Source of the DNA: Chitinophaga filiformis
GTDB taxonomy: Bacteria; Bacteroidota; Bacteroidia; Chitinophagales; Chitinophagaceae
NCBI RefSeq assembly: GCF_900102545.1
Contig: NZ_FNBN01000002.1
Span: 1,090,264-1,154,263, forward strand
Reading direction: 5' to 3'
Length of the DNA stretch: 64,000 nt
Of this stretch, positions 1 through 64,000 are shown piece by piece. Position 1 is the first letter of the stretch, and every line of letters begins with the position of its first letter. Made by a program: the position numbers and the translations under genes. The notes under the pieces are model-generated. The model made no database searches. It had not been told where the DNA came from and saw only the letters and a program-made list of their open reading frames with translations.

Positions 1-119
1 ACACCATGCACCACTTAACAATCTATAAAGTATACCATTAAATAACCAGGACATATCCTTACAGATCACTATTGAACCCTGAAGAGGGCGATCTATTCTC
101 ATGTCTTTTTATACCTGCT

Positions 120-134
120 TCCGCCTTCGGCGGA
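120..134. repeat. Perfect 6-bp stem, 3-base loop hairpin
   Basis: TCCGCC, loop TTC, GGCGGA. The hairpin lies about 110 bases before the PixA-like gene, with no T-run after it. It may be the end of an upstream transcript or a leader structure; the sequence does not decide. Confidence 0.35.
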
Positions 135-240
135 TGATCAGTATTTCTTTATCTGATATGTATCACTCATACATATATGTACTTCCATGGCGGATACCGA
201 AAAGCCAGAACAGAGTAGGTAATATATTAAACCATATTTT

Positions 241-837
241 ATGTCAAGCACAGCGCAAGCTCCCAGCCACCCAAAGCAGAGAAAACTGGAAAAGGCCTCT
301 GCATCTACTATCGTCAACGTAATGGTCATCGTTGATAGTGACGCCATTACTGCAGTTTACCCAAAGAACCCTAACGCCAGTAAAGACAATCCCACTGGTC
401 TTAACCATCACGAAGGCATTACCATGTTGTGTAATATCGAGAACTATGTAGGAAATATCGGTAATGACCCTGCTAATCTCGAATTCAAGGCAAATGTGGG
501 CGACTGGGTTTCTTTCCACGCTATGACTGTTTCCGGCAATTCAGAGTCTGCCGTTATTCTCTATGATGTATCATCACTGAATGGTGTCAACGTATTTAAT
601 GCTTTCCATGCAACAATGGAAACCAGAACCGGTGCAGTGCTGCCTAATCCTGGAAGTCAGGATGGCCTGCCTCCAACAGTTCAACCGGTGACCTTCTTCT
701 CATACGATAGTAAGGTGGCCAACCAGGGTAAAGAACAACTCAAGATGAAAATTGCCCTGTATACACTGGATGATACAGCAGAAAACCAGGTACTCTACGA
801 TTACTTCTGGTGGGATCCACAGATCGATGTACAATAG
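241..837 (+). CDS. PixA/AidA-family inclusion body protein
   Basis: A 198-residue protein without signal peptide or membrane segment. It matches the AidA/PixA inclusion-body family through VMVIVDSDAI (about residue 27), the YPKNPNASKDNPTG stretch (about 40), VGDWVSFHAM (about 86) and a C-terminal LYDYFWWDP motif. Family knowledge: PixA forms crystalline cytoplasmic inclusions in Xenorhabdus and AidA is a quorum-sensing-linked protein in Burkholderia and Ralstonia; the biochemical role is unknown. Length and motif order are normal, so the gene looks intact. ATG 241 is preferred because the family begins close to the VMVIVD strand. A strong terminator follows at 877, so it is probably monocistronic. 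No neighbour hints at a specific job. Confidence 0.85.
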   Translation: MSSTAQAPSHPKQRKLEKASASTIVNVMVIVDSDAITAVYPKNPNASKDNPTGLNHHEGITMLCNIENYVGNIGNDPANLEFKANVGDWVSFHAMTVSGNSESAVILYDVSSLNGVNVFNAFHATMETRTGAVLPNPGSQDGLPPTVQPVTFFSYDSKVANQGKEQLKMKIALYTLDDTAENQVLYDYFWWDPQIDVQ

Positions 838-876
838 TCAAGTTTACACCATAGCACATATTGAAAGTTTTATTAC

Positions 877-907
877 AGCAGTCCTGTTTATGCGGGACTG
901 CTTTTTT
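877..907 (+). terminator. Rho-independent terminator of the PixA-like gene
   Basis: AGCAGTCCTG (877-886) pairs with CGGGACTGCT (893-902), one G-T wobble, 6-base loop, followed by a T-run. It sits 40 bases after the stop of the preceding gene. Confidence 0.85.
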
Positions 908-955
908 ATATCCGTTGCTGACGGATTTGTTCTATTTTTCCTTCCCCGGGGCATC

Positions 956-963
956 TAATTTTG
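956..963 (+). promoter_or_regulatory. Possible -7 element TAATTTTG
   Basis: Matches the Bacteroidota -7 consensus TAnnTTTG, 10 bases before the cytochrome start codon. The nearest TTTG upstream (926-929) leaves a 26-bp spacer, longer than the usual 19-21, so the call is weak. Confidence 0.3.
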
Positions 964-973
964 ATAAAAAAAG

Positions 974-1285
974 ATGAAACGGACCATGTACATTATTTTA
1001 ATCCCACTGCTCCTGTTCCTTATTACTACCGGCTTTAGCACCCGGCATACCGGAGAAGGACAAGCCCTCTATGATCATCACTGTGCCCGCTGCCACGGAG
1101 CCGACGGCACAAGGGGAATGTTTGGGGCTAAGAACCTGCAGAAAAGCCTGCTCCCCGATACTGCCATTGCCCTGCAGATCAGAAACGGGAAACGGATTAT
1201 GCCCCCTTTTAAGAAGAAACTGACACCAGACCAGATCGATGAATTATCTGCTTATATCAAAACCCTTAGAAAACCTGCAATATGA
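974..1285 (+). CDS. Small c-type cytochrome
   Basis: A 103-residue secreted or membrane-anchored mono-haem cytochrome c. Residues 5-21 are a hydrophobic signal/anchor. The haem site is C37-A-R-C40-H41, followed by GADGT as in cytochrome c domains. The likely distal ligand is M76 in the MPPF motif, and the protein ends in the usual C-terminal helix (LTPDQIDELSAYIKTL). Its role is electron transfer in the periplasm or at the outer face of the inner membrane; the partner is not identified. The stop codon overlaps the ATG of the next gene (ATGA at 1282), implying translational coupling with the DUF1772 membrane protein. Confidence 0.85.
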   Translation: MKRTMYIILIPLLLFLITTGFSTRHTGEGQALYDHHCARCHGADGTRGMFGAKNLQKSLLPDTAIALQIRNGKRIMPPFKKKLTPDQIDELSAYIKTLRKPAI

Positions 1286-1833
1286 CACCTGTAAAAACAA
1301 CAAACATGCATACCATCTCCCACATTGTATTAATCATTACAGCTACCACCACGGCGCTGATCAGCGGCCTGTTTTATGCATGGTCCTGCTCTGTGGTACC
1401 GGGACTGGCCCGGGTATCTGACAGTACCTATCTTGAAGCCATGCAACAGATCAACAGAGCCATTCTGAACCCTGTATTTTTCATGAGCTTCATGGGCACT
1501 GCTTTCTTATTACCTTTGAGCACCTGGCTGCATTACGGACCTGAACTGAACGCACGCTTCTGGTTATTACTGCTGGCATCTGTTGTATATCTGGCAGGTA
1601 CCTTTGGAGTAACTATGTTCGGTAATGTGCCCCTGAATAATGCACTGGATGCCTTTAATCTATCGGCTGCTTCTGTACAGGAGCTGGCGACCCAAAGGGC
1701 CCGGTTTGAAGTGCCCTGGAACAATCTGAATATCATCCGCACTGTTGCTGGTGTAATAGCACTTGTGCTGATCGTTCTGGCTTGCCTTAGCCCGGCGGCA
1801 GAGACAACACGTCCGCCGGTTGTTTACCGATAG
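1282..1833 (+). CDS. DUF1772 (anthrone oxygenase-like) membrane protein
   Basis: A 183-residue integral membrane protein with four hydrophobic segments (about residues 12-34, 62-82, 92-113, 150-170). Family marks of DUF1772 are FYAWSCSVVPGL after the first helix, FGNVPLNNAL in the loop after helix 3, and PWNNLNIIRT before helix 4. The family is annotated after fungal anthrone oxygenases, but bacterial members have no proven activity. ATG 1282 overlaps the cytochrome stop; an internal ATG at 1306 is also possible. The coupling to a cytochrome c suggests, without proving it, a redox role. A hairpin at 1847 ends the unit. Confidence 0.8.
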   Translation: MTPVKTTNMHTISHIVLIITATTTALISGLFYAWSCSVVPGLARVSDSTYLEAMQQINRAILNPVFFMSFMGTAFLLPLSTWLHYGPELNARFWLLLLASVVYLAGTFGVTMFGNVPLNNALDAFNLSAASVQELATQRARFEVPWNNLNIIRTVAGVIALVLIVLACLSPAAETTRPPVVYR

Positions 1834-1846
1834 TCTATTAATGCAA

Positions 1847-1874
1847 AAGGCGCCTCCGTTACAGGAGACGCCTT
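1847..1874. terminator. Hairpin terminator between convergent genes
   Basis: AAGGCGCCTCC (1847-1857) pairs with GGAGACGCCTT (1864-1874), one mismatch, 6-base loop. It lies between the DUF1772 gene (+) and the aminopeptidase gene (-) and could serve both. Confidence 0.7.
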
Positions 1875-1896
1875 CGCTATAAATGAATGGGTTAGT

Positions 1897-3294
1897 CTAT
1901 TGTCGTAATGCCTCTATCGCGGCAATTGTTTTCGGCAGATCTTTTCCCAGCTTCCTGCTACCATCTGCAGTGATCAGGTAGTTATCTTCTATGCGGATAC
2001 CTCCGAAATCACGATAAGCAGCCACCGTCTTATAATCTATAAAGTTACTGAGTTTATCTTCAGCTACCCAACGATCTATCAGTTCAGGAATAACATATAC
2101 ACCTGGTTCCACGGTCAGCACAAATCCGGGTTGCAGTTCACGGCCCAGGCGTAGAGACTTCCATCCAAATTCCGTGCTCTTTTTTAACGTATCGGTATAG
2201 CCTACATATTGTTCTCCCAGATCTTCCATATCGTGTACGTCCAATCCCATCATATGGCCAAGACCACACTGGAAGAACAAGGTATGTGCACCGGCAGCTA
2301 CTGCTTCCGCAGGATCACCTTTCATGAGGCCCAGTGCTTTCAACCCTTCTACCAGTTTTATGCTGGCCTGTGTATGTACTTCTTTATATTGTATACCTGG
2401 TTTCAGCAGGCCCGCGGCATGATCCAGCGAATCCAATACTACCTGGTATACTTCCCGCTGACGGCTAGTGAACTGTTTACCTACAGGAAAGGTCCTGGTC
2501 AGGTCACCTGCATAATGCATCACGTTTTCCGCACCGGCATCACAGAGTATCATATGACCTTCTGCTACCCGGTTGCCATGGAAGTGATTATGCAGGATCT
2601 GTCCGTTGATGGTCAGGATAGTAGGATACGATAAACGTCCGCCGGCTGCAAGCGCTGCTTCCTCTACCTTAGCAGCGATCTCATATTCCATCATGCCTGG
2701 CTTTGTATACTGTATCGCGGCAAGGTGCATATCAGCGCTGATAGAAACCGCTTTCTCCAGTTCCGCTACTTCGTGTTCATCTTTGATTGCCCGCTGGGAG
2801 ATGACTGCTTTGATCAGTTCCAGGGAAGCATATTGTTGCAGACCACCAACAGGTTGCTGTAACCATTCTGATAACCTTATCTTGTTCTCAGGACGGTAAG
2901 GCGGCAGGATGTGTATACGACGACCGGATGTCTGTGCACTCTTTAATGCATCTGCCAGTTGTGCATAAGGACGTGTTTTTGCTATACTCACTACAGCTGC
3001 TAAGTCCTGCAATGAAGGCAATGCGCCTGTCCAGATAATATCGTCTATACCGGCTTCTCTCCCGAAGAGTGTCTCCTCTCCTGTTTCTGTATCCAGTATG
3101 ACTGCTAATCCCGGAATGTCAATACCAGCATAATAAATAAAGGTGCTGTCCTGGCGGAAAGGATAGGTATTATCCGCATAGTTCATGCTGCTCTCCTCAT
3201 TCCCCATCAACAGGATGATACCTTTGCCAACCTGCGCTGCGAGCTTTTGTCTGCGCGTACTATAAACGGATTTATCAAACAGATGTAAATGCAT
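1897..3294 (-). CDS. Xaa-Pro aminopeptidase (M24B, aminopeptidase P)
   Basis: A cytosolic metallopeptidase that removes the N-terminal residue before proline. An N-terminal creatinase-like domain spans about residues 1-160 and a pita-bread M24 catalytic domain about 170-460. Two-metal ligands are visible: Asp in ILCDAG (about 252), Asp in HYAGDLTRTF (about 264), His in LGHMMGLDVHD (about 347), Glu in LTVEPGVYV (about 396) and Glu in GIRIEDNYL (about 436). The open frame extends to a GTG at 3312, but ATG 3294 (MHLHLFDKS) gives the more natural start. About 465 residues, normal for the family. No signal peptide. It stands alone, with a convergent neighbour and an unrelated gene upstream. Confidence 0.93.
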   Translation of the reverse strand: MHLHLFDKSVYSTRRQKLAAQVGKGIILLMGNEESSMNYADNTYPFRQDSTFIYYAGIDIPGLAVILDTETGEETLFGREAGIDDIIWTGALPSLQDLAAVVSIAKTRPYAQLADALKSAQTSGRRIHILPPYRPENKIRLSEWLQQPVGGLQQYASLELIKAVISQRAIKDEHEVAELEKAVSISADMHLAAIQYTKPGMMEYEIAAKVEEAALAAGGRLSYPTILTINGQILHNHFHGNRVAEGHMILCDAGAENVMHYAGDLTRTFPVGKQFTSRQREVYQVVLDSLDHAAGLLKPGIQYKEVHTQASIKLVEGLKALGLMKGDPAEAVAAGAHTLFFQCGLGHMMGLDVHDMEDLGEQYVGYTDTLKKSTEFGWKSLRLGRELQPGFVLTVEPGVYVIPELIDRWVAEDKLSNFIDYKTVAAYRDFGGIRIEDNYLITADGSRKLGKDLPKTIAAIEALRQ

Positions 3295-3371
3295 AGTCTT
3301 ATAATCAGCCACGAATTTAGTACTTCGTTGTCTAATTTCGTTTACTCAAAATAAAAAATCAGGCGTTGGCG

Positions 3372-4394
3372 CTATTGTGCTGCCTTCACTATATTCAGGA
3401 TCTGCTCATGATAGTAAAAACTCTGTTTAAGATCCATCATATTCCTTGCGATGTTTTCCAGTACAATTAAACTTGTTTTTGAAGCAGGGAAATACACATT
3501 CATAGAAATGAAGCCAGGTGCTACACCTGTCATGGCCAGCTCGGGAACAGTGGTCTGCCTTGGAGTAGTAATACCATAACCATAATCTATCGTTCCCAGT
3601 GTAAGATGTTCTCTGAAAGCATTTTCCTTCGGAGCGATCATCAGGCGATACGTCTTGTCTGACAACAACTTACCACCATGGAGACTGTTATTCCATCTTA
3701 CCAGATCATCTCCCGAAGAGATCAATCCGCCTGCGGCGGCAAAAACGTCCAGTATGCTTTCCTCTTTTTGTGGCTGGCCTTCTTTATTGAGTGTATATCC
3801 CTGCGCCAGATCTTTGTATTGTTTCGTTCTCGGATGGAAGCTATGCTGCATACCACACTGTTTAAACAATGCCATACAAAGATCAGGGAAAGTCCGGCCG
3901 GATGTTTTCTCTACTATTTGTGATAAGAGATCATAACTGATGAAACCATATGCAAACCGGGAACCGGGTGTAAAAGCAAGCGGCTTATCAAGTGCCGTAA
4001 TACCATGTGTATGTGTTAACAGATGATGGATGGTTACCGTATCAGCCCATTTTTCCGGCAGGTCGGGCAGGTATTTATGAATAGGATCATTCAATTGCAG
4101 ATGTCCTTTCTCCATCTCCTGTAGTACAATTACAGCTGTGATCTGTTTACTGATGGAACCGATGATAAATTCGGTGTCCCAGTTAACCAGTTGTTTGTTT
4201 TCAAAGTTGGCATAACCTGCTGCCTTACTATAGAGCGTTTTCCCTGCCCGGCTGACGACGACCACACCATTAAAAGGAGTTTTAGTACTGGCTGTAAGCA
4301 GGGAATCCAGCTTGCGGGAAATGTTTTTCTGTTGTGCAAATAAATTACTGAAAGCACTCAGGAAGGCAATGAGGAAAAGGATGCGCCGGGTCAT
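3372..4394 (-). CDS. Secreted serine hydrolase, beta-lactamase/PBP fold, altered second motif
   Basis: A 340-residue protein with signal peptide (cleavage near LFA-QQ, residue 20) and a class C beta-lactamase/penicillin-binding fold. The nucleophile motif is S80-I-S-K83 (GSISKQITA). The next landmark LLTHTHGI (about 125) is typical of these esterase/peptidase relatives. The second motif is normally Y-x-N; here it reads Y149-G-F151 in a segment (FAYGFISYDLL) otherwise aligned with F.YSN.GY.LL, so the Asn is replaced by Phe. The third motif is MTG (288-290) before APGF, where relatives carry HTG or HGG. Substrate is unknown; with two motifs changed, activity may be altered or lost. A beta-lactamase role is not implied. 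Confidence 0.85.
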   Translation of the reverse strand: MTRRILFLIAFLSAFSNLFAQQKNISRKLDSLLTASTKTPFNGVVVVSRAGKTLYSKAAGYANFENKQLVNWDTEFIIGSISKQITAVIVLQEMEKGHLQLNDPIHKYLPDLPEKWADTVTIHHLLTHTHGITALDKPLAFTPGSRFAYGFISYDLLSQIVEKTSGRTFPDLCMALFKQCGMQHSFHPRTKQYKDLAQGYTLNKEGQPQKEESILDVFAAAGGLISSGDDLVRWNNSLHGGKLLSDKTYRLMIAPKENAFREHLTLGTIDYGYGITTPRQTTVPELAMTGVAPGFISMNVYFPASKTSLIVLENIARNMMDLKQSFYYHEQILNIVKAAQ

Positions 4395-4485
4395 TGGATT
4401 GGATATTTATGCGGTGAGATTTTAATGATATGCAAGTTCGAATTAATTATCAGCATTCGTTCATCTACCGCAAAAAATATTTCTA

Positions 4486-4995
4486 TCAGACGGCATTCGC
4501 TTTATATATCACCCGGGTATCCGACCATCTGTCGTACAAACTTCTGCCGTTCCTGTCCAGTAATATACTCAACAGGTACACGAATACAATCACCTGTGGC
4601 ATTATCAGCAACACCATCACCCATGAAGGGATATTTACGCCCATGCGCTCATAGTAAAATAACCAGTGTAAACCGGCATGCGCTATTTCCCAGGGCAGGA
4701 ACTTCATCATATTACGGAAGATCACACCAGGAGTACGTTGCAGGGGCTTGTCACAGACCACAATTAAGCCCATGATCCTTTTCCCGGGAGTGGCCTTATA
4801 AGGCCCTTTCTCCCAAAGAATAAAACATGTTACAGCGGGTATGGTCAGCGTAAGCACTCCAAGCAATTGTCCTGCAACAGGAGGAAGTACAACATCCGGG
4901 AGTCCCACTAACACGGCAATGCCCAATAGCAGCATCGCATATAGTATGATACAGGAATAATCTATGAAAGCGGCCAGGCCGCGGCGGATAATCAT
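4486..4995 (-). CDS. RDD-family membrane protein
   Basis: About 169 residues with several hydrophobic segments. The N-terminal RRGLAAFIDY supplies the Arg and Asp that name the RDD family, and the TPGKRIMGL motif lies near the middle, as in most members. Some RDD proteins are linked to Na+/H+ exchange, but most are uncharacterised. The frame opens at a TTG (5001), but ATG 4995 (MIIRRGLAAF) is the likely start. It is divergent from the GAF protein gene, with 88 bases between the start codons. Confidence 0.85.
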   Translation of the reverse strand: MIIRRGLAAFIDYSCIILYAMLLLGIAVLVGLPDVVLPPVAGQLLGVLTLTIPAVTCFILWEKGPYKATPGKRIMGLIVVCDKPLQRTPGVIFRNMMKFLPWEIAHAGLHWLFYYERMGVNIPSWVMVLLIMPQVIVFVYLLSILLDRNGRSLYDRWSDTRVIYKANAV

Positions 4996-5083
4996 TTTCA
5001 AAATAAAACGGGTTAAAATGGTGTTGCCTGAAGCTAATAAATTATAGCTAATTTTATGCTGGTAAGATCAAGATTATAACAAC

Positions 5084-7435
5084 ATGAAGCGGCATTCCTT
5101 TCCAGACAGTCCATTCCAGATACAGCTGAGTTTTTTCCATATTGTTGAAGAACTGGAAAAACAGGCGTCCGGGCCGGAGGGAGAATCATCCATCCGGGCA
5201 AAAGCCTTGCTGGCCGAAGTAGCGCAATGCCCTGAACTGGTAGAAGGCCTGACCACCTATGAGCAGATCGAGAAGAACCAGGATCTCATTCATCGCCTGC
5301 TGGCCAGTTACTTTCCACAGGAATTGACCATGAATGAAATCAAAGCGATCAATCTTCCTTATACAGATCTTATCTTCAATCATACCGAACGTTTTAAGAA
5401 TATACTCAAAGCGGCAGGACCCGACTTTTCATTCAACATCAGGGATTTTGATGCACACCAGTTCTATGTACTCAGCTGCTGTCTTATCCTGAATGAATTC
5501 TATGGTACAACGCTTGATTTCAGCAGACCATTGTTTTATGACATCCCTACGGCAGATGGCGTCATTAAACACTACCGGATATTATACAATGCCGATTACC
5601 TGGATATCGTACCTACCGAAAGGGCGGTTACACTAACTGCTGATGATATAGACCTTTTACTGAACAGCTATGAGGATCTTGCCCTCTGGCAATCAAAATT
5701 CCCGAAGGAAAGCTGGATCCTGAAGGGCTTTGCCATTATGACCCTGTATGATGCCACGGTAGAGAATGCTGTGTCCATCTTCAAGGAGAGATTACTGGGT
5801 TTGAATGCCGCAGGTTTTGAAGAAAACATGCAATCCATCTTCCGCTCCATTTACCGTATACCTGATATAAAGGTCGGTTTTACACTTTACAACCAGGAGG
5901 AAGACCAGTTTACCGCCAGTGATCCTTTCAGCCAGTATATGACCAGTTTCATTGTGCAGGGACAAAGCCATAAGGAGGCCCACATGTTATTGTGCTCCAG
6001 CTCCTATAACTGCCTGGTAAAAAAGAAGGAATACTTTGCCATTTCTGATGTGAGCGAATTTGTGGCATCCGATCCGGAGAATATGCTGGGTAATTACTTC
6101 CACCAACAGGGGATCAAAAGCTTTATACTGGCGCCCGTGGTTAAAAACGGGCAACTGTTAGGCGTACTGGAACTGCTTTCTCTCCGCACCAAAGAACTGA
6201 ACAGCATCAATGCGAACAAGCTGGAAGTAGTCATGCCCTTCCTCACAGATACGATGGAAAGGCTGCTGGTAGAACTACAGAACGAGGTGCAGGCCGTCAT
6301 ACAGGAGAAATATACAGCCATTCACAGCAGTGTATACTGGAAGTTCAGGGAAGAGGTGCAACAGCTGATCGCCCACCGGGAGACTGGGAAAGATTATGAA
6401 CTGCAGGAGATCGTATTTCCGGACGTATACCCGCTGTATGGACAGATCGATATTAAAGGCTCTTCAGAGGTGCGTAATGCCAGTGTACAGCAGGATCTGC
6501 AATTACAAATTAAGACACTCTGCTCCTTAATAAAACAGCTAAGTAATCCGGCATATGCAATGGCGGGAGAAGAGGCTTCCGGCAGGACTCAGACAGCAGA
6601 TGCTCCTTCCCAGCAGACAGATATCTTCCGGGAGGTACAGGAGCAGTTACGGGAATACCTGGTTGAATTGACTTTTCCTTTGAGAGCGGGTACGGAACAA
6701 TATGTCACCGCTTACCTGAACAATGAAGTGCATCCGCTTTTACAACGTTATGCCACCGATCACCGGGTGCAGGCCTACTTCGCTGAAACTGACAAGGAAA
6801 AAGGCAGCTTCCATCTACAACGGCGGAAGTATGAAACAACCATTTCCACTATCAATAATAAGTTGTCTGATGTGATTGACCGGAATCAGACCATTGCCCA
6901 GGTATTGTTCCCTCACTACTACGAGCGGTTTAAGACGGACGGTATAGAACATAACCTGTATATAGGGGCCTCCATCTCTCCTAAACTGCAGTTCAGTCTT
7001 CAAAAGCTGTACGACCTCCGTTTATGGCAGTTAGAGACGCTTTGCGAAATGGAAATAGCGCATCATCGGCTGAAAGCCGAACTCCCCTATCCCCTGGATG
7101 TTACCTCCCTGATCCTCGTGTACAACGCCACGATCGCCATCCGGTTCCGGATGGACGAGAAAAGGTTTGATGTGGACGGGAGTTATAATGCGCGGTTTGA
7201 GATCGTGAAGAAACGGATAGACAAGGCCTTTATTAAAGATACTACTGAGCGGATCACCCAGTCGGGGAAGATCACCATCGTTTTTTCCAGCGATATGGAA
7301 GCTCAGGAATACCTCCGATATATTAAGACCCTGCAATCACGTATGATACTGGGAGACGATATTGAACAGTTTGATATAGAGGATCTGCAGGGGGTATCGG
7401 GATTAAAGGCGATCCGGGTAAACATTGTTCATTAA
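5084..7435 (+). CDS. Large GAF-domain protein
   Basis: A 783-residue soluble protein without signal peptide. A GAF fold is recognisable about residues 240-395: a helix with ENMQSIFRSI, sheet residues KVGFTLYN, and the late strand FILAPVVKNGQLLGVLELLS typical of GAF beta-5/6. GAF modules bind cyclic nucleotides or other small ligands. The flanks (about 1-235 and 400-783) are mainly helical and match no family I can name; no kinase, GGDEF, EAL or HTH motif is visible. It is therefore a sensor or scaffold without an obvious output domain. The start at 5084 follows a clear divergent intergenic region. A hairpin follows the stop at 7450. Confidence 0.75.
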   Translation: MKRHSFPDSPFQIQLSFFHIVEELEKQASGPEGESSIRAKALLAEVAQCPELVEGLTTYEQIEKNQDLIHRLLASYFPQELTMNEIKAINLPYTDLIFNHTERFKNILKAAGPDFSFNIRDFDAHQFYVLSCCLILNEFYGTTLDFSRPLFYDIPTADGVIKHYRILYNADYLDIVPTERAVTLTADDIDLLLNSYEDLALWQSKFPKESWILKGFAIMTLYDATVENAVSIFKERLLGLNAAGFEENMQSIFRSIYRIPDIKVGFTLYNQEEDQFTASDPFSQYMTSFIVQGQSHKEAHMLLCSSSYNCLVKKKEYFAISDVSEFVASDPENMLGNYFHQQGIKSFILAPVVKNGQLLGVLELLSLRTKELNSINANKLEVVMPFLTDTMERLLVELQNEVQAVIQEKYTAIHSSVYWKFREEVQQLIAHRETGKDYELQEIVFPDVYPLYGQIDIKGSSEVRNASVQQDLQLQIKTLCSLIKQLSNPAYAMAGEEASGRTQTADAPSQQTDIFREVQEQLREYLVELTFPLRAGTEQYVTAYLNNEVHPLLQRYATDHRVQAYFAETDKEKGSFHLQRRKYETTISTINNKLSDVIDRNQTIAQVLFPHYYERFKTDGIEHNLYIGASISPKLQFSLQKLYDLRLWQLETLCEMEIAHHRLKAELPYPLDVTSLILVYNATIAIRFRMDEKRFDVDGSYNARFEIVKKRIDKAFIKDTTERITQSGKITIVFSSDMEAQEYLRYIKTLQSRMILGDDIEQFDIEDLQGVSGLKAIRVNIVH

Positions 7436-7449
7436 CCGCCCTGAAACGA

Positions 7450-7481
7450 CACTATCCTACAGCAATTGCCATAGGATAGTG
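7450..7481. terminator. 10-bp perfect hairpin between convergent genes
   Basis: CACTATCCTA (7450-7459) and TAGGATAGTG (7472-7481) are perfect complements with a 12-base loop. There is no strong T-run on either side. It lies between the GAF gene (+) and the GH16 gene (-). Confidence 0.6.
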
Positions 7482-7539
7482 CTTGTAATGGAGGAGTAAT
7501 TAACCAGTATGTATTATAGGGTCACCCAGGAATGTAGTA

Positions 7540-8760
7540 TTAGTAGGTAAACTTCTCCCAGCCCTGGATAGTAGGACGATTGCAGGTCATTGCCTGTACA
7601 CCGTTTTCGGAAGAAACATAAGCGCCGTTATTACCACGCAGAGAGAAGGTACCATCGCCGTTGTCAATCCAGTCGAATTTCTCCCAATCCTGGATGGTAG
7701 TACGATTACAGGTGATTGCCTGAACGCCGTTTTCAGAAGACACGTATTTACCCATGCTCTGAAGCGCTACTTTACCACCACCAGCATCAACGATGGTGAA
7801 TTGTTCCCAACCCTGAGCAGTAGGACGATTACAGTTCATTGCCTGCGTACCGTTCTCGCCGCTCACGAAAGAACCGTTGTTACCTTTGATAGAGATAGTA
7901 GTGCCTATCGGCGCACCGCCACCAGGTGTCTGGGTAATGTTATATACCCTTACATAATCCACCAGCATAGAAGCAGGCAGCGCCGCATCATTGATGTTAT
8001 TGCCTGGCAGGTTACCACCTACGGCAACGTTCAGGAGGATAAAGAACGGTGCATGGAATTCTTCTGTACCGTTGATGTTATTCTGAATGTTTGCAACGTT
8101 GTATTCGGCACCATCTACAAACCAGTGAATAGAGGAAGCATCCCATTCTATTGCATAAACGTGGAAGTCAGTCACAGAGGTCGTGGTACTGCGGCTATAA
8201 TAAGTATACGCCGTGTTCCACCAGTGGATAGTACCCAGCACAGTGTTGCTGGTGTTTACCTGTTCCATAATGTCGATCTCACCACAAGCCGGCCAGCCAG
8301 CGCCGGTGCTGATACTGTTGCCCAGCATCCAGAAAGCAGGCCATAAGCCCTGTACACCTGGCAGTTTGATACGGGCTTCGATACGGCCGTATTGTGTAGA
8401 GAATTTACCGTTACTGTTCAGACGGCCGGAGGTATAAGGCTGTCCCTGTACAGTTTCTTTACGGGCAGTGATCACCAGGTTACCGCCGGTAACGGCTACG
8501 TTCTGGGTTTGATAGAACTGCTTTTCGTTGTTTACGCCCAGGTTACCATTTTCATACCCCCATTTGTTGGTATTCAGGCTGGTACCGTCAAATTCGTCAG
8601 ACCATACCAGCTGATAAGACTTAGCTGCTACAGCACCTACGGTCTTGTCATTGGCAGAGAGTTTTGGCGTTTGTCCGGCCTGGTTTTCTTTTGTACAGGA
8701 TGTTACGGCGGTGGCCAGCAACAGGAGGCTCAGGAGCCCGGAGAAGGTTTGTTTTTTCAT
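7540..8760 (-). CDS. GH16 beta-glucanase lipoprotein with C-terminal beta-trefoil
   Basis: A 406-residue lipoprotein: lipobox TAVTSC with C22, then a GH16 catalytic domain (about residues 48-275). Its catalytic motif GEIDIMEQ has E161 (nucleophile), D163 and E166 (acid/base), the laminarinase-type signature. Residues 284-406 are three near-identical units of about 40 residues, each with GNNG or GKYVS strands, ENGxQAxxCNR and (G/D)WE(Q/K)F. This is a fascin-like or CBM92-like beta-trefoil in which a Trp-Glu pair recurs once per unit. CBM92-type trefoils bind beta-glucans; that this one does so is inference. Probable role: surface cleavage of beta-1,3(1,6)-glucan. It is divergent from the Y_Y_Y regulator, 285 bases apart. 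Confidence 0.9.
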   Translation of the reverse strand: MKKQTFSGLLSLLLLATAVTSCTKENQAGQTPKLSANDKTVGAVAAKSYQLVWSDEFDGTSLNTNKWGYENGNLGVNNEKQFYQTQNVAVTGGNLVITARKETVQGQPYTSGRLNSNGKFSTQYGRIEARIKLPGVQGLWPAFWMLGNSISTGAGWPACGEIDIMEQVNTSNTVLGTIHWWNTAYTYYSRSTTTSVTDFHVYAIEWDASSIHWFVDGAEYNVANIQNNINGTEEFHAPFFILLNVAVGGNLPGNNINDAALPASMLVDYVRVYNITQTPGGGAPIGTTISIKGNNGSFVSGENGTQAMNCNRPTAQGWEQFTIVDAGGGKVALQSMGKYVSSENGVQAITCNRTTIQDWEKFDWIDNGDGTFSLRGNNGAYVSSENGVQAMTCNRPTIQGWEKFTY

Positions 8761-9045
8761 AGTTTTAAGAAATTCCGGTTTTCATTGTTCCCGCATACAG
8801 CATTCTTGCTACCGGAATGGGTGACAACCCAAGGTCCATCCGTAGACAGGAAAATGTTATAACGCGGAAACAGGTTATTTAAAGGATCAGGGCAAAGATG
8901 GACTTAATTTTCATGTCCCCTCATTTCAGGGCTACGTCTAATCTACTACAAGACAAAGACAGACGATTGATTATCAATAAACATTCTTTACGTCAGCACT
9001 ACTTCAAACCATAATATTCATATTTTTAGTAAAACGTTATGGAAA

Positions 9046-11940
9046 ATGAACAAGCTTATTTTGCTTGTACTGTCTATCCTATGGACAAGTGATAACCTGG
9101 CACAACAGATCATTGGTTTACCACCTATTGTCAACTATACCCGGCAGCAATACCCGGGAAGCGGACAAACATGGGACCTGGACATCGACAGAAATGGTAT
9201 CCTTTATTTCGCCAACAATGAAGGGCTGATGACCTTTAACGGTCATTCCTGGAAACTGCTACCAGTTCCCAATCATACCCGGCTGCGCTCTGTGAAGGTG
9301 GATAAAGACGGACGTATCTATGTAGGCGCACAGGACGATTTTGGGTACTACCTGGCAGATGCAGATGGCGTATTACGTTATACCTCCCTCAAACCAGCCG
9401 TCAGGGACCGGAAGGATCAGTTTGCGGATATCTGGGACATCGTCTTTTATAATGGCGGCGTCTTTTTCAGGGGTAGCACCAAGATATTTTATTATGACCA
9501 TCACAATTTGCATATATATCCTGGCACCATGCAATGGCAGATGTTATGCCGCGCCAACAACAGATTATATGCCCAGGATGCGAGTAAGGGGCTGATGCAA
9601 TTCAAAGACAATACCTGGCAACCAGTCTGTAAGGAAGTTGCTGACCGGCACTTACTGATCAGAGAGATCATAGGAACGGCCAAAGGGAATGACAATGACA
9701 CCCTGTTGGTGTGCACTTTGAAAAATGGCATTTTCAAATTACACCAGGGACGCCTCTTCCCTTTTACAAGTAATGCCACCCCTATTTTCATCCAAAACCA
9801 AATTTATTGCGTACGCCCCTGGGGAGACAAACAGCTGCTGATCGGGACCTCCTACGGCGGCTGTTATATTATACACCGGGAAACAGGAGCGCTGATCCAG
9901 CGGTTTACCGTGGCCGAAGGGCTACAACATAACGGTGTGCTCAAGATCTTTACCGACCCCGGAAAGAATATCTGGCTGACACTGGACAATGGCATTGATA
10001 TGATACGGTATAATACCGCCATCAAACAGATCCTGCCTGATAATAAACGTTATCTCACCACCTACGGAGCTACCGTCTTTGACAAACAATTGTATATCGG
10101 TACTTCGGATGGTGTATTCAGTACTCCCCTGGGCGAACAGCGGGACCTCAGCTTCCTGGAGAGCCATTTCCGGCAGATAGACAATACCGCCGGACAGGTA
10201 TGGAGCATTGCGCAGGTAGAGCATCACCTGCTGATGGGGCACCATGAGGGGGCTTTTGAGATCAGGGGTGGCACCGCCGTTCCTTTGTCCAGACGGACGG
10301 GGTGCTGGTTATTCCAACCGCTGTCGTCTTACCTGGTAGCAGGCTGTTATAACGGATTGCAAGTAATGCGTAAGGAAGGAAACGGCCTGTCGGCCGGACG
10401 ACCGGTAAAGGGATTGTTTGAGTCCTTCCGCTTTCTGACGGTGGAAGACGACAGCATCATCTGGGCGTCCCATCCATACCGGGGCGTATTCCGCATGTAC
10501 ATCGACAAGGATACGATGTTGCGGTATACATTATACACCCAAAAGAACGGCTTACCGGCAGACTACAACAATTTTGTGTTCAGGATCAAGGGCAGGATGA
10601 TTGTAGCTACACAGGCAGGTGCATATGAATATGACGCAGCCATGGACCGGTTTGTTCCCTCCCACTGGCTGTCGCCCATTCTGAAAGATGCCAGCGTTCA
10701 ATACCTGTCGGAAGATGCATCAGGGAATATCTGGTTCATTTCTGATAAGATGCCCGGCGTGATAGATTTTCACAAACCTGTACCGGAGCATGCGTATAGC
10801 ATCGTGCATTTCCCGGAACTAAAAGGACAGATCGTCAATGGCTTTGAGTTCCTGTATCCTTATAATGATGAGAATATTTTTGTAGGGGCAGAAAAGGGCA
10901 TGTTCCATATTAACTATAAACATTACCGGCAGACAAGAGAGCAACCGCTGGTGCTCATTAGTCAGGTAAGCGCCCATGGAAAGGCGGACAGTCTGCTATT
11001 CGGCGGATATCATCCCCTGGGAAAACATTCTTTCAAAACAATGCCCAATGCCTTTTCCGGTTTCCATTTCGAATATGCGTCGCCGGTATATAGTCAGGGT
11101 AATACTATTGAATACAGTTATAAGCTGGCTGGTTTTGATCAGCAATGGAGCGAGTGGTCTGTTAAAACAGAAAAGGATTATACCAACCTGCCTTATGGTT
11201 ACTATACCTTTTCAGTAAGAGCAAAAGACAACCTGGGCAACGTATCCCCGGCTGCTGCGTATTCCTTCCGCATACAGCCGGCCTGGTATCAGACTACACT
11301 CGCCAGAAGCGGATATGTACTACTGGGATTAGCTGTATTGTTGGGGGCTTATATTTCACAGAAAAGAAAATTTGTAAGACAGCAACGCCGCTACCAGCAG
11401 AAACAGGAGCAGCTGATATTGCGGCATAAGTTTGAAAAAGAACAGCGGGAAAAGGAGCTGATCAGTCTTCAGAATGAGAAACTCACCACAGAGGTCCGCT
11501 TTAAGAATAAAGAGCTGGCTACTGCCACGATGTATCTGCTGCACCGGGGCAAAGTGTTATCGAATATTAAAGAGGAATTACTGGTGGCAATAAAAAAGAT
11601 AGACCCGCCTGACAACCTATTTAAAAAAGTATTAAGGCTCTTTGAGGAAGCAGAAAATAATGACGAAGACTGGGAGCAGTTCTCCCGGCACTTCGACGAG
11701 GTGCACAACAATTTCCTGTTTACACTGAAGCGCAAATATCCTGATCTGAGCACAACCGATCTCAAGCTCTGCGCTTATCTGCGCATTAATCTCACTACGA
11801 AAGAAATAGCCCAATCGCTGGGTATTTCTGTCAGGGGTGTGGAGACCAGCAGGTACCGGTTGCGGAAGAAACTGGAGCTGCCGGCAGATACCAGTTTATA
11901 TGATTTCCTGATAGCTGTAACGGGCGCGCCCAACGAATGA
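9046..11940 (+). CDS. Beta-propeller/Y_Y_Y sensor with LuxR-like HTH, no kinase
   Basis: A 964-residue membrane regulator. A signal segment (about 1-19) precedes periplasmic beta-propeller repeats of the two-component-regulator type to about residue 640 (units such as DRNGILYFANNEGLMTF and DKDGRIYVGAQDDFGYY). A Y_Y_Y domain follows (about 665-755, ending YGYYTFSVRAKDN), then one membrane helix (about 763-780), a coiled coil and a C-terminal LuxR-like HTH (LSTTDLKLCAYLRIN, then TKEIAQSLGISVRGVETSRYR). Hybrid two-component systems of Bacteroides share the sensor half, but this protein has no histidine kinase or receiver. It probably senses a glycan breakdown product and regulates DNA directly from the membrane. 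Its position between GH16 and the sigma/Sus genes suggests it controls the glucan enzymes. Confidence 0.88.
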   Translation: MNKLILLVLSILWTSDNLAQQIIGLPPIVNYTRQQYPGSGQTWDLDIDRNGILYFANNEGLMTFNGHSWKLLPVPNHTRLRSVKVDKDGRIYVGAQDDFGYYLADADGVLRYTSLKPAVRDRKDQFADIWDIVFYNGGVFFRGSTKIFYYDHHNLHIYPGTMQWQMLCRANNRLYAQDASKGLMQFKDNTWQPVCKEVADRHLLIREIIGTAKGNDNDTLLVCTLKNGIFKLHQGRLFPFTSNATPIFIQNQIYCVRPWGDKQLLIGTSYGGCYIIHRETGALIQRFTVAEGLQHNGVLKIFTDPGKNIWLTLDNGIDMIRYNTAIKQILPDNKRYLTTYGATVFDKQLYIGTSDGVFSTPLGEQRDLSFLESHFRQIDNTAGQVWSIAQVEHHLLMGHHEGAFEIRGGTAVPLSRRTGCWLFQPLSSYLVAGCYNGLQVMRKEGNGLSAGRPVKGLFESFRFLTVEDDSIIWASHPYRGVFRMYIDKDTMLRYTLYTQKNGLPADYNNFVFRIKGRMIVATQAGAYEYDAAMDRFVPSHWLSPILKDASVQYLSEDASGNIWFISDKMPGVIDFHKPVPEHAYSIVHFPELKGQIVNGFEFLYPYNDENIFVGAEKGMFHINYKHYRQTREQPLVLISQVSAHGKADSLLFGGYHPLGKHSFKTMPNAFSGFHFEYASPVYSQGNTIEYSYKLAGFDQQWSEWSVKTEKDYTNLPYGYYTFSVRAKDNLGNVSPAAAYSFRIQPAWYQTTLARSGYVLLGLAVLLGAYISQKRKFVRQQRRYQQKQEQLILRHKFEKEQREKELISLQNEKLTTEVRFKNKELATATMYLLHRGKVLSNIKEELLVAIKKIDPPDNLFKKVLRLFEEAENNDEDWEQFSRHFDEVHNNFLFTLKRKYPDLSTTDLKLCAYLRINLTTKEIAQSLGISVRGVETSRYRLRKKLELPADTSLYDFLIAVTGAPNE

Positions 11941-11951
11941 GGACGTTTTGT

Positions 11952-12068
11952 GAAAACCGTTTTGTTCCCCGGGGTTGAACCCCGCGCTACAAACAAGGCC
12001 GCTCCTACGGAGCTGATCGTAGCGAATGATATCGTTTTGTTGAATGCTGTGGCCTTGCCCCGGTTTTC
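11952..12068. repeat. BIME/REP-like palindromic intergenic element
   Basis: The gap between the regulator and sigma genes is packed with dyads. GAAAACCG (11952) is matched by CGGTTTTC (12061). CGGGGTTGAACCCCG is a self-complementary hairpin. CGCTAC (11985) is matched by GTAGCG (12019), CAAGGCC (11994) by GGCCTTG (12051), and GCTCC-TAC-GGAGC (12001) is a tight stem. Stacked hairpins with this base composition resemble short repetitive extragenic elements. Whether other copies exist in the genome cannot be seen here. Confidence 0.55.
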
Positions 12069-12078
12069 AACTTGATAC

Positions 12079-12750
12079 ATGAAAACCAATGGGAAACGGT
12101 TATATTTGTGTTTTACGCCTTTACCACAATTGTCATTGCCAGAATCTATTGTTCATATACGGATAGCAGAAGAAGAGGAAAGAAATTTACTCGAAAATGT
12201 TGCAGCTGGTGACTGGCAGGCCTTTACGCGCCTTTACGAAGCATATTCTCCTCTTATATTGCATTACCTGCAGGTGTACCTGGCAGACAAACATGATGTC
12301 GAAGAAATAGGCCAGGAAGTATTCCTGAAGGTCTGGAAGAAAAGGGAACTGCTTGTAACAGTACGTTCTTTTAAGAATTATGTATTCATCATGGCCAGGA
12401 ATGCGCTCAATGACTTCCTGAAGGCCCAGCAGGCATTAATACAGAAACAGGCAGGATACAGCAAGGATTATGTACAGCCACATTACAGTGCAGACGATAA
12501 GCTGATCACTGACCAATACGAATCCATTGCCCGTACAGCCCTGGATACACTCCCCGAAAAGCAACGCCAGATCTTCCTGCTGCGTACAAGAGATGAAATG
12601 ACCATACAGGAAATTGCAGATATGCTGGGCATGTCTGTAGGCGGAGTACATAAATCACTACAACAGGCTACTACCTACCTCAAAGACTACCTGGCAAAGA
12701 ACGGCATTAGCTTTACCCTCCTTCTTCTCATACTCTTTTTTCAGCCCTGA
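12079..12750 (+). CDS. ECF RNA polymerase sigma-70 factor
   Basis: A 223-residue ECF sigma factor. Region 2 spans about 48-112 (AFTRLYEAYSPLI, then DVEEIGQEVFLKVWKKRE) and region 4 about 150-205 (ALDTLPEKQRQIFLLRTRD, then TIQEIADMLGMSVGGVHKSL). The first 30 residues after ATG 12079 have no family counterpart, so a later non-ATG start is possible; the core begins near EEEERNLLENVAAGD. The C-terminus (about 211-223) is a hydrophobic tail, seen in some Bacteroidota ECF factors. It precedes FecR by 67 bases. By analogy with other Bacteroidota ECF/FecR pairs, it is held by FecR and released by a TonB-dependent signal to transcribe susC/susD. Confidence 0.92.
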   Translation: MKTNGKRLYLCFTPLPQLSLPESIVHIRIAEEEERNLLENVAAGDWQAFTRLYEAYSPLILHYLQVYLADKHDVEEIGQEVFLKVWKKRELLVTVRSFKNYVFIMARNALNDFLKAQQALIQKQAGYSKDYVQPHYSADDKLITDQYESIARTALDTLPEKQRQIFLLRTRDEMTIQEIADMLGMSVGGVHKSLQQATTYLKDYLAKNGISFTLLLLILFFQP

Positions 12751-12817
12751 GCACTTTTTTTAAAATTTCTTACTGTCCCGGTGAAAATTCGGATTCATCT
12801 ACCGTCTTTATACGTAT

Positions 12818-14038
12818 ATGTCATATATGAATATATCTGAGGCCATAATACACGTTACGAAACTGGCGGAAGGAAAGACAGTTACAGCCGAGGAAACAGC
12901 CGAATTCCGGCAATGGTTTCTCGGGGAAGCGAGTGAAGAGGAATTGCAACAACTGGCAAGTGCACATGAAGCGGTACTGATGGAGGTACAGGAGCCCGTC
13001 TATGATAATAAAGAGATTGTCAATAATATATATAGCCGGCTGACGGCCTACTACCAGGCAGAAGTAAGTGCCATGGCAGAAAGTAACAGACAGGAAGCTA
13101 CTATCAGCAGGATCAGGAAACGTAATTACTGGTGGGCCGCGGCGGCTTCCTTACTTGTAATAGGAGGCAGTGCCATATGGTTAATGCGTACACAACAACC
13201 TAAACCGGCAGTCATAGCAGAAAGTGCTGTGCTGGAACCGGGTGGTAACAAAGCAATTCTGACACTGGCAAATGGCCGGCAAATTATACTGGATAAGCAG
13301 GCAAACGGCAACATTGCCGTGCCGGGTGGTATTACGATCATTAAAGCAGATAGCGGCGCTATCGCTTATATGAGGACAGGGGACAATGTTCAATACCACA
13401 CACTGTCCACTCCGCGGGGTGGACAGTTCCAACTGACACTACCAGATGGATCAAAGGTTTGGTTGAATTCGGCCTCATCCATACGCTATCCTACGGCATT
13501 CACCGGATCTGAGAGAAAGGTGGAAATGACCGGAGAAGGATATTTCGAGGTTGCCCCTGACGCCGCCAAACCCTTTACCGTGAAAGCGGGCAGACTTGAT
13601 GTACATGTATTGGGCACAGGTTTCAACATCATGGCTTATGCCGACGAAAATGCCATCCGTACAACGTTGGTAAGCGGATCGGTAAAGGTGACGGCAGGCG
13701 ATGCAACAACAGTACTGACGCCCGGCGTACAGGCCAGTCTTACACCGGAGGGACAGACATTTAAAACATCCAGGCCAGACCTGTCTGAAGTACTGGCATG
13801 GAAGAACGGGCAGTTCCGTTTCAACCGGACAGGTATTAAGAACATCATGCGACAGGTGGCCAGATGGTATGATGTAGATATACGTTATGAAGGGAACGTT
13901 GACAATATAGAGTTCCAGGGCATCTTATCCCGTAAGGTAACTGCCAAAGCATTGCTGGAAACACTGGAGGCGACAGGAGAAGTGCATTTCAGGATTGAAG
14001 GAGATCATATCAGTGTAATACCAGGACCGAAAAAATAA
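12818..14038 (+). CDS. FecR-family anti-sigma factor
   Basis: A 406-residue inner-membrane anti-sigma factor. The cytoplasmic N-terminus (1-103) would hold the sigma factor. One membrane helix spans about 105-122 (WWAAAASLLVIGGSAIWLM). The periplasmic FecR domain (about 194-290) carries STPRGGQFQLTLPDGSKVWL and EGYFEVAPD. A C-terminal DUF4974 domain (about 325-402; VARWYDVDIRYEGN) contacts the SusC N-terminal signalling domain in related systems. Order and spacing (sigma, FecR, SusC with STN domain) form a standard trans-envelope signalling cassette. Confidence 0.93.
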   Translation: MSYMNISEAIIHVTKLAEGKTVTAEETAEFRQWFLGEASEEELQQLASAHEAVLMEVQEPVYDNKEIVNNIYSRLTAYYQAEVSAMAESNRQEATISRIRKRNYWWAAAASLLVIGGSAIWLMRTQQPKPAVIAESAVLEPGGNKAILTLANGRQIILDKQANGNIAVPGGITIIKADSGAIAYMRTGDNVQYHTLSTPRGGQFQLTLPDGSKVWLNSASSIRYPTAFTGSERKVEMTGEGYFEVAPDAAKPFTVKAGRLDVHVLGTGFNIMAYADENAIRTTLVSGSVKVTAGDATTVLTPGVQASLTPEGQTFKTSRPDLSEVLAWKNGQFRFNRTGIKNIMRQVARWYDVDIRYEGNVDNIEFQGILSRKVTAKALLETLEATGEVHFRIEGDHISVIPGPKK

Positions 14039-14199
14039 TTATAGGGGAACAGAACAATAAAATCAGGTTAAGCATTTCTTGACACCATCAATCAAACATC
14101 TAAACATCAACAACCAATCAGCGTATGTAGAAAACAGGAAAACAACCATCAGCATCAGCACAGAACAATGAACAGCTGTAGTAAGTCCTTGGTAAAAAA

Positions 14200-14231
14200 G
14201 GCAGGGCCTCAACTGCAATTGAGGTCCTGCC
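14200..14231 (+). terminator. Stem-loop between fecR and susC (attenuator or terminator)
   Basis: GGCAGGGCCTCAA (14200-14212) pairs with TTGAGGTCCTGCC (14219-14231); one G-T wobble and a 6-base loop. No T-run follows. It stands 160 bases after fecR and 63 before the susC start. It may end the sigma/fecR transcript or protect the 5' end of the susC message. The gap otherwise shows nothing coding. Confidence 0.55.
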
Positions 14232-14293
14232 ACAGGACTACTTCATTAATGTCTCTTACGTCATTTAATCAGTAAATCCCTAAATGTACAAGT

Positions 14294-17200
14294 ATGAAAA
14301 ATATTGTACCTGGCAAAGGTATGCCAATTCCTTTTTCAAAAATTGTCATGATTATGAAATTAGTCATCCCGCTTATCCTTGTGGCGGTGCTTCACGTGAG
14401 TGGATCCACCTATGCGCAGAAGGTGACGATAAGCAAAAAAAAGGCGGCGCTGGCAGATATTTTTAAAGCCATCAGTGAACAGACAGGGCGCGAATTCCTC
14501 GCCAGCCCTAGCCTCCTGGCTAATACTCATCCGGTGGATATTAACGTAAAAGATCAGGAGATCAGCGAATTCCTGCCATCCTTACTCGCCAAACAAGGGC
14601 TTGTTTATTCCATCCTCAATAATGTGATTGTCATTACCAGGGACCCCAAATCATTTCTCCCGGTAGCGCCGGTAACTGTCGCAGTTGCCGATCCTCCCAA
14701 GCTGGTGAAGGGATGGGTTGTCGATCTCTCGGGAACAAGACTGCCCGGAGCAACAGTGCTGTTAAAGGGCTCCCGCAGAGGTACAACAACTGATGCCAGC
14801 GGGTATTTTGAACTAAAGGTGGACGATGGTATGGAGAATGCAGAACTGACCATCACCTATACAGGATACCTCGTAAAAACGACTACGGTAAGTCTTAAGA
14901 ATCCGACATTCATCTATCTGAAACCTTCCACCAGTGAACTGGACCAGGTACAGGTGATTGCTTATGGTACGACTACCAAACGTCTCAGTACCGGTAATGT
15001 GGCAACTGTTACGGCAGCAGATATTGCTAAAAACCCTGTGAGCAATCCTCTGCTGGCCTTATCAGGAAGGGTATCCGGCCTGGTGATCAACCAGACGACT
15101 GGTATGCCGGGAGGCGCTGTGAGTGTGCAATTGCGCGGAACGAATTCAATTGCGAAAGGGAATGACATTCTCTATATTATTGACGGAGTGCCATTCAAAG
15201 GAGGTACTGCCGGTTCAGTGAACAGTGCACTGGCACAGGGCAACCTGCTTGACCTGGTGAACCCTGCAGATATTGAAAGTATTGAGGTGTTGAAAGATGC
15301 CGACGCTACCTCTATTTATGGCTCCCGTGGTGCAAACGGCGTGATCCTGATCACGACCAAAAAGGGAAAGCCAGGACGTACCCAGGTGAATCTTACCGCC
15401 TATACCGGTATTAGTAAGATCACCCGTATGCCGGAATATATGAACCTGCAGCAATACCTGCAGATGCGTCATGAAGCATTCGCGAACGATAATGCAAAAC
15501 CCGGCTTTCTTGACTATGATGTGAATGGCACCTGGGATACCACCCGGTATACAAACTGGCAGAAACTAATACTGGGAGGCAATGCACATACTTCAGACGT
15601 GCAGGGAAGTATAACAGGCGGAACAGACAATATCCAATACCTGGTTGGTGGTGGTTATCACCGCGAAACACCGGTTATGCCAACAGATGGCGCACTGAAA
15701 AAAGGGTCTGCTCATTTCAGTATTACCGGCACCAGCAACGACAGAAGATTAAGTATAAACGCGGGTGGGTTGTATGTATCCAATACAAACAATATTACGC
15801 CGCTTGATCCTACATTCAACATCAGGAATCTTGCGCCGGATGCGCCTAAAGTGTATAATCCGGATGGAACACTTAACTGGGAAAACGGCACCTTCGATAA
15901 TCCGTTTGCAGCCCTGCAGCAACCATACCTGGGGCGTGCCAATCATCTGAACGGGAATGTGACGATTGGCTATAAGGTGATCAAAGGAATGAATGTAAAA
16001 GTAGCAGCAGGCTATGAGAATGTGGTACAGCGGGAATATGTAGGCAATCCCCTCTCCATTTCCAATCCTTACAGGTCAGCAGGAGCGGTAGCCTCTGCCA
16101 GATACAGGAATGGCACTAACAACAGCTGGAACATAGAACCACAGATCACCTATAACTTCGGACTTGGTAAAGGCAATTTTGAGACATTGCTGGGGGCTAC
16201 CTTCCGGCACGAACGGAACGACAACCTGACTCAGAGAGGAGTAGGCTATGCCAGTGATGCATTGCTGCAAAATCCACAGGCGGCAGCTACCATTACTGTT
16301 GAAGATTTTGGCGACAATGAAAATAAATATACGGCCACTTTCGGCAGGGTAAAATACAACTGGGCCAATAAGTACATTCTTACTTTAAACGGACGTTACG
16401 ATGGTTCCAGCCGTTTTGGCCCTGACAGCAGGTTTCACTTCTTCTGGTCTGCCGGCGGTGCATGGATCTTCACAGAAGAAAAGGCAATAAAAGAGCTGGT
16501 ACCATTCATGAGCTTTGGTAAATTGAGAGGTAGTTACGGTACCACCGGTAATGATAATGTCGGAGACTATGCCTTCCTGGATCTTTACAAATCTTTAGGT
16601 TTCAGCTACCAGGGCGATAAAGGATTACAGCCAACGGCCCTGTTCAACCCGGATCTGGCATGGGAAGCTACCCGTAAAATAGAAGGCGCTATTGACCTTG
16701 GTTTCCTGAACGACAGGATATTGGTTACCGCTTCTTACTATAAGAACCGCAGTAATAATCAGTTGCTTCCTTACCAATTGTCGGCCGTAACAGGCTTCGG
16801 TTCTATTCAACGTAACCTGCCTGCCTTGGTTCAAAACACAGGATGGGAATTTGAACTGCATACCACCAATATAAAAAGCAAGCACTTCGAATGGAGTAGT
16901 TTCCTGAATATATCATTACCACGTAATAAGCTCAATGAATTTCCGGGATTAAGCCCTAATGATCCAAACTTCATGATCGGTAAACCGCTCGGCATTACAA
17001 GGGTATACCAGTATGCGGGGGTAGATCCTCAGACAGGCACCTACAGGTTCATCAACAGTGAAGGTAAGAGTGTGCCGACGCCTGACCAGCGGATCGCCTT
17101 TATTGATCCGACAGTGAAATATTTTGGAGGTTTCCAGAACTCTCTCCGTTACAAAAACTGGACGCTCGATTTTCTGTTCCAGTTTGAACAGCACGTTGTT

Positions 17201-17599
17201 AAAAATCCATTGCTGAATGGTTTATACCCTCCTGGTTTTATGGGTAATCAATTGGTAAATGTTGCGCTGGACCGCTGGCAGAAACCAGGAGATATAAAGG
17301 ACATTCCGAAGTATGGTCAGAACATTTTCAGCTACCTGGGCTGGGGATTATATGCGAGGAACAGTACACTGGCATATTCTGACGCTCCTTTCCTGCGCCT
17401 GAAGAATGTTTCCTTCTCTTACCAGCTACCATCAAAATGGCTGCAGAAGATACATCTGCAACAGGTAGCCCTGTTTGCACAGGGTCAGAACCTGCTGACT
17501 TTCACGAAAAAGGAATTCCGTGATTTCGATCCGGAATCCGGAGGTCTCAACCTGTCGCCGATGAAGACATTTACCGGTGGTATTAAAGTAAACTTATAA
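14294..17599 (+). CDS. SusC/RagA TonB-dependent outer-membrane transporter with STN domain
   Basis: An 1101-residue outer-membrane receptor. The signal peptide ends about STYAQ-KV (residue 42). A STN signalling domain (about 43-116) is what FecR senses. A carboxypeptidase-D regulatory-like sandwich (about 138-215; DLSGTRLPGATVLLKGS) is followed by a TonB-box-like VQVIAYGTTTKR (about 219), the plug (about 230-345; IESIEVLKDADATSIYGSRG) and a beta-barrel to the C-terminus. It imports oligosaccharides or peptides gated by SusD using TonB energy. ATG 14294 is retained because the first basic segment leads into the signal peptide; an internal Met at residue 19 or 21 is an alternative. The SusD gene follows after 11 bases. 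Confidence 0.95.
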   Translation: MKNIVPGKGMPIPFSKIVMIMKLVIPLILVAVLHVSGSTYAQKVTISKKKAALADIFKAISEQTGREFLASPSLLANTHPVDINVKDQEISEFLPSLLAKQGLVYSILNNVIVITRDPKSFLPVAPVTVAVADPPKLVKGWVVDLSGTRLPGATVLLKGSRRGTTTDASGYFELKVDDGMENAELTITYTGYLVKTTTVSLKNPTFIYLKPSTSELDQVQVIAYGTTTKRLSTGNVATVTAADIAKNPVSNPLLALSGRVSGLVINQTTGMPGGAVSVQLRGTNSIAKGNDILYIIDGVPFKGGTAGSVNSALAQGNLLDLVNPADIESIEVLKDADATSIYGSRGANGVILITTKKGKPGRTQVNLTAYTGISKITRMPEYMNLQQYLQMRHEAFANDNAKPGFLDYDVNGTWDTTRYTNWQKLILGGNAHTSDVQGSITGGTDNIQYLVGGGYHRETPVMPTDGALKKGSAHFSITGTSNDRRLSINAGGLYVSNTNNITPLDPTFNIRNLAPDAPKVYNPDGTLNWENGTFDNPFAALQQPYLGRANHLNGNVTIGYKVIKGMNVKVAAGYENVVQREYVGNPLSISNPYRSAGAVASARYRNGTNNSWNIEPQITYNFGLGKGNFETLLGATFRHERNDNLTQRGVGYASDALLQNPQAAATITVEDFGDNENKYTATFGRVKYNWANKYILTLNGRYDGSSRFGPDSRFHFFWSAGGAWIFTEEKAIKELVPFMSFGKLRGSYGTTGNDNVGDYAFLDLYKSLGFSYQGDKGLQPTALFNPDLAWEATRKIEGAIDLGFLNDRILVTASYYKNRSNNQLLPYQLSAVTGFGSIQRNLPALVQNTGWEFELHTTNIKSKHFEWSSFLNISLPRNKLNEFPGLSPNDPNFMIGKPLGITRVYQYAGVDPQTGTYRFINSEGKSVPTPDQRIAFIDPTVKYFGGFQNSLRYKNWTLDFLFQFEQHVVKNPLLNGLYPPGFMGNQLVNVALDRWQKPGDIKDIPKYGQNIFSYLGWGLYARNSTLAYSDAPFLRLKNVSFSYQLPSKWLQKIHLQQVALFAQGQNLLTFTKKEFRDFDPESGGLNLSPMKTFTGGIKVNL

Positions 17600-17610
17600 A
17601 AAGAGTAACC

Positions 17611-19050
17611 ATGATATTCCAATATAAATCGTTCCGTTACCTGTATACTGGTCTGCTGTTCCTGGCAGTCGGTACGGGCTGTAATAAAGCAGTGGAGATC
17701 GATCCGCCGACGTCAAAGATCATAAGTGAACAGGCCTTTGCGGGCAATGCGTCGGCGACTTCTGTCATGACAGGTCTATACAGTTCCATGATCAGCGATA
17801 GAGGACTCGTAAGTGGCATCAATAGCATCAGTATGCTGGAAGGAATGGCAGCCGATGAAATCAAAAACTACCTGCCGGCTACCATGGGTAGCACATTACA
17901 GGAGTTTTATACCAACACTTACAATGTTAGCGTCAGCTATTTCTGGGATGAATTCTATGAGCGTTTATATACCTGTAACGTTACTATTGAAGGCGTTACT
18001 GCGTCCAAAGGACTTTCGGAGCCTGTTAAACAGCAATTACTGGGAGAAGCAAAATTCTTACGTGCGCTTATCTATTTCTATGCAGTGAATACCTATGGCG
18101 ATGTGCCGTTGGCGCTGACCACCGATTACAGGGTCAATAATACACTATCGCGCACGCCAAAAGAACAGGTATATGCGCAGATCATTGCCGACCTGAAAGA
18201 TGCGCAATCCCTGATGGGAGAAGCCTATTTCAGAGGTATTACGCCCGGCACCACAGAAAGGGCACGTCCTAACAAACTGGCTGCAACAGCACTATTGGCG
18301 CGCGTTTATCTTTACCTGAAAGACTGGGCCAATGCAGAAGCGCAAGCCACTGCCGTGATCAACAATGGCGTTTATCAACTGGAACAGGACCTTAATAAAA
18401 CGTTCACTTCAACGAGTAAGGAAGCTATCTGGTATCTGCTGACAGTAGATCCGATTAACTATGCGACTTACGATGCGCAGGCATTCATTCCGTTCACAAA
18501 TCCGCCGGGTGTCACTCCTAATTTGCCCGGGGCACTCACTACATCACTGGTGAACAGTTTTGAACAGGGAGACGCACGTCGCGATAAATGGGTAGGCACG
18601 TTTGTCGCCAACGGCAACACTTATTACTATCCTTTCAAGTACCAGAAAAACCCAAGCGGTACACCTGAAGCACTGATCGTGCTACGCCTGTCGGAGCAGT
18701 ACCTGATACGTGCTGAAGCGAGGGCACAACTGGGAAATATCACAGGGGCAGGCAGTGCACAGGCAGACCTGGATGCCATCCGTGCCAAAGCATTGCTGCC
18801 AGGTACCACCGCTACCGATAAAGACGCGATGCTGGCAGCCATTGCGCAGGAACGCAGAATAGAACTGTTCACCGAATGGGGACACCGCTGGTTCGACCTG
18901 GTACGTACGGATAAGATAGACGAGTTAATGACTGTACTTGCTCCGCAGAAAGGCAGCGTATGGGTGCCGAGCCATAAGGTGCTGCCCATACCGTTTGGCG
19001 AGACGCAGCTTAATCCGAATATCAAACAGAATCCCGGTTATAGCAACTAA
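17611..19050 (+). CDS. SusD/RagB-family outer-membrane lipoprotein
   Basis: A 479-residue surface lipoprotein with lipobox AVGTGC (C24). The helical TPR-like SusD fold is recognisable from KQQLLGEAKFLRALIYFYAV (about 135-155), YGDVPLALTTDY and the C-terminal LFTEWGHRWFDLVRTDK and NIKQNPGY ending. It forms the lid of the SusC transporter and captures substrate. Ligand specificity cannot be read from the sequence. Start 11 bases after the susC stop; the protease follows after 82 bases. Confidence 0.95.
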   Translation: MIFQYKSFRYLYTGLLFLAVGTGCNKAVEIDPPTSKIISEQAFAGNASATSVMTGLYSSMISDRGLVSGINSISMLEGMAADEIKNYLPATMGSTLQEFYTNTYNVSVSYFWDEFYERLYTCNVTIEGVTASKGLSEPVKQQLLGEAKFLRALIYFYAVNTYGDVPLALTTDYRVNNTLSRTPKEQVYAQIIADLKDAQSLMGEAYFRGITPGTTERARPNKLAATALLARVYLYLKDWANAEAQATAVINNGVYQLEQDLNKTFTSTSKEAIWYLLTVDPINYATYDAQAFIPFTNPPGVTPNLPGALTTSLVNSFEQGDARRDKWVGTFVANGNTYYYPFKYQKNPSGTPEALIVLRLSEQYLIRAEARAQLGNITGAGSAQADLDAIRAKALLPGTTATDKDAMLAAIAQERRIELFTEWGHRWFDLVRTDKIDELMTVLAPQKGSVWVPSHKVLPIPFGETQLNPNIKQNPGYSN

Positions 19051-19132
19051 GAGACACAACCTTGTCATAACCTTGCCATATCCATATCCAAAAAGGAAAG
19101 CCATGCCAACAATTTAAAACACACTATTACCG

Positions 19133-21643
19133 ATGAAATCTGCAACCGCAAGCATCATGCTTGGTATGCTATGCACCGTGGCCATTGCATTACCGGCAGC
19201 CGCACAGAAACAACAGAAAGGTAAAGATACGACCGCCATAAAAAAAGACAGTGTGGCTGCCGCTTTGGCCAAATTGGCCTTACCGGCAAAACCGGACGCG
19301 CTAAAGCCTTATAAGGAAGTCGTCCCGCCTGGTACCATTACCACCAGCGGACTGTTTAAAGTACATAAGTCAAATGACAAATATCTCTTCGAGATACCCG
19401 ATTCATTACTGGGCAGAGATATGCTGGTAGTGGGCAGGATCGCCAAGGGTTCCTCCGAGTTCCGTTTCATGCTGGGTACTTACTCCGGCGATCAGATCGG
19501 TGAGAAAGTGATCCGTTTTGAGAAAGGCAATGGTAATAAGATCATGCTGAAGACCATCTCATATAAGGAACGCTCCGCGGATAGTTCGGCCAATGGATTG
19601 TACCGCTCACTGCTGAACAATAACCTGCAATCTATACAGGCCGTTTTTAGTATCAAAGCCATCAACGATAGTGCAAAGAGTAGTGTGATAGAGGTAACGG
19701 ATTATGTGAACTCAGACAACTCCATCCTGTTCTTCGACCCGGCGCTCAGGAATTTTATGGGCCTGGCGATGATGGCGCCTGACAGATCTTACATAGAGGA
19801 CATCCGCTCCTACCCGATGAATGTGGAAGTAAAAACGGTACGTACTTACAATTCCAGGCCTTTCCCTAATGGAGAAACCAGAACGTACAGCTTTGAGCTG
19901 AACAGCTCTATTGTACTACTGCCGGCTACACCTATGCAGCCCCGCTTCTTTGATCCACGGGTTGGTTTCTTCGCGGATGAATACATCAACTTCGACGCTA
20001 ATTCACAGGGTGTAAAAAGTGAAAGTATGATCTGGAAATGGCGGATGGAACCGAAAGAGGAAGACCTTGAAAAATATAAACGGGGTGAGTTGGTAACACC
20101 TAAACACCCGATCGTCATTTACATCGATCCACTGACGCCTAAGAAGTGGGTGCCTTACCTGATGGCAGGTATCAACGACTGGCAGACAGCGTTTGAATCA
20201 GCAGGGTTTAAGAATGCGATCATGGCTAAAGAAGCTCCTACCGACGACAGTACCTGGAGCATTGAGGATGCCCGTCACTCTGTACTGGTATATAAACCCT
20301 CAAATATTGCCAATGCCATGGGCCCCAGTATTAAAGACCCACGCACAGGCGAGATCCTGGAAACGCATATCAGCTGGTATCACAACGTGATGGATGTATT
20401 ATACAAATGGTATTTCATACAGGCAGGCGCTATTGATAAAAGAGCGCAGGCGCCGCAGCTGCCTGATTCGCTCATGGGTGAGCTGATCCGCTTTGTGTCT
20501 TCCCATGAAGTAGGACACACCCTGGGATTACGGCATAACTGGGGCGCATCTTCTACTGTACCCGTGGATAGTCTTCGCAGTAAACAGTGGGTAGAAGCAC
20601 ATGGGCATACGCCTTCCATTATGGACTATGCACGTTTTAACTATGTAGCACAACCTGAAGATAACATCGGCGTAAAAGGCATATTTCCCCGCATTGGTGA
20701 ATATGATAAGTGGGCGATTGAATGGGGATACAAACTGGTGCCCGACGCTAAAAGTGCAGCAGAGGAAACAGCTGTACTGAACAAAAGAGTGATAGACAAA
20801 CTAGCATCAGGGAAACAATATTTCTTCGGTATTGAAAGAGTGCCTAATGATGCGAAAACACAATATGATCCAAGGAATCAGCGTGAGGACCTGGGCGATG
20901 ATGCCATGAAGGCCAGTGCCTATGGTATTGCCAATCTGAAACGAATAGAAAAACACCTGATGGAGTGGACGCGTCAGCCTGATAAAGATTATTCGAAGGC
21001 GGGCGAGATGTACATCGAGATCGTGAAACAGTTTGATCTCTATATGGGCCATGTGGCATCGCAGGTAGGTGGTATACTCACCACTCCCAGGACGGTGGAA
21101 CAGGCAGGCCCTGTGTATGAATTTCCTTCGAAGAGCAAACAACAAAGAGCAGTGGCATTCCTGAATGAACAGCTTTTTGCTACTCCTTCCTGGCTGGATG
21201 ATAAACAACTGGCCTCTCTGACAGCTACAGATTTTTCTGCCGTGACTACTATTCAGAAAAAAGTATTGATGCAGTTGCTGGCTCCCGACCTGATAGAGCG
21301 ATTAAATACACAGGAAGCTTTTGATGCATCAAAGGCTTACACCGCAGCACAACTCCTGCATGATCTGAAAGCAGGCATCTTCTCTGAATTAGCAGCGCAT
21401 AAAGCGACAGATGCTTATCGTCGTGGCCTGCAGCGTGTATATGTGGAGAGTTTGCTGGCGGTACTGTCGCCTACAGCAAGGATCAGCAAAGACAGTGATG
21501 TTACGCCACTGATGAGGGCACATGCGAAAGAACTATTGAACGCTATAAAAACCGCCATCCCAACGATGACAGATGTTACAACCCGCAATCATCTGCAAGA
21601 CCTTTACGAAAGGCTGGACAACGGGTTGTATCCTAAAAAGTAA
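19133..21643 (+). CDS. Secreted zinc metalloprotease, DUF5117/DUF5118 type
   Basis: An 836-residue secreted protease: signal peptide 1-24 (PAAAQ), then the DUF5118/DUF5117 N-terminal region (about 40-320; IPDSLLGRDMLVVGRI) and a metzincin-like catalytic domain. Zinc site H458-E459-x-x-H462-x5-H468 (HEVGHTLGLRHNW) with a following SIMDYARF Met-turn (M497). It is probably co-transcribed with susC/susD. Proteases of this family often sit next to SusCD pairs, so this pair may import peptides rather than glycans. Two hairpin terminators follow at 21705 and 21756, separating it from the GH16 gene. Confidence 0.9.
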   Translation: MKSATASIMLGMLCTVAIALPAAAQKQQKGKDTTAIKKDSVAAALAKLALPAKPDALKPYKEVVPPGTITTSGLFKVHKSNDKYLFEIPDSLLGRDMLVVGRIAKGSSEFRFMLGTYSGDQIGEKVIRFEKGNGNKIMLKTISYKERSADSSANGLYRSLLNNNLQSIQAVFSIKAINDSAKSSVIEVTDYVNSDNSILFFDPALRNFMGLAMMAPDRSYIEDIRSYPMNVEVKTVRTYNSRPFPNGETRTYSFELNSSIVLLPATPMQPRFFDPRVGFFADEYINFDANSQGVKSESMIWKWRMEPKEEDLEKYKRGELVTPKHPIVIYIDPLTPKKWVPYLMAGINDWQTAFESAGFKNAIMAKEAPTDDSTWSIEDARHSVLVYKPSNIANAMGPSIKDPRTGEILETHISWYHNVMDVLYKWYFIQAGAIDKRAQAPQLPDSLMGELIRFVSSHEVGHTLGLRHNWGASSTVPVDSLRSKQWVEAHGHTPSIMDYARFNYVAQPEDNIGVKGIFPRIGEYDKWAIEWGYKLVPDAKSAAEETAVLNKRVIDKLASGKQYFFGIERVPNDAKTQYDPRNQREDLGDDAMKASAYGIANLKRIEKHLMEWTRQPDKDYSKAGEMYIEIVKQFDLYMGHVASQVGGILTTPRTVEQAGPVYEFPSKSKQQRAVAFLNEQLFATPSWLDDKQLASLTATDFSAVTTIQKKVLMQLLAPDLIERLNTQEAFDASKAYTAAQLLHDLKAGIFSELAAHKATDAYRRGLQRVYVESLLAVLSPTARISKDSDVTPLMRAHAKELLNAIKTAIPTMTDVTTRNHLQDLYERLDNGLYPKK

Positions 21644-21704
21644 TTATTTCTCAGGGCTAAATATGTGGTAAAGAGCATATGAGCTCTATTAGGTGTAAAC
21701 ATGA

Positions 21705-21732
21705 AACGTGCGATGTCTATCGCACGTTATTT
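21705..21732 (+). terminator. Terminator 1 after the protease
   Basis: AACGTGCGAT and ATCGCACGTT form a perfect 10-bp stem with loop GTCT, followed by ATTTCT. It marks the end of the susC-susD-protease transcript. Confidence 0.7.
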
Positions 21733-21755
21733 CTGTAAGTAGTAAGTATCAGTAG

Positions 21756-21783
21756 CCGGCGCTCATAGGGGCGCCGGTTTTTC
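21756..21783 (+). terminator. Terminator 2 after the protease
   Basis: CCGGCGC (21756-21762) and GCGCCGG (21771-21777) form a GC-rich stem followed by TTTTT. It is a second barrier between the Sus unit and the downstream GH16 gene. Confidence 0.75.
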
Positions 21784-21896
21784 AATGTAGCCTGCAGCGC
21801 AGTGACTTTCAGGATAAAAATGCCTACCGGTTCTCCCCCGCAATTGTTAAATTGATATTCTATTTGCCACGTTCACGTTAACTTAAATTTCATCGT

Positions 21897-24800
21897 ATGA
21901 AGAACCCAAATTACCCAACTACAAAGTTGAAAAAGAGCCCATTACTTGCAGCTGTGCTCTGTCTTTCACTTTTGCCATTTGCGACCCATGCCCAGCGACA
22001 ACTTGTCTGGGAGGAGAATTTCAACACCGCCACGCTTAATCCGCAGACATGGACCTACGAAACAGGCGATGGCTGTAACAAAGGAAATTGCGGCTGGGGG
22101 AATGCCGAGTTGGAATATTACACCAACCGTGCTGAAAACGTAAGAATTGAAAATGGCACGCTCATCATTGAAGCCCGCCGGGAAACCATGGGCGGTAAGC
22201 CTTTTACATCCGGGCGTATCAAGACCGCAGGACGTGTATCTTTCCGTTATGGCTCGCTCGAAGCCAGGATTAAGGTGCCTAATGTAGCCAATGGCTTATG
22301 GCCTGCTTTCTGGCTGCTGGGTGCTACAGGTGGTACCTGGCCACACAATGGAGAGGTAGACATTCTTGAAATGGGATTTGCCGGCGCCCTTGCTGAGGGC
22401 CGGGCCAACAGGACCGTCAGTGCCGCTACACACTGGTGGACAGAAAACCCGGGAGGATATACGGGACATGCTACCTATGCCAAGGATAGTATCCTTCAGA
22501 GTACCTCACTGAATGATGCTTATCACCTTTACAAACTGGAATGGGATCCGCAGTTCCTGACTATCTTCCTTGACAACAGTCCTTATTACAGGATCGACAT
22601 CAGCGGAACAAATGGATTCGATGCCTTCCGTAATCCCTTCTACATCATCCTCAACCTGGCAGTGGGAGGTAACTATCCCGGCATTACATCCGCAGCAGGA
22701 GTGACGGCTCCCCTACCCGGCCGCATGGAGGTTGACTACATCAAACTGTACCAGGATATCACACAGGGAGAAGAGCTCATTTTAGGCTCTAATAACGCAC
22801 CCGAAGGTAATTATGGCATCTTTACCGACAATACTTCAGTAAGCGACAAGGTGACCTTCGGACAGGGCGCTAATCTCTTTCTCTGGAACAACATCACTAA
22901 CATCACACCGTCACCTGCGCCATTTGAAGGCAGCAATGTATGGGCATTTCATGCCAACGCAGGTACCTGGTACGGCCTGGGCGTAGCCTGCGATATTAAA
23001 AACATGAGCAACTATGCAGGCGGTAGTCTGAAGTTCCATATGAAGACGACCTCCACGGCGCCATTTAAGGTAGGTATTGCTTCCGACGGTGCAGAAGGCT
23101 GGGTGAATTTTACCGGTACGAACGAACATGGACTGGTAAGAGACGGTCAATGGCATGAAGTGACCATTCCTGTCAGTGAGTTCGGTGCACTGGACCTTAT
23201 GCAGGTTACACAGCTGTTCATGTTCTCCGGCGACGCACCTGCAGCAGCGGCTGACTTCTACTTTGATAACGTCTATTACACTGGTGGTGTGTCTGACAAT
23301 CCGGCGCCCAGGGTTACTATCACCAATATTGCCGAAGAAGCTGTATACACTACACCAGCGTCTATCGCTATTCAGACCAATGCGAATGATCCCAATGGCA
23401 CTATCACTAAAGTAGATTTCTTCAATGGATCTAAGTACCTGGGAACAGTTACCTCCGCGCCATTTAATTATACCTGGCAGACATCTACCCCGGCTATTGC
23501 CAAACTGATTGCAAAAGCGACAGATAATCAGAACAAGACCACTACTTCCAAACCTGTTACCGTACTGGTAGCAGCGCCGGGTAATACAGCCCCCCAGATC
23601 AGCATCACCTCTCCTACTGCCGGCACGCCATACAGAAGGCCAGCCAAAGTGGTGATCAATACCAATGTATCTGACAATGGCCTGATCTATAAGGTGGAGT
23701 TCTTTAATGGCAGCACATTACTGGCTACCCTTACACAGCCGCCTTTTAGTTATACCTGGGAGAATGTACCGCAGGGTACCTATACCATCACTGCCAAAGC
23801 TACTGACAATGGCAAATTGAGCACCACTTCTGCCCCTGTGACCATTACCGTGCAGGATAACAAGATCCTGTCCAACAGGTATGGCGTATACAGTGAAAAT
23901 GCTTCCATTACAGATAAGCTGACCTATGGTCTGGATGCTAATCTCTATGTATGGAATAACCTGACCACTATCAGCGGCGCAGCGCCTTATGAAGGATCGC
24001 AGGTAATGGGCTTTACCGCGGCAGCCAATAACTGGTTTGGCTTAGGCGTAGCAAACGATGTGCGCGACCTGTCACATTTCAGCAAAGGGTTCCTCAAGTT
24101 CCATTTCAAAACCAGTTACCAGGGTTCCTTCCGATTCAGTGTTATTTCCCAGAACGGGGAACAGGCCATTCAGTTTACCGCGGGTGAACAGAAATTAGGG
24201 CTGATCAGGGATGGGCAATGGCATGAAGTGACTATTCCTGTCAGCTCATTGACCAATGTGAATCTCGCTACCATTACCCAGGCCTTCACATTTTCCGGCG
24301 ATGCTCCTGCAGCTGCTGCGAGCTTCTATATCGACAATGTGTATTATGTTACTCCGGATACCGTCGTAACGCAAACTAACCTGGCGTTGAATAAACCGGC
24401 TGTCATTTCTTCTTATGAGAATGCAGTCTTCGGCGGTAATAATGCAGTGGATGGCAACATTAATACCCGCTGGTCCAGCGCCTTCAGCGATCCACAGTGG
24501 ATAAGGGTAGACCTTGGAGCGGATTACAACATCAACAGGGTGAAGATCACCTGGGAAACAGCAGCAGGGAAAGACTATATCGTGCAGGTATCTAATGACA
24601 CTGTGAACTGGTCGCCGCTGCGAACAGTGACCAACAACAATGTACTTGTAAATGACTATACCGGTCTGACAGGTCATGGGCGTTATCTCCGGATATATGG
24701 TACGGCGAGAACTACGCCGTATGGTTATTCTATTTTTGAACTGGAAGCATATGGTTCATTATACACCGGGGCAGCTTTGTTAGGCAGTTCAAATGCGGCA

Positions 24801-25064
24801 GAAAAAACGCAGTCTGCATGGAAGGCTAATCTCTATCCGAATCCTGTTGTAAATGACAGGGTACAACTATTCAGTAGTGAAGGCGTGAAACAGATAAGAG
24901 TAGTTGATTTAAACGGACGTTCATGGTCTACACAATTATCACAGGAAGGTAAAATCTCTGGTACTTATAATGTTGATGTAAGTCGTTTACCGGCGGGTGT
25001 ATACTTCATTCAGCTGAGGAACCAGGCGCATAAGACCTTATTACTGAAATTCATTAAACAATAA
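21897..25064 (+). CDS. Secreted multidomain GH16 beta-glucanase, T9SS cargo
   Basis: A 1055-residue enzyme. Signal peptide to about residue 32 (THAQ); GH16 domain 34-287 with catalytic motif GEVDILEM (E153, D155, E158). Then a 165-residue galactose-binding-like module (about 293-458), two Big_17-type Ig-like domains (about 468-563, 567-655), a second copy of the 165-residue module (about 656-820), a discoidin F5/8C domain (about 828-955; VDGNINTRWSSAFSDPQWIRV) and a T9SS type A sorting domain (about 975-1055; LYPNPVVNDRV). The duplicated modules share GQWHEVTIPVS and FSGDAPAAAA motifs. Role: extracellular hydrolysis of beta-1,3-type glucan with multiple attachment modules. It is flanked by terminators, so probably transcribed alone. 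Confidence 0.93.
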   Translation: MKNPNYPTTKLKKSPLLAAVLCLSLLPFATHAQRQLVWEENFNTATLNPQTWTYETGDGCNKGNCGWGNAELEYYTNRAENVRIENGTLIIEARRETMGGKPFTSGRIKTAGRVSFRYGSLEARIKVPNVANGLWPAFWLLGATGGTWPHNGEVDILEMGFAGALAEGRANRTVSAATHWWTENPGGYTGHATYAKDSILQSTSLNDAYHLYKLEWDPQFLTIFLDNSPYYRIDISGTNGFDAFRNPFYIILNLAVGGNYPGITSAAGVTAPLPGRMEVDYIKLYQDITQGEELILGSNNAPEGNYGIFTDNTSVSDKVTFGQGANLFLWNNITNITPSPAPFEGSNVWAFHANAGTWYGLGVACDIKNMSNYAGGSLKFHMKTTSTAPFKVGIASDGAEGWVNFTGTNEHGLVRDGQWHEVTIPVSEFGALDLMQVTQLFMFSGDAPAAAADFYFDNVYYTGGVSDNPAPRVTITNIAEEAVYTTPASIAIQTNANDPNGTITKVDFFNGSKYLGTVTSAPFNYTWQTSTPAIAKLIAKATDNQNKTTTSKPVTVLVAAPGNTAPQISITSPTAGTPYRRPAKVVINTNVSDNGLIYKVEFFNGSTLLATLTQPPFSYTWENVPQGTYTITAKATDNGKLSTTSAPVTITVQDNKILSNRYGVYSENASITDKLTYGLDANLYVWNNLTTISGAAPYEGSQVMGFTAAANNWFGLGVANDVRDLSHFSKGFLKFHFKTSYQGSFRFSVISQNGEQAIQFTAGEQKLGLIRDGQWHEVTIPVSSLTNVNLATITQAFTFSGDAPAAAASFYIDNVYYVTPDTVVTQTNLALNKPAVISSYENAVFGGNNAVDGNINTRWSSAFSDPQWIRVDLGADYNINRVKITWETAAGKDYIVQVSNDTVNWSPLRTVTNNNVLVNDYTGLTGHGRYLRIYGTARTTPYGYSIFELEAYGSLYTGAALLGSSNAAEKTQSAWKANLYPNPVVNDRVQLFSSEGVKQIRVVDLNGRSWSTQLSQEGKISGTYNVDVSRLPAGVYFIQLRNQAHKTLLLKFIKQ

Positions 25065-25082
25065 TCTACAATCAGTTAAGCA

Positions 25083-25133
25083 GTTGATACGTTTACCTAA
25101 CGGTGATAGGTAAACGTATCAACTATTTTTTGA
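25083..25133 (+). terminator. Long perfect-stem terminator of the GH16 gene
   Basis: A 17-bp perfect stem (25083-25099 with 25107-25123), loop ACGGTGA, followed after TATT by a T-run. One of the strongest terminators in the window. Confidence 0.9.
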
Positions 25134-25345
25134 GATAGTATACTAAGCTGGTCTACTTGTATTAGTACAACTATAAAAGTTCATTTACGGATAATGTAAG
25201 TATCAAACTTATGTTGTAAATTTCGTTGTCAAAAAAACAAAATAACCTTATCCTGTATTTTATTTATCACTCCCTAAACCATATTCGAAACCATAACACG
25301 TCAATAATCACAATCTAGTTTTCAACAAAAAACCATTTAAACACA

Positions 25346-28300
25346 ATGAAGAAAAACCTGCTGCTTAGGTTTCACAAGCATCTGTTAACGGCATGCTGTG
25401 GAATCGGTATGTTCCTGGCGTGCACAAACAGTGCTTACAGCCAGTTGCCAACTGGTTTTACCCAGAAAAGATTAACCGACAACGTTATCAATGAAGCGAC
25501 CGCACTGGCGCATGCGCCGGATGGCAGAATCTTTATCGCAGAACGCGGAGGTAACGTTAAAGTGTTCCTGAACGGAACCCTCACTACTGTGCACACCGCG
25601 CAGACCGTTACCGATGCTGAACAGGGATTACTGGGTATTACTCTGCATCCGCAGTTTGCATCCAATGGTAAGTTTTACATTTTCTACACCAATCCTGAAA
25701 TGACGCGACATTACCTGGACGTTATTACGATCACTTCTGGCAACCAGGTAACTTCCGTTACCCGTGTAATGGAATTTGATCCGATCATCAACGGTGCTCA
25801 CAATGGTGGTGCGCTATTGTTCCGCCAGGGGCTGCTGTATGTTGCTGTAGGAGAAAGTAACTCCTCCGTTGAATCTCCCAAACTGGATACTTACCGTGGT
25901 AAGATCCTGCGTTTGACAGATGACGGTCAGCCTGCACCAGGCAACCCTTATTATGATGTACCAGGCGCAAGCCGTCAGCAAAGAAGCATCTGGGCTCGTG
26001 GTATGAGAAACCCATGGAAAATGGCGCTCGACCCGGTATCTCAGAGAATCTTCGTAATGGACGTCGGCGGCGACTATGAAGAGATCAATGATGTTACCAC
26101 TCCTGATGCCAGCAAAGGCTATAACTATGGCTGGAGCCAGGATGGTAAAACAGGTAACCAACAGGCTGCAGGTACTATCACAGCAGCATATTACTACGAC
26201 CATAGCGATGATAAGGGCGGATGCGCCATTACATCCGGTGTGTTCTTTAATCCGCCTGCTACTAACTATCCACCTGAATACCGTAACAAGTTCTTCTTCA
26301 CCGACTGGTGCAGGGACTGGTACAGATTTGTGGATGTTAACAACCTGACACCGGCATCTCAGTATACGGAGTTTGCGCCAAAAGGTTTCACACGTATTTT
26401 AGGTACAAGTGTTGGCCTTGATGGCAACATTTACTATGTAAGTTACGCTACAAGTGGTGCTTTATGGAGAATTGAATACAATAATAATCAGGCTCCGACT
26501 ATCGTTAACCAGCCGGTAAGCGCAACAGTTACTGCAGGTGATCCTGTACAGTTTTCGGTGAGCGCTTCAGGTGGTATCCCGATGTCATTCCAGTGGCAGA
26601 AAAATGGTGTGAATATCCCGGGTGCAACCGAGGCTACTTTCTCTATTGCACAAACCGCGCAGGCCGACTCAGGCCTCTACCGTTGTGTAGTGATCAATCA
26701 TATTGACACAGCTATCAGTACTGCGGCAAAACTGACTGTACTGCCTTTCAACGCAAGACCAGTTCCACACATCAGCGCACCAACCGGTGACGTTAAATGG
26801 AGCGTAGGTACTGTAATCAACTTCTCCGGTACTGCTACTGATACAGAAGATGGTACATTGCCGGCATCTGCGTACCGCTGGGAACTCCGTTTCTTCCATA
26901 AGGATACCGAAACCAGCGAGCACTGGCACCCTGGTCCTACCCTGCCTGCCGGCATCAAGTCAGGCTCTTTCACTGCGGATAACCTTGGTGAGTCCTCTCC
27001 AAATATCTGGTTCAGACTGCTCCTGACCGTTACAGATTCCAATGGCCGTACAGGTGTCGACTCTGTAGATATCTATCCTAACAAGATACAGGCAACCGTA
27101 ACTTCCAATGTTCCGGGTCTTCAGGTAGTATTGGGTAAAGAAGCTGCTACTCCATTTACCAAAACGATGGTAGTAAATGCGCTCACTACCCTGCAGGCTA
27201 TCTCGCCTCAGGTGCTGGGAGATACTACCTATGCATTCGTATCATGGGCGCATGGCGGAGATACTTTACAATCTATCCGTGTTCCGGCAGTTAATACTAC
27301 CTATTCTGTTACCTATAAGGCAACTGGTTCCCGTCAGAATCCTTTTCCTGCCGGTACTGCGCCACGTGCTATACCTGGCAAGATCGAGATCGAAGACTTC
27401 GATTCCGGTGGTGAAGGCATCGCCTATCACGATGAAAGTGCTGCCAACCAGGGTAATCAATACCGTACCAATGAAGGCGTAGACCTGGAAAACTGCTCAG
27501 AAGGCGGTTATAACATTGGTTACGTTAACAATGGCGAATGGTTGGAATACTCTGTTAATGTAACGATCGCAGGTAAATACACCTTTGCGGCACGCGTTGC
27601 CAATCCAGGTACTGCCAAAACCATGCATGTTGAGCTGGACGGCCAGAACATCACTGGTCCTGTTACCGTACCAACTACCGGTGGCTTCCAGGCATGGCAG
27701 ACCGTTTCTGCTACGACGACTACAGCATTGCCTGTCGGCAACCACGTGGTACGTATCGTACTGGAAGCAAATGACTTCAACGTAAACTACTTCACTTTTG
27801 CGTTGGCTATCGGCAATGCGCCGACTGTAAACATCACCGCTCCTGCCAACGGCGAAGCATTCTTAAGTAACTCCGACATCCTGCTCAAAGCTGACGCAGC
27901 TGACACAGATGGTACTGTGAAGAAAGTGGAGTTCTTCCAGGGTGCTACCAAGATCGGTGAAGATACTACCAGCCCATATCAATACCTGTGGACAGGTGTA
28001 CCTACCGGTGCTTACAGCATCACTGCAAAAGCTACTGACAACAACCAGATGACAACTACTTCTACTCCGGTTGCCATCAATGTAACGGCAGCTCCTGTTC
28101 AGAAGAACATCCCTGGCCGTATTGAGGCGGAAGATTTCGACGCGATGGACGGTATCGGTACAGAAGGTTGTGGGGATGTTGGTGGTGGCCAGAATATTGG
28201 CTGGGTTGGCACCGGCGACTGGATGGACTACAACGTAAACGTTGCTACCTCCGGCACCTATAACGTAGCCTTCCGCGTGGCCAGCGCTCCTGGTGGTGGT

Positions 28301-28741
28301 CAGCTGCAACTGATGTCAGGTACCAATGTGCTGACTACCGTTGACGTAGCTGCTACCGGTGGATGGCAGTCATGGGTAACCAGGACCGCTACCGTTACAC
28401 TCACTGCAGGCAGACAAACGCTCCGCGTTTACGCTTCCCACGCTGACTTTAACCTGAACTGGTTCGAATTCAGCGTACCTGCACAGTCGCTCGCCATCAG
28501 CAAACCAGCTACGCAGGAACCAGTAGTGAAAGTGTACCCTAACCCGGTAACTAACCTCCTGACTGTAGGTAATGTGAAGAACGACGGCCTGTTCACCATC
28601 ACGAATGCTGCGAATGCACAGACGATTACTATTAAAGCTGTGAATGGCATTCTGGATGTAAGTAAACTGGCTCCAGGTGTGTATGTTCTGAAATTTACCA
28701 ATGCTGGTAAGCCTGTTGTGAAGAAATTTGTGAAGATGTAA
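25346..28741 (+). CDS. Secreted PQQ-type sugar dehydrogenase with Ig, CBM6 and T9SS domains
   Basis: A 1131-residue secreted oxidoreductase. Signal peptide to about residue 32, then a six-bladed glucose/sorbosone dehydrogenase propeller (about 35-375; EATALAHAPDGRIFIAERGG, GVFFNPPATNYPPEYRNKFF, DVGGDYEEIND). Next come an Ig domain (about 385-470; QWQKNGVNIPGATEATF), a PKD-like domain (about 475-585), a first CBM6 (about 675-825; GKIEIEDFDSGGEG), a Big_17 domain (about 830-915), a second CBM6 (about 920-1045; GRIEAEDFDAMDG) and a T9SS type A sorting domain (VKVYPNPVTN). Such propellers use PQQ to oxidise aldose ends. It may oxidise sugars released by the GH16 enzymes. The substrate is inferred from context only. 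Confidence 0.88.
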   Translation: MKKNLLLRFHKHLLTACCGIGMFLACTNSAYSQLPTGFTQKRLTDNVINEATALAHAPDGRIFIAERGGNVKVFLNGTLTTVHTAQTVTDAEQGLLGITLHPQFASNGKFYIFYTNPEMTRHYLDVITITSGNQVTSVTRVMEFDPIINGAHNGGALLFRQGLLYVAVGESNSSVESPKLDTYRGKILRLTDDGQPAPGNPYYDVPGASRQQRSIWARGMRNPWKMALDPVSQRIFVMDVGGDYEEINDVTTPDASKGYNYGWSQDGKTGNQQAAGTITAAYYYDHSDDKGGCAITSGVFFNPPATNYPPEYRNKFFFTDWCRDWYRFVDVNNLTPASQYTEFAPKGFTRILGTSVGLDGNIYYVSYATSGALWRIEYNNNQAPTIVNQPVSATVTAGDPVQFSVSASGGIPMSFQWQKNGVNIPGATEATFSIAQTAQADSGLYRCVVINHIDTAISTAAKLTVLPFNARPVPHISAPTGDVKWSVGTVINFSGTATDTEDGTLPASAYRWELRFFHKDTETSEHWHPGPTLPAGIKSGSFTADNLGESSPNIWFRLLLTVTDSNGRTGVDSVDIYPNKIQATVTSNVPGLQVVLGKEAATPFTKTMVVNALTTLQAISPQVLGDTTYAFVSWAHGGDTLQSIRVPAVNTTYSVTYKATGSRQNPFPAGTAPRAIPGKIEIEDFDSGGEGIAYHDESAANQGNQYRTNEGVDLENCSEGGYNIGYVNNGEWLEYSVNVTIAGKYTFAARVANPGTAKTMHVELDGQNITGPVTVPTTGGFQAWQTVSATTTTALPVGNHVVRIVLEANDFNVNYFTFALAIGNAPTVNITAPANGEAFLSNSDILLKADAADTDGTVKKVEFFQGATKIGEDTTSPYQYLWTGVPTGAYSITAKATDNNQMTTTSTPVAINVTAAPVQKNIPGRIEAEDFDAMDGIGTEGCGDVGGGQNIGWVGTGDWMDYNVNVATSGTYNVAFRVASAPGGGQLQLMSGTNVLTTVDVAATGGWQSWVTRTATVTLTAGRQTLRVYASHADFNLNWFEFSVPAQSLAISKPATQEPVVKVYPNPVTNLLTVGNVKNDGLFTITNAANAQTITIKAVNGILDVSKLAPGVYVLKFTNAGKPVVKKFVKM

Positions 28742-28759
28742 TCTTGATTTTAGATACTG

Positions 28760-28795
28760 AAAGCCGTCTCATTTTTTTGAGGCGGCTTTTTTATT
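28760..28795 (+). terminator. Terminator of the sugar dehydrogenase gene
   Basis: AAAGCCGTCTCA pairs with TGAGGCGGCTTT across a T-rich loop and is followed by a T-run. Its 3' edge abuts the tRNA promoter. Confidence 0.85.
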
Positions 28796-28825
28796 TTGGA
28801 GTTTAGAATTATTTGTTTAGGTTTG
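28796..28825 (+). promoter_or_regulatory. Bacteroidota-type promoter of tRNA-Lys
   Basis: TTG (28796-28798), a 19-bp spacer, then TAGGTTTG (28818-28825), an exact match to the -33/-7 Bacteroidota consensus, 14 bases before the tRNA 5' end. The -33 element lies directly at the edge of the preceding terminator. Confidence 0.8.
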
Positions 28826-28839
28826 CACCCCGTTAGAAT

Positions 28840-28912
28840 GATTCCGTAGCTCAGTTGGTAGAGCAATACACTTTTAATGTATGGGTCCTGGGTTCGAGTC
28901 CCAGCGGGATCA
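28840..28912 (+). tRNA. tRNA-Lys (anticodon TTT)
   Basis: A complete cloverleaf of 73 bases. Acceptor GATTCCG pairs with CGGGATC (one T-G pair). The D stem is GCTC/GAGC. Anticodon stem ATACA/TGTAT encloses loop CTTTTAA with anticodon TTT. T stem CTGGG/CCCAG encloses TTCGAGT. Discriminator base A; CCA is not encoded. Confidence 0.97.
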
Positions 28913-28921
28913 CGAAATTTT

Positions 28922-28960
28922 AAACGCTTCAAGTTCAAGGACTTGGAGCGTTTTTGTTTT
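28922..28960 (+). terminator. Terminator of tRNA-Lys
   Basis: AAACGCTTCAAGT pairs with ACTTGGAGCGTTT (one wobble), followed by TTTTTGTTTT, ten bases after the tRNA. Confidence 0.88.
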
Positions 28961-29057
28961 TGGAGACTTGACGCAATAAGTTCGTTATCAATCTTTAAAC
29001 TGTTCGAGTCTCAGGTGGTTGGACGCTAATTACAACTCAATTGGCCTGGCAGCGTTT

Positions 29058-29954
29058 CTAATTTTGTGACCTGTATTCGATAGGCGTCACCCCTGTGCTT
29101 TTCTTGAAAGCCCTTGTAAAATGTGCAGGATATTTAAACCCTAATTCGTAGGCTATCTCATTTATTGTCTTCTTATTATCCAATATTTTCTGTTTAGCCA
29201 ATGCGATCATTTTTAATTGAATGTATTCTAACGCCGTTTTCCCTGTTTCCTTTCTTATCAAATCACCGAAATAGTTTGTTGAAAGATGGAATTGTAATGC
29301 GCAATAATTAACAGATGGTAAACCTATTGTTTGCGGTTTGTCTGATTGATAATAGTCATTCAGCAGCTTTTCAAACTGGACTAAAATATCACTGTTTAAA
29401 TCATTACGGGTAATAAACTGCCGGTCATAGAAGCGGACACAATAATTTAGAAACAGTTCGATATTATCGACAATTAGCTTTTTGCTATGCTTGTCCACAC
29501 CATGTTCCAGTTCGTAACTGATTTTATCGAAGCAATCCAATACAATTTTCCGCTCTTTCTCGGATAAGTGCAGCGCTTCATTTGACTGATAAGAAAAGAA
29601 GGTGTAATCATCAATATGCCTGCCTAAAGATGTACCTCGTATTAGGTCAGGGTGAAACAATAAAGCATAACCCTGAGGTTTATAATCTGTGTTTATATCC
29701 ACATTAATAACTTGGCCCGCCGCAACAAATACCAATGTTCTATCCTGGTAATCATAAGTATGACGTCCATATTTCATATCTCCGCATATAACCTCCTTTA
29801 GGTATACTATATAAAAACCAAAATTCATTTTGGACGCATAGACTTCCGGTACTCTGCCATCAAAATCCATGATGCTTACCAGTGGATGTAAATTCTCCTT
29901 GTGGTAAAAGGCATCGTGTTCACTAACCGTCTCAATTCTTAGAATGTCCTTCAT
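29058..29954 (-). CDS. AraC-family transcriptional regulator
   Basis: About 298 residues. The N-terminal half is a cupin-like sensor region; the C-terminal 100 residues are an AraC double HTH (TINEIAYELGFKYPAHFTRA and KKSTGVTPIEYR at the end). The open frame begins at a TTG (29972), but a -7 element (TAAATTTG on this strand, 29975-29982) sits three bases before it, so ATG 29954 (MKDILRIET) is the likely start. It is divergent from the SDR gene at 30162 and probably regulates it, as AraC/SDR pairs commonly do. Confidence 0.88.
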   Translation of the reverse strand: MKDILRIETVSEHDAFYHKENLHPLVSIMDFDGRVPEVYASKMNFGFYIVYLKEVICGDMKYGRHTYDYQDRTLVFVAAGQVINVDINTDYKPQGYALLFHPDLIRGTSLGRHIDDYTFFSYQSNEALHLSEKERKIVLDCFDKISYELEHGVDKHSKKLIVDNIELFLNYCVRFYDRQFITRNDLNSDILVQFEKLLNDYYQSDKPQTIGLPSVNYCALQFHLSTNYFGDLIRKETGKTALEYIQLKMIALAKQKILDNKKTINEIAYELGFKYPAHFTRAFKKSTGVTPIEYRSQN

Positions 29955-29974
29955 TTTGCTGTATTTAATCAATA

Positions 29975-29982
29975 CAAATTTA
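29975..29982 (-). promoter_or_regulatory. -7 element TAAATTTG of the AraC regulator
   Basis: Exact TAnnTTTG on the minus strand, 20 bases before the ATG. The candidate -33 TTG leaves only about 14 bp, so half of the promoter is weak. Confidence 0.45.
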
Positions 29983-30161
29983 TCGAATATTTATCCCAAG
30001 CCATCCTGGCCGTTGATAATCAGTAAAAATGGTAGCACAATCCGTGGAATGTATAGAGTATATCCTTTATAAGGGCAGACATTTGTATTACAACTTTTAA
30101 ATGCTATAGATGCACAATGAATAGAGATAATATTTTAATCATTAACACTAAAAACAACATC

Positions 30162-30923
30162 ATGAGACCAATGGAAGGTAGGGTAGTCCTTATTACTGGC
30201 GCAGGACAGGGTATTGGATTTGCTGCGGCGAAGGCATTTGCAGAGGCTGGTGCATCAGTAGCATTGGCGGATTTAGGGGAAGATCTGGTAAATAAGGCAG
30301 CTGAACAGTTGAAAGTAGCGGGTTATAACACCCTGGCTATTGCTTGCGATGTTTCTGACGAGTCACAAGTGAAGGTAATGGTGGACAGAACTGTAGAAAC
30401 ATTTGGAAGGCTGGATGCAGCTTATAATAATGCTGGAATCCAGAATGTGCTTGCAGATGCAGCCGACCAGACGAGTGAAGATTTCGACAGGGTGATAAAT
30501 GTAAACCTGCGCGGGGTATGGAACTGTATGAAATACGAACTACAGCAGATGCGTAAACAAGGCAGCGGTGCTATCGTTAACTGCTCGTCCATCGGCGGCA
30601 TTTTAGGTGGTGCGCAAAGAGGAACGTACCATTCCGCCAAGCACGGTGTAATTGGACTTACGAAAAGTGCAGCATTGGAATATGCCTCAAAAGGAATACG
30701 TATTAATTCAATTTGTCCAGGCATCGTTCATACCCCAATGTTGGATGGTATGTTAAATGGAGGTCAGACAGAAGTGATTGATGCAATGTTAAAAGGAGTT
30801 CCAATAGGCCGTTTGGGACGCCCTGAAGAAATAGCCAACGCTGTACTTTGGCTTTGTAGTGATGCATCAAGTTTTGTAATCGGACACACTTTTGTTGTGG
30901 ACGGCGGTTACAGTATTCAATAG
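30162..30923 (+). CDS. Short-chain dehydrogenase/reductase (SDR)
   Basis: A classical SDR of about 253 residues. Cofactor motif TGAGQGIG, the NNAG signature (AAYNNAGI), Ser in NCSSIGG and the Y-x-x-x-K pair in YHSAKHG are all present. The end is VIGHTFVVDGGYSIQ, typical for the family. The frame opens at ATG 30117, but MRPMEGRVVLITG from 30162 fits the usual distance to the first strand. Substrate unknown. It is divergent from the AraC regulator. A Tat-signal remnant follows 60 bases downstream. Confidence 0.9.
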   Translation: MRPMEGRVVLITGAGQGIGFAAAKAFAEAGASVALADLGEDLVNKAAEQLKVAGYNTLAIACDVSDESQVKVMVDRTVETFGRLDAAYNNAGIQNVLADAADQTSEDFDRVINVNLRGVWNCMKYELQQMRKQGSGAIVNCSSIGGILGGAQRGTYHSAKHGVIGLTKSAALEYASKGIRINSICPGIVHTPMLDGMLNGGQTEVIDAMLKGVPIGRLGRPEEIANAVLWLCSDASSFVIGHTFVVDGGYSIQ

Positions 30924-30983
30924 ATATTGCTGGACCTTGGCATATAAGAAAAGGTTTTATTCGATCAGATTTAACTGGAATAT

Positions 30984-31157
30984 ATGGGAAAGAAAAGCAG
31001 GCAATCATCGAGAAGAGCATTCATAGGGCAGGCCACTTTGGCCGGAGCAAGTATAGTCCTTGCCTTGCGACTGCCAACCATGGTAACCAATTTTTGTATA
31101 GGTTTGAAAAGCCTCTTTTGCATTAAAAATGTCCAGTCAGAAAACTACCGTTGCTAA
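30984..31157 (+). pseudogene. Remnant of a Tat-exported protein (N-terminus only)
   Basis: A 57-codon frame opens with MGKKSRQSSRRAFIG and then a hydrophobic run (QATLAGASIVLALRL). This is a textbook twin-arginine signal peptide (S-R-R-x-F). The mature part is missing: after about residue 33 the frame turns into unrelated residues and stops at 31157. I read it as the 5' stub of a deleted Tat-exported protein. The rest of 30924-31265 holds nothing else I recognise. Confidence 0.6.
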
Positions 31158-31265
31158 ATCAGTCAAATATTCATCGTTTTCCTCCATGCGTTTGAGCCCT
31201 GGCATTTGTACTCCATTATGCGGAAAAATTCTATAAATGCATTATAATTACACTATAAACGAAAC

Positions 31266-32048
31266 ATGAAACAGCTATTTATCCGTACGCTATCGATGAC
31301 AGCTATCCTGTTATTATTGAATAAATCCACTTTGTTGGCACAAATAATACAACAGTTGCCTGGAAAATGGTATACAAACAGTATTATCCGCGAGGAGGGA
31401 TCAGACACCCTGAGTAAACAACTTATGGAATTTATCGTTGGCAAGAACAGTTTCAAACAGCTTTCCGCTAACCACCGGTTTGTTACGTTTGATAACAATG
31501 CTTATAGCTATGGCACCTGGGAATTGAAGGAAAATACCTTGCGACTGATTACCGACCGATCGGGCGGTGTTTTTACCTACAAAGTACAAAAGATTGCGGG
31601 GGATGAATTGTTGTTATTAATAGATCATAAATATATTCATTTCGTAAAAGCGAAAGATTCACTGGCAGCTGACCAAAAGCCAATTCCCAATAATACCACG
31701 CGGTTCACCGCCTCAAAAAGCCAGCTTGCGAAAAAATGGTATTATTCAAAGACCATAGAGCCCGCTGAAAAACCAGCACCCCCTTCGTTATTGGGGGATC
31801 CATTAAAAAACAGTTGGTATGAACTAAGGGAAGATGGCACCTGTACCCGAAAATTTACAAAAGCGGTAGAAGGCAACTGGGAACTAACCGATGGCGGGAA
31901 GCGGCTGTTAATAATAGACAGCAACGGTGTTGGACAAGCATGGGACATTGTAAAAGTTTCAGACAGGCAATGCATACTTCAAATGCCCAATAGTAAATCG
32001 CAACGCGTTTATAGCACCCTACAAATTAGCCAGGGAAAAAATCAATAG
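31266..32048 (+). CDS. Secreted protein with two lipocalin-like repeats
   Basis: A 260-residue protein with a signal peptide (about 1-25, LLAQ). The mature part is two similar beta-rich units. The first (about 31-127) opens LPGKWYTNSI and contains YSYGTWELKENTLRLI. The second (about 154-252) opens LAKKWYYSKTI and contains EGNWELTDGGKRLLI. The Trp in the first strand and the mid-unit GxWELxxxxLxLI motif resemble lipocalin-like domains found in Bacteroidota secreted proteins. Function and ligand are unknown. No operon partner. Confidence 0.7.
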   Translation: MKQLFIRTLSMTAILLLLNKSTLLAQIIQQLPGKWYTNSIIREEGSDTLSKQLMEFIVGKNSFKQLSANHRFVTFDNNAYSYGTWELKENTLRLITDRSGGVFTYKVQKIAGDELLLLIDHKYIHFVKAKDSLAADQKPIPNNTTRFTASKSQLAKKWYYSKTIEPAEKPAPPSLLGDPLKNSWYELREDGTCTRKFTKAVEGNWELTDGGKRLLIIDSNGVGQAWDIVKVSDRQCILQMPNSKSQRVYSTLQISQGKNQ

Positions 32049-32237
32049 GCAATTGGTAGAGGTCTTTAGCCCTTTTATCTGTTCCTTTTTACCATCAATA
32101 ACCTCTGATCTTCGGCGTTGAACATAATCATAAGTCAGATAGTTGACTAGGCTTTCGTAGAGATTGAAATCGAAGGAATCAAAGTGCCCCGTTATTTCTG
32201 CGACGAGTGAGAATAATGAATTAAGTTTTGTGATTGG
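32019..32237 (-). other. Unidentified open reverse frame, possible gene remnant
   Basis: A 72-codon open frame on the minus strand, without an ATG, reads as a plausible soluble protein: LVAEITGHFDSFDFNLYESL, then VNYLTYDYVQRRRSEVIDGK. It overlaps the last 30 bases of the lipocalin-like gene. I cannot assign a family. The lack of a start codon and the decayed surroundings suggest the interior of a broken gene, but chance is not excluded. Confidence 0.3.
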
Positions 32238-32328
32238 TCATTTTCCTTGCTGGTTGGCAAACAAGATCGCATTTTAATGCTAACCAGCAATGAGCAGAGT
32301 ATTACATTTGTCTAAATTTTCAGAAAGA

Positions 32329-32496
32329 CTACTTTCTGTTATTTTTCTTCGCCGATCGGTCTAAAAGCTTCGAAATGATCAAAAACAATGCTATCGCTGC
32401 ACCAAAAACAGCACCAGATTTCTCATCAAATTTTACACTCTTATGCGCATATGCTATAACCCCTGAACTTCTTATGAATAAAATAAATGCTAACAT
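32329..32496 (-). CDS. Small putative membrane protein, 55 residues
   Basis: ATG 32496 opens MLAFILFIRSSGVIAYAHKS, followed by a second hydrophobic run (AVFGAAIALFLIISKLL) and a basic tail (DRSAKKNNRK). Two membrane helices joined by a short charged loop look genuine, but the family is not recognised and no promoter or partner is seen. It may instead be a fragment of a longer membrane protein. Confidence 0.35.
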   Translation of the reverse strand: MLAFILFIRSSGVIAYAHKSVKFDEKSGAVFGAAIALFLIISKLLDRSAKKNNRK

Positions 32497-32576
32497 TGTT
32501 ACAATATAGTAATTTTTATCACTATATCATGTCTGGGTAAAAGCCTGCCTCGATTTGTACAGAAAGCGCGATGTCA

Positions 32577-32717
32577 ATGAGAATATTTTCCATACATCAG
32601 AGAACGCTTGTTTTCCCCCTTTATCCTGGTCTTGAACAAAGAATTGCGCAAAAGCATATTGCTGCTTATTTAGGTATTACGCCTGTATTTTTAAGCATGC
32701 TGCGCAAACGTCTCTGA
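32577..32717 (+). pseudogene. Crp/Fnr-family regulator remnant (C-terminal HTH)
   Basis: A 46-codon frame whose last 30 residues are YPGLEQRIAQKHIAAYLGIT and then PVFLSMLRKRL. This is the end of a Bacteroidota Crp/Fnr regulator, equivalent to FPQYVIASYLGMTTQFLSRI in the intact gene at 35087. The cNMP-binding domain is missing. With the two entries above, this covers the 784-base stretch 32049-32832; I see nothing more there. Confidence 0.7.
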
Positions 32718-32756
32718 TAAATTAAGTACATCACTATCTGACGCCATCAGGTACCC

Positions 32757-32797
32757 AAATAAAAAAGTGGGTGTATCGTACTTCTGACACACCCACT
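32757..32797 (-). terminator. Terminator of the 578-residue lipoprotein gene
   Basis: AGTGGGTGT (32766-32774) pairs with ACACCCACT (32788-32797 region). The A-run 32757-32766 becomes a T-run on the minus strand, 36 bases after the stop. Confidence 0.8.
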
Positions 32798-32832
32798 CCC
32801 GCATTACTGTAAATACTTGCATGTACGTAGGA

Positions 32833-34569
32833 TCAGACTACCTGTTTCAGCCGGAAGCTGGCAACCAGGTGGTGCACTACGTTCGTCTTATCTTTATAGT
32901 ATGCCTCCAGAGAACCTTCAACATACCCACCTATCATCATATCATATCTTGTGAAGGTGACTTTAAACGTTCTATTATAATCTACCTCATAAAGGACATT
33001 ATTCACACTGAGTTCGGTAAGGTTCAGGAAGGTACCTGTGCCGCTGCCACTGGTGGAGAAGTCCAGGCCCATTGTTGGATGCGTTTGATCGTCCTGGCAG
33101 GAGACATCCGTGGTCCCTTTCCAGTAGTAAGACGCTAAAAAGGAATTACCTGGAGTCGCCGCATCTCCTGTGATATTGTATTCAACATCATCAATGGAGT
33201 ACTTCAGAAAGAGATTAGTGGCAGACTTACAGGTTGTAAGATGCACAATATTCTCTTCATTGGTGATCAACAGTGCTGCGGTGTCAGGACCAGGCACCGC
33301 ATCGTTGCTGGCGTTCATCAAAAAAATCGCCCTGACGTCACCTGTTACGTAGGCGCCACCATATTGCCCATTGGTAACAGGCAAATACCAACGGCTGTTG
33401 AGGGGCTGGCAAATAGCCGTTACCGTTCCACTTTGTATAGGCCCACCACCGCAGTTGATTGCCGTTCCCTTTACAGACGTAATGTAAGGGGATGACGCAG
33501 GCAGGATGATTTCCTCATCCATGCTGGAGTTGAACGGCCCCCGCAGCACAAAAGGAGGAGGTCCGTCACTGAGACTGCGCCAGCCAAGGAGAATATCTGC
33601 TGTCAGGTTTTCATGGGCCGGTAAAAAACAGATTGCATTGCCTTCTGCATCTGTACGGGCAGATGCTACTTCGTTATCCCCGCTTTTTACCCGCAGAATG
33701 GCATTAACCACCGGAAGACCATTTGAGGTACGTACTTTAAACGTCTTATACATACCGTCCACAAGTTCGCCAAAGCTCCAGATACCTCCCTGATGAATTT
33801 CCTTTGTATAGAAATTCCCCGTCTTTTTAGCATACCCTTGCTGCACCCACTGGTTATTTAAATAGAGCCAGGTGGCTATGCTGTCAGGCGCCGTAGAGCG
33901 CAGGCCGGCCGCGATCGGATATTGCAATGTGAGCTTCGCCAGGATTTTATAGGGAATATCAAGCAGAAACACACCAAATGACCGGAGGTACCATCTATGC
34001 CCATCCACGTCTGCCTTAAAAGACGGATTGGTGATGGAAAAAGCGGTGGCCGTTGGGTCCAGCATTGCATACGCCGGACTTGATGCAACAATTCCGGGCT
34101 CTTCAAATGTATTGGCGCCAAAAGTTAACTTCCCGTCTCCTGCCAGTGCCCATTCCCCCGCGTCGGTGGTAAACACCCGGTCAAGGTATGTGCCGCGAAC
34201 ATTGTTTACATCCACGTTGTTCCGGGAAGAGCCAGTGAGAGGAACATTGCGCGCAGTAGCGAGAAGGCCCAGATAAGGATCTGGTGTTAAGTCAATATTG
34301 CAATCATATTTTTCAACCGATAGTGCCGTGTTCGTTGAGTAACCGCTAAACGCATAATCAGTAACAGCACCATTTATTTTAACGGACATTGGATCCCCAT
34401 ACTGGCCATTCATTTCCGCATATACCGTAACAATAGCGCTGACAGGAGTCGCAGGAGGTATTGGGTTATGATCAACAGGCGGCTCATCGGGGATATCGTT
34501 ATTGGGCTTGGGTTTACTACAGGCCATTATTAATAATGAAATAATCGCCAGGGGATAAAGCAATTTCAT
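32833..34569 (-). CDS. Large lipoprotein of unknown function
   Basis: A 578-residue lipoprotein: lipobox LIMAC with C17, followed by an acidic/proline spacer (DIPDEPPVDHNPIPPATP). The body is beta-rich. A carboxypeptidase-regulatory-like stretch lies about 272-325 (SNGLPVVNAILRVKSGDN, then RTDAEGNAICFLP). The C-terminal half has segments such as GTAINCGGGPIQSGTVTA. No catalytic motif is visible. Probably surface-exposed or periplasmic. Monocistronic, with its own terminator. Confidence 0.75.
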   Translation of the reverse strand: MKLLYPLAIISLLIMACSKPKPNNDIPDEPPVDHNPIPPATPVSAIVTVYAEMNGQYGDPMSVKINGAVTDYAFSGYSTNTALSVEKYDCNIDLTPDPYLGLLATARNVPLTGSSRNNVDVNNVRGTYLDRVFTTDAGEWALAGDGKLTFGANTFEEPGIVASSPAYAMLDPTATAFSITNPSFKADVDGHRWYLRSFGVFLLDIPYKILAKLTLQYPIAAGLRSTAPDSIATWLYLNNQWVQQGYAKKTGNFYTKEIHQGGIWSFGELVDGMYKTFKVRTSNGLPVVNAILRVKSGDNEVASARTDAEGNAICFLPAHENLTADILLGWRSLSDGPPPFVLRGPFNSSMDEEIILPASSPYITSVKGTAINCGGGPIQSGTVTAICQPLNSRWYLPVTNGQYGGAYVTGDVRAIFLMNASNDAVPGPDTAALLITNEENIVHLTTCKSATNLFLKYSIDDVEYNITGDAATPGNSFLASYYWKGTTDVSCQDDQTHPTMGLDFSTSGSGTGTFLNLTELSVNNVLYEVDYNRTFKVTFTRYDMMIGGYVEGSLEAYYKDKTNVVHHLVASFRLKQVV

Positions 34570-34978
34570 AGATGGGCTTATTTTACCTTTTAGAGGTAAA
34601 TATAGTTCTAAATATGTAGAAAACTACTGCTATCGGGGAGGATAAACACAGGGACAAACTACAAACTGGCCTTTATTTCATCCAGCGGCAAAGGCAATAC
34701 TCAACTTTTATAACGTTTCCATAAAGCATAACGTTGATTGCAAGTTCAACTATGGCCAAATTATTGTGACTTTGACGAAGGTGTTTTAGGCATTTATGAA
34801 CCTGGGCTGCTTCTAAAAGAAGCTGCTCGGACAATTACTACTGATACCATTACTTCTGTTGATATTCTGTTGACGGTTAGAAGACAACCATGGGATCGAT
34901 TTTAAAGTTCGTTATTTGCTAATACTAGTTTTTTCGGCTGGTTCAATTTTCGCTAACATTTTTTTATGTTTCTTTCCC

Positions 34979-35041
34979 CAGTCAGGTGGAACACGCGGAA
35001 TGAGCCGGGCTATTGTAGAGCGCCTGGCAAAAGTCTTTTAA
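34979..35041 (+). pseudogene. SDR N-terminal remnant
   Basis: The frame reads SGGTRGMSRAIVERLAKVF then stop. It matches the SDR cofactor motif and following helix (TGGTRGIGRAIVERLA in intact genes), with the last Gly pair altered to M-S. Only about 20 residues survive. It lies in a 517-base gap (34570-35086) whose remainder shows no gene I can support. Confidence 0.6.
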
Positions 35042-35086
35042 AATGGATGAGAGAAGGGCTTTTGTTAAAATTGCTACCTTTACAAA

Positions 35087-35671
35087 ATGACTGAATTCAG
35101 CTCTATTATACAGAATGTCTCTCGATTCATCACCTTGACAAAAGAGGAAGAGCAGCTTTTTACCTCTTTGTTACGTATTCAAAAAGTCAGGAAAAAACAG
35201 TTCATTGTTCAACCTGAGTATGTTTGCCAGTACAGAACCTATATCACCACAGGTGCATTGCGAAGTTATTTTGTTGGTAATGATGGACAGGAATATACCA
35301 TTGCACTGGCTATAGACGATTGGTGGATTTCGGATTTCACCAGTTATATTAACCAGGAACCTGCCACACTTTTCGTAGAAGCGGTGGAAAACTCAACGCT
35401 TATTCAGATCAGTTACCAGAACGAGCAAATGCTTTATGAGAAGGTGCCAAAATTTGAACGATTCTTCCGCATACATTCACAACGAGGTGCGGCCGCTATT
35501 CAAAAAAGGATGCTATGGAGCATCAGCAAGACAGCTGAAGAACGGTATGAAGAAATGCAAAAGACATACCCGCAGTTTTTACAGCGTTTCCCTCAGTATG
35601 TGATCGCCTCTTACCTGGGAATGACAACTCAGTTCCTCTCCCGGATAAGAAATCAGAAATTAAAAGGATAG
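35087..35671 (+). CDS. Crp/Fnr-family transcriptional regulator
   Basis: 194 residues. A cyclic-nucleotide-binding-type beta roll (about 15-115; KKQFIVQPEYVCQYRTYIT, then DGQEYTIALAIDDWW) is followed by a helix and a C-terminal HTH (about 145-190; QRFPQYVIASYLGMTTQFLS). Bacteroidota members of this type are common local regulators of SDR or efflux genes. It precedes two SDR genes on the same strand, and two candidate operators (35707 and 35904) lie between. Self-regulation and SDR control are inferred. Confidence 0.9.
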   Translation: MTEFSSIIQNVSRFITLTKEEEQLFTSLLRIQKVRKKQFIVQPEYVCQYRTYITTGALRSYFVGNDGQEYTIALAIDDWWISDFTSYINQEPATLFVEAVENSTLIQISYQNEQMLYEKVPKFERFFRIHSQRGAAAIQKRMLWSISKTAEERYEEMQKTYPQFLQRFPQYVIASYLGMTTQFLSRIRNQKLKG

Positions 35672-35706
35672 GTTTTATTATTCTTTTATTGGCTGTAACC
35701 CGCTTC

Positions 35707-35731
35707 AAAAAAGTTAATCCGGTTTAACCGC
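35707..35731 (+). promoter_or_regulatory. Candidate operator, copy 1
   Basis: AAAAAAGTTAATCCGGTTTAACCGC: an interrupted dyad (GTTAA / TTTAAC) after an A-tract. A near-copy lies at 35904. Confidence 0.45.
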
Positions 35732-35903
35732 TTTTTGTAACCTGCCAGATATTTTAGTATGGAATATTGCCAGAATGTTGTGATTCCAGGTAACTCCTAT
35801 CATGTATGACGAAACTTTAATACCATTACTTCTTTTTTTTGTCTGTTTACATATTGACAATAAAGCCGGGAGAAATCGGGCGTCGCTATTTACAGCCCCA
35901 TGC

Positions 35904-35924
35904 AAAAAAGTTAAACTAGTTTAC
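35904..35924 (+). promoter_or_regulatory. Candidate operator, copy 2
   Basis: AAAAAAGTTAAACTAGTTTA followed by CGC, with the exact 12-bp palindrome TAAACTAGTTTA. It shares the A-tract, GTTAA and GTTTA elements with copy 1 and lies 84 bases before the SDR start. The gap 35672-36007 shows nothing else. Confidence 0.5.
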
Positions 35925-36007
35925 GCTTATTTCTTCCGATAGTTGATTTTTAAAGGCTCCCGTTTGGAAGAGTTTTGTGTTATCAACTAATCAAAAAGAA
36001 AATTAAG

Positions 36008-36742
36008 ATGAAGAAGTTAGAGAACAAAGTAGCAGTGATAACCGGAGCTACCAGCGGATTGGCACTTGCAACAGCACAATTATTTGTTGCTGAAGGCGCA
36101 TATGTTTTTATCACAGGCCGTAGGAAAAAAGAACTGGACGAAGCCGTTAAAACAATCGGACACAATGTTACCGGTGTTCAGGCCGATTCCGGAAAACTGG
36201 AAGACCTCGACAGATTGATTGACACAGTTGAGAAAGAGAAAGGAAGGATCGACGTATTGTATGTTAGTGCAGGGATAGGTGATTTTGGCGTTCCTATTGG
36301 TACTGTTACAGAAGAAATATACCAAAAAACTTTCGACGTAAACGTTAAGGGAACCATATTCACGGTTCAAAAAGCGCTTCCCTTGCTGACAGATGGCGGT
36401 TCGATCATTATGACGGGTTCGATAGCAGGCATAAAAGCCTTTCCGGGAATGGGCGTTTATAGTGCCAGTAAAGCTGCCATCCGATCGCTGGCAAGAACAT
36501 GGACTGTAGACCTGCAAGCTCGTAAGATCAGGGTAAATGTCATCGCACCTGGACACACAGACACCAATGTATTCGCCGGTTTTTCCCAGGAAGTATTGGA
36601 CGGACTTGCGAAATCAGTTCCACTGGAAAGAATGGGTAAGCCCGAAGAAATTGCCAAAGCAGCCTTATTCCTGGCGTCAGACGATTCCAGCTATATCGCC
36701 GGTACAGAGCTGTATGTTGACGGCGGTGCAGCGCAGATATAA
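36008..36742 (+). CDS. SDR with altered glycine motif
   Basis: 244 residues from ATG 36008 (the frame extends to a TTG at 35975). Classical SDR features: NAD(P) motif TGATSGLA, SxxxG region MTGSIAGI, active-site Y-S-A-S-K in GVYSASKAA, and the C-terminal IAGTELYVDGG. The cofactor motif TGxxxGxG is broken at the third glycine (Ala), unlike the neighbour (TGGSSGIG). The substrate is unknown. The next gene is a close paralogue 58 bases downstream, so a tandem duplication is likely. Confidence 0.88.
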   Translation: MKKLENKVAVITGATSGLALATAQLFVAEGAYVFITGRRKKELDEAVKTIGHNVTGVQADSGKLEDLDRLIDTVEKEKGRIDVLYVSAGIGDFGVPIGTVTEEIYQKTFDVNVKGTIFTVQKALPLLTDGGSIIMTGSIAGIKAFPGMGVYSASKAAIRSLARTWTVDLQARKIRVNVIAPGHTDTNVFAGFSQEVLDGLAKSVPLERMGKPEEIAKAALFLASDDSSYIAGTELYVDGGAAQI

Positions 36743-36800
36743 CGTACACCACGGAACAGTTCATAGTATTTCCATTGACAAATTATTCAAACAAAAGACA

Positions 36801-37550
36801 ATGAAAAAATTAGTAGATAAAGTTGCCGTTATTACCGGTGGCAGCAGCGGTATCGGTTTGGCCACAGCCAAAAAATTCGTAGAAGAGGGTGCTTATGTAT
36901 TTATTACAGGCCGGCGTCAGGCCGAACTGGACAAAGCTGCAAAAGAAATCGGTAGCAATGTGACAACAATACAAGGCGACATCGCCAATCTGGATGACCT
37001 TGACCATCTGTATGCCGTGATAAAAAAAGAAAAAGGGCATCTTGATATCGTAGTCGCCAACGCCGCATTTGTAGAAGTAGTTCCTACCGCTGCCGTAACA
37101 CCGGAACACTTTGACAAGACATTTAACACGAACGCAAGAGGGTCTTTCTTCACAGTGCAAAAGGCGCTCCCTATTCTTAAAGACGGAGGTGCTATTGTAG
37201 TGGTTTCATCAGGGGCGCATCAAAAAGGCATCGCCATTTATCCCACTTACTCCGCCACAAAAGCGGCGGAAAGATCTTATGTGAGAACATGGGCGACAGA
37301 CCTTATGCCACGCAAAATCAGGGTCAACACCGTGAGTCCCGGGCCTATCGAAACACCTATTATTGACCTGCAGTTCGGGACAAAGGAAAATTCTGACGCC
37401 ATGAGAAAGACGTTTTCAGAAATGACGCCTATGGGCAGGATGGGTGAGGCAGACGAAGTAGCGAATGCGATCCTGTTCCTGGCCTCTTCAGACAGCAGTT
37501 TTACAACAGGAGCCGATATTCCAGTTGATGGCGGATTAACGCAGTTATAA
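36801..37550 (+). CDS. SDR, paralogue of the preceding gene
   Basis: 249 residues from ATG 36801; the longer open frame from 36537 overlaps the upstream gene and is not real. Motifs: TGGSSGIG, VVSSGAHQKG, active site Y-S-A-T-K (PTYSATKAAERS), and FTTGADIPVDGG at the end. Alignable along its length with the upstream SDR (for example AYVFITGRR in both), consistent with tandem duplication. A clear terminator follows at 37561. Confidence 0.92.
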   Translation: MKKLVDKVAVITGGSSGIGLATAKKFVEEGAYVFITGRRQAELDKAAKEIGSNVTTIQGDIANLDDLDHLYAVIKKEKGHLDIVVANAAFVEVVPTAAVTPEHFDKTFNTNARGSFFTVQKALPILKDGGAIVVVSSGAHQKGIAIYPTYSATKAAERSYVRTWATDLMPRKIRVNTVSPGPIETPIIDLQFGTKENSDAMRKTFSEMTPMGRMGEADEVANAILFLASSDSSFTTGADIPVDGGLTQL

Positions 37551-37560
37551 TGTAAAAACA

Positions 37561-37602
37561 AAAAGCGGGTGAAGTGGCGATTGCAGCACTTCATCCGCTT
37601 TT
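37561..37602 (+). terminator. Terminator of the SDR pair
   Basis: AAAAGCGGGTGAAGTG pairs with CACTTCATCCGCTTTT with one wobble, loop of about 10 bases, starting 11 bases after the SDR stop. Confidence 0.85.
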
Positions 37603-37767
37603 ACAAAGACAATATTCAACCTTGTTATCTGTTCGCCTGCATGCTTTTTCTCTGTAATTGCTTGATTCCATGTCTGCGCAGTATCCGTGACACCCTGAGT
37701 AGCAAATTCATTGAATTTTGGAGATTGGAGGCGCTTACCAGGATATATTGGCAGGAAGGAATATGCG

Positions 37768-37842
37768 ATTACCCTGATGTAGATGGGAATCTCCCGAAGA
37801 TCAACGCATCCCCCGGAAATTCCCATCTACATCAAAAGTAAT
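37768..37842. repeat. Inverted duplication of a gene 3' end
   Basis: The 16-mer TGATGTAGATGGGAAT (37775-37790) recurs as its exact complement at 37819-37834. Similarity continues outward (ATTAC at 37768 and its complement at 37838) with one indel. The right arm is the last codons of the minus-strand lipoprotein (FDVDGNF). The left arm spells nearly the same peptide (PDVDGNL) on the plus strand. Confidence 0.75.
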
Positions 37843-38484
37843 ACGGTAGTCGCGTCTGGCGGTACGTATCATCACATACCACTCCTTTACATGTACCGCT
37901 TTGATCTGGCTGAAGTAGACATGTTGCGTACGTTCCACCCCTTCGATTGCTTTTGTCTTCTCCCATGCAATATCATAGACTTTCTTTGCTGTGCTGAACT
38001 TTATTTCGTCCAATGGCATTAAAAGCATTTTAAGGGGAAAATGGGGGTTACTGATGATCTTCACCGGCTTTTGTATTTCCCATTCACCATTGCTGTAGGT
38101 ATAGGTATCTACATTTTCAGGGTTATTCGGATCCTGGAGGTCGACAGATATCATGCCTCCCCGGTAATCATAAAAGTAAAGGCCTGCCAGGAAGAACAGT
38201 TTTTTCCCTTTAAGACCAGGCATATTATATAGCGCCTGTTGAATGCTGTCAAGCATTGCACCACTTTCGAAAATGCTGTTGAAGTTCTGCTCAGAACTGG
38301 ATGAAAATACGCTTGACGATGAAAACGTAATAGACGATGAAGCACTATTACTATCAGTTGGGGCAGTTTTCCTCTGCGCCACCGGATGCAGGGTTTCATC
38401 AATACTTTTTCGCAGCTCCTTACATGAGGTCATAAAAATGACACCCAGCAGGATGACAAATGTGCTATAACGTGAGGTCATCAT
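37801..38484 (-). CDS. Serine-rich lipoprotein of unknown function
   Basis: About 227 residues from ATG 38484 (MMTSRYSTF); the frame extends further but that part overlaps the upstream gene. Lipobox VIFMTSC (near residue 21) is followed by a Ser-rich spacer (SSSITFSSSSVFSSSS, about residues 48-65). The C-terminal domain (about 85-227) is beta-rich with KKLFFLAGLYFYDYRGGMIS and WYVMIRTARRDYRITFDVDG. No family recognised. It overlaps the stop of the upstream membrane-protein gene by 20 bases, so the two are translationally coupled and likely act together in the envelope. Confidence 0.75.
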   Translation of the reverse strand: MMTSRYSTFVILLGVIFMTSCKELRKSIDETLHPVAQRKTAPTDSNSASSSITFSSSSVFSSSSEQNFNSIFESGAMLDSIQQALYNMPGLKGKKLFFLAGLYFYDYRGGMISVDLQDPNNPENVDTYTYSNGEWEIQKPVKIISNPHFPLKMLLMPLDEIKFSTAKKVYDIAWEKTKAIEGVERTQHVYFSQIKAVHVKEWYVMIRTARRDYRITFDVDGNFRGMR

Positions 38485-39439
38485 AAAATACAATTTTCTC
38501 CGGTTTATCAGGAAGATACATGATCTCTTTAGGTCCATTATCGAGTTTATGAATATCAAGTAGTGAGACTATCTTTTTACAGACTGTTGTACGCCTGTAC
38601 CCCGTTTGGTCAGTATATTCAATTTCAAATCGTACCTGCGGCTGTTCATTAATGTACATGCCTGTCTGTTGATAGCTCAGGACGGTACCAGTGGTCTTAA
38701 TACCGTACATGATCATCCGGAGCGGTTTGTCTGTCTCGCCGGACGCCTTACCGATAAAGCCCAAAAACACTAATATCAATGCACCAACGCCGATGTTTAT
38801 GAGGGGTACAGAAATCCATGGATGTGACAGTCGCAAAAAACGCCAGCCAGTTCCCTGACTTTCCTGCATATATGCAAAAACGGGATAAACAATAGCGGCT
38901 GCTAACAGTAGGAGCAGAATGAATGAATACAGTATTACGATGCCCCTGTTCCTCGATACCTGTAGTGCTTTCGGAACAAATACAGCTTCTCCTCCATTCA
39001 GACCAGCGCTCATATCAATCATGTTGCCCGCTTCAAAACGTCTTTCGTACGGCCTACTATCGTTCAATTCGTAGGAGATCTCTACAGGAGTCCCTGCCAG
39101 GTTCCTGAATGCGAGTCTGAGGTCGAGCGTCACAGCGTCGTGTATCACGCCGACCTGCGTTTTGCGGATAATTTCTGCCGTAATGGTAGTACCTTCTCTG
39201 GCTGTTCTCTCCAGACGATACTTATCAGTAAATACCAGTTTAATAAAAAAACGAAGATATAGCCCGATAGCAACCAGCCAGGTGACCACACCAAGGCCCA
39301 GGTACAAAAAAGCAATCGTAGCGCTGTCTTGTGGCGGCTCCTCCGCACTCTCGGTATAATACAGGAAAGTCGGCAGTACCACCGTAAAGCCAAGTGTATA
39401 CAAGGACCAGAAAGAAATACCGAAGGCCGGTTTTATCAT
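38465..39439 (-). CDS. DUF3592-like membrane protein
   Basis: 324 residues with about four membrane segments (about 10-30, 45-65, 167-190, 213-235). Two soluble beta-rich segments (about 80-150 and 245-324) contain the T-x-A-x-I and VRFEIEYTDQTG patterns that recall DUF3592 domains. It is the first gene of a two-gene operon with the Ser-rich lipoprotein. Function unknown. The assignment to DUF3592 is tentative. Confidence 0.65.
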   Translation of the reverse strand: MIKPAFGISFWSLYTLGFTVVLPTFLYYTESAEEPPQDSATIAFLYLGLGVVTWLVAIGLYLRFFIKLVFTDKYRLERTAREGTTITAEIIRKTQVGVIHDAVTLDLRLAFRNLAGTPVEISYELNDSRPYERRFEAGNMIDMSAGLNGGEAVFVPKALQVSRNRGIVILYSFILLLLLAAAIVYPVFAYMQESQGTGWRFLRLSHPWISVPLINIGVGALILVFLGFIGKASGETDKPLRMIMYGIKTTGTVLSYQQTGMYINEQPQVRFEIEYTDQTGYRRTTVCKKIVSLLDIHKLDNGPKEIMYLPDKPEKIVFYDDLTL

Positions 39440-39614
39440 AATGATATGTTTGTCTCGTTACCTAATGCCTGCATTCTGCTAACCGGGGGTAAAACGATCA
39501 GCTAATAGTATGATAGTTTAATGGTGGCATTATTACTGGCACAAAGGTGAGCAGGTGTTCTTTTAACAGCAAATACCGGTCTCCTACCGAATATCTACTA
39601 TCTGGCAGAAGTGT

Positions 39615-39694
39615 GTCTACAAAACGTCTACAAATTTATTCATCTTATTGATATAGAATAAAATACACGTCTCACAAGGCACATTATTGTAGAC
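39615..39694. promoter_or_regulatory. GTCTACAA repeat cluster upstream of the TPR regulator
   Basis: GTCTACAAA occurs at 39615 and again at 39626, exactly 11 bp apart. The inverse TTGTAGAC lies at 39687. A degenerate version (CGTCTCACAA) lies between. Spacing by one helical turn suggests an operator for a dimeric regulator, perhaps the product of the next gene. No clear -33/-7 pair is visible in the 39440-39735 gap. Confidence 0.5.
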
Positions 39695-39735
39695 GGTTTT
39701 AACTCCTGTCTGGTCGATTTATAGTAAATTGTAGC

Positions 39736-41601
39736 ATGAAATCCTTATTGTCGCTACTTATCTGTCTGACCTGGTCAGCCAGTTTTGCCCAAACAAGGCT
39801 GTCTGATAGTCTGCAATCAGTTATAGACCGCCCAAACTTAAGCGAGCAGGAGAAGCCCATCTTGTTAAACCAGCTGGCCGAGTTCTACCGGGTCAATAAA
39901 GAATATAAGAAAGCAATCGAGGCCGCCCGGAAGAGTATTGTAATCGCTTCACGTAATAAGAATTATACTGATGCGACCAAAGCCTATCTGCTGCTATTAA
40001 ATAGTAAAATCGGCGCACAGGAGCTTGATCAGACCAAACAGTTGACCGATACGCTACTCCTAACAGCAAAGAGGACTGATAACCCTGTTGCAATGGCTTA
40101 TGCTTACTACGGACAGGCATTATTTTATAAAGCGCTCGAACATCCTGACTCTTCGATGAAGTACTGTCAGATGGCACTGACGATACAGGAGAAGCATCCC
40201 GACGCCTATATCGCTGCCAAGATCTATTATCAGTTGTACGCGATTCATTCCAACTGGAACAATGGCGGTAAAGTATACCAATATGCCAGCTTAGCCCTGG
40301 AAAATGCTTTAAAAACCACCGATTATACGCTCCTGAGCAATTGTTACAATGCGATGTCAACAGCGCATGAATACAAGTATGAAGAAAATCACGACAAGGC
40401 AACACTTGACAGTATCTTATATTATCTTAATAAATCACTTGACCTCTATACACGCTATCCAGGTCAGGTGAACAACTTTGCCTACGCCATCAGCTGTATT
40501 AACGCCGCCAGTTATTATCTGAGGTTTGCTGCTCCGGACGACAGCAAAGCACAGACGCAGGGCATTTATTATGCAAATAAAGCCAGGACAGTGTTAAAAG
40601 ATGCCCCCAATAGCCAGGAAGTGATCGCGAGCAGCCTGGGTATTTTGAGCGAATATGCCAGAAGGGATGCCAGGTATACGGAGGTAGAACGCTATCTGCT
40701 GGAAGCCTATGAGGTGATGCTGACCCAACAGCCTCCCTATTACTATACCATGATCAATGTGACAAAAGGCCTGGCCGATTTCTACGAAAGCCGGCAGGAC
40801 TATAAGAAAGCCTACAAGTTTCAGCAGCTTGTAACTGAATATAGCAACAGGAATTTTGACCAGCAAAAGGCACTGAAGGCACAAAAACTGGAAATAGAAT
40901 ATCAAACAGAAAAGGCCAATAATGAAGTACGCTTTCTGAAAGAGCGCGAGAAAAACCGGCAACAGAAAAACTTTTTGTACACCTGTGTCGCTGTCGTCTT
41001 TGCCCTTTTCCTATTGTTTATGTTCCGTTCCTATCATTTCAGATTACGCTACTCATTGCAACGTGAAAAACAATTACAACTGGAGAAGCAGGATTCAGAG
41101 TTACAGCTGAAGCTGGAAAAGGAAGAACAGGCACGACTGAAAGCAGAACAGCAACTGCTGGAGATACAGCAACAGCAACTGAAAAAAGAAGTAATGGCGA
41201 ATGCGCTGCAGCTGGAACATAAAAATCAGGTGCTGCACAACCTGAAAGATAAACTGTCAGGCGGAGATGACGTGAATATAAAGAAGATGCTGAAAGAAGA
41301 AATGGTCCTCGATAGTGATTTTGATAAGACCAAATTACAGATCCAGCAGGTACATGCCGACTTCTTCCAGTTATTGAATGAGAAAGCACAGCGAAAGCTT
41401 ACTTTACTCGATCTTAAACTCTGTGCTTATCTCTATCTTCAGATGGATACAAGGCAGATTGCCCAGTTAATGCATGTGGAAGCCAAAAGTGTCAGGATGA
41501 GCCGCTATAGGATCAAGCAGAAATTGGGATTGGAGAAAGATGATGATCTGAATGCGTTTTTGCAGGGGTTAAAGGAAAATGTTCGCAAGCTTGAGTCTTA
41601 G
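39736..41601 (+). CDS. TPR-containing membrane regulator with LuxR-like HTH
   Basis: 621 residues. Signal peptide about 1-19 (SFAQ), a periplasmic tetratricopeptide-type helical array (about 25-385), one membrane helix (about 414-432; FLYTCVAVVFALFLLFMF), a long Gln/Glu-rich coiled coil (about 440-520) and a C-terminal HTH (about 545-610; LTLLDLKLCAYLYLQM, then TRQIAQLMHVEAKSVRMSRY). The HTH resembles that of the Y_Y_Y regulator at 9046, while the sensor differs. No kinase domain. Likely a one-component membrane regulator; candidate targets are its own promoter and the secreted protein gene that follows. Confidence 0.85.
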   Translation: MKSLLSLLICLTWSASFAQTRLSDSLQSVIDRPNLSEQEKPILLNQLAEFYRVNKEYKKAIEAARKSIVIASRNKNYTDATKAYLLLLNSKIGAQELDQTKQLTDTLLLTAKRTDNPVAMAYAYYGQALFYKALEHPDSSMKYCQMALTIQEKHPDAYIAAKIYYQLYAIHSNWNNGGKVYQYASLALENALKTTDYTLLSNCYNAMSTAHEYKYEENHDKATLDSILYYLNKSLDLYTRYPGQVNNFAYAISCINAASYYLRFAAPDDSKAQTQGIYYANKARTVLKDAPNSQEVIASSLGILSEYARRDARYTEVERYLLEAYEVMLTQQPPYYYTMINVTKGLADFYESRQDYKKAYKFQQLVTEYSNRNFDQQKALKAQKLEIEYQTEKANNEVRFLKEREKNRQQKNFLYTCVAVVFALFLLFMFRSYHFRLRYSLQREKQLQLEKQDSELQLKLEKEEQARLKAEQQLLEIQQQQLKKEVMANALQLEHKNQVLHNLKDKLSGGDDVNIKKMLKEEMVLDSDFDKTKLQIQQVHADFFQLLNEKAQRKLTLLDLKLCAYLYLQMDTRQIAQLMHVEAKSVRMSRYRIKQKLGLEKDDDLNAFLQGLKENVRKLES

Positions 41602-41825
41602 TGCGTTGTATTGTAATCAAATTTGTATGACATTTCTGCTTTTAGGCGATTAAAGTAAACCACATCAAACCTTTCAGGCTATAGCGTACTGGGGGGATGA
41701 TTTTTCAGTCGCTCAACCGGAATAAAATTTCCATTTGGGATAAATTTAATGCGCGCATTAAATTTATTTTCCTTTAATTTGAGTGATAATTGTAACCCTT
41801 AAGTACCCTTAAATGTGAACCCACT

Positions 41826-43286
41826 ATGAAACCTATTGTTCGTTACTCATTTTTAATCCTACTGGCGTTAGGAATTTTTCAATCTTCTTTACGGGCACAA
41901 AGCATCAGCGGTCCTACTACTGTATGCGGTGGTGTAAAATACCGTTACACGTTCAGCGGCACCAACTGCGGTGTTTCGAAATGGGAGGTTATTGGTGCTA
42001 CGATAGGAACGTGGGGAAGCACCTTCGTAGACATTACCTTTCCCAAAGGCACTAGCGAAAGGTCGTTTAAAATATTCGCTGATTATACTTGTACTTTAAC
42101 AGGCTTAGGTACAACCACGCTGGATGTCGTTGCAATAGGTCAGCATGACCCTTTCATCAGGGGAGTAATAGACGTACCCTGCACTTTCCAGGGCGCACGT
42201 ACCTTTCAGATGCCACAGCCACAGGCCGATCAGAATATTACCTGGGCGAATAACGCTGGCTGGCCGGTTGCCGCAGGCCCCAGTGGTCCTGGAAACTCCA
42301 GTATTAGTTACAATATTAATAATGCCAACCCGGGCACAGTGACTGCTTTTACTTATAATAATGCCTGTTCTGCTTATCCTCAGAATACGGATATGTTTAG
42401 CGTAACGAGGTCCAATCCTTTAGCAGCACTAACATTTACTGCTACCAGCCCCACAGGCATTTGTAGCACTTCGCCCGCTACGGTAGCGGTAAATCCGATA
42501 TCGCCAGCTCCTGTTGCCTACCAGTGGTATACCGTACCAGCCAATGTGCTGAAAATAAACGGAGGTTCCTACAGCAGTGCCAGTGCGCCCTTATCAACAA
42601 CCACACCTTCCGTAACAGTAACGGCATTCTCCAGTACACTGAATGGTGTAGCTGCCACACTTTATGTGAGCGCTATATATGCCAGCGGATGTAATACCCC
42701 TGTTGCTTCGAGGGAGTTGAAGGTCGCCAACGCAGCTCCTGCGTCGCCTACGCTTACTTCTACCCTCATTTCCGGTCCCGACGAGCCATCTGAGTACCAG
42801 TTTACCGCCACGGCAGTAAGCGATGCCACATATAACTGGTATGTGAGCAGCACATTAACAGAAACCTCCAGCAGTAATACTTACCGTAGGTATTTTCCCT
42901 GCAGGACAAGTGCAACAGTCTATTGTACCATTACCAATCAATGTGGCACTTCAGGGCCAAGCAACAGCGTTACAAGAACGGGCGGTTGCAGAGATCGGGA
43001 GAGCGTTAGCAATTTCACAATCTCCCCCAATCCGGCAAAAGGAATACTGTCTATATCGGCAGATCAGCCACAGACAAACAAAACATCCAAATTAACAACA
43101 TCAACACAAGAGATCAGGGAAGTCAGGATAATAGCGCAGAATGGAAATATCATAAAGGTTGCGAAATTTGGAAGCGGTACCCACAAGGCTACGATGGATC
43201 TTAGCGGGATCTTACCAGGTAGTTACATCTTACATATCTTTACTGGTAAGCAATGGGAAGCTAAGCAGGTTGTTATACTGGAGTAA
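41826..43286 (+). CDS. T9SS-secreted Ig-like/PKD-like protein
   Basis: 486 residues: signal peptide about 1-24 (LRAQ), then PKD-like or Ig-like beta domains with paired cysteines (SISGPTTVCGGVKYRYTFSG, SPTGICSTSPATVAV, CRTSATVYCTITNQCGTSG). The C-terminal T9SS type A sorting domain (about 400-486) has FTISPNPAKGILSIS and the final GSYILHIFTGKQWEAKQVVI. No catalytic motif; an adhesin or matrix protein is likely. It follows the TPR regulator by 224 bases and ends at a strong terminator. Confidence 0.8.
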   Translation: MKPIVRYSFLILLALGIFQSSLRAQSISGPTTVCGGVKYRYTFSGTNCGVSKWEVIGATIGTWGSTFVDITFPKGTSERSFKIFADYTCTLTGLGTTTLDVVAIGQHDPFIRGVIDVPCTFQGARTFQMPQPQADQNITWANNAGWPVAAGPSGPGNSSISYNINNANPGTVTAFTYNNACSAYPQNTDMFSVTRSNPLAALTFTATSPTGICSTSPATVAVNPISPAPVAYQWYTVPANVLKINGGSYSSASAPLSTTTPSVTVTAFSSTLNGVAATLYVSAIYASGCNTPVASRELKVANAAPASPTLTSTLISGPDEPSEYQFTATAVSDATYNWYVSSTLTETSSSNTYRRYFPCRTSATVYCTITNQCGTSGPSNSVTRTGGCRDRESVSNFTISPNPAKGILSISADQPQTNKTSKLTTSTQEIREVRIIAQNGNIIKVAKFGSGTHKATMDLSGILPGSYILHIFTGKQWEAKQVVILE

Positions 43287-43359
43287 AAACAATATGCGGT
43301 TATATCCGCTGGTATCTCATGAGAGGAGTTTTAACAGCGTTATTGACTTTGTTAAACAA

Positions 43360-43393
43360 CGGAGCCTGTATCAAGAGTATGATACAGGCTCTT
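43360..43393 (+). terminator. Terminator of the Ig-like T9SS gene
   Basis: GAGCCTGTATCA and TGATACAGGCTC form a perfect 12-bp stem with a 6-base loop, followed by TTTTC. Confidence 0.9.
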
Positions 43394-43534
43394 TTCATTC
43401 GGGTACCTGATGAAGCCAGGTAGTCATTTAAGCAATTCCCAGGATGCTCATTCATTTTACATCCTCGTAGTCTATCTACGGACCAGATCGATTATTATCA
43501 GCATCAATCTGAAAGTTATTCTAAGTCTGCTCAC

Positions 43535-45556
43535 CTAAAACCCCGATCTGCAGCTAAGTGTCGCCTCCGCCTGCACCCTAAATCCAGGTTGAAAACCAAT
43601 TCCCTTCCCTGCATGTATCACTACATTCTGGTTAGTCATCAACGTTTTCCCTGACACCCGGATCATTCCTTCTGATCTATACAGGTATTCACTTTTGAAA
43701 TCACTGGCATTATCGAAGGGAATAGTAATGTCGTTTTTGACGTTAAACCCGGTTGGAAGAATGCTGTACAGGTGATTGTCGTTGCCGGTAAACAAACTGC
43801 CATTGGGTGCTATGATTAACCGGTTACCAGTGAGGTAACCACTGGCATCGCTAATTGGTATTGCAGGGAAAGTGGTTGCCCCTGGAGCTACCATTGTCAG
43901 AGACTGCTTTCCCGCCTCTGTGTTTAACACATAGACATTGTCATTGGCATCCATCACCAGTGCACTGGCCGGATTGAGCCCTGTAATAGCTGCGGTAGAT
44001 TGTTTGGTACCGTCTGACAAAGCATAGGCTTCTAATCGACCGTTATTAATGATAAAGACCTTATCAGTTCCTATTACAGGTTGTGAAATTATATTATCAA
44101 TACCTGTTGTAACGCTATCGATGATACGACCATTGTTAGCATTCATGATATAAAATCTGTTCCCCTTTCTCTGGTTATTGGTAACACAAAGTCTGTCATT
44201 TTTTACCGAAGGAACGGGGATGTCCGTTGTAAAAGTGCCTCCAATATTTGCATCCCATTTTAGACTACCATCAGCACTGTTCAATGCAACAATCTTTCCA
44301 TTAGCACCGTCGTAGACATAGACAATCTGTTCTGCTTCATTCAGTGCTGCTGTGCCGAACCTATTTGTGACCAATGTATAGCTCCATTTAAGCTTGCATT
44401 CCGGCTGCGGTGTATAGGCATAAAACCCTTTATCCGTTGAGACGTAAATACACCCATCGAACCCGATAACAGGAGGCGCAGTTGCCTGTGCGTTATTTTC
44501 GAGTTGCTTTGTGAACATCACCTGCAGGTTATCGGGATTCAGTACATTCAATGTTCCGCCGGTACTTCCACCTATGCAATAAATATTGCTTTTCCTGTCT
44601 GCTATCGGTCCATATTTCACCAATCCTATGACGTCCGTCGTAGTTTCTGCCAACAGGTTGCCCTGCTGAGACAATGTACGGAGCCTGGACCAGGTAGACC
44701 CTGATGCCTGATAAGCCATTACAAGCTTGTCGTCATTCAGCAAAGGATCGGATTTAATGTAATTGGCATCCACAGGACTAAATACATTGTTTAGTTTAAA
44801 CCCCGTTGCTATAGCATTGGATTGCCAGCCCAGCATAGCGGTGTGCTGCGCGTCATATTTGTATTGCGGCCAGCTTTTCTTCCTGACCTGACTAAAGGGC
44901 ATGTGGTAAGAAACAAGCAGTTTCGGTTGCCTGGACATATAGTTAGACCTTTCTGTATAGTAGCGGTATGTCTCTGCCTCTTCTGCTGCAAGCATGCAGT
45001 AGAAGTTACCCTTCCGCTCTGATACCCAGGTAGCTGCGTTTGTGATATCAGGTCGCAGGTGTATGGCCTGAGCGGTGTCGGTTTTGGCTACCAGGCTCAG
45101 GGCGATACTGGAGGCGTCTGCGATGTTTATCACCTGGTTATTCCTTGCGGCACTGAGCTCATACAGGTTTACTCCCTGTTCAAAAACGGAGGATGTATTC
45201 TTTACATTTTTCAGATAGATCAGTAGATCCACTGTGTCAATAATAGCGCCTTCTGGTATGGAAGCCAGACTGAATTGCAGATAAGCGGAGTAGTCATGAT
45301 TGACTTTCCTGCCTGCAGTAGAAGATGAGATATAGAAGTAATTATCGTCACTGCAAAACGTTTTGGTATCCGTACTGACAGCGCCATCAACTGGCCGCTG
45401 TGTTTCTGTTTTGTTTGGAAGGATTACCGCTGTTCTGGTATCGTTATAGTACTGCGCAACTACACCTGATGTAGCCAGTAGTACGATCATCATTATCAGA
45501 CTGGCCTGCACGCCGGCGGACAAGATACGTCTGAAGTTTATGAAGCTTATTTTCAT
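43535..45556 (-). CDS. Secreted DNRLRE / PQQ-like propeller protein, last gene of the DUF6603 cluster
   Basis: 673 residues with signal peptide (about 1-35; ATSGVVAQ). Residues 36-215 form a DNRLRE-type beta-sandwich (YSAYLQFSLASIPEGAIIDT, then VDLLIYLKNV). Residues 225-615 are a PQQ-like eight-bladed propeller (repeats such as GCIYVSTDKGFYAYTPQ and KVFIINNGRLEAYALSDG). The last 50 residues (IHAGKGIGFQPGFRVQAEAT) resemble the three-coathanger-stack domain of Bacteroidota secreted proteins. No PQQ enzyme site is evident, so a binding or structural role is more likely. It lies 50 bases after the kelch gene. Confidence 0.8.
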   Translation of the reverse strand: MKISFINFRRILSAGVQASLIMMIVLLATSGVVAQYYNDTRTAVILPNKTETQRPVDGAVSTDTKTFCSDDNYFYISSSTAGRKVNHDYSAYLQFSLASIPEGAIIDTVDLLIYLKNVKNTSSVFEQGVNLYELSAARNNQVINIADASSIALSLVAKTDTAQAIHLRPDITNAATWVSERKGNFYCMLAAEEAETYRYYTERSNYMSRQPKLLVSYHMPFSQVRKKSWPQYKYDAQHTAMLGWQSNAIATGFKLNNVFSPVDANYIKSDPLLNDDKLVMAYQASGSTWSRLRTLSQQGNLLAETTTDVIGLVKYGPIADRKSNIYCIGGSTGGTLNVLNPDNLQVMFTKQLENNAQATAPPVIGFDGCIYVSTDKGFYAYTPQPECKLKWSYTLVTNRFGTAALNEAEQIVYVYDGANGKIVALNSADGSLKWDANIGGTFTTDIPVPSVKNDRLCVTNNQRKGNRFYIMNANNGRIIDSVTTGIDNIISQPVIGTDKVFIINNGRLEAYALSDGTKQSTAAITGLNPASALVMDANDNVYVLNTEAGKQSLTMVAPGATTFPAIPISDASGYLTGNRLIIAPNGSLFTGNDNHLYSILPTGFNVKNDITIPFDNASDFKSEYLYRSEGMIRVSGKTLMTNQNVVIHAGKGIGFQPGFRVQAEATLSCRSGF

Positions 45557-45606
45557 TTTCAGTTATTTTTGGGGTAGATAAAGCTTTGTCTGTGTCTACA
45601 GATTTC

Positions 45607-47463
45607 TCATGGTTCGGGGCATGAATAGTAAAGTTTGGATACAGCGATATTGCCCTTTGATATATAGGCAAATATGACCGTCCATACACATCCATTGAAT
45701 CCAATTGTGGCCGTAGCAAAACTACGTACGCTCTCGAATATAGCCGGGAACTCCGGCTTTGTGACGTTAGTGATCGGGGTCCATGTATAGTAATTATTGC
45801 CTGTATCAATGCCCTTTATCCATCTGGATGTTAACTTCCTTTCACTCTCGCTGTCACTCTCACTGCCACTGATGTCGCTTGATATGATGTAGCGGTAGGT
45901 ACCACCGGGGTCGGTATTGCTATTTTTGTTTGTCCTTAAATAACAGATAGAGGCGCCTGCAAGCCAGTCTTCGCCATAAGAAAGATCGGCTGTACCATTA
46001 CTGTTCCTGACTTTCTTCCAGCCGGACGACGATCTGTATACCCATAGATCATTGAGCGTGCTGCCATTATATCTGGCAGCCCCTCCACCAATCCAGATGC
46101 TTTTGTTCTTATCGATGTCAGTTTGCACGGTGACAGCAAACTGGCAACGTTTAGGGAATGTAATATCTGTAGGTACTGCTATCCAATTGATACCATCAAA
46201 GCGCCATACATCATTCAGCCCGTTACCATTTTTATCTGCCCCGCCAATCACCCATATGTTGTCGTTACCATTTGCATCAGGATAGACTACACATGCATGC
46301 ATACAACGTGGCTTCATCGCCGCAGGCAGTAAATCCTCGCGGAATCCCGTGTGGAGATTGATTTTCGAGATCGTATTTTTACACACGCTGATGTCTGCTT
46401 TACTGCCACCTACAAAGTACAGTTCTTCGTCTCCGAAATGCAGACAGGGACAATGAGCGAGTTCAGGGGGAATCGTCAGCATCACAGGTACCCTATCACC
46501 ATTGCTATTTATAACTGTGATAAAATGTGGTCTCCAGCTCATACCATCGCCTGACTTCCAAACGGATGGTGGTGCAGCAGGATCTGTCTTTTTCTGCATA
46601 ATCGCCCACATATTATCATCAGATTCATTTAACACAAGGTCGAGCAAGGTATACTGCTCCATGACATAGATTACATTGCCGTCTACCTCTGTTCTCACCT
46701 CCCAGGTAAAATTATCCAATACGAACCATGCAGGAGTATCGGTTGTAATAACATCAGCCACTGTATTCTCAAGGGCTTCCATTGCGCCATTCCTGGCGTG
46801 CAGATAAAAGGGTGGACATGGGGATGATCCCGGACTGCCCAGCCCAAAATTGCTACTGAAGCTGAAGGGCTTTGTTTGATCTGTAACGGTTTGAAAGTGC
46901 ATAGTTTTTCCCAGGCTGTCTTTCAATTCACAGGTACTGGCATCGATCGTCTCGTATGTAATGGTGATATCATTGCCTGGCCTGATAATAGAAGGATTGA
47001 TCCTGAAACTGTTAATAACAGGCTTCTTCTCAGACACAAATATGGTTTCGGGAATGTAAGTACCCGCAATCAGCACGTTAAATTTGTTTTTCAATTTAAA
47101 GGCGATTTCTGCAGATGGCGGAAACTGCTGATCTTCTTTCTTGTATAGGTCATTGATGCAGAACTCGATCCGGTTATTATAATCTGTAAGGCTGATTGGT
47201 ACATCAAAGCTAAACCTGATCTGACCGGCAGACAGTCCGCCAATAGGCCCTACGCTGCTGTGAGAGGAGTTCGCGTTCAAAGGCGTCGTAATGGCCGGCT
47301 TTACACCACTCCACTCCACAATGTCCGCCAGCATCAGCAGATCCACGTCTATATGCTTAATCAACGCGCTACTGGGTGGATCGTCACACGTAACAGCAAA
47401 ACTTACATCTGCACTCGTGTTTGAAATCGTATTGTCAATTATGATTAAACTGAATTGGGGCAT
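45607..47463 (-). CDS. Kelch-repeat protein, DUF6603 cluster
   Basis: 618 residues, no signal peptide. An N-terminal beta-sandwich (about 1-135; IRFSFDVPISLTDYNNRIEF) and an Ig-like region (about 145-215; PVINSFRINPSIIRPGND) precede a kelch-type propeller (about 245-610) with motifs VWVIGGADKNGNGLNDVWRF, IWIGGGAARYNGSTLNDLWV and LYFVGGSKAD. Kelch propellers mediate protein contacts. It starts 20 bases after the 1200-residue gene, in the same strand array, and so probably works with those proteins. Export route, if any, is not apparent. Confidence 0.75.
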   Translation of the reverse strand: MPQFSLIIIDNTISNTSADVSFAVTCDDPPSSALIKHIDVDLLMLADIVEWSGVKPAITTPLNANSSHSSVGPIGGLSAGQIRFSFDVPISLTDYNNRIEFCINDLYKKEDQQFPPSAEIAFKLKNKFNVLIAGTYIPETIFVSEKKPVINSFRINPSIIRPGNDITITYETIDASTCELKDSLGKTMHFQTVTDQTKPFSFSSNFGLGSPGSSPCPPFYLHARNGAMEALENTVADVITTDTPAWFVLDNFTWEVRTEVDGNVIYVMEQYTLLDLVLNESDDNMWAIMQKKTDPAAPPSVWKSGDGMSWRPHFITVINSNGDRVPVMLTIPPELAHCPCLHFGDEELYFVGGSKADISVCKNTISKINLHTGFREDLLPAAMKPRCMHACVVYPDANGNDNIWVIGGADKNGNGLNDVWRFDGINWIAVPTDITFPKRCQFAVTVQTDIDKNKSIWIGGGAARYNGSTLNDLWVYRSSSGWKKVRNSNGTADLSYGEDWLAGASICYLRTNKNSNTDPGGTYRYIISSDISGSESDSESERKLTSRWIKGIDTGNNYYTWTPITNVTKPEFPAIFESVRSFATATIGFNGCVWTVIFAYISKGNIAVSKLYYSCPEP

Positions 47464-47483
47464 AATATTATTGGGATTAAATG

Positions 47484-50400
47484 TTATTGGTTATTGGTTG
47501 TGGGCAATAGTGACAGATAGCCTTCCTGTATAACTTGTCCGTTAAGAGAGCCTGTTTGTAATTGCGTTTGATTGTCCATATTTGTTTCCTGCCACCCGCC
47601 TGTTGTTGTTTGCTGTTTTAATACCCACTGGCGGTCGGGTTCTGCGCCAAGTGGTATAAAGGGTTCCGTCGATGTACCTAAGAACGGCGCTGTAAGCATG
47701 TCCAGTTCCATGTGCTTCAAACCATCCGTGTAACTTGCCGGCAGATCAATGAATTTAGCCGGCAGTATCCCAGCATTTGCCTGCACCCCTCCTCTGGGGT
47801 CCATCAGTAGCGTAATACCCTGCCGGTCGCTCGCTGCGGCAAATGATAGCTGTATATCATCACTGGTGAAATACCCGCTGGCAGGTTTAGGCATTCCATA
47901 AGGAATATGCATTTCTTCAAAGCCTTTTCCTGTGTCTTTAAAATAGCCTATCAATCCATCTTTGTTGTTACGGCTATCGCCTAAGGCTATGGGAAATTGC
48001 AGGTTTGCCAGACCGGGCGGCTGTACTTTGGTATCTTCAGTAATGCTATGCTCATAATGTTGTGGCTGGGCAGGCAGTCCCTGTAATTCCAGTTGTAATC
48101 CTGCTCTTACAAGGGCCACTGGTTGTCCCATTAACCCTGCAATACCAGGTGCCTGTTGCCCTCCGGAGGTAGAAAGGAAAAGAGCTGTACGATTGCAAAG
48201 CTCAAACAGGGACCGTAATGCGGCACCTCCGGCAGGTTGACCATTATTGTCACGGAAGCCGAGCAGCCCCTTTACAAAGTCCAGCAGGTAGCCGTTGCTG
48301 ATAGCCGTTTCCGGCGTCTGATCATTGGGAGCGCCTGGTGGATTGCTCCATTGCAATTGTACCCTTCCTTCAATAGTTACCATTTTCAGTGCGCCACATT
48401 TTATACCGTTGGTGGTATATATATCCAGCGACTGGTCCAGGTGATCGGGCAGCAGCCAGCCGCAAACAGGGTTTGTAGCAGGATCACTGCTGCTTTCTTC
48501 CAATGGTCCGGGCTGCGCTGTACACCACCTGAATAAGAGTCTGGCAGGCTGTATGACCCGGGGCGAGAGCGTTATCTGAACACCATTGTTCAACTGGTTC
48601 AGGTGCTCCGCGATGTGCAAACGCCCTTTCTGAATAATATTGCCGCCGCTATCAGTATCAATGATCTTTTTTACCTGTCCGAAAGCGTCGACCATCCACA
48701 GCCGCGTAAACCGCAGGTGCCCTGCCCGGAGAGGAAAAAAGTTAGGAACCTGCCCCGATTTTGCATGTACATCGGGAAAAAAGTAGGCTTCTCTGGAGAT
48801 GTAATTATCCAGACTGTTATCCGGCATAATTACCCAATCTGTATCTGCCGGATTCCGGAGCAGCGGTATATGTATCGTATGGCCCCGCATCAGCAGGGAA
48901 TCTGAAAATGAAGCAAGTGCCTGCGAGAGATGCGCGCCCGCAGGTACGTTTTCAGGTAGCCTTTGCTGCAATAGATTATTCACCATATCAGTAAGCAATA
49001 CTTTTCCTGCATACTCGATCGCTTTTGTTGTATCAGGAGCAGCGCCTTTGTATTTGTATTGTTTATTCTCCCATTGCCAGTCCTGTTGCCTGAATTGCCA
49101 TTGTCCGTTTTCAACAGTGTAAGAGGGGATGAACTTAACATACCAGATCAGGTATAAAGGTGTCCAGGGATGTTGCCAGCGCTGGATGCCCCGTGTTAAG
49201 AACAGTTGGGAAAGCGTATCAAGGCTCCAGCTCTGTGGCCTGATGGGTGTGCCTCCACGAAGTACCACCGCTTTAAATTTATCAGTCGCTGCTCCTGCCG
49301 TAAGCAACAGCATATTTTTGAGATATGCTGCCAGTGCCTGGATGTTGACGTTATTACCAGGATTATCCTTATAATATTGCTGTGCCCACACCGTCGTCCA
49401 TGATGGATCAAACAGGATGGCCTCATAGTAAAGCTGGCTGATGAGGCTTATATTGTTTTTTAGCGAACCCAGTTCTTTAAGTCCAAGGGTAATATTAACT
49501 GCGGAGATAGTACGCTCACCTGCAGCATTATCGTTCAATATCATGCCTGCAATGATCTCAGGCGCTGTTCGACATGGCAGTTTATCGCCTTTGCCGGGAT
49601 TTTTATATTTTGATGATGTGGTTACCCCAGGACCAGAAAACAGCAGGGAAGGATCGTTTGGCTGCCAGTAACGCGGCATTTTCTTCTCTACAAGTTCAAA
49701 CAGTGGCGCCTTGCCTCCTACCCCAATAAAGGCAGGCATCTGGTTAATAATGGCCTGTTGTGCAGTTACAGCAGCTTTGTGTTGCGTGATGGCCGTACTA
49801 ATTACATCTATATCATTTTTTAAAAGGTCACGGCGGGTAGTCAGACTTGCCAGCAATGCCTGATCACCATCTGTATCAGCCATGATCATTTTATCGGTCA
49901 AAGCCCTGAATTCGAGCATCAAAGATGTCTTCTTCTGTATAAGCCTGTCTGCTGCCTGTTGTTCGGTATTGATCTTTTTAAATGCTGCTGAAATACCAGG
50001 ATTAGCATCAGGTTCAGGGAAGACGGGTATTGATTCTTTTCCTTCTTTATCGCTGGCATCCTTTTCCACATGTTTGATCTCCCATAGCGAACCGCCATCA
50101 TAAGCAGTGTATGCGTGACTGTCTATCTGGACATCCATTTCTGTAGCATCTACGGTATCTTTAAGGATATCATAGAAATAGCCGCTAAGCAATTTCTCGG
50201 CAGCGCCGGTTTGCCTGGACAACTGTGCACTTTTAGCTTCGATGGCAGTCATCCCTACGCCGGTATTCACAACGGCACTGCTGACCGGTAGTCCGTAAGT
50301 TTTTGCGGGGTCCCAGTTCACACTGTGTATGAAACCATGACACATGATAGAATCAGGAAAGTTCGCCGTTGCGTTACCAGGTAACGCCCACTTGCTTTTA

Positions 50401-51077
50401 ATGCTGTTGATGATAAGCGCATCGCTGTTCGTGAGGGGCTCAATAGCAGAATCAGAATACCAGCCTGTTACCAGGTAAGAAAATGAAGTTGCGGTGGTAT
50501 CCATACCAGCTAAGTCATCCCACAAGCCAAACACATTGCGGCAATACTGATAAATACCGGCAAAGCTGGCATTACCCGGCGCCATTGCTGTCAGCGGAGT
50601 AGTGCTACGGGGCTGTTCAACCGTCCAGTTCTCAAGTACGGTAGCCTTGCCTATATTATGTGAAGTGGAATAACTACCATCCGGATTTTGTACCGCCCAG
50701 GGACTTTTATTTGATATAAAATCCCCGATGTAATCACTTTCCAGCAACCATTTTTTGATGACAGGCTGATTATTTACAAGATGCGTTCTGATCACCAGCC
50801 ATCTGTTGGGTACAGCGGGAAACAGGGCTTTTCCATCCTTCTGTATACCATTGGTAAGAGCGGCAGGCAGCGCCCAGTGCAGGTGAATGCCTTTTTCACA
50901 AAAGCCTCCCTGCCTGAGCTCTTTCAGATCGCCAGGTTCAAGAAAGCTGCCCAGACGGGTATAGAGGCCGTCATAATCTATATAAAAGTTCTTCCAGTTG
51001 TAGGCGGTATCTTTAGCTGTGTTTTTGTCTACAATAAGCGCTTCTATTTTTACCGGCACTAATATTTTCTCACTCAT
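47484..51077 (-). CDS. Giant protein of unknown function (about 1197 residues), DUF6603 cluster
   Basis: Starts at ATG 51077 (MSEKILVPVKIEALIV); the frame extends to a TTG at 51086. No signal peptide or membrane helix. The N-terminal part has GIHLHWALPAALTNG and VPNRWLVIRTHLV, which look like conserved motifs. A coiled coil occurs about residues 365-445 (EQQAADRLIQKKTSLMLEFR). The rest is mixed alpha/beta without a family I can name. It lies 12 bases after the 747-residue gene and 20 before the kelch gene, so it belongs to one operon. Confidence 0.75.
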   Translation of the reverse strand: MSEKILVPVKIEALIVDKNTAKDTAYNWKNFYIDYDGLYTRLGSFLEPGDLKELRQGGFCEKGIHLHWALPAALTNGIQKDGKALFPAVPNRWLVIRTHLVNNQPVIKKWLLESDYIGDFISNKSPWAVQNPDGSYSTSHNIGKATVLENWTVEQPRSTTPLTAMAPGNASFAGIYQYCRNVFGLWDDLAGMDTTATSFSYLVTGWYSDSAIEPLTNSDALIINSIKSKWALPGNATANFPDSIMCHGFIHSVNWDPAKTYGLPVSSAVVNTGVGMTAIEAKSAQLSRQTGAAEKLLSGYFYDILKDTVDATEMDVQIDSHAYTAYDGGSLWEIKHVEKDASDKEGKESIPVFPEPDANPGISAAFKKINTEQQAADRLIQKKTSLMLEFRALTDKMIMADTDGDQALLASLTTRRDLLKNDIDVISTAITQHKAAVTAQQAIINQMPAFIGVGGKAPLFELVEKKMPRYWQPNDPSLLFSGPGVTTSSKYKNPGKGDKLPCRTAPEIIAGMILNDNAAGERTISAVNITLGLKELGSLKNNISLISQLYYEAILFDPSWTTVWAQQYYKDNPGNNVNIQALAAYLKNMLLLTAGAATDKFKAVVLRGGTPIRPQSWSLDTLSQLFLTRGIQRWQHPWTPLYLIWYVKFIPSYTVENGQWQFRQQDWQWENKQYKYKGAAPDTTKAIEYAGKVLLTDMVNNLLQQRLPENVPAGAHLSQALASFSDSLLMRGHTIHIPLLRNPADTDWVIMPDNSLDNYISREAYFFPDVHAKSGQVPNFFPLRAGHLRFTRLWMVDAFGQVKKIIDTDSGGNIIQKGRLHIAEHLNQLNNGVQITLSPRVIQPARLLFRWCTAQPGPLEESSSDPATNPVCGWLLPDHLDQSLDIYTTNGIKCGALKMVTIEGRVQLQWSNPPGAPNDQTPETAISNGYLLDFVKGLLGFRDNNGQPAGGAALRSLFELCNRTALFLSTSGGQQAPGIAGLMGQPVALVRAGLQLELQGLPAQPQHYEHSITEDTKVQPPGLANLQFPIALGDSRNNKDGLIGYFKDTGKGFEEMHIPYGMPKPASGYFTSDDIQLSFAAASDRQGITLLMDPRGGVQANAGILPAKFIDLPASYTDGLKHMELDMLTAPFLGTSTEPFIPLGAEPDRQWVLKQQTTTGGWQETNMDNQTQLQTGSLNGQVIQEGYLSLLPTTNNQ

Positions 51078-51089
51078 GACCAACAAGGT

Positions 51090-53333
51090 TTAGTCTTTGT
51101 TCCAGTTATCAAAAATATCGAGAGTGTATATGATGGGGCTTTCCAGCAGCTGAAAAGCAAGTTCTGCGGAGGTACGAACCTGTGTACCTTTTTCCGTGAT
51201 GCTGGCAGCTATATTTTTAAGGTTTAATACGCCGTTGTTAACTGACAGCGTAACGGTTGTTTGTCCTACGTTACCCGCTTTATCCCGCAGCGCTTTCTGA
51301 AATATGCCATTACCGGCATCAACGCCAAAGTGGATACCTTCCGGTGGCTGTATGAATGACAACTGCTGCACTTTCCCGGAGAACACGCAAAGCTGTATAT
51401 CGTCCGACAGGCGTTCGATCTTCAGCGGATGCTGCATCCAGCTGCCTGTTTCGTCTTTCGCAAAGATCTTAATGCCTTTCCAGCCTGATACCAGTTGTGA
51501 GCGCAGGAAAAAGCCTGTAATATGGCCCTTTATTGTTTTAGGCAATGGTACGGCTTCGCCTTCTGCACCGGGGATAAAGGAGGCATTCGCTTTATTGACC
51601 ATGATATTCTCGGGTAAAAAGCTGCCGTCCTTCAGCATATTAAGCAGCGCAACAGAATCTTCCGTAGCTACAATACTTAAGGCTCCGCCTAACAGGGCTT
51701 CTATCCAGTCATAATCTATATAGAAAGTACCAACAGCTTCCTTAAGGATTGTTCCTCCTTCACGGCTGATGAGATACTGCTCATGTGGTATGAGGTAATT
51801 CACAGGCACGCCTTCCAGTAGAAAGAGTTTACCCAGCCAGTCTGTGATGGTCTGCGGTATCTCGTGCATTGCGCCTCCGCTTCCGGCTATGTTGTTCAGC
51901 TGTTGCTGAATATCGTTCGGAGCATTAGAGAAGGGCACCGGCGTCTTATTAAACTCGTTTCCCATATTGTACCAGCTGGCGAGGAAACCTTTCATCTTGT
52001 CTTCCAGCGTTGCCGTTGCCGGTAATTCATCGCTGAACTCAGCGGGGAATAGGTTGGATATTTGCTGCATGGCGGCTGTTTTAACCACCTTTCTTTTCCC
52101 CTGCAGCTTCCACTGATAAAGTGCAGTGTTAAATGTTTTGTCTTTCAAGGCCAGCAAACGTCCGAGTTGCCATGCTGCAGCGTAAGAGATATCTACCAGC
52201 CCTGTGAGGTGATCAAAGCGAAGCGCTTCATCCGCCGTTTTATAGACTTTAGTTTTCGGATTGGCAGGCAGGAAGTTCGGATTGAAAGGACCGCGGTACC
52301 AGGAGTAGGTCTGTGCACCGTTGCGGGTAACATGCGGCAACAATGTATATCCGTAGTCATACGATTTTTTGACAGCCTCATTGATTCCTGCCGGATAATT
52401 CATTTTGAAGGGACTTACATGCAGTCCTTCACATAGCTCCAGAAAGTTCTTACCAGCTGCTACTGTAAAACTCCATGATTGCAGCACGACAAGCCGCACT
52501 TTGCTTTTCCCTTTGTTTTCAATGTACTGGTTGACTGTATAATAATTGTGATAGCCTTCCAGTGATACAAGGAACACTGTGTTCCTCACGGCACTGGATT
52601 GATCGGCAGCTCTTACCGGGAGCCGGTTGCCCATGAGTGTAGCAAAGTATCCCTCATCCTCTATAGATGCACGTTCCTTGCTTTCATCCACGGTTACCTT
52701 TCTCACATGTGCCAGATAGGGCAAATCATCTATGGCAGGCGCTACCTGCTTAAATAGTGGCAGGGGCACATCTATTACATCATACGTTGTGTTGATGTCT
52801 TCCCAGGGAGCCAGTTTAGGATTTTGCCCGTTCACAATGTCAGTTGATATCTCCGGTACAAATACGTTTGTTCCGGTATCCTTCAGGCTTTTCTTCTCGG
52901 GTATGATAGCATCTGCTGCATTGCCGCGTCCTCTCATCTCATCTTCACTAAATAACAGCAATGCCATCCAGGGTGCATGCCGCACAGGATCATTGAGTTT
53001 AAACCTTGTATTGCTGTGCAATTCTCCATCTATGGTACGCTCCCAGGGCAACGTACGACGGTTGAAGACGATTTGCGGCAATGTGGTCTCAAAATGGCCT
53101 GTCATATCCCTGGGAGGATACCTGGTATAAACAGTTGCCTCATCAAGCATAAAGCGCGGCGCGCCTACCCATACTTTCTTGACAGCAGTTTCAAAATCGG
53201 CGTTGCTGGCCTTGGCTACATTTACTGACAGATCAGCGCTTACAGTATATTCTCCGGCCACGAGTTGTGGCAGGCATTCATGGATGAATGCCAGTTGTTC
53301 CGGATCTTGTAATAGTTTTTGCTCAGTTGCCAT
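51090..53333 (-). CDS. Large protein of unknown function (747 residues), DUF6603 cluster
   Basis: No signal peptide. N-terminal segment LAFIHECLPQLVAGEYTVSA, then mixed alpha/beta sequence with VRHAPWMALLLFSEDEMRGR and a C-terminal beta-rich stretch (about 610-747). No known domain recognised. Its start codon lies inside the end of the upstream DUF6603-like gene (11-base overlap, 53323-53333), so translation is coupled and the two products are likely made in a fixed ratio. Confidence 0.75.
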   Translation of the reverse strand: MATEQKLLQDPEQLAFIHECLPQLVAGEYTVSADLSVNVAKASNADFETAVKKVWVGAPRFMLDEATVYTRYPPRDMTGHFETTLPQIVFNRRTLPWERTIDGELHSNTRFKLNDPVRHAPWMALLLFSEDEMRGRGNAADAIIPEKKSLKDTGTNVFVPEISTDIVNGQNPKLAPWEDINTTYDVIDVPLPLFKQVAPAIDDLPYLAHVRKVTVDESKERASIEDEGYFATLMGNRLPVRAADQSSAVRNTVFLVSLEGYHNYYTVNQYIENKGKSKVRLVVLQSWSFTVAAGKNFLELCEGLHVSPFKMNYPAGINEAVKKSYDYGYTLLPHVTRNGAQTYSWYRGPFNPNFLPANPKTKVYKTADEALRFDHLTGLVDISYAAAWQLGRLLALKDKTFNTALYQWKLQGKRKVVKTAAMQQISNLFPAEFSDELPATATLEDKMKGFLASWYNMGNEFNKTPVPFSNAPNDIQQQLNNIAGSGGAMHEIPQTITDWLGKLFLLEGVPVNYLIPHEQYLISREGGTILKEAVGTFYIDYDWIEALLGGALSIVATEDSVALLNMLKDGSFLPENIMVNKANASFIPGAEGEAVPLPKTIKGHITGFFLRSQLVSGWKGIKIFAKDETGSWMQHPLKIERLSDDIQLCVFSGKVQQLSFIQPPEGIHFGVDAGNGIFQKALRDKAGNVGQTTVTLSVNNGVLNLKNIAASITEKGTQVRTSAELAFQLLESPIIYTLDIFDNWNKD

Positions 53334-56300
53334 TGTCCGCTATATTTTCGTTGCCTGTTTCGGTTTTATATTGGGGTAAGCCACCTAGTTGTACGATCAC
53401 CGGATCGGCGCCCAATATCGCTATCCATCCATGCAGCTTAGATGCTGTTACTGTTGTTTCTTCAGATTCCTGCACCTGCAGGGCTGCCGTGATAATAGCC
53501 TGTCGGTTGGCAGTGATGACAGCATCGTCCATTTTGTTATTGATGATAGTTTTTATGGGATCGCTATAAGCGGTATTATCCGGACCAGTCAATGCGGCTA
53601 TATAATTCCAGCGTAATGATTCATCTACTGCTCTGAACTTTCCATTGAGATCAAATCCGGGAGGATCCACTGGTGCGGGCGCTTCTCTGGCGGTAATAAC
53701 AACGCCCTTAAGCGCATTTTGTAGCACTTTCACATCTTCCGGTGTGTTATTGTTACCACTCCCCTGCTGATTGCTCCACAATGATCCGGGTACACCGGCA
53801 GTATAAGTGGAATAGTGAGGTGCAAAGTCGCCACTAAGCGGCTGACCGTTCATCAGTACCTTCACTGTCAGTGCAGATGCGAGGCTTGTTTCCTGCATGG
53901 GACGTATACCAAGGGTGCGGTTACGATCAGCGTATTGCAGTGTTCCACTGTCTGTCTGCATTTTTGAGTCGGCGGATATTTCGTTCACTACTCCTGACAG
54001 ATCCGGTACTTTTACCGTCGTCACCGGTAAAGGAATATCTACATTTATCCTCAGCTGATGTGGGTTTACAAGCAGGTATTTGATCTCTCCTGCACTTGTA
54101 CGTACCGTATATTCATTGATAATACCGGAACCGATGATGATCTCCGGCGTAATTCTTTTGTTGGTATTGACAGGTATAAATTGTTGTTTGAATGCCGGCC
54201 AATCCAGCTTCTCTGCTTCCTTCTTAGTGGCACTGCCAAAAGGTATGGTGAATGAGAATATACTCCAGTCCACAAAGGCTTCACCCGCAAATGGTGGTCC
54301 CCAGATATGCAGCTCAGCACCCATTTCAAGTTTAAAATGTACTGTAAAGAGCCCCATATCTATATTGGCGTCTATCTTTACCCTGATACCCATATCGATG
54401 GCGTATTGGAAAGGCGCCCAGGCAATGAGCATGTCTGCCCACAGGGCTATGCTGGCCGTCAGGAAACTTAGACTGAAGGTTACTTCCAATCGGCCACCTG
54501 CCATGATGCAGCTTGGTGTCAGGGCATAATACAATCCTCCTTTAATTTGCAGTTCCTTCGATAATTTCCAGTTAAGACCCAACCGGTCCACATCCGGATA
54601 ATGGGATGGCTTATTGAATTTGGGATGATATCCTCCCAAAGTAATGACAAAATCTCCTGCATGCGGTCCTTTCACCCATGCGTAGAAAGCAAAGCCTCCT
54701 GTGAGTTTACAGTTCTTATCCAGCACATATGAATTGGGTGTCAGCATGGCTTCTACCGCAATCACATCGCTATCCGGACCAAAGCTGGCTCTTACGGCCA
54801 GTTCTATGTAGGCAATTGCTTTATCCTTTGTTGGCCATGCAAGAATAGACAGGCCCAGAATGGCAAATTCGGTTCGTGTACCAAATTGTGCCATTACAAG
54901 TACGAATGATTCTATGAGCTTGAAGGAGGTAAATTTTATACCTACTGCCAGCCAGTAATCGCCGGGAGATGCAGGTATCCATTGCTGGCTTACCAGTTCC
55001 GCCAATATATCATTCAGTGTTTTAGCGGGATTGGGGTTAAGCGCCATTGCGACCAGCGGGAAGGTATTGACTTCCCGGATAGCAGGTACTTTCACCCTGC
55101 GGTTGTAACCAAAGCCTGCTGCTATGCCAGTTACAAAAAAGAAGGCTGGTCCGCCGATGGCTCCTGCATACATCGCATAGATGAATAAGGATACTGCACC
55201 ATCAGGTTTAGGCTCTATCAGCTTGCTGTAAGCGCCAATACCGCTGACGCTGAATTTTGCTAATGAAAGTTGTGCAGATCCATAATAAGAATATTGCTCC
55301 ACACCGGGTAACGGCGTTGCTCTCAGGAACATGCCGCTGATGCGGATAGGATCTTTGGTGTAAGACAATCCGATGCCATCTATATAGAACTCAGGCAGCG
55401 CGGGTGGGAATTTCCATTCCAGTTTAAAGCCCAGCCCCAGGCTTATCATCTGCATGCCGATGCCTGCCATCAGCATGGAAGCATCCAGCAGCAGTACTAC
55501 TCTACCTTCATTGTACATGAAGCCAAGACGCTGTAGTGTTACAGGACCAATTTTCTTGTCTACTTTAGTCCATTTTGCTTTTGAGGCTACTTCTCCCGGA
55601 AGCGTGCTTACTACTGCTGTACTACTGTCATTTCCTCCGTTTGGTGGCGAATAAGTTTTATCAGGTCCATCATTCAGTACATAATATTCTTCACGACCAT
55701 TGATCAGCAGCTGGGCAGAGACGTTAAAACCTTTAGTGATCTCCACTTCAGGCATACCTGTAAAACGCTGCAATTCTGCCTGGGTAAAGGTACCGCTTGC
55801 GTACAGGGCCAATACTTCCCGAAAAGCAAAAGCATCGTCTTTGGCAAACAATGATCCAGCCAGTGGCAGGTCTTCGAGATTAAGGTGAAGGCCAGCGCCC
55901 AGCCCTACAAGCAAGGCGGTACTTCCATCTTTCGCTTTCCTGTATAATAAAAAGGCTTTAAAATCATTGAGTGTCAGTGTGGCATCCGGAATAGTGTTAG
56001 GATTGCTGAAAACGCTGCCGGCTATATCTTTCAGATTGATAGTTGTTATACCTGTATGGATGTAGCCTGCATACATGTACCAGTCATCTGCTACTTTCTG
56101 ATAACTCAGGAGGAACCGGTGAGTACCAATACGGAGCACACCGCCAAAAGTGAATGCACTATCAGACCCTTCCACTTTTTTATAGGCTGCCTGCAGGGTG
56201 GCGTCAATCTCTTTACCGTTAATGGTAAGCCGCGTCTCGAATGAGATACTGAACTCACTTGAACGGGCACCAGTACCATAATTAACAGATAGCGCCCGGA

Positions 56301-56535
56301 TAGCCGGGAGCTGATCCAGAAAACCGGGGATCTCTGTTTTGTCGCCGGGAGCAAAGGCTTTGAGCAGTGCCGCTAAACTGACACCTCCTGGATCCTGGGT
56401 CTTTAGCGCGGCATAAACTGATTTATCAGTACCATTTATCCGAAGGCCCATTGAAATGTCAAACTCAACCGCATTGGTATCGCCAATGCGGGTTGAGCCT
56501 GATAGATCCAGTAAAAAATTGGATGATGCTGCCAT
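53323..56535 (-). CDS. DUF6603-like giant protein (1070 residues)
   Basis: No signal peptide. The first 300 residues form repeated amphipathic beta strands (FLLDLSGSTRIGDTNAVEFD, FEVREV-like segments, LVGLGAGLHLNLEDLPLAG). Residues about 340-800 match the DUF6603 type: EFYIDGIGLSYTKDPIRISG, FFFVTGIAAGFGYNRRVKVP and WAPFQYAIDMGIRVKIDANI. The alternation of glycine and hydrophobic residues suggests a large beta-barrel or beta-solenoid. The family is uncharacterised. Downstream overlap with the 747-residue gene and the same-strand array mark it as the core of the cluster. Confidence 0.75.
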   Translation of the reverse strand: MAASSNFLLDLSGSTRIGDTNAVEFDISMGLRINGTDKSVYAALKTQDPGGVSLAALLKAFAPGDKTEIPGFLDQLPAIRALSVNYGTGARSSEFSISFETRLTINGKEIDATLQAAYKKVEGSDSAFTFGGVLRIGTHRFLLSYQKVADDWYMYAGYIHTGITTINLKDIAGSVFSNPNTIPDATLTLNDFKAFLLYRKAKDGSTALLVGLGAGLHLNLEDLPLAGSLFAKDDAFAFREVLALYASGTFTQAELQRFTGMPEVEITKGFNVSAQLLINGREEYYVLNDGPDKTYSPPNGGNDSSTAVVSTLPGEVASKAKWTKVDKKIGPVTLQRLGFMYNEGRVVLLLDASMLMAGIGMQMISLGLGFKLEWKFPPALPEFYIDGIGLSYTKDPIRISGMFLRATPLPGVEQYSYYGSAQLSLAKFSVSGIGAYSKLIEPKPDGAVSLFIYAMYAGAIGGPAFFFVTGIAAGFGYNRRVKVPAIREVNTFPLVAMALNPNPAKTLNDILAELVSQQWIPASPGDYWLAVGIKFTSFKLIESFVLVMAQFGTRTEFAILGLSILAWPTKDKAIAYIELAVRASFGPDSDVIAVEAMLTPNSYVLDKNCKLTGGFAFYAWVKGPHAGDFVITLGGYHPKFNKPSHYPDVDRLGLNWKLSKELQIKGGLYYALTPSCIMAGGRLEVTFSLSFLTASIALWADMLIAWAPFQYAIDMGIRVKIDANIDMGLFTVHFKLEMGAELHIWGPPFAGEAFVDWSIFSFTIPFGSATKKEAEKLDWPAFKQQFIPVNTNKRITPEIIIGSGIINEYTVRTSAGEIKYLLVNPHQLRINVDIPLPVTTVKVPDLSGVVNEISADSKMQTDSGTLQYADRNRTLGIRPMQETSLASALTVKVLMNGQPLSGDFAPHYSTYTAGVPGSLWSNQQGSGNNNTPEDVKVLQNALKGVVITAREAPAPVDPPGFDLNGKFRAVDESLRWNYIAALTGPDNTAYSDPIKTIINNKMDDAVITANRQAIITAALQVQESEETTVTASKLHGWIAILGADPVIVQLGGLPQYKTETGNENIADNGN

Positions 56536-56630
56536 AATTCTTACTACCGGTTAAGGAATAATTTCCCAACAGGTCAATTATTCTGCAGAAGTGGTAACAT
56601 TAGTGTTCAATCATTGTAAGCGTCGGCGCC

Positions 56631-57353
56631 TTAGCTTTTAGGAGCTTCCAGGGTTGGATTGGTAGCTATGTTGGTGACTCTGAAGCCTACTTTCTTAATA
56701 GTGAAAGCGCCAAACTTGATGGTCTGTCCTTCTTTTGATGTCACCCAGAAATCAAAAGTCTTCTGTGTGATGTTGTAGTAGAAGTCTTTGAACAGGATGA
56801 TAAAATCTTCCGGTTTCTTGCTTGTACCGTCTTCACCTTTTATATCTGGCAGTTGTGGTGTAGCGGTATCGCCGGTGTTTCTTGTGATCCAGTCAATGAG
56901 TACTTTGAGGTTGATCTGGCTTCCTTCTGCTTCATCTGTTTTGTCGCTGAAGTCGATGATCCAATCGCCCTTGGTATTGAGTTTGGTCACCAGGTTGCCC
57001 ATTCTTACATTCAGGATGGCGGCAGCAGCGTCGTTGCCTTCAGGACCAATGGCAAGCTGTCCGTTTATTCCTACGCTGTATTTTGATGCGTTGGCGAGAC
57101 CACTGATAGTAACTGTAGTACCGTTCAATGCAAAAGTTCCACCTACTGCACGGTAGACCACTGTGGCGCCATTTGCCCAGGTTACCTGAATGTTGTCATT
57201 GGCAGTAGCGAAATTCGTCCATGTAGCTGCTGTTACATTTTCCGCTGTGATCTTTTCAGCAAAAGTGCCATTACTGTCAAATTTGACAAGTTCATTAGCA
57301 TCTGTGATTGCAGGAATGTTGCTGGAAAGATTCTTAATTTCTGTAATTGTCAT
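56631..57353 (-). CDS. Unknown 240-residue protein, DUF6603 cluster
   Basis: No signal peptide. Asn/Thr/Gly-rich beta sequence (VYRAVGGTFALNGTTVTISG, KYSVGINGQLAIGPEG) followed by KGDWIIDFSDKTDEAEGSQI and a C-terminal beta segment. The composition resembles bacterial structural or fibre proteins, but I recognise no family. It lies 57 bases after the collar protein and 95 before the DUF6603-like gene. Confidence 0.65.
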   Translation of the reverse strand: MTITEIKNLSSNIPAITDANELVKFDSNGTFAEKITAENVTAATWTNFATANDNIQVTWANGATVVYRAVGGTFALNGTTVTISGLANASKYSVGINGQLAIGPEGNDAAAAILNVRMGNLVTKLNTKGDWIIDFSDKTDEAEGSQINLKVLIDWITRNTGDTATPQLPDIKGEDGTSKKPEDFIILFKDFYYNITQKTFDFWVTSKEGQTIKFGAFTIKKVGFRVTNIATNPTLEAPKS

Positions 57354-57410
57354 TTTGTTTGAGTTTGAGGTTAATATGTATGTGTGGGTAATACTTGTAT
57401 TGCCGGGTGT

Positions 57411-58118
57411 TTAGTATTTAATTATATAGTTGAGGGCTATCCATTTAGGACGATTTCTATCATTTGAAGGCGAGGATGGCATTGTATAGGCAGGTAAGTT
57501 TACCACATGCCAGTGACCGCCCGCATTTTCTGTAGTTTGCTTTGTAACATCCTGACCACCTGTGTCTATACCAGTGTAACCTCCCTTATCCAGCCCTCGG
57601 TTATACCAGGTGCGGGGAAAAAAGTGATTGTGGTCGCCTGCCCATTCAGTACCAAATGATCTTTGAGGCATTGTAACTGAATGACTGTGTTGATCAGGAT
57701 AACCCGATGTACCCACTGGCTCCCACGGAGTGGCTCCCTGGACAAAGGATGCACTAAGATCAGGCACTTTGAATGTTGCGGTAGTCCCGCCATTGCCATA
57801 CGTGTAGCCTATAGCAGCAAAGAGATCTTTCTGATCTCCGCTGATCGAATAGGCAGCTCCATTACAGAGTAACCATCCGGGAGGAGCAGTAGTCCCTGCA
57901 TAAGGGAGAACGGTACCTACAGGCATAACCACGCCTGTTTTGTCTACGAATCTGCCATTGGCTTTTACGTTTCCATCTACTTGTAGTTTTTCTGTGGGCG
58001 CTTCGGTGCCAACACCTACATTTCCATTGGGTAGAATTTTTAAAGCGTCAGTTTGTGCGTATAGGTTACTGATCGCTGCAATGCATACGAATGCTGTAAT
58101 GAATAGAGAATGTTTCAT
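57411..58118 (-). CDS. Secreted phage tail-collar-domain protein, first gene of the DUF6603 cluster
   Basis: 235 residues with signal peptide (about 1-21; ISNLYAQ). An N-terminal repeat typical of fibre proteins (ILPNGNVGVGTEAPTEKLQV, about 28-48) precedes a tail-collar domain (about 65-124; PVGTVLPYAGTTAPPGWLLC, then KVPDLSASFVQGA). The C-terminal part (DHNHFFPRTWYN, NDRNRPKWIALNYIIKY) is the usual end of such proteins. Collar domains occur in phage tail fibres and also in exported bacterial proteins; with no tail genes nearby this one is not phage. It opens the seven-gene array. Confidence 0.85.
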   Translation of the reverse strand: MKHSLFITAFVCIAAISNLYAQTDALKILPNGNVGVGTEAPTEKLQVDGNVKANGRFVDKTGVVMPVGTVLPYAGTTAPPGWLLCNGAAYSISGDQKDLFAAIGYTYGNGGTTATFKVPDLSASFVQGATPWEPVGTSGYPDQHSHSVTMPQRSFGTEWAGDHNHFFPRTWYNRGLDKGGYTGIDTGGQDVTKQTTENAGGHWHVVNLPAYTMPSSPSNDRNRPKWIALNYIIKY

Positions 58119-58499
58119 TTTAATTTGGGATTAAGAATAAATATGATGTCCAGCTATTGCCTTCAATGCATTTCCGACAGGAGCTTGCTTTCGGGAACAG
58201 GGATACACTCCGGATCTGTAAGAACAGATAGCAGGAACAACAATAGTGTACAATTATGTTGAAGTGTTACTTTGGGGTGTAACATAACGGGGTCAATTAG
58301 TTATTTTGTATTTAAAGGGTAACTGTAAAATATGGGTGCAAATGTAAAAACTAAAACATGATACCACAAAAATTTCTTGATAAACGGCAGATATCTCATG
58401 ACGCCCGGCGTCCTAAAGCTGAAAGACGTAACTATATACACGTCAATGGGGTCCTTGCTGCGCGCAGTAAGAACCCCATTGGACATTTGGCCTTAAGGA
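58119..58499. other. Intergenic region upstream of the DUF6603 cluster
   Basis: 381 bases between two minus-strand units. It holds the GH127 terminator hairpin (58445-58480) and the presumed promoter of the cluster. I found no consensus -33/-7 pair for the cluster, and no small gene. Two short overlapping frames here are only reflections of the hairpin palindrome. Confidence 0.5.
58445..58480 (-). terminator. Hairpin after the arabinofuranosidase gene
   Basis: AATGGGGTCCTT (58445-58456) pairs with AAGAACCCCATT (58469-58480), one mismatch, loop of 12 bases. It lies about 20 bases after the stop. No T-run, so strength is uncertain. Confidence 0.6.
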
Positions 58500-61400
58500 C
58501 TATTTTAACTCAACATCCAGGTAAACAGAATGACGCCCGTATGTTTCATAAAATGGTTTAAAAACCACGCCATCTATCGTGAATTGCAATTGTTCTGGAT
58601 CGCCTTTAATAGACTTACTTATATCTTCTGCATCCAGGGTTATTTTACGCCAATCCTGTCTTGCTTCAGGTTCCTGGGCAGCCAGCAATATTGGTCCGTA
58701 AAACAGGCTGGCGATATTCTGTTGATCCATCACCGGATCGAGGTGAAACTGGAACGGCATTTTCAATTCTATCACATCGCCATCTTTCCATTGACGGCTT
58801 ATTTTCAGGTAGCTGCCTGGCTTAGCTGGAAGTGCCTGTTCCTTACCGTTGATCTTTACAAAGAAGCCTTTGGTAGCCCAGCCAGGCACACGCACATTGA
58901 TATCAAACTTTCCACTTCCTTTGATAGTAAGACGCGTATTATCTTCCTTTGGAAAATCTGTTGTCTGTTCTATCGTTACCCCGCGTTCTGTCCATTGTAG
59001 TGTTGAGGGTATGTATAGATTGACATACAGCGCCTGGTCATCTTTACTTTTAAAGTAAATTGAATGCTGGAACTTGGTATTACTCTCTAACGCAGTACCG
59101 TTACAACACGTAAAGCCTGTCATATCCGGATTGCCAAATTGTTTGATAGACCCTGGTCTGAGCGGTATATGGTAGGTATTGGCAGGAGAATGCTCGGCTA
59201 CAGAAGCCAGGATATCATTGTACAATGCACGTTCGTAATAGTCCATTAACTCTGCCCGCTGATCGAAGAGAAACAGGTCACTTGTCAATTTTAGCATATT
59301 GTATGTGGCACAGGTCTCGTTTTGTCCGCCGGAAGAGAAACCGTTTTCATACAATGTTGCCGGCTGACTGATAAAACATTCCGCATTAGCGGGATTACGT
59401 GCTCCTGCTACTCCTCCAATGCTGTACATATAGTCGTTGACAGCCTTATACCAGAAGTTATCGGCCACTTTGTAATATTCCGGATTATTCGAAACGCGGT
59501 ACATTTCGATACTTCCCACAATCTGCGGTATATGCTGATTGGCATGCAGTCCACGGAAAACATCTACATTTTTCGCCAGCCCATGCGAATGTGCGGTATC
59601 ACCAAAGAAGACCCTGATGTTATCAAATAACTGTGCTGTTTTCAGGTATTTTGATTCACCGGTAATGCGGTACATACGGGCCATTGCCTCATTCATGCCT
59701 CCAAATTCACCTGCTATGTATGTATTCCACATCTTTATGAGCGTATCCTTAGGCAAGCGGCTCAAACGGGCATATACCCAATCACTCATGCCCGCAGCTA
59801 TATCAAGCGCTTTTTTATTACCACTCACTTCATATACATCCATTAAGCCAGCCAGAATTTTGTGCAATGTGTAATAGGGAGCCCAAATCTGGTTCTTCTG
59901 TCCTCCATACTTAGCGCCGTGTTCCAACATGATAAACTGATCCGGAGGATATGCGCTGATGAATCCTTTCCCCCAGTTCCAGTAATCGGTACGAATACCC
60001 TCATCACTCAAATCTGAATCATAATTTGATTTTCCGGGACCATGCGGCACTGCTGTCGGATCGGACACATAGGCGCTACCTGCTGTTTTCGGCTTTCCGG
60101 ATAATTGTGATAACTCATAGAGCGTATTCACCATATACTCCATTTTCTGAGAGAAATTAGCCTGCAATGCCTTGTCATATCCTGTGCTGGCATAAGCCTG
60201 TGCAATTGCCGTAAGGTAGTGACCTGTAGCATGGCCTCTTAATTTAGTATCCTTACTGTCCCATACGTCCAGCGGCTTTGCGCCTTCAGGTTGCTGCTGA
60301 CCAAAAGCATGGCGGAACATATACAGAAAGGAGTTAGGATCAGTGGTAGCTAAGGTTTTTATAAACTTATCCCGGTTTTCGGTAAACTGGGTTTCATGGC
60401 CATGGGCATCGGCTTTTAAGGAAACCTTACCTAAATCAAATGCCGCCAGCTTTAAATCGGGCGTAGCTGACTTGTCGGACTTTTTAACCGTAACAAACGC
60501 CTTTGGCTGAAAATCTGTTCCGGCAACACGTCCTGTAACGGTATAGCGTCCTGGTTTAAGAACAGCGTTATTGTCTATTGGAAAAGGCCAGAGCACACGT
60601 ACTTTCGGACCTTTCATACCATTCTTATATGTTCCCTCTATATAACTGGGTAGTCGTGGCAAATTTCCCAAGGCTGTTTCCACTTCTACATCGGCTACAT
60701 GAACCAAATAAGCATTATAAAGCTGCGCCTGGGTCGGAGAAAAATGAGGGAGGTCATCTTCATGTTTACCTGTGGTATTCACCACGCCTTCATTGATACC
60801 TGTCTGGGAATTGTTATAGATCCCTGCAACCTGTCTCCTGCTCAGCGCAATACGATAAATACGAAAATCGTGTATCATTGCATTGAGATAGGGATCGCCT
60901 GGTAATAAGGACTTACCGATATAAAGCTGTCTCTTCTCTCCTGCCCGCTGACCAAATACGGCCGTTAATTCAGACGGGATATCTTTCGCCTCACCCACCG
61001 GCTTACTGTCAACATAGGTGATCATAGATTTTGAAGGAATATCTATTACTATGGCAAGATGCACCCACTTGTTTAATTCTATAGCCGGAGAAACCGCTCC
61101 TTTTTTATTACCCTGTCCCGCTGTTATTAACGCCTGATAGCCTTCCTGCGCATTTGTACCAACAGGAGCTGCAAAGAAATGTTTGGTATCATCTTCTCCG
61201 AAATCAAAAAATCGTTGGCCTGATTGCTTCGAACGCAGGTAGATCCATCCTGATATACTGAGCGATTCTATATCTGATAATGCTTCTCCCGGGAGCTTAA
61301 CAAAAGCATTGTTATTTCCGGGAAGCGACAATACCTTTCCAAAACGTTCGTCGTTAACAAATTTGATTTCATCCCCCTGGGATTTGCCGTGCAGATTATT

Positions 61401-61568
61401 CCGGGACCAATCTTTGAGATCTCCGTTAAAAACATAACGCGCGATCATTCCCGTTTCACCGATTCCATCTAATATCTGATCCCCATTTTGTGCATGAGCG
61501 GTGTTAATACCCTGGATCCAAACAGCAACAAACAGGATGACACGCACGAATACTTGGTACATTTTCAT
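58500..61568 (-). CDS. GH127/GH146-type beta-L-arabinofuranosidase with LamG and Ig-like modules
   Basis: 1022 residues with signal peptide (about 1-26). LamG/concanavalin-like domain about 35-255 (SLSISGWIYLRSKQSGQRFF), an Ig-like (Big_4 type) domain about 308-362 (RVLWPFPIDNNAVLKPGRYT), then an (alpha/alpha)6 barrel about 385-830 of the DUF1680 family. Zinc/catalytic residues of GH127 are recognisable: E751 and C753 in NETCATYN, and C821-C822 in TCCNGT, where the first Cys of the pair is the nucleophile in HypBA1. It would release beta-L-arabinofuranose from plant glycoproteins or pectin. It lacks a T9SS sorting domain, so it is probably periplasmic. No sugar transporter is near. Confidence 0.88.
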   Translation of the reverse strand: MKMYQVFVRVILFVAVWIQGINTAHAQNGDQILDGIGETGMIARYVFNGDLKDWSRNNLHGKSQGDEIKFVNDERFGKVLSLPGNNNAFVKLPGEALSDIESLSISGWIYLRSKQSGQRFFDFGEDDTKHFFAAPVGTNAQEGYQALITAGQGNKKGAVSPAIELNKWVHLAIVIDIPSKSMITYVDSKPVGEAKDIPSELTAVFGQRAGEKRQLYIGKSLLPGDPYLNAMIHDFRIYRIALSRRQVAGIYNNSQTGINEGVVNTTGKHEDDLPHFSPTQAQLYNAYLVHVADVEVETALGNLPRLPSYIEGTYKNGMKGPKVRVLWPFPIDNNAVLKPGRYTVTGRVAGTDFQPKAFVTVKKSDKSATPDLKLAAFDLGKVSLKADAHGHETQFTENRDKFIKTLATTDPNSFLYMFRHAFGQQQPEGAKPLDVWDSKDTKLRGHATGHYLTAIAQAYASTGYDKALQANFSQKMEYMVNTLYELSQLSGKPKTAGSAYVSDPTAVPHGPGKSNYDSDLSDEGIRTDYWNWGKGFISAYPPDQFIMLEHGAKYGGQKNQIWAPYYTLHKILAGLMDVYEVSGNKKALDIAAGMSDWVYARLSRLPKDTLIKMWNTYIAGEFGGMNEAMARMYRITGESKYLKTAQLFDNIRVFFGDTAHSHGLAKNVDVFRGLHANQHIPQIVGSIEMYRVSNNPEYYKVADNFWYKAVNDYMYSIGGVAGARNPANAECFISQPATLYENGFSSGGQNETCATYNMLKLTSDLFLFDQRAELMDYYERALYNDILASVAEHSPANTYHIPLRPGSIKQFGNPDMTGFTCCNGTALESNTKFQHSIYFKSKDDQALYVNLYIPSTLQWTERGVTIEQTTDFPKEDNTRLTIKGSGKFDINVRVPGWATKGFFVKINGKEQALPAKPGSYLKISRQWKDGDVIELKMPFQFHLDPVMDQQNIASLFYGPILLAAQEPEARQDWRKITLDAEDISKSIKGDPEQLQFTIDGVVFKPFYETYGRHSVYLDVELK

Positions 61569-61780
61569 AATTGCATAATTTTCAGCAATACCCTTATACC
61601 TTCTGTTATAAAATCTAATTCTTTACAGGATAAACATCTGTAAATCAATACATCCCACAACAGATCAATATTCAGGTAATTAACTATGAAACTATGAAGA
61701 ATTCCCGCGTTCCTATAAGTATATTTTAGCTGATAGTCAAATGATATTAACTAGTTTCCTTTCCGAAAAACAAGGAATAT

Positions 61781-62341
61781 CTATTCCGCCGGTGTTCGCT
61801 CCAGTAGGTAAACATGTTCCGGACCATCTATTTCATCCATCACCTCATCTACTTTAATAAAGCCAAAAGACCGGGCAAGCGCCAAAGAAGGTATATTTTC
61901 CGGTGAAATAGAAGCAATGAAACGCTGTATAGAGAATGCCTCCGCTGCCCAGTTAATAAGGGCCAAGATCGCTTCCCGCGCATATCCCTCTCTTCTATAA
62001 TCTGAGAAGATCCTATATCCAAGTTCTACCGCGTCCTTCATATACGGCTTCTCTGCATCGTGATCCGGACTACCGTGAAAACGAATCAAGCCAATCATCT
62101 TCTTTTCACTTTTTAGTATAATCCCCCTGGACGCCCAAGGTTTATATTCCGGGTCTTCGCGTAGCAGGTGATGGTCTCTTTTCAGGACGCCAAGGTCGCT
62201 AAAGAACTCCTCCGGGATAGCAGCATGTAGTAGCTGTTGAGCTGCTGCAAGATCGTTATTAAGACAAGCGCTGGTGACTTCATCTCCGAGTAGTCGCAGT
62301 ATCAGGCGTGGGGTAATGATATCATTTATCGCTTCAGGCAT
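61781..62341 (-). CDS. GNAT N-acetyltransferase (RimJ/RimL type)
   Basis: 186 residues. ITPRLILRLL at the start, YRIFSDYRREGYAREAILAL with the acetyl-CoA binding Q/RxxGxA-type loop, and the following FIASISPENIPSLALARSFG are typical of the RimJ/RimL-like branch. Substrate unknown. It starts 12 bases upstream of, and is separated from, the next minus-strand gene, so the two may be coupled. Confidence 0.9.
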   Translation of the reverse strand: MPEAINDIITPRLILRLLGDEVTSACLNNDLAAAQQLLHAAIPEEFFSDLGVLKRDHHLLREDPEYKPWASRGIILKSEKKMIGLIRFHGSPDHDAEKPYMKDAVELGYRIFSDYRREGYAREAILALINWAAEAFSIQRFIASISPENIPSLALARSFGFIKVDEVMDEIDGPEHVYLLERTPAE

Positions 62342-62353
62342 GCAATATAGTTT

Positions 62354-62701
62354 TCAGTCAAGTTGTATCTCAAGTCTTCTTTTCTTAATGTCGATGTCCA
62401 ACCAATCAACTTCCTCCGGGTCAGGAATGCATTCTTTAATATCCAGATTCCTTGCGTGCCTGCTAAGCGCCTTGTTCCCCAGCTTCAGCACCAGTTCATA
62501 TTCTGATTGCCCATCTTTACCAATAAATGCTTTCAAAGTGATCTTCCTGCTATCATGTATAGATTTTTGAGAATAGCTATGGCCGGTCGCAAAGGGTAGA
62601 ACACCATCACACCAAAAGCCTTTTATTTCTTCATTGTTTGAATGCTGAAACGCCTTGCAGATTTCATATTCTAAAAATTGATAAAAGTCCTGATCTAACA
62701 T
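62354..62701 (-). CDS. Small protein of unknown function
   Basis: 115 residues from ATG 62701; the frame extends to a GTG at 62737. Soluble, acidic C-terminus (CIPDPEEVDWLDIDIKKRRL). Contains KGFWCDGVLPFATGHSYSQK and ITLKAFIGKDGQSEYELVLK. Not recognised. It sits between the permease and the acetyltransferase with small gaps. The size and fold pattern recall immunity-type proteins, but no toxin is nearby. Confidence 0.55.
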   Translation of the reverse strand: MLDQDFYQFLEYEICKAFQHSNNEEIKGFWCDGVLPFATGHSYSQKSIHDSRKITLKAFIGKDGQSEYELVLKLGNKALSRHARNLDIKECIPDPEEVDWLDIDIKKRRLEIQLD

Positions 62702-62743
62702 TGATGCTGTATTTATAGGGATATTGTATGCACACACACCAAA

Positions 62744-64000
62744 TCACTCCTGCCGTAGAGTAATCGCTGGATTTGACATTGCAGTACGATAGGTTTGTAT
62801 ACCTATAGTGAGCACACCGACTAATGACAGGCACCCCAGGCAGGCGGCATAGATTGTAATACCTGGCGTGGCCCGATAAGTAAAAATATGCAGAAATAAC
62901 GAACCCAGGAAACCTCCCAGGGGCAAACCAATGACCGCTGCTATGAGGATCAGTTTTATAAAACTCCAGGATAAAAGGCGCATAATCTGTCCTACTCCCG
63001 CTCCCATCACTTTACGTATGCCTACTTCCTTTGCCCGCTTCTCTGTATTATGTGTCACTACGCCCAGCATACCAAGAGCCGCTATCACAAAGACGATAAA
63101 GATAATCACGCCAAACAATTTAAGGTCCTCATTTTCCATGTAATGATCATACATCTGTTGCTCATACCAGCTATATATAAAAGGTTCATAGGGATATAAT
63201 CGCTTCCAGATACCCTGTAGAGAGGCTACCAGCAGTTGTTGTTTAGTACCATCCTGTACTGACAATGAGAGCGTTTTAAAGGCATGGGGATCATATTGCA
63301 ACACTAAAGGTGTGACTGGCATCTCATACCGCATAAAATTGAAATTTTTCACCACTCCGGCTATGATCATTTCACTGCTATCGAGAACGATGGTCTGTCC
63401 GATGCTACTCCGGGCGTCCTTCAGTCCCAACGACTGTACGGCCTTTTCGTTGATCACCACAAAGTGGCCTTTAAGAGTATCAGCATTATTCCCCGGCAGG
63501 TTATTGCCAGCTACAAAATTAAGCCGCATGTTACGAATAAAGGCAGCATCTACGGCATATTTATACGCCTGCAACTGCTCCATGCCGGCTTTGATGCGAT
63601 CATTCTGTGTGATCATTACCCGTTCTGCCCCTTCACTCAAGAGAGCAGAGGCAGCGCCTACACTATTAACGCCCGACAACTTAGAGATCTCATTGCTGAG
63701 CAGACGGTAAGTATTATGATCTGTCAGCGGGATATTAAGAATGTTCTTCCTGTTGAAGTTGTCATTGTCCGTAGCCATATAACGGAACTGGCTATACATC
63801 ACAACGGTAACCACCATAAATACCAGCGAAACGACAAACTGGATCACGATCAATGCCTTACGAAAGCCCATTTTTCGAACCCCCATAGTATCAAGCGCTC
63901 CCCTGAGCATAGTAACGGGTTTACCATACGATAAAATCCGCGCGGGCGTTATACCTGCTACCAGGCCAGTGAAAAGCGTAAAACCAATAAATGCCAGCCA
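62744..64000 (-). CDS. ABC transporter permease, MacB/FtsX type (partial at the window edge)
   Basis: The frame stays open from the stop at 62744 to the last base of the window; the internal ATG at 63910 is not the start. Upstream residues (TPARILSYGKPVTMLRGAL) match the linker before the second half of Bacteroidota MacB-like permeases. A periplasmic MacB-PCD-like domain and a C-terminal FtsX domain with three helices follow, with KRAKEVGIRKVMGAGVGQIM before the last pair. The family exports peptides or lipoproteins or acts in envelope stress. The ATPase and the N-terminal half are outside the window. Confidence 0.88.
   Translation of the reverse strand, partial: WLAFIGFTLFTGLVAGITPARILSYGKPVTMLRGALDTMGVRKMGFRKALIVIQFVVSLVFMVVTVVMYSQFRYMATDNDNFNRKNILNIPLTDHNTYRLLSNEISKLSGVNSVGAASALLSEGAERVMITQNDRIKAGMEQLQAYKYAVDAAFIRNMRLNFVAGNNLPGNNADTLKGHFVVINEKAVQSLGLKDARSSIGQTIVLDSSEMIIAGVVKNFNFMRYEMPVTPLVLQYDPHAFKTLSLSVQDGTKQQLLVASLQGIWKRLYPYEPFIYSWYEQQMYDHYMENEDLKLFGVIIFIVFVIAALGMLGVVTHNTEKRAKEVGIRKVMGAGVGQIMRLLSWSFIKLILIAAVIGLPLGGFLGSLFLHIFTYRATPGITIYAACLGCLSLVGVLTIGIQTYRTAMSNPAITLRQE

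Follow-up and report, generated by a model that had tools for sequence, protein, structure and literature searches.

A DUF6603-centred gene core with exchangeable enzyme and recognition parts, spread across phyla and present as a local version in Chitinophaga filiformis

Introduction

Extracellular contractile injection systems (eCIS) and Tc complexes are large assemblies in which a receptor-binding part is combined with a separate cargo. Another modular arrangement is found in the polymorphic toxin systems, which, according to passages of PMC3482391, show a patchy spread, carry exchangeable cassettes including nuclease-, protease- and lipase-type enzymes on a constant core, and have an immunity protein as a key feature. 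For the protein family DUF6603 (PF20248), the Pfam name carries neither a function nor a system, and a literature search for DUF6603 or PF20248 found no publication.

Here we describe an array of seven genes in a 64,000-nucleotide stretch (hereafter, the window) of the 8.6-Mb genome of Chitinophaga filiformis, located at positions 1,090,264 to 1,154,263 of contig NZ_FNBN01000002.1. A first-pass annotation of the DNA had taken the array as a possible assembly built on a giant DUF6603-like protein. Comparison with other genomes indicates that it is the local version of a widespread, cross-phylum modular system that is apparently undescribed, in which three proteins, denoted D (DUF6603), M and L, form one conserved core joined by two exchangeable parts.

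Results

Layout of the array

The seven open reading frames (ORFs) that the first-pass annotation had placed on the minus strand at 43535–58118 were borne out (Table 1), and so was their close spacing: in the order of transcription, there are gaps of 57 and 95 bases, an overlap of 11 bases, and gaps of 3, 20 and 50 bases, where the 3-base gap between M and L becomes 12 if the 1200-amino-acid (aa) protein starts at an ATG three codons in. Other genera have these genes too, and in an unchanged order, so that the array is beyond chance. D is a full member of its family, the DUF6603 match spanning residues 325–787 with 483.6 bits against a Pfam gathering score of 27, and the DNRLRE match in the 673-aa protein reached 32.4 bits against the NCBIfam cut-off of 34. 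The 240-, 747- and 1200-aa proteins gave no match at 1e-3 in Pfam, NCBIfam or PHROG. As in the earlier reading of the sequence, no ATPase or NTPase was recognized among the seven proteins by Pfam, and no sheath, tube or baseplate protein by Pfam, NCBIfam or PHROG; signal-peptide-like N-termini were likewise confined, by a crude hydrophobicity rule, to the first (collar) and the last (DNRLRE/PQQ) protein.

Table 1. Features of the array and its borders (positions in the window)
Feature	Position	Strand	Basis or remark
Tail-collar/fibre-stalk protein, 235 aa, signal-peptide-like	57411..58118	-	Pfam Collar 8.5e-18; PHROG tail collar/fibre families
U240, conserved 240-aa protein	56631..57353	-	Family c4, 13 loci including the window
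D, DUF6603 protein, 1070 aa	53323..56535	-	Pfam PF20248 8.6e-145
M, 747-aa core protein, 11-base overlap with D	51090..53333	-	
L, 1200-aa core protein, probable ATG start three codons in	47484..51086	-	
Kelch beta-propeller protein, 618 aa	45607..47463	-	Pfam kelch families; c2 family
DNRLRE/PQQ-like propeller, 673 aa, secreted-looking	43535..45556	-	PQQ_2 3.2e-11, DNRLRE 9e-8
Promoter-like site TTG-N20-TACATTTG	58339..58369	-	Upstream of the first gene (collar)
Bidirectional terminator-like stem	43361..43392	.	12-13 pairs, 3' end of the array

The promoter-like site is the sole minus-strand match within 43535–58520 to a Bacteroidetes-type promoter consensus. Terminator-like matches as a class barely exceed those in shuffled sequence (20 versus 13.4, sd 3.9), and weaker ones on the minus strand also lie inside the array. 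The placement of the two signals would be compatible with one transcript.

Co-occurrence and spread of D, M and L

When D, M and L were used as three separate queries over 296 Bacteroidota genomes, D was found in 13 (12 above its cut-off) and M and L in seven each, which were the identical seven and all D-positive. M adjoins D in each of them, and L comes after M in six, including the genome of the window, while in both loci of the seventh (G065) L precedes D with one or two genes between. Similarly, a profile of M matched 10 of 292 genomes with D adjoining every match; the D-positive genomes with no M-profile match were G080 and G211, which hold the type-B version described below, and G108, whose D hit is weak. 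The first-pass annotation had proposed a single system and named a gene-neighbourhood search as the check; this comparison across genomes supports the proposal for D, M and L, whose homologues co-occur and cluster.

A DUF6603 scan of named genomes, in which the best 80 of 255 relatives were kept, yielded 79 loci from Bacteroidota, Balneolota, Cyanobacteriota, Actinomycetota, Chloroflexota, Pseudomonadota, Acidobacteriota, Myxococcota, Bacillota, Verrucomicrobiota and KSB1. Together with seven loci from the genome search, these make 86 loci of about ten phyla, with L049 and L118 being the same locus. D was kept by the ORF choice in 85 of the 86 (the D of L094 exists outside that choice); M is found directly after D in 78 of these 85 loci and anywhere in 79, and L anywhere in 77; since D served to retrieve the loci, the counts of M and L are the independent ones. 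Three of the seven exceptions to M as the next gene (L090, L092 and L115) have no gene after D within the fetched DNA, and the other four (L101, L116, L121 and L132) have a different ORF there. Large alignments of the length-filtered proteins took in 63 of 64 (A4), 57 of 57 (A5) and 54 of 69 (A6) listed sequences, each together with that of the window.

D was also present in 11 plasmid records, four of which were inspected. D, M and L are all present on the plasmids of Paenibacillus polymyxa, Streptomyces and Embleya, and a type-B set is present on that of the archaeon Halalkalicoccus; hosts thus include Actinomycetota, Bacillota and a haloarchaeon. In one plasmid (L137), baseplate-V-like genes are located about 9–13 kb upstream of D. 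D gave no match in 50,697 phage records (tblastn), and no match was confirmed when IMG/VR was scanned by pattern for M and D; a prophage or phage element was rejected as the source, with no homologues in phage records and none confirmed in viral contigs.

The gene order is circularly conserved, type I being slot - D - M - L - binder and type II being L - binder - slot - D - M, where the slot is the position directly upstream of D and the binder is a recognition protein. A remoter version (type B) exists in the genome of the window as well: a second DUF6603 gene (L051), preceded by a PhoD-like phosphatase gene, is followed by genes for 1039- and 1829-aa proteins, and subtilases lie upstream of the DUF6603 gene in two other type-B loci. 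Remote homology links the 1039-aa family to M (hhalign probability 93.4, E 2.5e-7; HMMER 6.4e-7 with one member). Using hhalign, no similarity was seen between the 1829-aa type-B family and L, between M and L, or between the recognition family and either M or L.

The slot upstream of D

The counts took in slot genes of at least 150 aa that lie no more than 300 bases from D, and leaving out 12 U240 and two fibre proteins from these 71 gave 57 slot proteins. In Pfam, these matched Lactamase_B (17), Exo_endo_phos (4), Lipase_3 (3), DUF4135 (2, which we take to be LanM-type), S8 subtilase (1), trypsin (1) and HNH (1), and about half had no named family. The HxxxDH metal motif was present in 20 of 22 proteins of the MBL cluster and GHSLG in all four of the lipase cluster, while the EEP label given to L120 and L135 is tentative, resting in part on general sequence motifs, as does the nuclease-like appearance of cluster c5. 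An NCBIfam scan of ten slot or neighbour proteins gave just HNH-type matches below the cut-off (L083) and a chance row. No ORF of at least 70 aa lies between slot and D in any of the 71 loci whose slot gene is no farther than 300 bases from D. In the high-GC loci L087, L102, L124 and L128, the slot is probably masked by ORFs on the opposite strand. By eye, the slot protein of L050 has a GIY-YIG look, on which we make no claim.

The slot content was then compared with the phylogeny of D, using a tree of 86 D proteins made with FastTree, a quick method that gave long-branch warnings. On this tree, the 17 slot labels need 25 changes, against a minimum of 16 and a mean of 39.7 for shuffled labels, indicating that the labels are clustered on the D tree yet have moved. 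The starred branches force at least six changes for MBL, four for c5, four for EEP and three for lipase. One such change is visible between Microcystis novacekii (L074) and Microcystis wesenbergii (L093): the six downstream flanking proteins are 96.5–99.7% identical, M is 82% and D 74% identical (the latter from residue 324/386 on), the binder is 56% identical over the first ~600 residues, and the slot gene (MBL versus c5) and the N-terminal part of D fail to align. Between these two species, the slot gene and the N-terminus of D are swapped together.

This N-terminal extension of D measures 366–617 residues (724 in one case) in MBL, c5, lipase, EEP, LanM and HNH loci, and ~210–220 residues in c7 and trypsin loci. 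Among 49 extensions, with L118 dropped as identical to L049 (both were kept in the other counts), similarity at E ≤ 1e-5 was observed in 93 of 249 same-slot pairs versus 60 of 927 different-slot pairs, and it was commoner in same-slot pairs in every bin of core identity that holds both kinds. None of 5000 label shuffles, which ignore relatedness, reached this association. Without MBL, 14 of 39 same-slot pairs had similar extensions, with none of 10 in one identity bin, and for EEP the count was 1 of 10. The covariation of extension and slot is partly phylogenetic. As the extension partly co-varies with the slot, it may dock the slot enzyme.

Recognition proteins, location and predicted folds

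Among 45 binders scanned in Pfam (one per locus and at least 380 aa, out of 76 family members), LamG_3 was found in 24, the S74 chaperone in 11, LamG_2 in six and Collar in two, and the family also includes single cases of kelch, B_lectin, PLAT and Gp10_C, among others. Using the crude rule over all loci, signal-like N-termini were observed in none of 87 M, one of 87 D and none of 13 U240 ORFs, and in the slot in none of eight c5, none of four lipase and one of 21 MBL proteins. The counts were 1/16 for kelch, 7/14 for PQQ, 12/61 for L and 19/74 for binders, 17 of the latter being in loci of the window's clade; several of the L cases come from loci of high GC content, in which the choice of the first start codon may be mistaken. 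A membrane-like stretch was present in 12 of 88 D ORFs.

Modelled singly by AlphaFold2, D is a long beta-meander (pLDDT 79.2, pTM 0.61), with a strand alternation of 2.61 versus 1.49 after shuffling. Its Foldseek matches include LptD, ushers, SlpA and ApoB100, and those listed are generic long beta-meanders with TMq of 0.16 or less. M, also modelled singly, gave a confident model of mixed alpha/beta type, for which no PDB fold match was found and no match at 1e-3 in a viral Foldseek set. The beta-rich composition claimed in the first-pass annotation therefore holds for the DUF6603 protein and in part for M. Profile searches of PDB sequences gave nothing with M, chance-level rows, mostly coiled coils, with L, and lysenin in a chance-level row with D. 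From its model, D would be the core scaffold. An outer-membrane beta-barrel was rejected for D, considering the Gram-positive and archaeal hosts and the single signal-like N-terminus by the crude rule.

The version in the window

The nearest relatives of the window by D are Chitinophaga. In this clade, D starts at its core (extension of 0–12 residues), and U240 is located directly upstream of D in 13 of 13 loci, the window counted. In the MBL-type extension, the U240 profile finds its match in the final ~125 residues, the part joining the core (hhalign E 1.9e-4, probability 48), versus E values of 0.046–0.91 for seven profiles without the extension, and the match to the c5/lipase-type extension fails (E 0.11). 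This pattern is suggestive of U240 being, possibly, a split-off N-terminal extension of D.

All seven genes are clear in the order of the window in L058, L059, L062, L063, L066, L067 and L070; the collar match is weaker in L061, no collar was seen in L065, and the arrays of L060, L064 and L090 end at contig or locus ends. Counting the window, the kelch family occurs in 16 loci and the PQQ family (c3) in 14, the latter after the kelch gene or an L-kelch fusion. The fusion, which came from 11 ORFs chosen for odd lengths, is a single 1799-aa ORF of Chitinophaga sp. CF118 (L068) comprising L (residues 2–1187) and kelch (1211–1779); this locus is a sister branch of the window's clade and holds c5 in its slot. 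The kelch protein is a probable recognition module at the L side, and the 235-aa collar protein, whose counterparts adjoin the same core in relatives, is a putative recognition-type module.

No enzyme was recognized in the window's clade. Since the recognition side is at the same time enlarged (collar, kelch and secreted propeller), the version in the window may be adhesive only; alternatively, it may carry an activity that was not recognized. The window also contains GH127 and GH16 genes. GH127 was unmatched in the flanks fetched for L058, L059, L060, L066 and L067, and it is unlikely for this reason that the array is part of an adjoining polysaccharide locus. Four other flanking genes of the window match in L058, indicating that the neighbourhood is partly shared with Chitinophaga ginsengisoli.

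Discussion

Aimed delivery of an enzyme, to non-kin or to an outside substrate, is suggested by the constant core, by an enzyme that is exchangeable and whose putative docking part partly co-varies with it, by the exchangeable surface-binding parts, and by the lack of a gene between enzyme and core, while delivery itself is what we infer. Our tentative reading, which we regard as having close to an even chance, is that core, exchangeable enzyme and recognition part make up a sheathless enzyme-targeting particle. Within the cytoplasm, the proteins would come together as one large particle, in which the beta-meander of D would serve as scaffold, the N-terminal extension of D would dock the slot enzyme, M would bridge D and L, and L would hold the recognition module. 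After leaving the cell by lysis or another route, the particle would use its recognition module to bind a target surface, to which it would bring the enzyme. This mode of action would resemble that of toxin complexes or extracellular injection particles, but with no sheath, tube or ATPase. The wider proposal of a new class of sheathless, ATPase-free particles in Bacteria and Archaea, with the enzyme docked on a beta-meander and aimed by a lectin- or phage-tail-like module, is possible and rather more doubtful. Counting against one particle, the collar and last proteins of the window look secreted and the core does not, and counting against delivery, the slot enzymes could serve metabolism or defence.

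If the core works inside the cell, it could be a regulated enzyme scaffold or defence complex, sensing a ligand via the lectin, kelch or tail-like module and activating the slot enzyme. The slot families (MBL, HNH, EEP, trypsin, subtilase and lipase) overlap with defence effectors, the core, slot enzymes and many binders are devoid of signal-like N-termini, and one MBL that was tested weakly matches LmuA and RTasMBL of PADLOC. However, lectins and phage tail pieces usually face outward, two window proteins (collar and last) look exported, and none of the seven matches PADLOC at 1e-3 (PADLOC-DB of 2023) or an ATPase/NTPase in Pfam, so that we consider this explanation unlikely, if the strongest of the alternatives. 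An assembly at the cell surface for adhesion or polymer degradation, using lectins for polysaccharide, enzymes for breakdown and another export route, would be in keeping with the exported look of these two proteins, with LamG, the kelch and PQQ propellers and DNRLRE, and with the GH127 and GH16 genes in the window. This reading is also unlikely, and somewhat more so, because signal-like N-termini are few on D, M and slot enzymes, GH127 is unmatched beside the five relatives, and the named slot enzymes are not glycosidases.

A lipid-handling complex, in which the amphipathic beta-meander of D would wrap or carry lipid like ApoB or LptD and the slot enzymes would act on lipids, could draw on the Foldseek matches to LptD, ushers, SlpA and ApoB100, on the class 3 lipases in the slot, and on an LCAT-like gene 404 bases upstream of D in L101. 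We judge it improbable, given that these fold matches are generic (TMq ≤ 0.16), most named slot enzymes are not lipid enzymes, and Gram-positive bacteria and an archaeon are among the hosts. Least probable by far is that the genes are unrelated neighbours without a joint function, as they cluster over about ten phyla, the M profile occurs only beside D in 292 genomes, and L is fused to kelch in one locus; the same evidence rules out chance adjacency of D, M and L.

Whichever reading holds, a Pfam family of unassigned function and two large unannotated families are joined into one cross-phylum system, whose function is made testable by the cargo and targeting slots. If delivery is true, the system is a new kind of modular protein-targeting machine, and if the new class is true as well, it would add another general solution to those represented by Tc toxins and contractile injection systems; if delivery is false, what is left is a set of genes that is both conserved and widespread and in which one protein or more has no recognized fold.

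Compared with the bare Pfam family, DUF6603 here stands at the centre of a set of conserved genes. The system shares its collar and S74 chaperone modules with the fibre and collar adhesins of phage tails, but unlike these it was not found in phage (50,697 records; IMG/VR scans). With polymorphic toxin systems, as described in the passages of PMC3482391 cited above, it has in common the patchy spread and the exchangeable effector cassettes on a constant part, here seen in the 25 slot changes and the Microcystis swap. In contrast, the enzyme has its own ORF upstream of D instead of being the C-terminal domain of a carrier, and no known export module is present; a look for an immunity gene, confined to the interval between slot and D, found no ORF of at least 70 aa in 71 of 71 loci. 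We did not file the system as a polymorphic toxin because the enzyme is not a C-terminal domain and that interval gives no sign of an immunity gene. It differs from the eCIS in that sheath, tube, baseplate and AAA+ ATPase are absent among the seven proteins of the window (Pfam, NCBIfam and PHROG), and from the Tc toxin complex in that these seven have no Pfam match to TcA, TcB or Rhs-TcC. The likeness to both lies in the overall plan of a large assembly with a receptor-binding part and a separate cargo, which in the present case we infer from the genes.

Extent of the array

M, the 747-aa protein of the window, is divided between two adjacent ORFs in six of the compared DUF6603 loci (L045, L047, L069, L097, L100 and L135), which suggests a domain boundary within it. 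After the DNRLRE/PQQ gene, the last of the window array, a collar-like ORF was also observed near the locus end in L061, L062, L063, L064, L066, L068 and L070, and the array may therefore be longer in these seven relatives. Because the window's GH127 gene matched nothing in the flanking DNA fetched for the five relatives compared, it is probably outside the array.

Remote sets and the exchangeable upstream gene

The remote version of the system (type B) was also seen in an archaeon (L139), where the third protein, annotated as a BGTF surface domain protein, has at least 3076 aa within the fetched stretch. The window's own genome holds a further DUF6603 system of remote type (L051), whose M homologue contains, by eye, a membrane-like stretch. 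A Paenibacillus polymyxa plasmid (L137) carries baseplate-V-like and DUF4280 genes approximately 9-13 kb upstream of D, the DUF6603 gene.

Between two Microcystis loci with a shared downstream flank (L074 and L093), both the slot gene, directly upstream of D, and the D N-terminus are exchanged. One cluster of slot proteins (c5) is a family of giant proteins of 932-1076 aa with the conserved stretch CHLxGHGDGGxExxGNFVSGSxHCNTEQ (70% consensus). Pfam and NCBIfam gave no match for the one member scanned; the family is reminiscent of non-specific endonucleases.

Features of the window and of the compared loci
Location	Position	Content
Window	58500-61568 (-)	LamG-containing beta-L-arabinofuranosidase (GH127); same strand as array, upstream
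L051 (C11:1405000-1424999)	148-14676	PhoD-like phosphatase, D, 1039-aa M homologue, 1829-aa protein
L139 (Halalkalicoccus plasmid)	12645-29254	DUF6603 protein, M2 (remote M homologue), third protein
L137	1-5526	Baseplate-V-like and DUF4280 genes
L048	5500-11917	Giant slot protein (c5 family)
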